NCBI GenBank assembly: GCA_015490605.1
Contig: WFXL01000037.1
Location: 1-34,177, forward strand
Length of the DNA stretch: 34,177 nt
Direction: 5' to 3'
Source: Rhodospirillales bacterium
GTDB lineage: Bacteria; Pseudomonadota; Alphaproteobacteria; Geminicoccales; Geminicoccaceae
In this document: positions 1 to 34,177 of the stretch, piece by piece
How positions within the stretch are numbered: position 1 is the stretch's first letter
Layout of the letters: each line of letters begins with the position of its first letter
Position numbers and translations under genes: made by a program
Notes under the pieces: generated by a model
What the model saw: only the letters and a program-made list of their open reading frames with translations
What the model was told of the DNA's origin: nothing
Databases searched by the model: none

Positions 1-2
1 AT

Positions 3-125
3 GCCCCGAAGGACCGGGTCCTCGAGGCAATGCGGGCGCGCGGTTTCGACCCCGCCGACGACAACGAGGCGGACGCGCTCGCCCTTCTGATGCTGGTGCT
101 CGACGGACGGAGGAACGCGGCATGA
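3..125 (+). CDS. RuvC-like phage resolvase, C-terminal fragment
   Basis: The frame is open from the window edge and ends with TGA at 123-125. The 40 visible residues include the segment DPADDNEADALALLML, which matches the C-terminal acidic motif of RuvC-like (RNase H fold) phage Holliday-junction resolvases; its aspartates bind metal in that family. The matching N-terminal part of such a protein lies on the opposite strand at about 136-459, so the two pieces look like one gene folded back on itself. Either the window edge captures a small inversion or the assembly has a fold-back chimera here. Identity rests on motif recognition only. A following gene could start at the ATG of 122 (ATGA overlap), but that frame stops at 190. 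Confidence 0.6.
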   Translation, partial: APKDRVLEAMRARGFDPADDNEADALALLMLVLDGRRNAA

Positions 126-459
126 TCCACGCGGACGTGACAGCCCGCGCCTCGCAGAAGGCGGTGATCTCCGCCACGAAGCCGCCGTAGACGTGCGCCG
201 CGTCGGTGCCGAGGTGCCGCCGCACCTCCTCGAACGCCACCTCCGCGAGCCCGCCCCCGACCGTATCGGCCAGCTCCGCCAGCCAGCGGCGGAACCGGAG
301 CCAGCGCATGCCGCCGCCCTCGAACCGGCCGGGCCGGAAGACGGCGGTGCCGGAGCGCACCGGCCGGCCCGGCTGCCACAGCGCCCAGCCCGTCACCGTG
401 CCGGGGTCGAGGGCCAGCACAGCGCCGTCAGCGCGGCATCGCGCAGCCGAATTATCCAT
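126..459 (-). CDS. RuvC-like phage resolvase, N-terminal part (broken)
   Basis: The start ATG at 457-459 has a good ribosome binding site (GGAGG, 7 nt upstream). The product begins with 14 ordinary residues, then the motif VLALDPGTVTGWAL (first catalytic Asp at residue 18) and FEEVRRHLGTDAAHVYGG (second acidic residue at 77-78), both typical of RuvC-like RNase H-fold resolvases in phages. Similarity stops near residue 108 (position about 136). The reading frame stays open to the window edge, but beyond about 135 it only reads the complement of the C-terminal fragment on the plus strand. About 20 central residues are missing between the two pieces. It is the last gene of the leftward replication block and would resolve branched DNA if intact. 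Confidence 0.6.
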
Positions 460-556
460 CCCAGACCTCCTCGCCGTTCCCGAAGGGCACAGGGTGCCAT
501 GCAACGCCGGCGGCGCGGCCGGGGTCACGCCCCGCCGGCCCTGTGCCGGCCGCCGC

Positions 557-1003
557 TCAGCCGACATTGCCGCCATTCGTCGTGCCAGAGCCCGTGGCGA
601 GCCGGATGCCGACGAACACATTGCAGGCGCGCGTGCGCTCCTTGCGGAAGCCGCGCTCCACCAGCGCCATCGAGAAGCGCTTGTTGCTGCCCGGGTCCTC
701 GCCGTTCCGGCCGCACCATTCGCACCACGCGGCGTAGAGATCGGAGCTCCGGCAGCGGGCCCGCGGGTCCACGGTGCACACGATCATCTCCCCGATGAAC
801 CGTGACACCGGGTCCTGGCCGGGCGTGCCGGGGCCGGCATTGTCGCTCCCGATACCGCCGGCGTCGGCTTTTTCGGACCACGACCGCACCGCCTCGACCA
901 CGAGCGCCCGTGCCGCATCCGCATCGATCGGCAGTAGCCGCTGGACGGCACGGACGAGCTCGCGACGGATCTGCCCGAGGGTCACGGCCTCGTGTTCGCT
1001 CAC
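557..1003 (-). CDS. Stand-alone D5 helicase C-terminal domain protein
   Basis: The protein has 148 residues and starts at GTG 1001-1003 behind GGAG. The first ~65 residues are helical and unfamiliar. From about residue 70 to 140 it closely matches the C-terminal end of the D5-type helicase encoded just upstream (1407-2768): both share an RFI..., CRSS.LYAAW.EWC motif, an N.G.NPG.NK.F-like stretch and RGFRK.RTR. In D5/P4-alpha helicases this end is a winged-helix-like region thought to contact origin DNA or partners. The Walker motifs are absent, so it cannot be a helicase. It could bind the same repeats as the helicase and adjust origin firing, much as small proteins next to P4 alpha control copy number; that is inference. 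Confidence 0.7.
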   Translation of the reverse strand: MSEHEAVTLGQIRRELVRAVQRLLPIDADAARALVVEAVRSWSEKADAGGIGSDNAGPGTPGQDPVSRFIGEMIVCTVDPRARCRSSDLYAAWCEWCGRNGEDPGSNKRFSMALVERGFRKERTRACNVFVGIRLATGSGTTNGGNVG

Positions 1004-1107
1004 GGTTCCACTCCGCTGCTGGGGTTGCGATGGCCACGGTCCCGTTCCGGCAGGGGCATCGGGGGCATTCCGTCTCCGATGGTCCGCAGACGGGTCTTTT
1101 CGCGCAT
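1000..1107 (-). CDS. Possible 35-residue leader ORF
   Basis: This short frame starts at ATG 1105-1107 and ends with TGA at 1000-1002, overlapping the GTG start of the stand-alone D5-domain gene (GTGA). Such an overlap suggests translational coupling. I see no clear ribosome binding site and no recognisable motif; the frame is Pro, Arg and Met rich. It may be chance. Confidence 0.2.
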   Translation of the reverse strand: MREKTRLRTIGDGMPPMPLPERDRGHRNPSSGVEP

Positions 1108-1148
1108 CCGGGTATGCGCTTCGTCCAAGGACGGGACTTTTTGACGTG

Positions 1149-1397
1149 GGCGTGATGGGTTGGCGTGACGGTTTGCGGGTCTGATCCGGAGTGCCTCGAA
1201 CCGTTGTGTCCGTATAGTTTCCCCGCGGCACGCGCGCAGGGGCGTTACGGGCGTGACGGGTTTCCCCATTATATCCGTTATATGGAGTCTGTGTGCTCGA
1301 CTATACCGGGAAAACCCGTCACACCCGTAACAAGTGCGTTGGTTCAATGGGTTGGGCGTCACGGCACCCGTCACGCACCCGCCACAGCCCGTCACGC
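1149..1397. repeat. Iteron-like repeats, candidate replication origin
   Basis: Between the two leftward genes is about 400 nt without a convincing gene (apart from the tiny ORF at 1000-1107). It holds many degenerate copies of a GCGTGACGGG-like unit. Copies read on the plus strand near 1149-1155, 1162-1172 and 1242-1260, and as the complement (CCCGTCAC, CCCGTAAC) near 1315-1331, 1356-1376 and 1388-1397. Repeats of this kind beside prim-pol/D5 genes resemble iterons bound by P4-alpha-like initiators. No binding has been shown. Confidence 0.55.
1244..1331. repeat. Large inverted repeat around AT-rich DNA
   Basis: The arms are 1244-1267 and 1308-1331; by my alignment 22 of 24 positions pair, each arm reading GTTACGGG...GTGACGGG then a short T/C run. 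The 40-nt centre (1268-1307) is about 40 percent GC by hand count, including TTATATCC and TTATATGG, in a region otherwise near 65-70 percent. Two iteron units sit in each arm. The layout suits an initiator site flanking an unwinding element. Confidence 0.6.
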
Positions 1398-1406
1398 GCC
1401 CCTGTG

Positions 1407-2768
1407 TCATCGGGCGCCTCCATCCCGCAAGGCGTCGCCATCCTGCCGGACGGCGAGCCCCAGGAATTCGGCGCCGAACCGCGTCCGTGTCTTTCGGAAC
1501 CCGCGCTTGACCAACTCCGCTGTGAAACTCTTGTTGGTGCCGGGATTCTCGCCCTGGTTGCGGCACCATTCGGCCCAGGCGGCATAGAGCTTCGAGCTGC
1601 GGCAGCGGAACCCGGTCCCCGGTGGCGTGCCGGGCGCGTCCAGCTCGCAGCACTCGTCGATGAACCGGCCGATCAGGTCCTGCTCGCTCAGGTACTCCTC
1701 GGTTTCGGCCCGCACCGCCTCCGGCGGGGCGAGCCCGCGCTCCCGCCATTTCAGGCAGCCGCGGATCATCCAGCCGAGGATCGCCGGCCATTCCTCCCGC
1801 AGCCGGTCCGGGAGCTCCGGGTCCGGCTCGGGGAAGCGGGCGCGGAAGGGCACCACCCGCATGCGCCGGACGATGGCCGGGTCCACCGCGTCCAGTGCCG
1901 GTTTGAAGTTGCCGCTGATGATCAGCTTGAACTGCGGTTTGAACTCGAAGAAGTCCTGGCGCATGAAGCGCGCCTTGATCATGTCGCCGCCGGTGACCGC
2001 CTTGAGCCGCTGCACGTGCCATTCCTGCCCGCGGCCGATCTCGGTGGCGGTCACCAGCCGCGCGCCCACCAGATCGGCGAGGCCGGCCGGATGATCCTCG
2101 TACTTCTGGCGCACGAACACGTTGTCGGCGGCGGTTTTGTGGTAGGAGCCGAGGATGCCCGCGAGGGTGCCCACGAACACCGACTTGCCGTTGCCGCCCG
2201 GGCCGTAGAGGAACCAGAAGCACTGCTCGCGCACCGAGCCGGTGAGCGCGTAGCCGCACACGCGCTGCAGCCAGTCGGCGAGCTCCCCGTCGCCGCAGGT
2301 CACGTCGCGCAGGAAACGGATCCAGCGCTCCGGCCGGCGGTCGAAGTCCGGCGCCACGGCGGTGGTGCGGGTGATCATGTCTTCGGGCGTGGCCGGCCGC
2401 AGCTCTCCCGTCCGCAGGTCCACCACCCCGCCCGGCGTGCCCAGCAGCCACGGATCGGCGTCGAAGGCCGAGATCGAGGCGTTGATCTCCTCGTGGCCGC
2501 GCATGAGCCGGTCGACGGCGGCGACGGCCCGCCAGCTGCCCCACGACGCCTTCTTCGTGTCGACGGCGAGCGTTCCGCAGTAGCCCTGGATCAGGCGCTG
2601 GACGTGACAGTCTCCGTCACGCCACACGGTGCCGTCGAACACGAGCCACCTGCCGCGTTCCCTGACCCACCGGATGCGCCCGGCATTTTCGCTCACGAGG
2701 AAATGCGCAGCAGAGATCTCGTTCGGCTCGGTTTCGACCGTGACGGGTTTGAAATTCAACACCGTCAT
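1407..2768 (-). CDS. D5-type (P4-alpha-like) phage/plasmid replicative helicase
   Basis: The 453-residue protein has the layout of the primase C-terminal helicases of phages and plasmids (D5_N followed by a superfamily 3 AAA+ helicase). A D5_N-like region spans roughly 55-170, including TPGGVVDLRTG near 111. The Walker A motif GPGGNGKS is at 189-196, a sensor motif IISGN near 283-287, and the arginine-rich RRMRVVPF near 301-308. The C-terminus (about 365-445) is the winged-helix-like D5 end that is repeated as a separate gene at 557-1003. The ATG overlaps the TGA of the prim-pol gene (ATGA), so primase and helicase halves are made as coupled separate proteins. It would unwind the element's origin, plausibly at the downstream repeats. 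Confidence 0.9.
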   Translation of the reverse strand: MTVLNFKPVTVETEPNEISAAHFLVSENAGRIRWVRERGRWLVFDGTVWRDGDCHVQRLIQGYCGTLAVDTKKASWGSWRAVAAVDRLMRGHEEINASISAFDADPWLLGTPGGVVDLRTGELRPATPEDMITRTTAVAPDFDRRPERWIRFLRDVTCGDGELADWLQRVCGYALTGSVREQCFWFLYGPGGNGKSVFVGTLAGILGSYHKTAADNVFVRQKYEDHPAGLADLVGARLVTATEIGRGQEWHVQRLKAVTGGDMIKARFMRQDFFEFKPQFKLIISGNFKPALDAVDPAIVRRMRVVPFRARFPEPDPELPDRLREEWPAILGWMIRGCLKWRERGLAPPEAVRAETEEYLSEQDLIGRFIDECCELDAPGTPPGTGFRCRSSKLYAAWAEWCRNQGENPGTNKSFTAELVKRGFRKTRTRFGAEFLGLAVRQDGDALRDGGAR

Positions 2769-3628
2769 GCTTGCGCTCCTTTTCGCGCGCTGGCGATGGT
2801 CCGGCGCGTTTCCGCCGGATCGAGGCCGGCGGCCCGTGCGGCGGCCGTGAGGACGGCCTCGGCTTCCGGCCAGTCCAGCCGCCCCTCGCGGCCGCGCGCC
2901 GCGGCCCAGAAGGCGTGGCGGTAGAGGGTGACGTTGCGGGTGCCCGGTCGCGCCCGTGCGAGCTCGGACGCCCGCTCCAGCAGCGCCTCGGTGGTCGCGT
3001 CGATGCGTTCGGCGGGCACGAGGTAACGGACCGTGACCGTCTTCGGCCGCGGCCTCGGCACGATCCGGCGCCGCCAGCGGCGCGGCAGCTCCGCGAGCCC
3101 CTCGTGCGGGTGGCGGATCCAGCGTCGGCGGGGCGTGCGCCGGCCGGTGGGCAGGGTGACGCAGCCGCCGCTGGCCTTGACGTCCAGCCCCGGCGCGAGC
3201 GGCTTTGAAGGGATGCGGTCGACACCCGCCGGCCAGCGAAAGAACAGGTGGCGGCCGCCTGTGGGCGTGGCGGCCTCCGCGGTGGGCGGCAGGCGCCCGA
3301 GCCGGCGCTCCAGATCACGCAGCGCCGCCGCCCCGTCGGCGCCGTGGCCGGCCGCGGTGTCCACGTCCAGCACCAGCACGCCGCTCTCGGGCCCGGTCAC
3401 CAGGGCGAGGGCGGCGTGCGGCCAACGGGCGAGCCAGCGCCGGAGGGTCGCGCGGTCGCCGGACGGCACGGCCCGCTCGGGCCAGCGGCGGATGAGCGGC
3501 ACCTTGTCCGGGCCGACCGGCACCAGCCGCCAGCGGGCGGTCTGGGCGTCGCCGTCCGCACCTGCACCACCCGAGGTTGAGCCCGCATCCGCCGGCGCGG
3601 GCGCGGGCGACTGGCTGTACGGTGTCAC
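2765..3628 (-). CDS. Bifunctional DNA primase/polymerase (prim-pol domain)
   Basis: I chose GTG 3626-3628 because GGGAGGA sits 6-7 nt upstream; the frame extends to 3715 but the extra residues look unlike coding sequence. The 287-residue product begins with a Pro/Ala/Gly-rich stretch of about 30 residues. It then shows prim-pol motifs: VPLIRRWPE near 43, the metal-binding DVD in VLVLDVDT (88-90), TPTGGRHLFF (121-130), and LDVKASGGCVTLP (148-160). The C-terminal third is Arg rich and ends in a helical region like the primase C-terminal domains of phage. It makes primers for element replication together with the overlapping D5 helicase. Confidence 0.88.
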   Translation of the reverse strand: MTPYSQSPAPAPADAGSTSGGAGADGDAQTARWRLVPVGPDKVPLIRRWPERAVPSGDRATLRRWLARWPHAALALVTGPESGVLVLDVDTAAGHGADGAAALRDLERRLGRLPPTAEAATPTGGRHLFFRWPAGVDRIPSKPLAPGLDVKASGGCVTLPTGRRTPRRRWIRHPHEGLAELPRRWRRRIVPRPRPKTVTVRYLVPAERIDATTEALLERASELARARPGTRNVTLYRHAFWAAARGREGRLDWPEAEAVLTAAARAAGLDPAETRRTIASARKGAQA

Positions 3629-3844
3629 CGGGCGTCCTCCCGTGCGGCCCCACCTCACTGTGGAGCGCGTCAGCGCGCAGTCGAGGTCGAGTTCCGCCGC
3701 CACCGATATTGGCACGACGACCGTCGCCCATGCAACGGCCCGTGTCGGCCGAAAACACTAAAAGCGTGGCATTTTATCAATCTAGAATTCTGGCTTCGCG
3801 ATGGTGATGCTATACATGCCCGCGGAGCACGGAGGAGACGCCCC
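3629..3844. promoter_or_regulatory. Divergent control region of the element
   Basis: These 216 nt separate the leftward replication genes from the rightward recombination/integration genes. The part from 3750 to 3820 is clearly AT-richer than its surroundings. It contains the palindrome AGAATTCT (3784-3791) and an imperfect inverted pair AAAAGC/GCATTTT (about 3760-3775) that could be operators. A phage repressor gene would be expected near such a region but none is encoded here. Confidence 0.5.
3788..3817 (+). promoter_or_regulatory. Putative rightward promoter
   Basis: TTCTGG (3788-3793) and TATACA (3811-3816) are separated by 17 nt. The -10 element is good and the -35 element weak. GGAGGAG at 3831-3837 and the ATG at 3845 follow at suitable distances. 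The overlap of the -35 box with the AGAATTCT palindrome would allow repression. Confidence 0.45.
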
Positions 3845-4129
3845 ATGCATCACAATACTGTGGTGCACACCCGCATTGCATGCATCGACATGACACGCCG
3901 TGACACGCCGGGACACACCCGGAGGCGCCGCGGTGCTCAACCCCCGGTCGTGCAGCCCGGGGCCGCCGTGCGCTTCGCCTGGTGCGGGCGCGCCTGCCGC
4001 GGCGTGGTGCTGCAGGATCTCGGCACGGGCCGCGCTACCGGGCTGCGCCGCTTCCTGATCCGCAGCCGCGACCTGCCCGGCCGCGATCTGGTCCTGCTCT
4101 ACGAACACGAGATCGCGGAGGCGGCATGA
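3845..4129 (+). CDS. Small element protein, unknown function
   Basis: The 94-residue product starts at an ATG behind GGAGGAG, the first gene of the rightward block. The N-terminus is rich in His, Thr and Arg. Residues about 30-90 are more regular, with alternating hydrophobic positions such as AAVRFAWCGRACRGVVLQD and VLLYEHEI, which could be a small beta-barrel. I do not recognise a family. The stop overlaps the next ATG (ATGA), indicating coupling. Confidence 0.6.
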   Translation: MHHNTVVHTRIACIDMTRRDTPGHTRRRRGAQPPVVQPGAAVRFAWCGRACRGVVLQDLGTGRATGLRRFLIRSRDLPGRDLVLLYEHEIAEAA

Positions 4130-4446
4130 GCGGCGTGCCGGTGCCCATGCCCACACCCCACGAGCTGCGCGCCGCCCGCGAACGCAGCCTGTCGGAGGTC
4201 GGCCGAGCCCGTCTGATCGAGCGGCTGTGGCACGGGCTCGGCCACCGCGACGTGCGGGTGTGGGTGGCGCGGGAACACGGACGGCAGGTGGTGCGCTCCA
4301 ACCTGATCAACGGCCTGCCGCCCTCGGCCCTGGGGCTCGCGGAGATGGTGGACTGGCAGGGCGTGGCCGCGCGCCTGCGCGGGCGCCTCGCCGAGGAGGA
4401 ATGGGAACGGCTGGTGCGGGAGCACACGGCATGGAAGGCGGCCTGA
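4126..4446 (+). CDS. Small element protein, unknown function
   Basis: The start ATG overlaps the preceding stop. The 106-residue product is helical and charged, with HELRAARERSLSEVGRARL at 12-30 and a tail ending in RLVREHTAWKAA. No catalytic motif or signal peptide is visible. The nuclease gene starts inside its last codons (16-bp overlap). It may be a DNA-binding or accessory protein of the recombination module, but nothing in the sequence proves this. Confidence 0.6.
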   Translation: MSGVPVPMPTPHELRAARERSLSEVGRARLIERLWHGLGHRDVRVWVAREHGRQVVRSNLINGLPPSALGLAEMVDWQGVAARLRGRLAEEEWERLVREHTAWKAA

Positions 4447-5381
4447 GGATCACGGAACCCGGCCTCTACCGGGACGTGCCTGATGCGGACTACCACGCGG
4501 ATCCGTGTCCCGAGCCGTCGCTCTCCTCGACCCTCGCCAAGGTGCTGCTCTCGCGCTCGCCGCTGCACGCGGCGGTGCGCCACCCCAGGCTCGCGAAGCG
4601 GCAACAGTGCGAGGAGAAGGCGGCCTTCGACCTCGGCCGGGTGGCGCACGCACTGCTGCTGGGCAGGGGTGCGGACTTCGCGGTGATCGACCACGAGGAC
4701 TGGCGCACGAAGGCCGCCCGCGAGGCCCGCGACGAGGCGCGGGAACAGGGGCTCACGCCCATCCTCCGCCCCCAGTTCGAGCAGGCCGAGGCGATGGTGG
4801 CCTCGCTGCGCGACCAGCTTCGGCAGCACGAGTGCGCCGGCGCCTTCGAGGGCGGGCTCGCCGAAGCCACGCTGGTCTGGCGCGAGGAAAACGGCGTCTG
4901 GTGCCGGGCGCGGATCGACTGGATGCCGGATCCGCCGACCGACGGCATCGTGATCTACGACTACAAGACCACCTCCGCCTCGGCCGAGCCCGCGGCCTTC
5001 GGCGGCCGCAACCTCTTTGCCCTCGGCTACGACATCCAGGCGGCCTTCTACCTGCGCGGCATCGGCGCGGTGCTCGGGATCGGGGATGCCCGCCTGCGCT
5101 TCGTGGTGCAGGAGACCGAGGAACCCTTCGCCGCCACGGTGCTGGAGATCGGCCCCGGCTCGCTGGCCATGGCCGGGCGGCAGGTCACGAAGGCCATCGA
5201 GGTGTGGGGCCGGTGTCTGGAGACCGGCATCTGGCCCGCCTATCCGCCCCGCGTCTGCCACGTCGAGGCGCCGGCCTGGCACGAGCACCGGGTGCTCGAT
5301 GCCGAGGCGCGCGAGACCGAGTTCGGCGACGTGTTGGACCAGTACATCGCCGCGTTCGCACCCGGCGGAGAGGCGGCATGA
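4431..5381 (+). CDS. PD-(D/E)XK exonuclease, DUF3799/RecE-like
   Basis: The 316-residue protein opens with GLYRDVPDADYH and SLSSTLAKVLLSRSPLH, as in DUF3799/RecE C-terminal nucleases of phage. Motifs of the RecB-like fold follow in order: GRVAH (His 73), E145 in AEATLVW, D163 in ARIDW, DYK (177-179) in IYDYKTT, and QAAFY with Gln 203. These are the metal-binding and catalytic residues of the family. Partnered with the Sak4-type ATPase two genes further on, it would resect double-stranded ends for annealing-type recombination. Length fits the family. The longer open frame back to 4227 overlaps the previous gene and is not used. Confidence 0.87.
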   Translation: MEGGLRITEPGLYRDVPDADYHADPCPEPSLSSTLAKVLLSRSPLHAAVRHPRLAKRQQCEEKAAFDLGRVAHALLLGRGADFAVIDHEDWRTKAAREARDEAREQGLTPILRPQFEQAEAMVASLRDQLRQHECAGAFEGGLAEATLVWREENGVWCRARIDWMPDPPTDGIVIYDYKTTSASAEPAAFGGRNLFALGYDIQAAFYLRGIGAVLGIGDARLRFVVQETEEPFAATVLEIGPGSLAMAGRQVTKAIEVWGRCLETGIWPAYPPRVCHVEAPAWHEHRVLDAEARETEFGDVLDQYIAAFAPGGEAA

Positions 5382-5692
5382 GCGGCCGCCGCGACTTGGC
5401 GCGTATCTGGCTCGCGCTCGCCTTCCGCCATCTGGATGTCGCCGAGGCGGCCGACCGGACCATGGGCCTGCTGCCGAGCCGACACGTGGCCCTGATGGAT
5501 CTCGCGGCCACCTCCGAGATCGAGGCGCTGGAATGTCTCGTCGAAGCCGCGCGCCACGCCGGCCTGGGCGACAGGCATGTCCGCCGCGTCCTGACCGTGG
5601 CCCTCATGGGCGCGGACTGGGGGTTGGATCCCGGTCGTGCGCGCCGGATGGTGCGGCGGACGGCGCGGCTCCTGTTCCGGGAGGAGCAATGA
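5378..5692 (+). CDS. Small element protein, unknown function
   Basis: The ATG overlaps the nuclease stop (ATGA). The 104-residue product is predicted helical, with LARIWLALAFRHLDVAEAADR at its start and an Arg-rich end (RARRMVRRTARLLFREEQ). Hydrophobic positions are spaced as in amphipathic helices rather than membrane spans. No family recognised. Its place between nuclease and annealing ATPase suggests an accessory of that module. Confidence 0.6.
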   Translation: MSGRRDLARIWLALAFRHLDVAEAADRTMGLLPSRHVALMDLAATSEIEALECLVEAARHAGLGDRHVRRVLTVALMGADWGLDPGRARRMVRRTARLLFREEQ

Positions 5693-6084
5693 CCGCCTTC
5701 GCCATCCGCCACGCCCACACCGGCCTGTTCTACGCCGGGACCACCCCGATGCTCCGGATCACCGTCTGGCGCCGCCGGCCGCGCGACGCTGCGCTGTTCG
5801 CCACCGAGTCCGAGGCGTGGGCGGCGGCGGCCGGCCTCGGCACGGCCCTCGCCGGGGCGGTGGAGGTGGTGCCGGTTCGGGCCCGCGGGCTGGCGCCCAT
5901 GGACGACCTGTTCGAACGGAATGCGGGGGCCGCGGCGTCTCCCACGGCCGGTGGCCGGCACGGCCGCGACGCCCGTCCTGCCTCGCGTCGCGTCCCCCCG
6001 GGTGCTCAGCAGGCGCGACGCAGTGGGTCAATCCGCGCCGCGGGGCAACTGTCTGGCGGCAAGGGCGGGAAGCCGGCGGCATGA
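5689..6084 (+). CDS. Small element protein, unknown function
   Basis: The start ATG lies in the stop of the previous gene, with GGGAGGAG just upstream. The first ~80 of 131 residues look structured (AFAIRHAHTGLFYAG, ESEAWAAAAGLGTAL), of the type seen in short phage proteins. The last ~45 residues are low-complexity Arg/Gly/Ala/Pro and may be disordered. No family recognised. A 66-nt gap without a gene follows. Confidence 0.55.
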   Translation: MTAFAIRHAHTGLFYAGTTPMLRITVWRRRPRDAALFATESEAWAAAAGLGTALAGAVEVVPVRARGLAPMDDLFERNAGAAASPTAGGRHGRDARPASRRVPPGAQQARRSGSIRAAGQLSGGKGGKPAA

Positions 6085-6150
6085 CCGGAGGTCGAGCGGC
6101 GGGCAGGACATCGTTCCTGTCCGCCGCCGCCCACATCGGAGAAACGGGCC

Positions 6151-6390
6151 ATGGATACGGATCGCGTGCTGGACCATGCCGTGCAGATCCGCGCCGCCAT
6201 GGAACGCGCGCGGGCCTGCGTGATCGGGATCCTCGGCGACATGCCGGTCGAGCTGGAGCGCGTCGTCGCGGACGACCGGATCCGGGACGTTCTCGTGAGC
6301 GGCCTCGTGCGGGCGGTAGCGAACGCCCTCGTGCACATCGAGGACGCCGCCGCGCACGCGGAGCACATCGGCAGGGAGCTTTGCCCATGA
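6151..6390 (+). CDS. Small helical element protein, unknown function
   Basis: The 79-residue product starts at ATG behind GGAGA. It is almost entirely helix-forming, with hydrophobic positions spaced in heptads (VLDHAVQIRAAMERARACVI, LVRAVANALVHIEDAAAHAE), suggesting a small helical bundle or oligomer. Its stop overlaps the start of the ATPase gene (ATGA), so the two products are made together and may interact. Confidence 0.6.
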   Translation: MDTDRVLDHAVQIRAAMERARACVIGILGDMPVELERVVADDRIRDVLVSGLVRAVANALVHIEDAAAHAEHIGRELCP

Positions 6391-7460
6391 GCTTCACCTT
6401 CCGTCCCGCCACGCGCGAGAATGCGCGGCTGCTGATCGGTCTCTGCGGCCCCTCGGGCGGCGGCAAGACCCTCTCCGCGCTGCGCCTCGCGACGGGCCTT
6501 GCCGGCGGCGGCGAGATCGTGGTGATCGACACCGAGCGCGGGCGGGCGGCCCAGTACGCCGCCCCGCCCGGCGGCCCGCCCAACCCGCCGGAAAGCTATG
6601 CCTTCCTCGTGGGCGCCTTGGAGCCGCCCTTCACCCCGGCCCGCTACCGCGAGGCCCTGGAGGCCGCCTACGCCCGCGGGCCCGCGGTGGTGATCATCGA
6701 CTCCATGTCCCACGAGTGGGAGGGGCCGGGCGGCATCCTCGAGATGGTGGACCGGATCAAGGCCGAGCGGAAGGTCAACGACTTCGCTGCCTGGGCGAAG
6801 CCCAAGCAGGAGCACCAGAAGCTGGTCAACACGCTGCTCCAGGCCCCCTGCCACCTGGTCCTGTGCATGCGCGCCAAGGAGAAGCGCACGCTGGTGCGGG
6901 ACACCCATGGACGCACCGAGGTGGTGGATGCCGGCTGGGCGCCCATCTGCGAGCCCAACCTCACCTACGAGCTCACCGTCAACATGCTGCTGGGGCCCGT
7001 CGGCAAGGGCGTGCCCACGTTCGACTTCGACCACGGCAAGCTTCCCGCCAACATGAAGGGCCTGTTCCGTGAGGGGGAGCGGATCACCGAGGCCCTCGGC
7101 GAACGCCTTGCGGCGTGGTGTCGTGGATGTGCCGGGCCCGGGGACGTGGAGGAGGGAGCGCGGCAGCCGGCGGCAGAACCGGCCGCCGCGCCTAAGCGCC
7201 GACCGCTCGTCGTCTACACGGCTTCCGGACAGCCGGCCTCCAGTGTCATGCGCGCCGCCGACTGGCTGGAGGCGTACCGGGCCGAGCTCGCACGCACGCC
7301 TGCGGAGCTGCGCGACGCCTTCATGGGGAAGAACCTGGGAACCCTGCGCGACCTCGCCGCTCGGGCCGAACGGAAGGCCCCGCCGGAGCTGCGCGAGGCC
7401 TTCGCCCGAGAGCTGGCCGCGGCCGAGGCGGCGCTGCGGGATGCGGAGGATGCGGCATGA
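6387..7460 (+). CDS. Sak4-type RecA-fold ATPase, single-strand annealing
   Basis: The 357-residue protein has Walker A GPSGGGKT at 21-28, an acidic strand VVIDTERG near 45-52, and Walker B VVIIDS at 101-106. The sequence around it (DSMSHEWEGPGG, then a WAKPKQEHQ-like stretch and LVLCMRAKEK) is typical of AAA_24/Sak4 phage ATPases, which are RecA/Rad51-like and promote annealing. The last ~100 residues after the ATPase core are a Pro/Ala linker and charged helices. With the DUF3799-type nuclease it forms a phage recombination pair. Confidence 0.82.
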   Translation: MSFTFRPATRENARLLIGLCGPSGGGKTLSALRLATGLAGGGEIVVIDTERGRAAQYAAPPGGPPNPPESYAFLVGALEPPFTPARYREALEAAYARGPAVVIIDSMSHEWEGPGGILEMVDRIKAERKVNDFAAWAKPKQEHQKLVNTLLQAPCHLVLCMRAKEKRTLVRDTHGRTEVVDAGWAPICEPNLTYELTVNMLLGPVGKGVPTFDFDHGKLPANMKGLFREGERITEALGERLAAWCRGCAGPGDVEEGARQPAAEPAAAPKRRPLVVYTASGQPASSVMRAADWLEAYRAELARTPAELRDAFMGKNLGTLRDLAARAERKAPPELREAFARELAAAEAALRDAEDAA

Positions 7461-7801
7461 GCGGCGACGTGGTGCTTCGGGCGGCGAAGCGCGCCGTAGG
7501 ACTGGTCGACGAGGACGCCCGCGAGGCCACGCCGGTGGAGGCCATGCTCGCCCATGCCTTCGCCCTGGTCGCGGTGTCGGAGGCGGTGTCGTCGCCCGCG
7601 GAAGACCCCGACTGCGATCCGGCCGATGCGGCGGCTCTCGTCATCCTCGGGGCCGCCACGCAGCTGGGCGGCAGACTGCCGGAGCGCGACGGCCTCGGCT
7701 ATCCCCGCCGGCTCGTCGCCTATCTGGTGGGCCACGCCCTGCGGACCGGCATCATCCACAGCCTGCGCGCGGAGAGGGAACATGAACCGCGAACGGAATG
7801 A
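7457..7801 (+). CDS. Small element protein, unknown function
   Basis: The 114-residue product starts in the stop of the ATPase gene. It is alanine-rich and helical (PVEAMLAHAFALVAVSEAV, ADAAALVILGAATQLG), ending in a basic helix. The hydrophobic stretches are interrupted by charges, so I do not call membrane spans. Family unknown. Confidence 0.55.
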   Translation: MSGDVVLRAAKRAVGLVDEDAREATPVEAMLAHAFALVAVSEAVSSPAEDPDCDPADAAALVILGAATQLGGRLPERDGLGYPRRLVAYLVGHALRTGIIHSLRAEREHEPRTE

Positions 7802-7907
7802 AATGCGGCGGCCGGTCCTCCGCGCCTGGGCCACACCCGCCGGCGCCGCGGTGGTGGTCGAGGACACCCGGGAGGAAGCGGGAGAATGTCCACGCCGCGC
7901 CTGCTGA
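7782..7907 (+). CDS. 41-residue element protein, unknown function
   Basis: The ATG at 7782 has GGAGAGGG a few nt upstream and lies within the end of the preceding gene. The product contains RPVLRAWATPAGAAVVVEDT, a plausible beta strand pair, and its stop lies 22 nt into the excisionase-like gene. Too short for family assignment; support comes from the ribosome binding site and the tight overlap pattern. Confidence 0.4.
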   Translation: MNRERNEMRRPVLRAWATPAGAAVVVEDTREEAGECPRRAC

Positions 7908-8158
7908 CCGAGATCGAGACGGCCCATCTCGCCGGCTTCCGCCGCTTCCGCGACTTCCGGCGGGCCCTGCGCGCGGGACGCTTTCCTCAACCCGACGTTG
8001 AGCTTCCCGACGGGCCGCGGTGGTCCGAGGCGAGTTTAACGCGCTTGCTGGACGCTTCGCCTGGTTCCGGGTCTCATGCCGGCGCGGAGGGAAGCGTGAT
8101 CGAGAGGATGCGTCGCCGTGCGGAAAAAGCCGCGTCATCTCACGACACGGGTCCGTAA
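7886..8158 (+). CDS. Excisionase/AlpA-like DNA-binding protein
   Basis: The 90-residue product has the pattern of small winged-helix excisionases: TPRLLTEIETAHLAGF near the start, RDFRRALRAGRFPQPD in the middle, and RWSEASLTRLLD around 45-57. In that family these form the recognition helix, the wing with 'G.fP.P', and the closing helix. It lies directly upstream of the integrase, whose GTG start it overlaps by 41 nt. It would direct the integrase towards excision and might repress the integrase promoter. The assignment is by pattern and position. Confidence 0.65.
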   Translation: MSTPRLLTEIETAHLAGFRRFRDFRRALRAGRFPQPDVELPDGPRWSEASLTRLLDASPGSGSHAGAEGSVIERMRRRAEKAASSHDTGP

Positions 8159-9197
8159 CGGGCGGATCGCGTACTACTGGCAGCCCTCGGCGAGCCTGAA
8201 GCGCCTCGGCTTTCGTCTGCGCCGGCTTTCCGACGATCCGGCGATCGCATGGCGCGAGGCCGAGGAACTCAATGCCGAGGCCGACCGGTACCGTGAGCTG
8301 GTCGGCACAGATCCAACAGGACACCCAAGACCCGGCACCATCCGGTGGCTCGCGGCGCAATTCAAGTCGCATGACGATTATCTGGCCCTTTCCGAGAGAA
8401 CGCGCGACGACTATGCAAGATTCCTAGATATGATCTGCACCCTGATAGGGGACGAGCGGATTGAAGATATCACGCCACCTGTCGTGGCCGAGATGAAGCG
8501 TCTAGGAAAGGACAAGCCATGGCAGACCAACTATATGCTCCGCGTTTTGCGGTTGCTGTTCAGCTTCGGCATCCGCGAAGGCTACTGCACGACAAATCCT
8601 GCCCGCGGCTTTCGCCAGTTGCGTACACGGCCACGGGAAGCTGTGTGGACGCACGAGCAGGAGAAGCGCTTTCTCGCCGCGTGCGAGGAGATGGGCCGGC
8701 CGTCGGTCGCGCTTGCATACCGGATCGCCATCTGGACGGCGCAGCGGCAGGCGGACGTGCTGCGGCTGTCATGGACGGACTACCACGACGGGGCGCTTCA
8801 TGTGCGGCAGAGCAAGACCGGACGGCCGGTGGTGATTCCCGTCATCGGGCCCCTAGCCGAAGCGCTTGAAGCGGCGCCACGCGTCGCCACGGTGATCGTG
8901 GCGGACGAGCGCGGCCTGCCTTGGAAGGCATACCACTTTCGCCACGTGTTCAAGCGCATCATGCGCGCGGCCGGCATCGAGGGCGTGCGGTTCCAGGATC
9001 TGCGCCGCACCGCCATCGTGCGGCTTGCCGAGGCCGGCTGTACCGTGCCGGAAATCGCCGCCATCAGCGGCCACCAGATCGACTACTGCCAGCGCATCCT
9101 GGAGGTGTACCTGCCGCGCACCCGGCGCCTGGCTGAGCGGGCGGTGGTCAAGCTGGTGCGGAACGAAACCGGTACGCGAGGCCGAGCCGGAGTCTAA
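8118..9197 (+). CDS. Tyrosine recombinase (phage integrase)
   Basis: The start is GTG 8118 behind GAGAGG. The 359-residue protein has an N-terminal arm-binding region (1-75), a core-binding helical domain (75-170) and a C-terminal catalytic domain. Catalytic residues are Arg 210 (WTAQRQADVLRLSW), Lys 233 (RQSKTG), Arg 296 (FQDLRRTA), His 319 (SGHQ) and the nucleophile Tyr 331 (LEVYLPRT). The box II His is Gln 293; substitution at this place is, to my memory, common in this alphaproteobacterial integrase group and need not abolish activity. The gene points at the tRNA-Arg 3' end 48 nt away, which fixes the attachment site. Confidence 0.93.
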   Translation: MRKKPRHLTTRVRNGRIAYYWQPSASLKRLGFRLRRLSDDPAIAWREAEELNAEADRYRELVGTDPTGHPRPGTIRWLAAQFKSHDDYLALSERTRDDYARFLDMICTLIGDERIEDITPPVVAEMKRLGKDKPWQTNYMLRVLRLLFSFGIREGYCTTNPARGFRQLRTRPREAVWTHEQEKRFLAACEEMGRPSVALAYRIAIWTAQRQADVLRLSWTDYHDGALHVRQSKTGRPVVIPVIGPLAEALEAAPRVATVIVADERGLPWKAYHFRHVFKRIMRAAGIEGVRFQDLRRTAIVRLAEAGCTVPEIAAISGHQIDYCQRILEVYLPRTRRLAERAVVKLVRNETGTRGRAGV

Positions 9198-9220
9198 CGC
9201 GGTGTCTAACGAGTCTAACG
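9192..9220. repeat. Three GTCTAACG direct repeats by the attachment site
   Basis: GTCTAACG occurs at 9192-9199, 9204-9211 and 9213-9220, the first overlapping the integrase stop. Closely spaced short repeats next to the core site are typical arm-type binding sites for tyrosine recombinases. The function is inferred. Confidence 0.55.
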
Positions 9221-9244
9221 CGCGGTGGCTAAGCCCTTGAAAAT

Positions 9245-9321
9245 TGGTGCGCCCGGCAGGATTCGAACCTGCGACCCCCGGATTAGGAATCCGATGCTCT
9301 ATCCTGCTGAGCTACGGGCGC
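9245..9321 (-). tRNA. tRNA-Arg (anticodon CCU)
   Basis: On the minus strand the gene begins GCGCCCGTAGCTC and ends with the pairing CGGGCGC, discriminator A and an encoded CCA (9245-9247). The anticodon loop is TTCCTAA, giving CCU, and the T loop is GGTTCGAATCC. The 3' half is the likely attB/attR of the element: integrase and repeats lie immediately beyond it, and the tRNA is intact. Confidence 0.95.
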
Positions 9322-9405
9322 CCGCGCCACCTATATCGCCCCGCGAGCCGCAGCGGCAAGGGGCACCTTGACAGCGGCGCCCGCCCCCACCAGTTATGCC
9401 GCCGC

Positions 9406-9480
9406 GGGCGCTTAGCTCAGCGGTAGAGCACCGTCTTCACACGGCGGGGGTCGCTGGTTCGAACCCAGCAGCGCCCACCA
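9406..9480 (+). tRNA. tRNA-Val (anticodon CAC)
   Basis: The acceptor stem GGGCGCT pairs with AGCGCCC before discriminator A and an encoded CCA. The D arm is GCTC/GAGC, the anticodon loop TTCACAC gives CAC, and the T arm is GCTGG TTCGAAC CCAGC. It is divergent from tRNA-Arg with 84 nt between them. Confidence 0.93.
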
Positions 9481-9578
9481 CTGGTCCGATCCCATCCCCA
9501 GCAGAGCCGTATCGGCCCTGGTGCCGGGGCCATGACCGCGGGCGCGTCGGCGCGTTGGGGGCGGTCGCCTGCGCGGCT

Positions 9579-9592
9579 TTGACCTCGATCAA
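9579..9592 (+). promoter_or_regulatory. FNR/FixK-type box
   Basis: TTGACCTCGATCAA matches the FNR/FixK/DNR consensus TTGAT-N4-ATCAA at nine of ten positions. It lies 55 nt before the ATG of the DUF6455-type gene, consistent with activation under low oxygen. The rest of the interval 9481-9646 shows no gene. Confidence 0.6.
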
Positions 9593-9646
9593 GGCACTGG
9601 GGCGGTGCCGGCGACAGGGTGCTACCTGTGTGGGGAGCACGAGCCC

Positions 9647-10066
9647 ATGCCCGATGTGAGCGAGGCCCTGCGGCGATGGTTGAATGAGCGGCTGCGGCGC
9701 TGGCGCGAGGCCGGTGAGCCCCTCGATCCCGAGGCCTTGGGCGCGTGTCTCAGGGAGCTGGGGGTGCCGGAGGATGAGATCATCACCGCCCGGCGCGGCA
9801 GCGAGGCCGACATCCGCCGGATGATGGCCCGCTTCGGCCTCGACCCCGCCCGCATTCCGCTGGCCTTCCTCGGCGCGCTGCGGGATGCTGAGCGGGTGTG
9901 CGGGCACTGCCTCGCGGTGCGTCGCTGCTACCGCTTCCTGGCGGCCGAGGAGCCGCGGGATGCGGCCCGCCTGTTCTGCCCCAATGCCGAACTGTTCGAC
10001 CGGCTGGCGGCCGAGCTGCGCCCGCCGCAGGCGCTCGATTTTCAGCCGCCGGAGGAAGCCGGCTGA
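9647..10066 (+). CDS. DUF6455-type cysteine protein
   Basis: I chose the ATG at 9647, which follows GGGGAG, over the GTG at 9605. The 139-residue product has helical N-terminal segments (ALRRWLNERLRRW), then ARFGLDPARIP, and a C-terminal CGHCLAVRRCYRFL followed by a further Cys in LFCPNAELF. This C-x2-C-x6-C plus Cys pattern is how I recognise DUF6455 proteins of alphaproteobacteria; it may bind metal, but function is unknown. The FNR-like box upstream suggests induction at low oxygen. Its 3' end overlaps that of the convergent methyltransferase gene by 25 nt. Confidence 0.65.
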   Translation: MPDVSEALRRWLNERLRRWREAGEPLDPEALGACLRELGVPEDEIITARRGSEADIRRMMARFGLDPARIPLAFLGALRDAERVCGHCLAVRRCYRFLAAEEPRDAARLFCPNAELFDRLAAELRPPQALDFQPPEEAG

Positions 10067-10737
10067 GAGCTGGCCGCCTCCACCCGATGGGCCAGCAGCA
10101 GCCCATCCCCCATCGGCACCACCACCACCGCGGCAAGCCGCGGATCGGCCCGGGCCTCGCGGACGAAGCGCCGCAGCGCCTCCACCTGGCGCGAGCGCAC
10201 CGCCGGGTCGGCCACCTCCCCGTTCCAGAAGACATTGTCGGCGGCCAGCACCCCACCCGGGCGCAGCAACAGCACGGCGCGCTCGCGATAGGCCGGATAG
10301 CGCTTCTTGTCAGCGTCGAGATAGATGAGATCGAAGCGCTCGCCGGCGGCCACCAGCCGGTCCAGCACCGCCAGCGCCTCGCCCTCGACGAAGCGGATCC
10401 GCGCCTCTACCCCGGCCTCGCGCCAGTAGCGCCGGCCGAGCTCGGCCCAATGGCGGTTGACATCCACCGTCACCACCTGGCCGTCCTCGGGCAGCGCCAG
10501 CGCCATGGCGAGCGCGCCATAGCCGGTGAAACAGCCGACTTCGAGTACCCGCCGCGCGTGCAGGAGACGGAGCACCAGGGCCAGCAGCGCCATCTGTTCG
10601 GCGGATGAGCGCATTTCCGCTTCCGGCAGCCGGTCGGTGGCCTCCCGCAGCGCCCGCAGCGCCGGGTGCTCCTCGATCCCCTCCCGCAGCAGCCAGCGGT
10701 GGAGGCGCTCATCCAACAGCAGGGTGCGTGGGCTCAT
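10042..10737 (-). CDS. Class I SAM-dependent O-methyltransferase
   Basis: The 231-residue protein resembles the caffeoyl-CoA/catechol O-methyltransferase family. The SAM motif VLEVGCFTGYGAL lies near residues 65-77, the acidic end of the second strand is VTVDVN near 90, and the metal-binding motif is IYLDADKKRYPAY near 142-154 with ADNVFWNG near 170. The native substrate cannot be read from sequence. The ATG overlaps the stop of the peroxiredoxin gene, making it the last gene of the glnE operon. Confidence 0.88.
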   Translation of the reverse strand: MSPRTLLLDERLHRWLLREGIEEHPALRALREATDRLPEAEMRSSAEQMALLALVLRLLHARRVLEVGCFTGYGALAMALALPEDGQVVTVDVNRHWAELGRRYWREAGVEARIRFVEGEALAVLDRLVAAGERFDLIYLDADKKRYPAYRERAVLLLRPGGVLAADNVFWNGEVADPAVRSRQVEALRRFVREARADPRLAAVVVVPMGDGLLLAHRVEAASSQPASSGG

Positions 10738-11225
10738 GGGCGTGCCTCTTGCCTTCCCAGAAGGCGGCGGACCTCCGCCAGCACCCGCTCGGCATGGCCG
10801 GGCACGCGCACATTGCGCCACACCCGCAGGATGCGGCCGTCGGCATCCACCAGAAAGGTGGAACGGATCACCCCCTCCACCACCTTGCCATAGCGCTTCT
10901 TCTCGCCCCAGGCGCCAAGGGCGCGATGGGCGCTGCCGTCGGGATCGCTCGCAAGGCGCACCCGAAGGCCGTATTTCTCGCGAAACCGCCGGTGGCTCTC
11001 GGGCGGATCCCGCGAGATGCCGAGAAGCTCCACTCCGAGGGCGCGGAATGCGTCGGCGTGTTCGGAAAAGCCGATGGCCTCGCGGGTGCAGCCGGGCGTA
11101 TCGTCCTTGGGGTAGAACCAGATCACCCAGGGACGCCCGCGCAGATCGGCCGTCGTCAGGCGGGTCCCGTCCTCGGCGATGAGGGTGATGGGCGGCAACA
11201 GATCGCCGGCCTCGGGCAGACTCAT
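10734..11225 (-). CDS. bcp: Thioredoxin-dependent peroxiredoxin, BCP/PrxQ type
   Basis: The 163-residue protein reduces peroxides with thiol electrons. The peroxidatic Cys 46 lies in YPKDDTPGCTREAIGF, and LASDPDGSAHRALGAWGEKK follows near 100. Most BCPs have a resolving Cys five residues after the first (PGCT.EAC); here that position is Ile 51 and Cys 46 is the only Cys, so this is a one-cysteine form needing an external thiol. A glnE-bcp neighbourhood is common in alphaproteobacteria. Starts and stops overlap both neighbours by 4 nt. Confidence 0.9.
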   Translation of the reverse strand: MSLPEAGDLLPPITLIAEDGTRLTTADLRGRPWVIWFYPKDDTPGCTREAIGFSEHADAFRALGVELLGISRDPPESHRRFREKYGLRVRLASDPDGSAHRALGAWGEKKRYGKVVEGVIRSTFLVDADGRILRVWRNVRVPGHAERVLAEVRRLLGRQEARP

Positions 11226-11779
11226 GGCACGCACTCCCGGCTTGGGGTCGAGGGCGAATCCTGGCAAGCGGACAGGCGTTCGGCCAGCTTGCGGGCGAGG
11301 GCTTCGATTCCGGGCCACAACACCGGGTCCAGCTCGAGCCGCCGGTCGGTATCGGCAAAGTGGATCACGAACACATGGCGCGAGAAGGTGCCCCGCGGGC
11401 GCAGGGCCGAGAGGAAGATGAGCTCGAGCAGCGGTCGCTGGCGATAGTCCACATGGGTGATCTGATGGAGCGGCACCTCCGCTGCGGCCTCCTCCCCGCC
11501 CAGGGCGATGCGGCCGGATGCCGGCAGGCGATAGCGCAGGCGCCGATCTTCGAGCACCACCTCGGCCCGCGCCAGCGCCCGGGCCTCCCGCAGAAAGCTC
11601 CAGCCACCCCAGAGAAACGGCAGGCAGAAGAGGCCGAGGGCCAGCAACCGCTGGGCCCAGCCGGCGCTGCCCTCCCACAGCACGAAGAGGCCAAAGCCCG
11701 CACCCACCGCCAGGGCCAGCCAGCCCACCCGCGTCAGACGGCGGATGGCCTCGGGAGCCGGGTGGAAGCGGCGGTTCAC
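11222..11779 (-). CDS. Membrane protein with cytoplasmic beta domain, unknown function
   Basis: The 185-residue protein has two hydrophobic segments near 17-35 and 43-60, then a region of beta strands (VVLEDRRLRYRLPASG, EVPLHQITHVDYRQRP, HVFVIHFADTDRRLEL) like the bacterial PH-type domains found after paired membrane spans. No enzyme motif is present. It overlaps bcp and glnE by 4 nt each, so it is co-translated with them. Function unknown. Confidence 0.65.
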   Translation of the reverse strand: MNRRFHPAPEAIRRLTRVGWLALAVGAGFGLFVLWEGSAGWAQRLLALGLFCLPFLWGGWSFLREARALARAEVVLEDRRLRYRLPASGRIALGGEEAAAEVPLHQITHVDYRQRPLLELIFLSALRPRGTFSRHVFVIHFADTDRRLELDPVLWPGIEALARKLAERLSACQDSPSTPSRECVP

Positions 11780-14742
11780 GATCCGCCCTCCTCATGGGGG
11801 AGCGGCGGGCACAGCTCATCGAAGGTGGCGCGCACCGCCGCCTGGGCTTCCACCAGCCGCCGCTGAAGTTCGGCGAAGTCCGCCACCGGCAGCTCCTCCT
11901 CACGCGCGCGATTGGCCGCCCGCACCAGCGCCTCGCGCAGCCCCGAGGGGGCCGCCTCGGGGCGGAAGCGGCGATCGCCCGAAAGGCGCAGCACCGCCTG
12001 CAAGGCATGCATCAGATCGAGTGCCGCCACCAGTTCCCGGGCCCGTTCCGGCGCCAGCAGACCGGCCGCGCCGGCTGCTGTCAGCACCCGGCGGGTTTCG
12101 GGCCTGCGCAGGGCCGGGTGGCGGTGGGCATGGGCCAGCTGCAGATACTGGGCGGTGAATTCCAGCTCCACCAGCCCGCCGCGGGCGTGCTTGAGCTGCC
12201 AGGGATCATCGCTGCCGTGCTCGCGGAAGATGCGCTCGCGCATGCGGCGGATATCCCGCGCCAGCGCCGCCGGATCGCGCGGGCGCGCCACCACCTCGTC
12301 GATCACGCGGGCGATGGCATCCTTCAGCCCGGCATCGCCCGCCACCGGTCGGGCGCGGGTGAGCGCCTGGTGCTCCCAGGTGGCGGCGGTCTCCCGCTGA
12401 TAGCGTTCGAAGGCGGCAAGGCTTACCGCCAGCGGCCCGACATTGCCCGAGGGGCGCAGCCTGAGGTCGATCTCATAGAGGCGGCCGCCGCGGGTGGGGG
12501 CGGTGAGGGCACTCACCAGGCGCTGGCCCAGCCGCGCATAGTAGCTGGTGGCCGCAAGCGGCTGGGGTCCGGTCGAGCGCGCCTCCAGCGGGGCATCGAA
12601 CACGAACACCAGGTCCAGGTCCGAGCCGATGGTAAGCTCGCGGCTGCCGAGCTTGCCCAGCCCCACCACCGCAAAGCGGCCGCCCTCCATGTCGCCGTGG
12701 CGGTGGCGCAGCCAGGCGTGGGCATAGGGCAGCAGGATCTCCAGCACCACCTCGGCAATGGCGGTCAGGGTCTCCTGCACCTCCCGCACCGGCGCGATGC
12801 CCAGAAGCAGATGCAGCCCCGCCTGGAAGCGGCGGGCGTGGGCCAGCCGGCGGATGGTCTCCAGCACCTCCTCGAGCCCGCTGGCCTCTTCAAGGGCGCG
12901 GGCGAGCTCGGCGGCGAGCTGGTGGTGGTGCGGCAGCGGCTCGAAGAAGTCGGGCTCGAGCATCGCCTCGAACAGCTCGCTCTGCTGGGCGAGGGTGCGG
13001 GCCAGCGCCGGGGCGGCGCCCACCAGATCGGCCAGGAGCCGCAGCAGCCGGTCGTTGGCATGCAGCAGCGAAAAGATCTGCACGCCGGCGGGCAGGGCGG
13101 TGAGAAATTCGTCCAGCAGGGCGAAGGCCGAATCGGGGTCGGGCTGGCGCGCGAGCGCCTCCAGCATGGCCGGCACCAGCTCGGTCAGGAGCTCGCGCGC
13201 GCGGGCGCTGCGGGTGGCGCGGATGGCGCCATGGTGCCATTCGCGGATGCGGGCGGCGATCCGTGAGGGCTCGCGGAAGCCGAGGCGTCTGAGGGTGGCC
13301 AGGGTCTCGGGATCGTCCTCGGTGCCGGTGAACACCAGGCTGCCACCCACCCCGAGCTCCACCTCATGCTCGAACAGGGCGGCATAGTGGCGCTCCACCG
13401 TCGCCAGCGCCGCGCGCACCGCCTGCTCGAAGGCGGTTGCATCGCCGCTGCCACAGAAGGCGGCAAGGCGCGCGAACTCCTCGGGGCGCTCCGGCAGGCG
13501 CTGGGTCTGGCGATCGTGGCGCATCTGCAGCCGATGTTCGAGGCTGCGCAGGAACACATAGGCGCGGTCCAGCTCCTCCCGCACCTCCTCGCCGATCCAG
13601 CGGCCGGCGGCGAGCCGGGCCAGCGCCTCGCGGGTGCGCCGGCTGCGCAGCTCGGGATGGCGGCCGCCCAGGATCAGCTGCTGGGTCTGGACGAAGAACT
13701 CGATCTCGCGGATGCCGCCGCGGCCCACCTTGAGGTCGTGGCCGAGCACGCGGATTTCGGCGAAGCCACGGTGGGCGTGGATCTGGCGTTTGATGGCGTG
13801 GATGTCGCGGATGGCGGCATAGTCGAGATATTTGCGCCAGATGAAGGGCGAGAGCCGCGCGAGCAGCGCCTCGCCCGCCTCGATATCACCGGCATGCGCG
13901 CGTGCCTTGATGAGGGCCGCCCGCTCCCAGTTCTGGCCATGGCGTTCATAATAGGCCTCGGCCTCGGTGGTGGCAAAGGCCAGCGGATGGCCGGGCAGGT
14001 GCGGCCGCAGGCGAAAGTCGGTGCGAAAGACATAGCCCTCGGCGGTGCGCTGCTCGAGCATATAGCCGAGATTGCGCGCAAGTCGCACCGCAAAGGCCCT
14101 GGGCGCCTCGTCGCCGCGATAGGCGAGCCGCTCAGGATCATACAGCACCACCAGATCGATGTCGGAGGAATAGTTGAGCTCGAAGGCGCCGAGCTTGCCC
14201 AGGGCCAGCACCACAAGCCCGCTTTGCACTGCCGGGGCTTCGCGGTCGGCCAGGGCGATCTCGCCGCGGCCTGCGGCTTCCGCCAGCAGATGTTCCACCG
14301 CCCGCTGCACACAGGCATCGGCGAAGTCGGACAGGGTCCGCACCACCCGCTCCAGATCCCACAGGCCGGCGAGATCGGCCCAGGCGACGGCGAAGGCGAG
14401 CCGGCGGCGGGCGTGGCGCAGCGCCCGCATGAGGCGCGCGCGGGCACCGATGGGAGCTTCGCGCACCGCGCGGATGACCTCGGCGGTGAGTCCCTCCGGC
14501 CCCGCCTCCATCAGCCGGGCGGCGATCTCCGGATCCTGCAGCAGGCACTCCAGCAGGAAGGGGCTGGCGGCGAAGATCGCATCCAGCAGCGGCCCGTGTG
14601 TGGGATCCTCCAGGAAGGTGCGGGCGGCTTCGGACCAGGGCTGATGGCGCACAAGCTCAAACCGGCGGCGAAGGCGCTCGCGGGCAGTCGCCGCCGCCTC
14701 GGCGTCGTGGAGCAGGGGTGGAGGGAGGCGATCGGGGAACAC
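11776..14742 (-). CDS. glnE: Glutamine synthetase adenylyltransferase/adenylyl-removing enzyme
   Basis: The 988-residue protein is full length for GlnE, which adjusts glutamine synthetase by adding or removing AMP under PII control. Two nucleotidyltransferase domains are visible: the N-terminal removing domain with NYSSDIDLVVLYD near residue 190, and the C-terminal transferase domain with TIGSDLDLVFVFD near 706. The intervening LKVGRGGIREIEFFVQ is the family's conserved linker motif, and LKHARGGLVELEF is its C-terminal counterpart. The start is GTG 14742 with no strong ribosome binding site; a GGATCC repeat lies just upstream. It leads the operon glnE, membrane protein, bcp, O-methyltransferase. 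Confidence 0.96.
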   Translation of the reverse strand: MFPDRLPPPLLHDAEAAATARERLRRRFELVRHQPWSEAARTFLEDPTHGPLLDAIFAASPFLLECLLQDPEIAARLMEAGPEGLTAEVIRAVREAPIGARARLMRALRHARRRLAFAVAWADLAGLWDLERVVRTLSDFADACVQRAVEHLLAEAAGRGEIALADREAPAVQSGLVVLALGKLGAFELNYSSDIDLVVLYDPERLAYRGDEAPRAFAVRLARNLGYMLEQRTAEGYVFRTDFRLRPHLPGHPLAFATTEAEAYYERHGQNWERAALIKARAHAGDIEAGEALLARLSPFIWRKYLDYAAIRDIHAIKRQIHAHRGFAEIRVLGHDLKVGRGGIREIEFFVQTQQLILGGRHPELRSRRTREALARLAAGRWIGEEVREELDRAYVFLRSLEHRLQMRHDRQTQRLPERPEEFARLAAFCGSGDATAFEQAVRAALATVERHYAALFEHEVELGVGGSLVFTGTEDDPETLATLRRLGFREPSRIAARIREWHHGAIRATRSARARELLTELVPAMLEALARQPDPDSAFALLDEFLTALPAGVQIFSLLHANDRLLRLLADLVGAAPALARTLAQQSELFEAMLEPDFFEPLPHHHQLAAELARALEEASGLEEVLETIRRLAHARRFQAGLHLLLGIAPVREVQETLTAIAEVVLEILLPYAHAWLRHRHGDMEGGRFAVVGLGKLGSRELTIGSDLDLVFVFDAPLEARSTGPQPLAATSYYARLGQRLVSALTAPTRGGRLYEIDLRLRPSGNVGPLAVSLAAFERYQRETAATWEHQALTRARPVAGDAGLKDAIARVIDEVVARPRDPAALARDIRRMRERIFREHGSDDPWQLKHARGGLVELEFTAQYLQLAHAHRHPALRRPETRRVLTAAGAAGLLAPERARELVAALDLMHALQAVLRLSGDRRFRPEAAPSGLREALVRAANRAREEELPVADFAELQRRLVEAQAAVRATFDELCPPLPHEEGGS

Positions 14743-14767
14743 CGGATCCGGATCCGCTGGCCGGCCG

Positions 14768-14796
14768 CGAGGGTGCGGGCCCCAGGGCCGGCGGTC
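14768..14796 (-). promoter_or_regulatory. Putative glnE promoter
   Basis: On the minus strand TTGACC (14791-14796) precedes CACCCT (14768-14773) with 17 nt between. The -35 element is good; the -10 element is GC-rich, as often in such genomes. It would start transcription about 20 nt before the GTG. Confidence 0.4.
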
Positions 14797-14839
14797 AAGC
14801 GCTCCGGCACCGCCGGGGGTGCCCGCGGGGGCGCTGCGC

Positions 14840-14868
14840 TTGACCCCCTCCGGGGGCGGCAGTACCGT
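14840..14868 (+). promoter_or_regulatory. Putative glyQ promoter
   Basis: TTGACC (14840-14845) and TACCGT (14863-14868) are 17 nt apart, about 38 nt before the glyQ ATG. The spacer holds a small CCCC/GGGG hairpin. It is arranged back-to-back with the glnE promoter. Confidence 0.45.
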
Positions 14869-14906
14869 TTCGGCGCTGCAGCAAGATCCGAGGACTCCTC
14901 CCGGCC

Positions 14907-15797
14907 ATGTCCACCATCGGCGAGCCGCCCCGCTCCTTCCAGGAGCTCGTGCTGCGACTCCAGCAGTTCTGGGCCGAGCGCGGCTGCGTGCTGCTGCAAC
15001 CCTACGACATGGAGGTGGGCGCCGGCACCTTCCATCCCGCCACCACCCTGCGGGCGCTCGGGCCGGAGCCCTGGAACGCCGCCTATGTCCAGCCCTCGCG
15101 CCGGCCCACCGACGGCCGCTATGGCGAGAATCCCAACCGGCTGCAGCACTATTACCAGTTCCAGGTGGTGCTCAAACCCTCGCCGGACGACATCCAGGAG
15201 ATCTATCTGGACAGCCTGCGGGCGCTCGGGATCGACCCGACGCTGCACGATCTGCGCTTCGTCGAGGACGACTGGGAGAGCCCCACCCTCGGCGCCTGGG
15301 GCCTCGGCTGGGAGGTCTGGTGTGACGGCATGGAGGTGACCCAGTTCACCTATTTCCAGCAGGTGGGCGGGTTCGACTGCGATCCGGTGACGGGGGAGAT
15401 CACCTACGGGCTCGAACGGCTGGCCATGTATGTCCAGGGCGTGGAGAACGTGTTCGAGCTCGACTGGAACGGCCGCGGCGTCACCTATGGCGACGTCTTC
15501 CTCCAGAACGAGCGCGAATATTCGAAGTACAACTTCGAGGTGGCCGACACCGACATGCTGTTTCGCCACTTCGAGGATGCCGAACGCGAATGCCGCCACA
15601 TCCTCGAGTTCGGTCTGCCGCTGCCGGCCTATGATCAGTGCCTCAAGGCGAGCCACATCTTCAATCTGCTGGACGCCCGCGGGGTGATCAGCGTGGCCGA
15701 ACGCCAGGCCTACATCGCCCGGGTGCGGGCGCTGGCGCGCGCCTGTGCCGAAGCGTGGCTTCGCGCCCGCGGCCACGGGGAGCCGGACCATGGCTGA
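14907..15797 (+). CDS. glyQ: Glycyl-tRNA synthetase alpha subunit
   Basis: The 296-residue protein is the catalytic subunit of the bacterial alpha2-beta2 glycyl-tRNA synthetase, which charges tRNA-Gly. The N-terminus [20 protein letters not shown] is followed by [40 protein letters not shown] and [14 protein letters not shown], all diagnostic of Gly[12 protein letters not shown] near 165 is motif 3. The stop overlaps the glyS start (ATGGCTGA). Confidence 0.97.
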
Positions 15798-17880
15798 GCT
15801 CCTGCTGGAGCTGCGCTCGGAGGAGATCCCCGCCGGCATGCAGGCGGGCGCCCGGCACGCCCTCGCGCGGCTGCTGGAAGAGCTTTTGCGTGAACACGAG
15901 CTCGCCTTCGATGCCATCCACACCTTTGCCACCCCACGCCGGTTGGTGGCGGTGGTGGACGGGCTCGCCACCCGCCAGCCGGATCGGGTGGTGGAGCGGC
16001 GGGGGCCGCGGGTGGATGCGCCCGTGAGAGCGCGCGAGGGCTTTCTGCGGAGCCTCGAGGGGCGCACCTACCGCCTCGAGGAGCGGGAGGATGCCCGCAA
16101 GGGGCGCTATCTGGTGGCGGTGATCGAGGAGGCCGGTCGCCCCAGCCGGGCGATCCTCGAAGAGGCGCTGCCGCAGCTCCTGGCCCGCTTTCCCTGGCCC
16201 AAGTCCATGCGCTGGGGGGCGCACCGCATCCGCTGGGTGCGGCCGCTTCATGGCATTCTCGCCCTGCTGGACGGCGAGCCCCTGCGCTTTCGCTTCGGCC
16301 CGGTGGCAAGCGGGGCCGTCACCTGCGGCCATCGCTTCATGGCACCCGCAAGCTTTGCCGTGCGGGACTTTGCCGACTATCGCCGCCGCCTGGAAGCGGC
16401 GCGGGTGGTGCTGGATCCCGAGGAGCGCCGTCGCCGCATCCAGCACGAGGCAGAACGGCGGGCAGCGGCCGAGGGGCTGCGGCTGCGCCACGATCCCGCC
16501 CTCCTCGAGGAGCTGGCCGGGCTGGTGGAATGGCCGGTGGTCCATCTCGGGCGCATCGATGCCGCCTTCATGGACCTGCCGCCGGAGGTTCTGGTCACCT
16601 CCATGCGCAGCCATCAGCGCTATCTGGCGCTGGAGGACCGGGAGGGGCGGCTGGCGCCGCGCTTTGTGGTGGTGGCGGATACCGAGACCCGCGATGGCGG
16701 TGCGGCGGTGGTGGCCGGCAATGAGCGGGTGCTGCGGGCGCGGCTGTGGGATGCGCGCTTCTTCTGGGAGACCGACCGCAAGACCCCGCTTGAGGCCCAC
16801 CTCGGCCGCCTGGAGAAGGTGGTCTTCCACCAGCGCCTCGGCACCATGGCGGAGAAGGTGGCGCGGCTCGAGCGGCTGGCGGCCGAGCTCGCGCGCCATG
16901 TGCCGGGGGCCGATCCCGCCCACGCGGCCCGCGCCGGCCGGCTGTGTAAGGCGGATCTGATGACCGGCATGGTGGCCGAGTTCCCCGAGCTTCAGGGAAT
17001 CATGGGGGGCTATTACGCCCGTCACCAGGGTGAGGTGGAGGAGGTCGCCCGGGCTATTGCCGAACACTACAGCCCCAAGGGGCCGGATGACCGCTGCCCG
17101 CGCGCGCCGGTAAGCGTGGCGCTGGCTCTGGCCGATCGGCTGGATACGCTCGTGGGCTTCTTCGCCGCCGGCATCCGCCCGACCGGCTCCAAGGACCCTT
17201 TCGCCCTCAGGCGGGCAGCGCTGGGCGTCATCCGGCTGGTGCTGGAAAACGACCTCAGGCTGCCGCTGCGGCCGGTGCTCGGCCAGGCCCTCGCGCTCTA
17301 CGGCCGTCGCTTTGCCGGGGTGGAGACCGGGGCGCTGGTGGAGGAGCTTCTGCGCTTTTTCGCCGACCGGCTGGTGGTGCACCTGCGCGAGCGGGGCGTA
17401 CGGCACGATCGGGTGCAGGCGGTGTTCGCCATCGTTCCCGATGATGATCTCGCACGACTGCTGCAGCGGGTGGCAGCGCTCGAGGCCTTCCTCGCCACCC
17501 CCGAAGGGCGCGATCTGCTCACCGCCTATCGCCGGGCGCGCAACATCGTCGCCATCGAAGAACGGCGCGACGGCACCCGCTATGATGGCGAAGTGGCGGC
17601 AGAGCTGCTGGTGGCGGCGGAAGAGCGCGCCCTGTGGGAGGCACTGGCGACGGCCGAGGAGGCCATCGCCGAGGCCCTCGCGCGCGAGGACTTTGCCGCT
17701 GCCATGCGGGCGCTTGCCGCCACCCGGGCGACGGTGGACGCCTTTTTCGAGCGGGTGCGGGTCAATGTGGATGCGCCCGAACTGCGGGCCAACCGGTTGA
17801 GGCTGTTGAGCCGGCTGCGCCGGGTGTTCGAGCGGATCGCCGATTTCTCGCGCATCGAGGATCGGGAGACGGCCGACTGA
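15790..17880 (+). CDS. glyS: Glycyl-tRNA synthetase beta subunit
   Basis: I use the ATG at 15790, giving [18 protein letters not shown], the usual beginning of GlyS, rather than the longer open frame. The 696-residue beta subunit binds tRNA-Gly; [47 protein letters not shown] and [13 protein letters not shown] are family motifs, and the C-terminal ~100 residues form the anticodon-binding helical domain. It overlaps glyQ by 8 nt and precedes ppdK by 13 nt. Confidence 0.97.
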
Positions 17881-17893
17881 CGGAGGGGCATCG

Positions 17894-20562
<2,669 letters not shown>

Positions 20563-20590
<28 letters not shown>

Positions 20591-21480
20591 GGGCCGGCGG
20601 CAAGGCGGCCCTCGCCCAGGCACTGGCCGCCCTCGAGGCCGAGCCGCGGGCGCCGGCCACCCTGGCGCTGCTGGAGAAGGCCTTCGCCCAGCCGCGCGGG
20701 CGCGTCCTGGGCCTCACCGGCCCGCCGGGTGTGGGCAAGTCCACCCTGCTGGCGGCCCTGGTGCGGGGCTGGCGTGAGGGCGGCTACAGCGTCGGTGTGG
20801 TGGCAGTCGACCCCTCCTCCCGCCGCAGCGGCGGGGCGCTTTTGGGCGATCGCACCCGGCTCGATCTCGACCCGGAGGATGCGGGCGTGTTCGTGCGCTC
20901 GCTGGCCGCCCGCGAGCGCCTGGGCGGGCTCGCCGATCTCTGTCCGGCGACGGTGACCCTGATGCGGGCGCTGTTCGACCGGGTGGTGGTGGAGACGGTG
21001 GGCGTCGGCCAGAGCGAGACCGAGATCGCCGATCTCGCCGATCTGGTGCTGCTGGCGCTCCAGCCGGCGGCGGGCGATCTGCTGCAGTTCCTCAAGGCCG
21101 GCATCCTCGAGATCCCCGATCTGGCGGTGGTCACCAAAGCGGATCTCGGGGAGGTGGCCGAACGCACCCGGCGCGAGCTGGAGCTCGCCATCCGCCGCGG
21201 CGCGGTGGGGCTTGCGCGGCCGGTGCTCAAGGTGGCGGCCAGTCGCGGCGAGGGCGTGGTGGCGCTTCTGGGCGCCATCGAGGAGGCCCTTCAGCAGCTG
21301 GAGCAGTCGGGCGAGCTTGCCGCCCGGCGCGCGCGCCAGGCGGAGGCCTGGCTCATGGCCATGGTGCGCGAGGACTATGGCCGCTTCGGCCTGCGCCAGC
21401 TCAGAGCCATCGCCCCGGAGCTGCCGGCAGGCTCGCCCTTTGCCCGGTTCGCCGCTTTCTGCGAGCGACTCGGGATCTGA
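20563..21480 (+). CDS. meaB: MeaB/ArgK-type G protein (methylmalonyl-CoA mutase chaperone)
   Basis: The 305-residue protein belongs to the SIMIBI GTPases that protect and load B12 into acyl-CoA mutases. Walker A GPPGVGKS is at 53-60, the switch VAVDPSSRRSGGALLGDR near 80-97, VVVETVGVGQSE near 144-155, and the guanine motif TKAD near 190. It is slightly short of the family's usual ~320 residues. No mutase gene is nearby, so the client enzyme is encoded elsewhere. The ATG lies inside the end of ppdK. Confidence 0.93.
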
Positions 21481-21486
21481 GTTCCT

Positions 21487-21621
21487 CTATTTCTTCTTGG
21501 AAGACGTTTTTCTTTTTGAACAGACAGTCTGAGTGTAGGTGCGGCTGGGATGACGTTTCACAGTGCTTTTGCTCACGAACCGACCGGTTGCTGCACTCTT
21601 ATATACTTTCCTTCCTGCCAT
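21487..21621 (-). CDS. 44-residue very basic small protein
   Basis: This ORF starts at ATG 21619-21621 behind GGAG (6 nt spacing) and ends at TAG 21487-21489. The product contains YKSAATGRFVSKSTVKRHPS and ends SKKK, with about 13 Lys/Arg in 44 residues. The pattern 'Y.SA.TGRFV.K..AKRHP..T' is one I recall from short conserved bacterial proteins, often annotated hypothetical or wrongly as transporters; function is unknown. It lies in a segment of lower GC (about 47 percent over 21481-21660 by hand count) and has its own candidate promoter, so it looks acquired and independently expressed. A nucleic-acid-binding role is possible from charge alone. Confidence 0.7.
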   Translation of the reverse strand: MAGRKVYKSAATGRFVSKSTVKRHPSRTYTQTVCSKRKTSSKKK

Positions 21622-21656
21622 GGCTGACTCCAAGCTTGAGACGTTTCCTGTTTGTT

Positions 21657-21686
21657 CCTATAGCATGTCGATGGAGCCTTGGTCAA
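21657..21686 (-). promoter_or_regulatory. Putative promoter of the 44-residue gene
   Basis: On the minus strand TTGACC (21681-21686) and TATAGG (21657-21662) are separated by 18 nt. It starts 10 nt after the aldo-keto reductase stop and 36 nt before the small gene, so the small gene need not depend on the upstream operon. Confidence 0.5.
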
Positions 21687-21695
21687 CCGGATGGT

Positions 21696-22589
21696 TCACT
21701 CCTCATCCCAGCGTGGTGCGAGTTCGGGGAGATCGACGATGCGGCCCGCGGGGCTTGCGAGCGCGGCGATGGCATCCATCTCCTCGGCGCTCAGGTGGAA
21801 GTCCCAGATGTCGAAATTGCGCCGCACATGTTCGGGGCGCGACGAGCGCGGGATCGCCACCACCCCCTCCTGCTGCACCAGCCAGCGCAGCGCCACCTGG
21901 CCCGGGTCCTTGCCGTAGCGCTGGCCGATGCGGCGCAGCAGCTCGTTCGTGAAGACGCGGCCGCGGGCGAGCGGGCAATAGGCGGTAAGCGCCATGCCGT
22001 GGTGCCGGCAGGCGGCCAGCACCCGCCGCTGGCTGAGGAAGGGGTGGTATTCCACCTGGTTGGTTACAAGCGGCACCGGGTGCGCGAGGCGCACCGCCTC
22101 CTCCATCAGCGCTACGGTGAAGTTGCTGACACCGATGTGGGCGGCAAGCCCGCGTTCGCGCACCTCCACCAGCGCTTCCATGGTCTCGGCCAGCGGCACA
22201 TGGGGGTTGGGCCAGTGCAGCAGCACCAGGTCCACCCGCTCGAGACCGAGGCGCTCGAGGCTCTCCTCCACCGAGCGCTGGAGCTCGCCCGCGCGGAAGC
22301 GATCGGGCCACACCTTGGTGGTGACGAACACCTCTTCGCGCGCAAGGCCGCTTGCCCGGAGCGCGATCCCCACCTCGCGCTCATTGCCGTACATCTGCGC
22401 CGTGTCGATGTGGCGATAGCCCACCGCCAGCGCCGTCTCCACCATGCGGATGGCAAGCACCCCCCGAAGCTCCCAGGTGCCGAACCCGAGCGCCGGGATC
22501 TGCGCGCCATGGGCCTCCACCCTGTGCACCGGCACCTCCAGATGCGGCTGCGGCTGATCCTCCCTAGCACGGCCCTGGGCAACGGTCAC
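21696..22589 (-). CDS. Aldo-keto reductase
   Basis: The 297-residue NADPH-dependent oxidoreductase has a complete catalytic tetrad: Asp 62 (YRHIDTAQMYGNE), Tyr 67, Lys 92 (VTTKVW) and His 125 (LLHWPNP). Further family motifs are IGVSNF, NQVEYHPFL and AIPRSSRPEHVRRNFDI. The first ~20 residues are not typical and translation could start later, although the ATG at 22589 overlaps the upstream transporter stop, which favours it. Carbonyl substrate unknown (2,5-diketogluconate/methylglyoxal-type subfamily). Confidence 0.92.
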   Translation of the reverse strand: MTVAQGRAREDQPQPHLEVPVHRVEAHGAQIPALGFGTWELRGVLAIRMVETALAVGYRHIDTAQMYGNEREVGIALRASGLAREEVFVTTKVWPDRFRAGELQRSVEESLERLGLERVDLVLLHWPNPHVPLAETMEALVEVRERGLAAHIGVSNFTVALMEEAVRLAHPVPLVTNQVEYHPFLSQRRVLAACRHHGMALTAYCPLARGRVFTNELLRRIGQRYGKDPGQVALRWLVQQEGVVAIPRSSRPEHVRRNFDIWDFHLSAEEMDAIAALASPAGRIVDLPELAPRWDEE

Positions 22590-23518
22590 CTGCGCTCATC
22601 ATCGAGCCAGGCGCGATAGAGGGGCGCCAGGAGTGCCGGCAGCAGATAGATGGGGAACTGGGCCAGGGCCACATAGAGGGCGAAGGCCGGCGGTGCCACA
22701 TCGGCGAGACCCGCCAGCACCAGGCCGAGATTGGTGCAGCCCGAGAGCAGGCCCACGGTGAGGGCGGTGCGGGCGCCGTGGTGGGCGAACAGGAACGCGC
22801 CTGTGAGCTGGAGCGCGAGATTGAGGCCGAAGGCGGCCATGAGGGTGGTGAGGAAGCGGTCGGGCGCGGCGGCGAGATCGGCCCGCACCCCGTCCATCAC
22901 CCCAAGGGCGAACACCAGCAGCGCCAGCACCGCAAGCCCGTCGAGCTCGCGCGCCCGGGCGAGAAGGCCGAAGGGGCCCAGCCACCGGCGCAGGAGCCAG
23001 CCCCCGAGCCAGCAGAGGGCCAAAAGGAGGGCGAGGCGCAGCGCCAGCATCGCGGGGGCGAGGGCGAGGTCGAGGCCGGCCAGCCGCACCACCAGGGCCA
23101 GGCTTGCCGGCGCCAGCAGGGTGGCGGCGGTGGTGGTGAGCACCGCCAGCTCCACCTCCAGCCCCATGAGGAGGGCGAGGGCGCCGGAGGCCATCACCGG
23201 CGGGGCGGCGGCATGCAGCAGCAGCGCGGCGGTGAGCGCCGGGCCGGTGGCGGTCTCGGTGAGCAGCAGCGAGACGGCAGCGGGGGCTCCCAGCAGCAGC
23301 CACAGCAAGAGCGGCAGGGTGGTGCGCGGCCGGCGGGTGAGCGCCCGCAGGCGGGTGGGGTCCACCCGGGCCAGTGCGAGGGCGAAGGAGACGGCGATGG
23401 CGGGTACCAGCAGCGGTCGCGCCAGGGCCGCGAGCTGGGGCCACAGGAGACCGAGGAACACCCCGAGCGCCAGCGCCGGCAGGGCGTGGCGGCCCATCAG
23501 GGCGAGCAGCGCGGCCAT
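22586..23518 (-). CDS. BASS-family (bile acid:sodium symporter-like) transporter
   Basis: The 310-residue protein is highly hydrophobic, with nine to ten likely membrane spans. The pattern LLHAAAPPVMASGALALLMG near 100-120, and SGCTNLGLVLAGLADV near 255, resemble the crossover motifs of BASS/AEC-like sodium symporters. The substrate is not readable; in this family it can be an organic acid anion. It overlaps the methyltransferase by 22 nt and the reductase by 4 nt. Confidence 0.75.
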   Translation of the reverse strand: MAALLALMGRHALPALALGVFLGLLWPQLAALARPLLVPAIAVSFALALARVDPTRLRALTRRPRTTLPLLLWLLLGAPAAVSLLLTETATGPALTAALLLHAAAPPVMASGALALLMGLEVELAVLTTTAATLLAPASLALVVRLAGLDLALAPAMLALRLALLLALCWLGGWLLRRWLGPFGLLARARELDGLAVLALLVFALGVMDGVRADLAAAPDRFLTTLMAAFGLNLALQLTGAFLFAHHGARTALTVGLLSGCTNLGLVLAGLADVAPPAFALYVALAQFPIYLLPALLAPLYRAWLDDERR

Positions 23519-24213
23519 GGTTCCGCGGGGACGAGGAGATCAAGCCGCATGGGCTGGGCCAGCACATGGCCGCCCTCGGGATGGGGCTCGGCGAGGGCGG
23601 CGAAGCGGGCGGCGAGTTCCGCTTCCACTTGGGCAAGCCGTGGCGCGCGCCCGGGATCGGCGGCGAGCAGCCGCGCCCTGAGCTGGGCGAAGTCGCGCAG
23701 GCGCACGGGGTCGGTCCAGCTCTCGCGGGCAAGGTGGCGGGCATGGCCCCGGGCCACCAGCCGCGCGATGGCCCGGGCGGCCGCCACCCGCACCGCGCGT
23801 TCATCTTCGAGCGGTTGCATCACCTCGAACCAGGGGCCCTCGGCCAGAGGCTCAACCACCAGAAGCCGCCCGCCGCCTGCCAGCACCCGCAGCGATTCCG
23901 TGAGCGCCTGGTCGAGGGCGTGCGGCGGCACATGATGCAGCGCGTTGAACCACACCACCAGATCGAAGCTGTGGGTGGCAAAGGGCAGCGCCTCGCCTCG
24001 GCCCACCACCAGCGGCGTGTCGCGAGCCCGCGCCCGCGCTGCGCTGACGGCTGCGGGGTCGGGGTCGAGGCCCACCGGCACGGCGCCGGCCCGGACCATC
24101 CAGGCAAGGAGAGCGCCGCCCCCACAGCCGGCCTCCAGCACCCGCAGGCCGCGCCAGTCGAACAGTGCTGTCAGCACCTCGGCGTTGCGCCGGCGCGGCC
24201 GGGGCGGGGTCAT
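23497..24213 (-). CDS. SAM-dependent class I methyltransferase
   Basis: The 238-residue protein shows motif I VLEAGCGGGALLAWM near 24-38, an acidic strand end VGLDPDP near 47, motif II SFDLVVWFNALHHVPPH near 81-97 and LRVLAGGGRLLVVEPLAEG near 106-124, as in UbiE/Methyltransf_11 enzymes. The substrate is unknown. It follows fabG by 3 nt, so it belongs to the same transcription unit. Confidence 0.88.
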   Translation of the reverse strand: MTPPRPRRRNAEVLTALFDWRGLRVLEAGCGGGALLAWMVRAGAVPVGLDPDPAAVSAARARARDTPLVVGRGEALPFATHSFDLVVWFNALHHVPPHALDQALTESLRVLAGGGRLLVVEPLAEGPWFEVMQPLEDERAVRVAAARAIARLVARGHARHLARESWTDPVRLRDFAQLRARLLAADPGRAPRLAQVEAELAARFAALAEPHPEGGHVLAQPMRLDLLVPAEPWPRCSP

Positions 24214-24216
24214 GGC

Positions 24217-24957
24217 TCAGCTCGAGGGCATGGCGAGGCCGCCGTTGACGTGCAGCACCTGGCCGGTGACATAGCCGGCCTCGCGGCTTGCGAGATAGAC
24301 TACGGCGGCGGCCACATCCGCCGGCGTGCCGAGGCGGCCTGCGGGAATGCGCTCGGTGATGCGGGCACGCTGGCCTTCGTCCAGCGCCGCCGTCATGGCC
24401 GTGTCGATGAAGCCCGGCGCCACGCAGTTCACGGTGATCCCGCGCGCCGCCACCTCCTGCGCCAGCGCCTTGGTGAGGCCCACGAGCCCGGCCTTGGCGG
24501 CGCAGTAGTTGGCCTGGCCGGGGTTGCCGGTGGCTCCCACCACCGAGCCGATGTTGATGATGCGGCCGAAGCGGCGCCGCATCATGCCCCTCAGGGCAGC
24601 CCGGGCGAGGCGGAAGGCGGCGGTGAGGTTGGTCTCCAGCACCAGCTGCCAGTCCTCGTCCTTCATTCTCAGGGCCAGCTGGTCGCGGGTGATGCCGGCA
24701 TTGTTGACCAGAATGTGGAGGCCGCCGGCCTCTTCCGCGAGGGCCGTGAGCGCGCGTCCATGCTCCGGGTCGGTGACATCGCCCGCACAGATCCGTACCC
24801 GCTCGCCGAGCTCGCCGGCGAGCGCCTCCAGCGCCTCCAGGCGGCGGCCCGAGAGCACCACCTCGGCGCCGGCGGCATGAAGGGCGCGGGCGATGCCGCC
24901 GCCGATGCCGCCCGAGGCGCCGGTGACCACCGCCCGCAGTCCGGTGAGATCGAACAT
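24217..24957 (-). CDS. fabG: 3-oxoacyl-[acyl-carrier-protein] reductase
   Basis: The 246-residue short-chain dehydrogenase reduces beta-ketoacyl-ACP in fatty acid elongation. The cofactor motif TGASGGIGGGIA spans 12-23, NNAGITRD is near 85-92, and the catalytic Ser 138, Tyr 151 and Lys 155 are present (NIGSVVG, YCAAKAG). The usual C-terminal YVTGQVLHVNGGL is intact. It follows fabD by 16 nt. The expected acpP is not next; a methyltransferase is. Confidence 0.95.
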   Translation of the reverse strand: MFDLTGLRAVVTGASGGIGGGIARALHAAGAEVVLSGRRLEALEALAGELGERVRICAGDVTDPEHGRALTALAEEAGGLHILVNNAGITRDQLALRMKDEDWQLVLETNLTAAFRLARAALRGMMRRRFGRIINIGSVVGATGNPGQANYCAAKAGLVGLTKALAQEVAARGITVNCVAPGFIDTAMTAALDEGQRARITERIPAGRLGTPADVAAAVVYLASREAGYVTGQVLHVNGGLAMPSS

Positions 24958-24973
24958 GGCCAGCCCTCCCCGC

Positions 24974-25924
<951 letters not shown>

Positions 25925-26005
25925 GCGTGTGTCCGGCTGGCGTGGGTGTGACGGATCCGCGGCCGGACATACCGGCCGGTGCCCCCCTGTCAACCGCGGG
26001 CGGGC

Positions 26006-26776
26006 TCAGGCCTCGGGCTCGGGGGCCGGGCCGAAGCGCGGCGGCGGCGGGGTCGAACGATGCTCGTCGAGACGCTCGCCGATGCGCAGCATCACCGCCT
26101 GCACCAGCAGCGGCAGGGCCGCCTCGAGCCGCACCGCGTCGTCAGCGATCCAGCCCTCGCGGCCGTCACCCGGGGCCACCTCGGGCCACAGCCGCCGCAG
26201 CAGCGCCGCATCCAGCGGTGCCGGGAAGGCCTCGGCCAGCTGGATGGCCTCGTCGTGGGCGAGGGCGGTGACGGTGCGCACCGCCTCCGCCAGCGCCGCG
26301 AGGAAGTGGGCCGCACCCGGCGCTCCCGCCCGGAGGTAACCTCCTTGGGGTGCCAGCCGCTCGAGCCAGGGGCGGGCTGTCGCCACCGCCTCCTCGCGCC
26401 CGCCCACCAGCAGATGCGGCGTGCCGTCAAGCGACAGTTCCACAAGGTCCAGATGGTGCAACGCCCGATGGCGCGAACGCCGCTCGCGCCGGCAGGTATC
26501 GCCCCACCAGCTGGGCGAGGGATCCAGCAACACATCCCCGGGCTCGAGCCAGCGGGCGATGTCGGCCAGATGGCGTTCGAGCCCGTCGCTCTCCAAGCCG
26601 CACCACAGCGCCCGCGGCGGCGGGATCGCCTCCCACAGGGCGAGCGGCTGGTCGAAGGTGGGCACATCCCCGGCCGGTGGCGGCAGGGCCGGATCCCTGA
26701 GCCCCACCGGCTTGAGCCCGCGGGCACGCATCCGCGCCACGCGTTCGTTGCTCGTCCCCACCAGCAGAATGTGCAC
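26006..26776 (-). CDS. Degenerate 6-phosphogluconate dehydrogenase-like protein
   Basis: The 256-residue product starts at GTG 26774-26776 behind GGGGAGAGG. Its order of segments follows the GndA family: an N-terminal Rossmann start, LEPGDVLLDPSPSWWGDTCR (family: GD..IDGGNS...D..RR), HLLVGGREEAV, LAPQGGYLRAGAPGAAHFL (family: [21 protein letters not shown]). The glycine-rich NADP motif is replaced by LLVGTSNERV, and the catalytic Lys/Asn region after 'HF' reads AALAEAVRT, so enzyme activity is doubtful. It may be a pseudoenzyme or bind another ligand. It is 41 nt downstream of the hydroxylase-family gene and 81 nt before fabD. Confidence 0.6.
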   Translation of the reverse strand: MHILLVGTSNERVARMRARGLKPVGLRDPALPPPAGDVPTFDQPLALWEAIPPPRALWCGLESDGLERHLADIARWLEPGDVLLDPSPSWWGDTCRRERRSRHRALHHLDLVELSLDGTPHLLVGGREEAVATARPWLERLAPQGGYLRAGAPGAAHFLAALAEAVRTVTALAHDEAIQLAEAFPAPLDAALLRRLWPEVAPGDGREGWIADDAVRLEAALPLLVQAVMLRIGERLDEHRSTPPPPRFGPAPEPEA

Positions 26777-26817
26777 CCGTGCCTCTCCCCGACACTGTCC
26801 TCAAGGCGTGCGGCCGT

Positions 26818-27726
26818 TCACGGGCGACCGGCGGCGGACTGGGGTTTTGGCGGCTGGGCGTGCGCCCGCATGGCCTTTTCGCGCCGGGTCCCATCCCCTT
26901 CTCCCAGCAGCCCCGGGCTCGGTGCATCCGGGCGGCGGAAGGGCTGGGTGAGCAGGCGGTCGAGCCGCTGTTCGGCCGGTTCGCGGAAGATCCGCAGCCC
27001 CACCACCATGCCCTCGTGGCCCGCGCGCGGCTGGGCGCGGTAGGTGCCGAACAGCCGGTCCCAGATGGCCAGGGCGAAGCCGAAGTTGCGATGGTGTTCG
27101 TCGGGATGGACGGAATGGTGCACCCGGTGCATGTCGGGGGTGACCACCACCAGCCGCAGCAGCCGGTCGACCCGCGGCGGCAGATGCAGATTGGCGTGGT
27201 TGAAGAGGCTGCTGGCATTGAGCAGCAGTTCGAACAGCACCACCGCCTCGGCCGGTGCTCCCAGGGCCGCCACCACCGCCATCTTGAGCAGCATGGACAG
27301 CAGGATCTCGATGGGATGAAAGCGCACGCCGGTGGTGGTGTCGATCTCGGGATCGGCATGGTGCACCCGATGGAGCCGCCACAGCGCCGGCACCGCATGG
27401 AACAGGACGTGCTGGAGATAGACGGCGAGATCCAGCAGTATGATTGAGGCCACCAGCACAAGCCCGTAGGGCAGATCGAGCCGGTGGAAAAGGCCGAAGC
27501 CGCGGGCTTCGGCCACAAGCGCCACCCCCACCGCCAGCACCGGCAACAACAGCCGCAGCACCAGCGCGTCCACCACCACCAGCCCGAGATTGCCGCTCCA
27601 GCGCAGCAGTCGCGGCAGCTCCCGCCGGCGCCGTGGGGCCAGCGCTTCGGCTATGGCCATCGCCGCCAGCACGCCCAGGAACACGGTGGTGCGTATGAGC
27701 GCTTCCTGCTGGACCAGCAGATCCAT
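26818..27726 (-). CDS. Sterol desaturase/fatty acid hydroxylase-family membrane protein
   Basis: I chose ATG 27724-27726, which follows GGAGAGGCGGG. The 302-residue protein has four to five membrane segments and the histidine clusters of the di-iron FA_hydroxylase family: HVLFH, HRVHHAD, NHANLH and HRVHHSVHPDEHHRNFG. These would bind two irons at the membrane face and oxidise a lipid chain. The last ~40 residues are hydrophilic, Arg/Pro-rich. Substrate unknown; its position upstream of fabD/fabG supports a lipid role. Confidence 0.88.
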   Translation of the reverse strand: MDLLVQQEALIRTTVFLGVLAAMAIAEALAPRRRRELPRLLRWSGNLGLVVVDALVLRLLLPVLAVGVALVAEARGFGLFHRLDLPYGLVLVASIILLDLAVYLQHVLFHAVPALWRLHRVHHADPEIDTTTGVRFHPIEILLSMLLKMAVVAALGAPAEAVVLFELLLNASSLFNHANLHLPPRVDRLLRLVVVTPDMHRVHHSVHPDEHHRNFGFALAIWDRLFGTYRAQPRAGHEGMVVGLRIFREPAEQRLDRLLTQPFRRPDAPSPGLLGEGDGTRREKAMRAHAQPPKPQSAAGRP

Positions 27727-27752
27727 CCCGCCTCTCCGCGCGATCACGGCGA

Positions 27753-27781
27753 GATATCGGCCGCCTGCCGCCGCCGGCCAA
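27753..27781 (-). promoter_or_regulatory. Putative promoter of the hydroxylase-family gene
   Basis: On the minus strand TTGGCC (27776-27781) precedes GATATC (27753-27758) with 17 nt between, 26 nt before the ATG. Both boxes are partial matches. The rest of the 132-nt divergent gap to dctP shows only the dctP ribosome binding site. Confidence 0.3.
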
Positions 27782-27858
27782 GGGGCGCCCTTGCCACCCC
27801 GCGGGCGCTCCGCTTGAATGACGGCGCTCACCGAAAGTCGGGAAGGAGGAGCTCCACC

Positions 27859-28872
27859 ATGACCAGGCTCACGCGTCGCACGCTGCTCACCGGGACCGCC
27901 GCGGTGGGGGTGCTCGCCCTGGCCGGTGTCCGCGTTGCCCGCGGCGAGATCACCATCAAGTTCAGCCACGTGGTCTCCCCCAAGGGCCATCCCAAGGGCG
28001 AGGCGGCGCAGCTGTTCGCCGACTGTGCCAACGAGAAGCTCGCCGGCAAGGCCAAGGTCGAGGTCTATCCCAACTCGCAGCTCTATAACGACAACAAGGT
28101 TCTCGAGGCGATGCTGCTGGGCGACGTGCAGTTCGCCGCGCCGTCGCTGTCGAAGTTCGAACGTTTCACCAAGAAGTACCGCATCTTCGACCTGCCGTTC
28201 CTGTTCGAGAACGAAGAGGCGGTGCTATGCTTCATGCGCAGCAGCACCGGCCAGAAGCTGCTCCGTGCCATGGATGACAAGGGGCTGCTCGGTCTGGGCT
28301 ACTGGATGAACGGCATGAAGCAGCTCTCGGCCAACAAGCCGTTGCTGGTGCCGGAGGACGCCAAGGGCCTCAAGTTCCGCATCCAGCAGTCGGACGTGCT
28401 GGCGGCACAGTTCGAGGCGCTCGGTGCGGTGCCGCAGAAGATGGCCTTCGCCGAAGTCTACGGCGCCCTGCAGCAGGGGGTGGTGGACGGCCAGGAGAAC
28501 ACCTACACTAACATCTACACCAAGAAGTTCTACGAGGTCCAGGACGGCCTCACCGAGACCAACCACGGCGTCATCGCCTATCTGGTGGTCACCAGCCGCG
28601 AATGGTGGGAGGGGTTGCCGGAAGACATCCGCAGCGTCCTTGAGGAGTGCATGGCCAAGGCCACTGATTATGCCAACAGCAAGGCCTCGGAGCTCAACCA
28701 GCAGGCCAAGCAGAAGCTCATCGAGGCGGGCGTGACCATCCGCACCCTCACGCCCGAACAGCGTCAGCAGTGGGTCGAGGTGATGAAGCCGGTGTGGGCC
28801 AAGTTCGAGGCTGACATCGGCCGCGATGTGATCGAGGCGGCGCTGGCGGCCAATCAGGGCAAGTGCGACTGA
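27859..28872 (+). CDS. dctP: TRAP transporter substrate-binding protein, DctP family
   Basis: The start ATG is preceded by GGAAGGAGGAG. The 337-residue protein has a signal peptide with a Tat-like TRRTLLTG motif, a hydrophobic stretch, and a probable cleavage after VARG near residue 30. The mature part shows the DctP pattern (KFSHVVSPKGHPKGEAA, EVYPNSQLYNDN, KGLKFRIQQSDV with the conserved carboxylate-binding Arg, and ENTYTNIYTKKFYEVQ). These closely resemble C4-dicarboxylate binders, so malate, succinate or fumarate is likely. It is followed by dctQ and dctM. Confidence 0.92.
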   Translation: MTRLTRRTLLTGTAAVGVLALAGVRVARGEITIKFSHVVSPKGHPKGEAAQLFADCANEKLAGKAKVEVYPNSQLYNDNKVLEAMLLGDVQFAAPSLSKFERFTKKYRIFDLPFLFENEEAVLCFMRSSTGQKLLRAMDDKGLLGLGYWMNGMKQLSANKPLLVPEDAKGLKFRIQQSDVLAAQFEALGAVPQKMAFAEVYGALQQGVVDGQENTYTNIYTKKFYEVQDGLTETNHGVIAYLVVTSREWWEGLPEDIRSVLEECMAKATDYANSKASELNQQAKQKLIEAGVTIRTLTPEQRQQWVEVMKPVWAKFEADIGRDVIEAALAANQGKCD

Positions 28873-28885
28873 TCCCGACGCAGGT

Positions 28886-28907
28886 GGGGCCGGCTCTGGC
28901 CGGCCCC
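28886..28907 (+). other. Intercistronic hairpin between dctP and dctQ
   Basis: GGGGCCGG (28886-28893) pairs with CCGGCCCC (28900-28907) around a 6-nt loop. No T-run follows. Such hairpins after the binding-protein gene are known to protect or partly terminate transcripts, so that binding protein exceeds permease. Confidence 0.6.
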
Positions 28908-28930
28908 GCGGCCGTGGGAGGGAGGATGCC

Positions 28931-29491
28931 GTGGAAACGCGGCCGGAACGGCGGCGCCTGGCCGCCTGGGTGGAGGCGCTGGAGCAGACCGTGATCGCCG
29001 TGCTGTTCGCGGCGATGGTGCTGGTCACCTTCGTCCAGGTGGTGCTGCGCTATCTGTTCAACGCCGGATTCCTGTGGGCGCTGGAGTTCACCACCTTCGC
29101 CTTTGCCTGGCTGGTGCTTTTCGGTGTTGCCTATGGCGTCAAGCACGCCGTCCATCTCGGTGTGGACGCCTTCGTGCGGCTGTTTCCCACCCCGGTCCAG
29201 CGGATCTTCGCGCTGCTGGCGGTGCTGGCGGGCCTCGCCTACGCTGGCATCATGCTCGCCGGTGCCTGGGAATATGTCAGCAAGCTCTACCGCATCGGCA
29301 TTCATGCGACGGACCTGCCGATTCCCCGCTGGATCCCCTACAGCATCCTGGTGGTGGGGATGGTGCTGATGATCCTGCGGCTGCTGCAGGCGGGCTTCGA
29401 GATCATCCAGGGCCGCCGCACCAGCCTGCTGGCGGATGAGGCCCGCGGCACCATCCGCGAGCTGCTGGGCGAAGAGGGGCAGGGGCGCTGA
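28931..29491 (+). CDS. dctQ: TRAP transporter small permease, DctQ family
   Basis: The start is GTG 28931 behind GGAGGGAGGA. The 186-residue protein has four membrane helices: about 18-40, 50-70, 90-115 and 130-155. The segment FVQVVLRYLFNAGFLWALEF near 32-51 matches the conserved Q..R...N....E signature of DctQ. It ends 3 nt before the dctM start. Confidence 0.92.
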   Translation: METRPERRRLAAWVEALEQTVIAVLFAAMVLVTFVQVVLRYLFNAGFLWALEFTTFAFAWLVLFGVAYGVKHAVHLGVDAFVRLFPTPVQRIFALLAVLAGLAYAGIMLAGAWEYVSKLYRIGIHATDLPIPRWIPYSILVVGMVLMILRLLQAGFEIIQGRRTSLLADEARGTIRELLGEEGQGR

Positions 29492-29494
29492 CCC

Positions 29495-31045
29495 ATGGCC
29501 ATCGCCACCCTCTTCGGTCTTCTGTTCCTGCTGCTGCTGATCGGCACGCCCATCGCCATCGCCCTGGGGCTCAGCAGCGTCGTCACCATTCTTCTGTTTT
29601 CCGACGACAGCCTCGCCTCCATCGCGCTCAAACTGTTTGAGACGATGGAGCACTATACGCTCCTGGCGATTCCCTTCTTCATCCTGGGCTCGGCCTTCCT
29701 GACCACCGGCGGCGTGGCCCGCCGGCTGATCCGTTTTGCGATTGCCAGCGTCGGCCATCTCCGCGGCGGCCTCGCCATGGCCGGGGTGCTGGCGTGCATG
29801 CTGTTCGCCGCCGTCTCCGGCTCCTCGCCGGCCACGGTGGTGGCCATCGGTTCGATCGCCATCGCCGGCATGGTGCGGGCCGGCTACCGGCTGGATTTTG
29901 CCGCCGGCGTCATCTGCACCGCCGGCACGCTGGGGATTCTGATCCCGCCCTCCATCGTCATGGTGGTCTATGCCGCCGCCACCGACCAGTCGGTCGGGCG
30001 GCTGTTTCTCGCCGGCGTGATCCCGGGCATCGTCGCCGGGCTCATGCTCATGTTCACCATCTGGTGGCGCGCCCGCCGGCTCGACCTGCCGCGCCAGCCG
30101 CGGGTTTCCTGGCGTGCCTGGTTCGAGGGGCTGGGCGAGTCCATCTGGGGGCTGCTGCTGATCATTATCATCATGGGCGGCATCTATGGCGGCATCTTCA
30201 CCCCCACCGAAGCGGCCGCCGTCTCCGCCGTCTATGCCTTCCTCATCGCCCATTTCGTCTATCGCGACATGGGGCCGCTCGCCGCCGCCGGCGACGGCAT
30301 GCCCAGCACCCACGGCATCGCCCTCTTGGCGCTGTTGGCGCTGCTGGCGCTCGTGGCCGGCTGGAGCAGCGGTGTCTTCGCACCGACGGCCGCCGCCGGC
30401 GGTCTGCTGGCGCTGGCTGCGGTGGTGCTCGCCTACGGGCTACTGGCGCCGCGGGCCGGCATCGAGCACCCCTATGGCGCACTCGCGCGTTCGCTCGGGG
30501 AGTTCCTGCTCCATCTCGGCCCCGCCCTGGTGCACCGCGACACCCGGCGGGTGATGGTGGAGGCGGGGCGCACCACCATCATGCTGATGTTCATCATCGC
30601 CAATGCGATGATCTTCGCCCACGTGCTCACCACCGAGCGGATTCCCCACACCATCACCCAGTGGATCGTGAGCCAGGGTTTCTCCTGGTGGACGTTCCTG
30701 ATCGTGGTCAACCTGCTGCTGCTGATCGCCGGCAACTTCATGGAACCCTCGGCGATCCTGCTGATCATGGCGCCAATCCTGTTCCCCATCGCCCTGGAGC
30801 TGGGGATCGACCCGATCCACCTGGGAATCGTCATGGTGGTCAACATGGAGGTGGGGATGATCACGCCGCCGGTGGGGCTCAATCTCTTCGTCACCTCGGG
30901 GATCACCGGCATGAGCGTGATGGAGGTGGTGCGCGCTGCCCTGCCTTGGCTCATGGTGCTGCTCGCCTTTCTGGCCCTGGTCACCTACGTGCCACCGCTC
31001 TCCACCCTGCTGCCCGACCTCCTCTACGGCCCGCTGCGGATCTAG
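29495..31045 (+). CDS. dctM: TRAP transporter large permease, DctM family, enlarged
   Basis: The 516-residue membrane protein carries the substrate and ion path. DctM signatures are present: LLAIPFFILGSAFLTTGG near 57-73, AAVSGSSPATVVAIG near 105-119, GTLGILIPPSIVMVVYA near 144-160, GIFTPTEAAAVSAVYA near 233-248, and GMITPPVGLNLFV near 447-459. It is about 90 residues longer than the usual ~426; the extra part lies near 258-345 and adds two hydrophobic spans (about 274-290 and 298-317). Confidence 0.94.
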   Translation: MAIATLFGLLFLLLLIGTPIAIALGLSSVVTILLFSDDSLASIALKLFETMEHYTLLAIPFFILGSAFLTTGGVARRLIRFAIASVGHLRGGLAMAGVLACMLFAAVSGSSPATVVAIGSIAIAGMVRAGYRLDFAAGVICTAGTLGILIPPSIVMVVYAAATDQSVGRLFLAGVIPGIVAGLMLMFTIWWRARRLDLPRQPRVSWRAWFEGLGESIWGLLLIIIIMGGIYGGIFTPTEAAAVSAVYAFLIAHFVYRDMGPLAAAGDGMPSTHGIALLALLALLALVAGWSSGVFAPTAAAGGLLALAAVVLAYGLLAPRAGIEHPYGALARSLGEFLLHLGPALVHRDTRRVMVEAGRTTIMLMFIIANAMIFAHVLTTERIPHTITQWIVSQGFSWWTFLIVVNLLLLIAGNFMEPSAILLIMAPILFPIALELGIDPIHLGIVMVVNMEVGMITPPVGLNLFVTSGITGMSVMEVVRAALPWLMVLLAFLALVTYVPPLSTLLPDLLYGPLRI

Positions 31046-31115
31046 CGGACGCGACCGGGGCGCTGCGCCGTCGCCAGCGGGTCAATTCCGGCGTCAATTC
31101 GCATGTGCTCACCGC

Positions 31116-31146
31116 TTGACCTTCCCCCTGCGGGAAGGTGGAGACT
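31116..31146 (+). promoter_or_regulatory. CueR/HmrR-type copper-responsive promoter and operator
   Basis: TTGACC (31116-31121) and the -10-like GAGACT (31141-31146) are separated by 19 nt, the long spacer that MerR-family activators correct by twisting DNA. A perfect inverted repeat, ACCTTCCC (31119-31126) and GGGAAGGT (31132-31139), lies in the spacer exactly as in CueR/HmrR sites. The subunit II gene starts 40 nt further on. Two GTCAATTC repeats (31081-31088, 31093-31100) lie just upstream. The regulator gene is not in the window. Confidence 0.75.
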
Positions 31147-31185
31147 GCCGTCTCGCCAATAAGACCCGGAAGGGGAGGGGTACTC

Positions 31186-31800
31186 ATGTACGAAGCCCTG
31201 GGACTCGACGCCCAGCGAACCATCCTGATCGCCATCATGTTGGCGCTCGGGGTAGCGGGCATCGCCGCCCTGTTCGTCGGCCTCTTCGCTCGCACCAAGA
31301 TACGATTACCCTACAGCGCCGAAGTGGGCTTTGTGGCCCTGCTGGTGGGGTTGCTGATCTATGGCGATGCCACCAGCACCTCCACCTACCGCGCCTATGA
31401 GGCGCTGCTGCCGCGGGAGGGCGAGGTCGGTGTCGCCGACGAGGCGCCCGCCGGTCAGTTCGACAAGAATGTGCGGGTGCTGGCCTTCCAGTGGGGCTTC
31501 CTGTTCTTCGACGGCGACAAGGCCCTGCGCAATGTGGTGCAGGTGCCGCCCGGCGCGCGGGTGCTGTTCCGCATCGGTGCAAGCGATGTGATCCACGGCT
31601 TCAATGTGCCTGCCGCCAGCATCACCGCCGAGCTGGAGCCGGGCGAGACCCGCTATGTCTGGCTGCGGGCGCCGGATCGTCCGGGCAAGTACCTGATCCA
31701 GTGCCTCAACTACTGCGGCCTTGGCCATGCGCAGATGAAGGCATGGCTGGTGGTGGGCGAACCCGCCGAGGAGGATCACGACGGGGCTGAGGAGGCGTGA
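31186..31800 (+). CDS. Heme-copper oxidase subunit II with CuA site
   Basis: I use ATG 31186, preceded by AGGGGAGGGG, rather than an upstream in-frame start. The 204-residue protein has two membrane segments (about 12-34 and 46-60), then a periplasmic cupredoxin domain. The CuA ligands are His 137 (DVIHGF), Cys 173, Cys 177, His 181 and Met 184 in CLNYCGLGHAQM. FQWGFLF near 101-107 is the aromatic electron-entry region. It takes electrons to subunit I, encoded 3 nt downstream. It lacks the C-terminal cytochrome c domain. Confidence 0.9.
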   Translation: MYEALGLDAQRTILIAIMLALGVAGIAALFVGLFARTKIRLPYSAEVGFVALLVGLLIYGDATSTSTYRAYEALLPREGEVGVADEAPAGQFDKNVRVLAFQWGFLFFDGDKALRNVVQVPPGARVLFRIGASDVIHGFNVPAASITAELEPGETRYVWLRAPDRPGKYLIQCLNYCGLGHAQMKAWLVVGEPAEEDHDGAEEA

Positions 31801-31803
31801 ACC

Positions 31804-33387
31804 ATGGTCGCTGCGACCCACGACAACAACCGGGACATCGATGCTGCCCGCTGGGATCCGAAGGATCTTCTGGCGGAACTCGACCTGCGGCGGTTGCTGT
31901 TCTCCGACGACTACCGCATGATCGCCCTCAAGGGGCTGCTCCTGTCGCTGTCCATGCTGGCCCTGGCCGGGACCTTCGGCCTCACCTTCCGGGCCGAACT
32001 CACCGCGCCCGACATCCAGTTCTTTGGCGCGCGGCCTTACATGAACCTCATGACTCTCCACGGGATGCTGATGGTCTTCGGCTTTCTCATCCCGTTCGTG
32101 ATCTCGCTATGCTATTATGTCATGCCGCGCGTGCTGGGCACCGAGCGCCTCGAATGGCCGGCACTGGCCCACGCCAGCTGGTGGCTGCTGGTGGTGGCGG
32201 CGGTGCTGCTGATCATCGGCCGGCCCGACTTCACCTGGACCTTCTATGCCCCCATGAGCCTGCGCGTGGGCGGTCCGCTGGTGTGGATGGGCTATCTCGC
32301 CATCGTGCTGGTGGCCATTTCCGAGTTCCTGGCGGGGCTGGTGCTGCTGCGCAGCGCGCTGGCCTGGCGCGGAAGCTGGCGCGATTGGCCGCTCATGGGC
32401 TGGGGCATGATGACCGAGGGGGTGATGCTGCTGTTCTCGACCCCGGCCCTGGGGCTGGTGGGCCTGTTGCTGTTCACCGATTGGCTCACCCTCACGGCGG
32501 TGTTCGATCCCTCCCGCGGTGGCAGCACCACCACCTTCCTGTGGCTGTTCTGGTTCTATGGTCATCCGGCGGTCTATCTGCCGCTGGTGCCGGCCATCGC
32601 CCTGATCTACACGCTGCTGCCGCGCTTTCTCGCCCGGCCGCTGTGGAGCAAGATCTCGGCCATCATCGCCTTTCTTACCCTGTTGGTGCTCTCCTTCGGC
32701 GTGTTTCACCACCATTTCCAGCCGGTGGTGAATGAGCACACCTGGGTGCAGCGGGCATTCCAGATCCTCACGCTGCTGATCTTTATCCCCAGCGCACTGC
32801 ATGTGTTCAACTGGGTGGCCAGCCTGCTGGAGGGGCCGATCCCACGGGAAGGCCGTGAGGCGATTCCGTTCAAATTCATCATCGGGTCGATCTTCTTCAT
32901 CATCATCGGCGGCGTGGTTGGATATATCAACGCCCAGATCGCCATCAATACGGAGTTCATTCATAATACCTATTGGATCCCGGGGCACTTCCATGCCATG
33001 TTCCTCGGGTTCTGCGCGCAGGTGGGAATGGCAGCGCTATATTACCTCTATCCATACTTCACGGGACGGATGTACAACCAGCGCCTCGCCAACCTGCACT
33101 TCTGGCTGTGGCAGGTGGGCATCTTCGGCCAGGTGATGACCATGTACGCCCTCGGCTATGCCTTCTTCCCGCGGTGGGTGGTGGACTATCTGCCCATCCC
33201 CCTGTGGAGCTCGCTGCAGTTCTGGCTCACCGTCAGCGTGACCCTGGTGGGCCTGGGTTTCGTGGTGCTGGCCTGGAACCTCCTGTGGAGCTATCGCCGC
33301 GGTGAGGTGGTGACCCGGGATCCGTGGGCCATCAAGCCCGCGGCCGAGGCGGCGCGTCCCGAGGCGGTTCCGGCGGCGGGAGAGTGA
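31804..33387 (+). CDS. Heme-copper oxidase subunit I
   Basis: The 527-residue protein has about twelve membrane helices. Heme and copper ligands are His 86 (TLHGMLM; low-spin heme), His 254 with crosslink Tyr 258 in GHPAVY (CuB), the pair among His 302-304 in FHHHFQP (CuB), and His 395/His 397 in PGHFHAM (high-spin and low-spin hemes). The Tyr supports O2 rather than NO reduction. The Glu of the usual HPEVY motif, which gates the D channel in A1-type oxidases, is Ala 256, and no YS motif replaces it (FYGHPAVY), so proton uptake probably uses another route, as in B-type enzymes. Heme type cannot be told. Confidence 0.93.
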   Translation: MVAATHDNNRDIDAARWDPKDLLAELDLRRLLFSDDYRMIALKGLLLSLSMLALAGTFGLTFRAELTAPDIQFFGARPYMNLMTLHGMLMVFGFLIPFVISLCYYVMPRVLGTERLEWPALAHASWWLLVVAAVLLIIGRPDFTWTFYAPMSLRVGGPLVWMGYLAIVLVAISEFLAGLVLLRSALAWRGSWRDWPLMGWGMMTEGVMLLFSTPALGLVGLLLFTDWLTLTAVFDPSRGGSTTTFLWLFWFYGHPAVYLPLVPAIALIYTLLPRFLARPLWSKISAIIAFLTLLVLSFGVFHHHFQPVVNEHTWVQRAFQILTLLIFIPSALHVFNWVASLLEGPIPREGREAIPFKFIIGSIFFIIIGGVVGYINAQIAINTEFIHNTYWIPGHFHAMFLGFCAQVGMAALYYLYPYFTGRMYNQRLANLHFWLWQVGIFGQVMTMYALGYAFFPRWVVDYLPIPLWSSLQFWLTVSVTLVGLGFVVLAWNLLWSYRRGEVVTRDPWAIKPAAEAARPEAVPAAGE

Positions 33388-33389
33388 CC

Positions 33390-34076
33390 ATGATCCTGCG
33401 CGTCTGGCTCGGTTTCACCGTGGTGTTGCTGGTGGTGGCGTGGTATCTGGCGCTGCCGGCATCCCCCGCCCCCTATCAGGCGAGTCCGACGAGCTTCGTC
33501 GGTGCCTTCGTCGAGCGCGGGCTCGTGCCCAAGCCCGACCATTATGTGGAGGATGAAGAGCTGGAGCACGAGGTGTTCGAGATCCCGGCGGAAGATGCCG
33601 CCCGCGTGCCGGAAGGGGCCGGCGAGGGGCTCGCGGTGTTGCTGCAGGGGCGTGAGGGCGAGGTGCGCGACAAGCTCGCCACGCTCCAGCTGGACCGCAC
33701 CATTGAGCTCGCCATGGAGGAGTGGGGTTTCGACCCCGGCCGGGTGCAGCTCAAGGCCGGCGAGACGGTGGCGCTGGTGATCGAGAATACCGGCAACATC
33801 CCCCACGAATTCATGATCATGGCCGATGCCGCCATGAAGGGGGTGAACTACCGGCTTGCCCGCGCCGACTGGAACCTCACCGAACATGAGGCGGTGGCGG
33901 AACAGAGCTTCCTGCTGCCGGGCGAGCGCATGGTGATGGTGGTGCGGGCGGACAAGCCCGGCATGTGGATGTTCATGTGCATGTTCCCCTACCACATGCA
34001 GCTGGGCATGATGGGCATGCTCATGGCCGCGGTTGAGGAAGGTGGCATGCCCATGGGCGGTGATATGAAGATGTAG
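33390..34076 (+). CDS. Membrane-anchored blue-copper (cupredoxin) protein
   Basis: The 228-residue protein has an N-terminal membrane anchor (about 4-22), an acidic, probably flexible linker (about 50-100) and a C-terminal cupredoxin domain (about 104-213). Type 1 copper ligands are His 139 (IPHEF), Cys 197, His 202 and Met 207, in CMFPYHMQLGM. The C-x4-H-x4-M spacing is that of rusticyanin/sulfocyanin, which feed terminal oxidases. It starts 2 nt after the oxidase subunit I stop. The tail is Met-rich (MPMGGDMKM), as in copper-handling proteins. It may donate electrons to CuA or deliver copper; both are inference. Confidence 0.85.
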   Translation: MILRVWLGFTVVLLVVAWYLALPASPAPYQASPTSFVGAFVERGLVPKPDHYVEDEELEHEVFEIPAEDAARVPEGAGEGLAVLLQGREGEVRDKLATLQLDRTIELAMEEWGFDPGRVQLKAGETVALVIENTGNIPHEFMIMADAAMKGVNYRLARADWNLTEHEAVAEQSFLLPGERMVMVVRADKPGMWMFMCMFPYHMQLGMMGMLMAAVEEGGMPMGGDMKM

Positions 34077-34101
34077 CGCGGTGGCTCTGCCGTGACCGAG
34101 C

Positions 34102-34133
34102 GGGGCCGGGCCCGCCGCCCGGCCCCGTCCTTT
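34102..34133 (+). terminator. Hairpin terminator after the oxidase unit
   Basis: GGGGCCGGGC (34102-34111) pairs perfectly with GCCCGGCCCC (34117-34126) around 5 nt, followed by GTCCTTT. The T-run is short, but the very stable stem 26 nt after the last stop suits transcription termination. Confidence 0.65.
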
Positions 34134-34177
34134 GCGGATCCTCCCACCGTGTGGGCGGTCACACCATCCCGTGCGAC

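Follow-up and report, generated by a model that had tools for sequence, protein, structure and literature searches.

A separately encoded copy of a helicase's origin-binding-type domain beside the putative origin of a prim-pol element

Why should a replicon encode twice the part of its helicase that probably grips the replication origin, once within the helicase and once in a small protein of its own? The question is raised by a contig of a Rhodospirillales bacterium (WFXL01000037.1, 34,177 nucleotides, analysed as a whole and called the window below). Here, a Prim-Pol primase/polymerase gene (2765-3715, minus strand) precedes an SF3/D5-type helicase gene of 453 aa (1407-2768, minus strand; D5_N, DUF5906, Pox_D5; P4-family primase C-terminal domain), and the C-terminal origin-binding-type domain of the helicase itself is encoded at 1446-1685 (minus strand). 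A preliminary description had proposed that a small gene at 557-1003 repeats this domain on a new N-terminus across a putative origin, and that it could act as a copy-number switch. Elsewhere in the window, the strand opposite to the replication genes carries, at 4431-7460, a PD-(D/E)XK nuclease (DUF3799) together with a frame for an AAA_24 ATPase; the two probably form the recombination module of the element. A tyrosine integrase gene (8118-9197) ends 47 nt from a tRNA-Arg(cct) gene (9245-9321, minus strand), which is likely the prophage attachment site and is followed by a tRNA-Val gene at 9406-9480.

The small gene (557-1003, minus strand) is an intact frame of 148 codons with a GTG start and a ribosome-site-like GGAG about 8 nt 5' of it, and we read it from its frame, homology, composition and structure model as a free origin-binding-type domain with an N-terminus of its own. 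G+C at codon position 3 was 0.82 in the N-terminus and 0.92 in the domain, compared to 0.59 in an intergenic stretch, which supports the translation of both halves. We found that residues 63-133 align to helicase residues 363-438 with 40/78 identical positions (51%, E 4e-21), and the match is therefore not due to chance; the repeat comes to about 71 residues after an N-terminus of 62, close to the ~75 and ~65 first described. When the window copy was compared to 208 helicase domains, its own helicase was the best match, and the window copy keeps each of the 8 columns that are invariant across 13 aligned domains. Against the Pox_D5 profile (PF03288), the small protein scored 20.8 bits for a cut-off of 21.4 (E 5.5e-4) and 21.6 bits in a second run, and the helicase's own domain passed the cut-off with 25.6 bits. 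Divergence between the two copies (dS 0.81, dN 0.37) suggests constraint, short of proof.

To place the copy structurally, the 148-aa protein was modelled from an alignment of 74 domains of the window and of related loci. The model (mean pLDDT 83) shows a predicted helical hairpin (helices 3-23 and 28-48) in the N-terminal region of residues 1-62 (818-1003, minus strand), followed by a low-confidence linker and a winged helix at about residues 63-137, within the Pox_D5/P4-alpha-type domain of residues 63-148 (560-817, minus strand). Structures matched by residues 62-140 of the model include the P4 alpha domain (1ka8; Z 8.2, rmsd 2.9, 76 aligned), the DNA-binding domain of RFX (1dp7; Z 9.6, rmsd 1.9, 70 aligned) and the C-terminus of AsfvPrimPol (Z 9.0). 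The winged helix is widespread, however, and background matches may reach a Z of about 8. Foldseek returned no match at E ≤0.001 for this model, and since Foldseek by itself is weak here, the winged-helix assignment rests on sequence and fold jointly. A PDB sequence search with the small protein gave a best E of only 0.4 or worse. Together, the homology and the predicted fold support the small protein as a free copy of the helicase's winged-helix domain of origin-binding type, and the match to the P4 domain agrees with the first description of a free domain of the origin-docking type, for which the C-terminal domains of SaPI Rep and SCCmec Cch2, described as recognizing iterons directly downstream of the helicase gene, provide a precedent (PMC7581432).

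We found no source for the 62-residue N-terminus among the sequences compared. Its best local score against the whole helicase, 25, was equalled by 448/500 shuffles, its score against the prim-pol was reached by 30/500 shuffles and not counted as a match, and no relative was present among the other frames of the collected loci. A scan of 400-1500 for sigma-70-like promoters gave none. Whole-protein relatives were likewise absent from viral contigs (0, with 4 pattern matches) and genome contigs (0, with 53 pattern matches), and in this analysis the window small protein is known from one incomplete genome. Among 96 related genomes, 6 matched, namely its own genome and 5 with only long frames of 495-776 aa, which were rejected as orthologs and read as helicase-type by frame length. 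The small protein had a match in 0/3 same-genus genomes (G001-G003), and the element is therefore not universal in the genus.

The helicase and small-gene copies of the domain are separated by an origin-like palindrome at 1244-1331, with arms of 30 nt each (1244-1273 and 1302-1331; 87% complementary) that are 28 nt apart. The window has 9 copies of the 9-bp motif GTKACGGGY, compared to 1.11 expected, and 6/9 fall within 1244-1395: 4 of these 6 form two pairs at 9 bp spacing in the arms (1244 and 1253 on the plus strand; 1314 and 1323 on the minus strand), and two more lie at 1366-1374 and 1387-1395 (minus strand). When folded as DNA, the region reached -64.1 kcal/mol (z -3.76), and 0/200 shuffles were as stable. 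The origin suspected beforehand between the two genes thus holds up as an element, with its core corrected to 1244-1331, and the small gene does lie across it from the helicase. Since the element is 3' of the helicase gene, as are published origins of this replicon class, we infer by analogy that it is the replication origin.

The same signature is common in relatives. An inverted repeat stronger than all 10 shuffles was found just 3' of the helicase in 136/169 distinct loci, compared to 12/169 for control stretches inside the helicase; this survey has no row for the window, most likely because locus L317 with the same stretch was counted first. Paired short repeats face each other across a core in a second carrier of a free copy (G311) and in most of the loci described below as fused, with the same plan and different repeat sequences, and exact inverted arms were detected by script in 6/8 fused loci but were absent from L095 and L096. 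We regard a strong inverted repeat 3' of the helicase, together with a frequent RuvC-like gene, as a general origin marker in this replicon family.

Whether the split arrangement is conserved had been set beforehand as a test of the first description. Loci with relatives of the helicase were drawn from viral contigs, genome contigs and sampled genomes, and all their frames were scanned with a profile of the domain. Among 241 helicase-bearing loci (2.11 Mb), 10 contained an extra domain; 11 further instances of the window and G311 regions are excluded from the 241, in which one element may still appear twice. All ten extra domains share the strand of the helicase and come immediately after it and the putative origin, 415-899 nt past the helicase core. 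Some elements are present in two collections, and L281 repeats L263; after deduplication to 144 clusters, the arrangement recurs in 10, in answer to that test, while a RuvC-like gene occupies the slot in 50 that lack a copy, and 84 have neither. The copies take three forms: the 148-aa gene of the window; an almost bare domain in a 90-aa gene (L263/G311) whose next gene is Nu1-like; and, in eight loci (L022, L024, L083, L095, L096, L097, L098 and L225), the N-terminal part of a RuvC-like protein. Two pairs of the fused copies look constrained (dN 0.17, dS 0.91; dN 0.09, dS 0.61).

Several other candidates were rejected as free copies. When 398 genomes of the phylum were searched with a profile, the window and G311 copies were recovered together with two other short frames, the isolated remnant L306 and a candidate frame of 231 aa (G485:C16, L315). 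L306 is an 83-aa isolated fragment with no helicase core beside it, and L008 (a Streptomyces plasmid), L092 and L093 are helicase pieces or remnants; the ten exclude L093 and L306 since neither has an adjacent helicase core, L092 has no start-to-stop helicase, and L008 was counted among the helicases in the first tree. When the G311 protein and the N-terminal part of L225 were used as scan queries, each gave one distant helicase-type locus.

To determine whether the ten copies share one origin, we placed them in a tree with the helicase domains. The 8 fused copies group in a single clade (100/96). The partner of the G311 copy is the domain of its own helicase (100/94), and the window copy likewise lies closest to that of its own helicase, although the fork joining the window pair has no support of its own. 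The first tree, built without G311 and L225, likewise set the window copy beside its own helicase; the second was built without the distant or fragmentary L005, L008, L009, L010, L013, L092, L093 and L271 and without near-identical rows. With only 74 columns, single branches are weak and the bootstrap is not settled. A single origin for all ten was rejected (p-AU 0.0025), from which we deduce at least three acquisitions; most likely, the slot was filled at least three times independently. In the ranking of 208 domains, the G311 copy also placed its own helicase first, and the fused copies placed theirs at 21-86. Since the fused copies are not closest to their own helicases, a shared target is not implied for that group.

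What, then, could a free domain do at this place? Its repeated acquisition at one slot and the iteron-bearing stem-loop between the copies support a free origin-binding protein, and the free copy probably tunes or marks the origin. We hold it about evenly probable that the protein acts at the element's own origin, more likely as a brake; a brake role taken by itself falls a little short of even. In the favored reading, the small protein would bind the same iterons as the helicase, having kept the DNA grip without the ATPase ring and thus without the motor, and its occupancy would block helicase assembly. The helical N-terminus may pair subunits. The small protein might also repress its own transcription, since the element lies upstream of the small-gene start. 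Two described cases make such a role plausible: the Cch2 C-terminal domain, when isolated, binds to repeats that lie downstream of the Cch2 gene (PMC7581432), and the pIGRK protein RepR', an N-terminally truncated Rep that binds the origin region, is a negative regulator that opposes initiation (PMC6854812). RepR' differs in that it arises from an internal start within one gene, compared to a duplicated domain in the window, and its Rep family appears to be unrelated to the window protein. Present evidence fits a brake and a helper alike, and the copy-number switch first suggested is one of two fair readings.

The other is a possible though rather less probable role as a targeting adaptor, in which the free domain brings a RuvC-like Holliday-junction resolvase to the stem-loop of the origin. 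The stem-loop may extrude as a four-way junction, and the nuclease would nick or resolve this cruciform or joined replication products. In favor of this role are the strong inverted repeats found after the helicase in most loci, and in the window the small gene is followed, on its own strand, by a RuvC-like gene (phrog_159, E 5e-6). Its N-terminal part (130-459, minus strand) keeps two motifs, LALDPGT and FEEVRRH, and is truncated by the contig end, its C-terminal part (3-125, plus strand) is inverted, and the stretch between them is missing. The inverted contig end (1-140) looks like an amplification or an assembly chimera, and no second copy was found in this genome. In relatives, 164/167 RuvC-like stretches carry the motif patterns that we take to be those of RuvC catalysis (D-E-D-D). 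Adjacency by itself is expected, however, since a RuvC-like gene fills the slot in 50 of the 134 clusters without a copy, and the G311 copy adjoins its Nu1-like gene with no RuvC-like gene there.

The eight fusions speak more directly for the adaptor. The fused L083 protein was modelled with confidence in both domains, and its RuvC part matches the RuvC of D. radiodurans (Z 17.6) and E. coli (Z 16.2), while its first 40 residues are of low confidence. In all eight fused loci the origin-like element lies within the open frame of the fused protein; unless the start is later, the origin would be translated as these roughly 40 low-confidence residues. Since the fused group is one clade, on the other hand, the fusion looks like a single event. 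Fusions in 8 of 10 copies and the RuvC-like neighbor in the window nonetheless make nuclease recruitment a serious alternative to a switch. That prim-pol/SF3 replicons repeatedly evolve a helicase-free origin binder across the stem-loop, which aims a RuvC-type nuclease at the origin cruciform, is a doubtful generalization; if true, it would point to an origin-specific, nuclease-assisted step in initiation or in the resolution of replication products.

Decay offers an improbable explanation of the window gene, as a recent and non-functional remnant of a duplicated helicase end. The lack of orthologs in viral and genome contigs, the helicase remnants at L008, L092 and L093 and the only moderately low dN/dS of the window copy would all fit a remnant. 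On the other hand, the frame of 148 codons is intact with coding composition and a GGAG, the invariant positions are kept in a confident fold, and decay leaves the recurrence at one slot unexplained. Least probable, and very much so, is a weapon between elements whose free or nuclease-fused domain binds the origins of competitors by analogy with ICP1 Odn, a nuclease with a borrowed origin-binding domain (PMC8263062): the fused copies do resemble the helicase domains of other elements more than their own, but in the window and in G311 the copy is most similar to its own helicase, which makes an Odn-like role least fitting for the window, no nuclease match was found in the window protein, and all copies lie inside the replication module and not in a variable cargo slot.

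Comparison to known systems separates what is familiar at this locus from what is new. The domain is like that of P4 alpha in its predicted winged helix and its position class in the helicase, and P4 repeats are bound at the origin (PMC4234260); in P4, however, the domain belongs to alpha, while the window has a separate gene too. For SaPI Rep and Cch2, no natural free copy is mentioned in the excerpt of PMC7581432. pRN1 and Bordetella phage BIP-1 combine a prim-pol, an SF3 helicase and a winged helix, and a large stem-loop follows their replication gene on its 3' side; the excerpt describes no iterons at these origins (PMC4234260), unlike the element in the window. BPP-1, which is near-identical to BIP-1, has no extra domain annotated at that place. 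P4 Cnr is a small copy-number control protein of a related replicon (PMC8628076). Its gene lies between epsilon and alpha, and its likeness to the window gene is one of analogy. Cnr is not known to duplicate the C-terminus of alpha. Odn joins a RepA_N origin-binding domain to a GIY-YIG-type nuclease domain (PMC8263062), as the fused group joins its domain to a RuvC-like one, and the window protein has no such nuclease part, hence no Odn-like pair of domains. In open-licence PubMed Central, no title or abstract among the matches listed dealt with a free copy of this domain or with its RuvC fusion. The domain, the origin plan and the helicase are thus of known kinds, and what is new is a separately encoded and repeatedly re-evolved copy.

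Altogether, these findings point to a recurrent genetic device in which the origin-binding domain of a helicase is freed beside its own origin. As a brake, the copy would be a simple form of copy-number control that arose through duplication of a domain. As a guide for a resolvase, it would tie origin recognition to junction cutting and would hint at the job of the RuvC-like gene that often follows these origins. On both readings, the origins can be located with ease in many prim-pol prophages, just after the helicase, and are easy to test.

Follow-up and report, generated by a model that had tools for sequence, protein, structure and literature searches.

Haem-copper oxidases are usually viewed as enzymes that need copper and are harmed by it, and CueR is seen as governing copper export and multicopper oxidases; the locus described here raises the question of why the two should meet, with a CueR-type promoter standing in front of an oxidase unit. 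The window (the whole stretch of 34,177 nucleotides that was analysed, from a Rhodospirillales bacterium of the family Geminicoccaceae) is an entire contig (C37), whose sequence ends 101 nt past the last gene of this unit. We propose that the unit encodes a ‘copper-defence’ oxidase, induced through CueR, and would put the probability of this reading at about one half.

The unit itself lies on the forward strand and consists of genes for a CuA-bearing oxidase subunit II (204 aa; 31186-31800), a haem-copper oxidase subunit I (527 aa; 31804-33387) and a membrane-anchored cupredoxin (228 aa; 33390-34076), in that order and with gaps of 3 and 2 nt. The sequence-only reading had described genes that overlap or nearly touch, of which only the second is correct; its assignment of all three products as copper proteins is borne out by Pfam matches to COX2 (40.2 bits over cut-off), COX1 (300 bits) and Cupredoxin_1/Cu-oxidase_2. 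Translation of the first gene probably begins at the ATG at 31186, following GGGGAGGGG, rather than a GTG further upstream, and a purine-rich ribosome-binding site, aaggggaggggt, precedes it (31170-31181, forward strand). Subunit II carries two hydrophobic segments at its N-terminus, and its CuA ligands (the His in DVIHGFN, and C-x3-C-x3-H-x2-M in QCLNYCGLGHAQM) are invariant across 12 orthologues. No subunit III gene is present in the window unit, nor after the unit in those relatives with sequence beyond it. Directly 3' of the last gene sits a 12-bp G+C hairpin whose T tail is poor (34100-34128, forward strand; z -1.8), a weak candidate for the transcript end; a terminator scan past the last gene listed nothing, this hairpin included.

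Upstream of these genes, and on the same strand, a -35 element read from the sequence (TTGACC, 31116-31121) and a -10 element (GAGACT, 31141-31146) are separated by a 19-nt spacer (31122-31140). An inverted repeat with two perfect 8-bp arms, ACCTTCCC-CCTGC-GGGAAGGT (31119-31139), overlaps the -35 element, fills the spacer and lies 67 nt 5' of the three-gene unit; it corresponds to the published CueR signal, ACCTTCCC-(5)-TGGAAGGT with a 19-bp spacer (Permina et al. 2006, PMC1526738). The palindrome expected of a CueR/HmrR operator, ACCTTCC-N7-GGAAGGT, is found between the -35 and -10 elements with 0 mismatches, and this is the only operator match that the window holds. Under a first-order Markov model of the window, the exact palindrome would be expected by chance with a probability of 2e-7 per 200 bp, or 0.005 times per genome on both strands, and it was observed twice in the genome to which the window belongs (G000). 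Both the full CueR/HmrR architecture and the perfect 8-bp inverted repeat noted in the sequence-only reading are thereby confirmed, and the -10 element is weak by sigma-70 standards, matching TATAAT at 3/6 positions.

A regulator to match is encoded in the same genome, where the sequence-only reading had suggested that a cueR or hmrR gene be sought: a single clear CueR of 139 aa (169.6 bits against the TIGR02044 equivalog, cut-off 147.4), whose gene lies directly behind that of the copper P-type ATPase CopA in a copA-cueR operon (contig C150). The promoter of this operon reads TTGACC-19-CAGATG, with the same 19-nt spacing as that of the oxidase unit, and contains an operator with one mismatch (box TTGACCTTCCCTCTGCTGGAG); in G000 the operators of the copA, cytochrome c and propeller promoters are likewise overlapped by TTGACC. 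When five related genomes were scanned for TTGACCTTCC-N7-GGAA, allowing up to one mismatch, 27 matches were obtained (a few of them being one palindrome counted on both strands) against 1 for a reversed control pattern. Downstream genes, assigned for part of the 27, place the box before copA in G000, G001, G002, G003 and G024; before copB-like ATPase genes in G001 and G002; before copZ and a gene for a small Met-rich protein in G002; before a beta-propeller gene and a monohaem cytochrome c gene in both G000 and G002 (the latter with an exact operator in G000, at C150:4558); and before the oxidase unit in G000 and G001. Going by this distribution, the box is a mark of copper genes within the genus, and the oxidase unit is among them. 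Two multicopper oxidase genes were found in G000, and neither has a good box within the stretches that were scanned. 

We considered the monohaem cytochrome c as a dedicated electron donor for the oxidase, and rejected it: its CueR-box gene was not found in G001, a genome with the oxidase, and occurs in G002, a genome without it, a distribution that instead makes it a separate member of the regulon. Candidate cytochrome genes have been predicted previously in the CueR regulons of Vibrio (PMC1526738). The regulon of G000 shares with known CueR/HmrR regulons (copA, cueO, copZ) its operator sequence, 19-bp spacer and copA-cueR operon, and differs in the membership of a haem-copper oxidase, of which no description was found in the literature searched, a search that was not exhaustive. 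Taken with the published signature, the boxed copA-cueR operon and the regulon-wide box, the original suggestion that a terminal oxidase is under CueR-type control stands, and direct control of the unit is, at the level of sequence, well supported.

How far this control extends is indicated by the orthologous units. In the closest (88% identity; G001, JALSGW010000255, L054) the operator is retained as TTGACCTTCCCCCTGGGGTAACGTT, 58-61 nt upstream of the start, despite a different upstream neighbour (a glnA-like glutamine synthetase gene, the window having the TRAP permease gene dctM), and an equally good match arose in 0/400 Markov simulations of 200 bp. At the 76% orthologue (G024/L055) the contig extends 93 nt upstream, and this stretch holds a degenerate form of the operator with three mismatches and no good -35 element; again, it was equalled in 0/400 simulations. 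No operator was found before nine more distant loci (59-68% identity) in the upstream sequence at hand, up to 1 kb, and neither a CopR/CusR-like box nor a common palindrome was found upstream of the distant orthologues. The expectation that the operator would recur before orthologous units therefore holds for the 88% orthologue, doubtfully for the 76% one, and fails for the nine distant loci; with the operator missing from every more distant orthologue tested, CueR control is lineage-specific, belonging to this genus and perhaps its neighbours and not to the oxidase family as a whole.

Orthologues are rare, occurring in 3/385 sampled genomes of the class, 1/398 of the phylum and 3/31 of the family (counts that include the window’s own genome). 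A genome-contig collection yielded 11 orthologous loci, from alpha- and betaproteobacterial metagenome-assembled genomes, and a plasmid search yielded no orthologues, only oxidases of less than 35% identity. The order CuA-oxidase-cupredoxin is kept at every locus with enough sequence. In one betaproteobacterium (L059) the unit is preceded by two multicopper oxidase genes and a CusF gene and followed by another CusF gene; there, and at two further loci (L061 and L062), a CusF_Ec domain scoring over the Pfam cut-off forms the C-terminal end of the cupredoxin, and other cupredoxins carry long Met-rich inserts. At L060 a small DUF2946-like gene, below the Pfam cut-off, lies upstream of the unit. 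According to a review, CusF serves copper extrusion and not the biogenesis or assembly of cuproproteins (PMC7558416), which argues for a role in defence rather than assembly. These neighbourhoods and fusions indicate that the link of the unit with copper genes recurs elsewhere without CueR.

The oxidase subunit is itself unusual. Alignments show that all 12/12 orthologues keep the six haem and copper ligands (H86, H254, H303, H304, H395 and H397) together with the catalytic-type Tyr258, from which we conclude that the enzyme is an O2 reductase and not a nitric oxide reductase. Equally, all 12/12 lack the D-channel Asp and have Ala (A256) at the position of Glu278 and His (H333) at that of the K-channel Lys. 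The AlphaFold2 model (pLDDT 76) finds its best fold match in aa3/caa3 subunit I (TM-score about 0.8), and Family A oxidases of this kind share the fold, the six His ligands, the HPxxY Tyr and a CuA subunit; the window oxidase differs from them in having only ~30% identity to aa3, in lacking a subunit III, the D-channel Asp and either Glu278 or a YS motif, in replacing the K-channel Lys with an invariant His, and in falling into a separate clade. The 12 orthologues form one clade apart from the A-type rows (SH-aLRT 99, stem 1.47), in a tree without B-type or NO reductase rows, in which one outgroup row sits on a very long branch. We infer that proton pumping is weak or absent. The loss of the canonical channels is nevertheless compatible with another proton path, which may run via His333 and the invariant Tyr269, a residue that sits where Thermus ba3 has a K-path Tyr. 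As G000 also encodes a canonical aa3 (C63) and a cbb3-like subunit I (C154), the oxidase of the unit is an extra one.

The third protein has one predicted membrane helix (residues 2-21) followed by a beta domain, with type-1 ligands (H139, C197, H202 and M207) that are invariant in the cupredoxin orthologues, and has a Met-rich tail; it has neither the Met-rich insert nor the CusF domain of its relatives. Its nearest solved folds are auracyanins and the AcoP protein of Acidithiobacillus ferrooxidans, a match in fold only, since AcoP was not among its best 60 profile matches in the PDB. AcoP has an H-C-H-M ligand set with C-x4-8-H-x4-M spacing, is raised by copper along with the rus genes and has been implicated in copper resistance (PMC4059628, PMC7463520, PMC5328820); it forms a tight association with the cytochrome oxidase of the rus operon and also binds cytochrome c (PMC4059628). 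The CoxB-CoxA-AcoP set of that operon, in which a CuA subunit, a haem-copper subunit I and a membrane-anchored cupredoxin are encoded together, is the closest precedent for both the architecture and the copper link of the window unit, a likeness of gene composition and cupredoxin fold. The two differ in that the window unit lacks rusticyanin and Cyc2 (both absent also from the orthologous loci inspected) and subunit III, has a CueR promoter, and has relatives with CusF fusions and Met-rich inserts. 

Synthesising these findings, we propose the following model for how the unit acts. A rise in cytoplasmic Cu(I) would lead CueR, encoded behind copA, to activate the promoter at 31116-31146, as it does for copA; the three proteins, which we infer to assemble into one complex, would then place an anchored type-1 cupredoxin beside a CuA subunit and a divergent haem-copper subunit in the membrane. 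The cupredoxin would take electrons from periplasmic Cu(I), for example Cu(I) exported by CopA, and hand them to CuA, from which they would reach the haem/CuB site and reduce O2 to water; Cu(I) would in this way be converted to the less toxic Cu(II). Elsewhere this is the job of CueO-type multicopper oxidases, and CueO, PcoA and CutO oxidise Cu(I) to Cu(II) with O2 and under copper control (PMC7558416). The likeness is one of proposed job and control; the window unit differs in encoding a membrane-bound haem-copper oxidase, with CuA and with its cupredoxin as a separate protein, in place of a soluble multicopper oxidase. The CueR control within the genus, the composition of the complex, the intact site for O2 reduction and the recurrent copper context are supported by the sequences. 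That Cu(I) itself is the physiological donor, such that the unit would be a membrane cuprous oxidase, built of a cupredoxin, CuA and a channel-poor subunit and switched by CueR, is put forward more tentatively, and we would place it somewhat short of an even chance.

The sequence-only reading had offered two functions, a respiratory enzyme built only when copper is plentiful or a copper-detoxifying oxidase, and it is copper defence that is the better supported. We favour it because of the operator and promoter architecture, the CueR gene with copA and the box before copper genes; because the operator is kept in the 88% orthologue in a different gene context; because of the conserved gene order, the CusF fusions, the Met-rich inserts and the copper neighbourhood of L059; because the multicopper oxidase genes of G000 lack a good box in the stretches scanned; and because the catalytic residues are kept and the channel residues lost in an oxidase additional to the aa3 and cbb3-like ones. 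Against copper defence stand the distant orthologues without the operator and the window cupredoxin without insert or CusF domain; the cupredoxin could, moreover, equally accept electrons from cytochrome c, and the genome already has multicopper oxidases.

The main rival takes up cytochrome c as a donor, and holds that copper is the signal and not the substrate: a back-up respiratory oxidase would replace an aa3/cbb3 chain damaged by copper and would conserve energy, its electrons coming from cytochrome c or the bc1 complex by way of the unit's cupredoxin. The complete O2-reduction site, the CuA centre and the cytochrome c gene in the CueR regulon of G000 all count in its favour, as does the precedent of AcoP-CoxBA in Acidithiobacillus, a respiratory complex in which AcoP binds both cytochrome c and the oxidase (PMC4059628). 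Against it stands the absence of canonical D- and K-channel residues in 12/12 orthologues and of a subunit III; the protein through which electrons enter carries, in relatives, Met-rich and CusF domains, which point to copper as a ligand or substrate, and the cytochrome c gene does not follow the oxidase between G001 and G002. We consider this rival unlikely, if still a serious contender.

Alternatively, the cupredoxin might mainly bind or carry periplasmic copper, the oxidase being its client or sink and catalysis secondary. Such a role has been proposed for AcoP and for CopI, a copper-induced periplasmic cupredoxin encoded near copA, and CusF is a Cu(I) chaperone; AcoP is induced by copper, and E. 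coli expressing it gains copper tolerance (PMC7463520). The window cupredoxin does contain a CopI-like segment, a local similarity to NF051440, but at 44 bits it is far below the CopI cut-off of 280, and the protein differs from CopI in being membrane-anchored and tied to an oxidase. Since the redox-type ligand sets are invariant in all three proteins and the O2 chemistry is intact, and since a haem-copper oxidase would be an expensive sink for three copper atoms, we regard buffering or delivery as improbable. A constitutive or otherwise regulated unit, with the palindrome incidental, is less probable again: it would accommodate the weak -10 element and the lack of an operator before distant orthologues, but not a chance of 2e-7 for the stretch, retention in the 88% orthologue beside another upstream gene, or a box that otherwise precedes copper genes in the genus. 

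Some CuA-type nitric oxide reductases likewise lack canonical pumping channels. A new NO reductase induced with copper, for which membership of the haem-copper superfamily, CuA and the missing channels might speak, is nevertheless the least credible reading and was rejected, as Tyr258 of the HPxxY motif is invariant in 12/12 and it is the loss of that Tyr which, in related oxidases, has given grounds for doubting O2 reductase function (PMC6431628).

Should the copper-defence reading prove true, respiration and copper detoxification would be joined in one enzyme, a respiratory-type oxidase having been recruited for copper defence, perhaps by oxidising toxic Cu(I). It would also represent a natural oxidase that reduces O2 without canonical proton channels, and would account for the copper-driven rise of the AcoP/rus oxidase genes in acidophiles. 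For the periplasm, a membrane cuprous oxidase with Cu(I) as its donor would amount to a third solution to the detoxification of Cu(I), beside multicopper oxidases and efflux.

Other genes stand behind the CueR/HmrR-type operator palindrome that also precedes the window's oxidase unit, and one of these, encoding a monohaem cytochrome c, is found in members of the genus both with and without that unit. It is membrane-anchored in the window's own genome, G000 (contig C150:4141-4581; loci L082 and L139), and likewise in G002, a relative lacking the unit (C13:59042-59481), and resembles cytochromes predicted in Vibrio CueR regulons (PMC1526738). A secreted, YncE/lactonase-like beta-propeller protein also lies downstream of such a box in both genomes (G000 C134:7592, minus strand, L078; G002 C39:109615), and carries a Met/His-rich stretch in each.

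At C134:10391-14736 of G000 (L017), a gene for a MerR-family regulator is followed by one for a multicopper oxidase, with a His-rich heavy-metal P-type ATPase gene adjoining them on the opposite strand. The regulator falls under every metal-specific cut-off, the best being CueR (112 vs 147 bits), and these genes make up a second metal-response cluster of uncertain specificity.

Within the window, TRAP transporter genes DctP and DctM occupy 27484-31045; the solute-binding domain of DctP is preceded by a 160-aa N-terminal extension, and DctM, a large permease, is matched in two separate stretches, which suggests an insert. The same contig carries a prophage or integrative-element remnant (1407-9197), comprising a D5-like primase/helicase (1407-2765, minus strand), an AAA protein (5637-7457) and a phage integrase (8118-9194).

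In the alphaproteobacterium G037 (L063, 1-8637), F1 ATP synthase (atp) genes and a small Met/Cys-rich gene directly precede the orthologous oxidase unit. An archaeal coxB-cox1 pair, on Halorubrum salinarum plasmid pHAR02 (NZ_CP053943.1; L123, 1-7341), has P-type ATPases to either side, one of heavy-metal type and one copper-translocating; its subunit I, like that of the window, lacks the K-channel Lys, and the pair is possibly a second copper-linked oxidase, independent of the window's unit.
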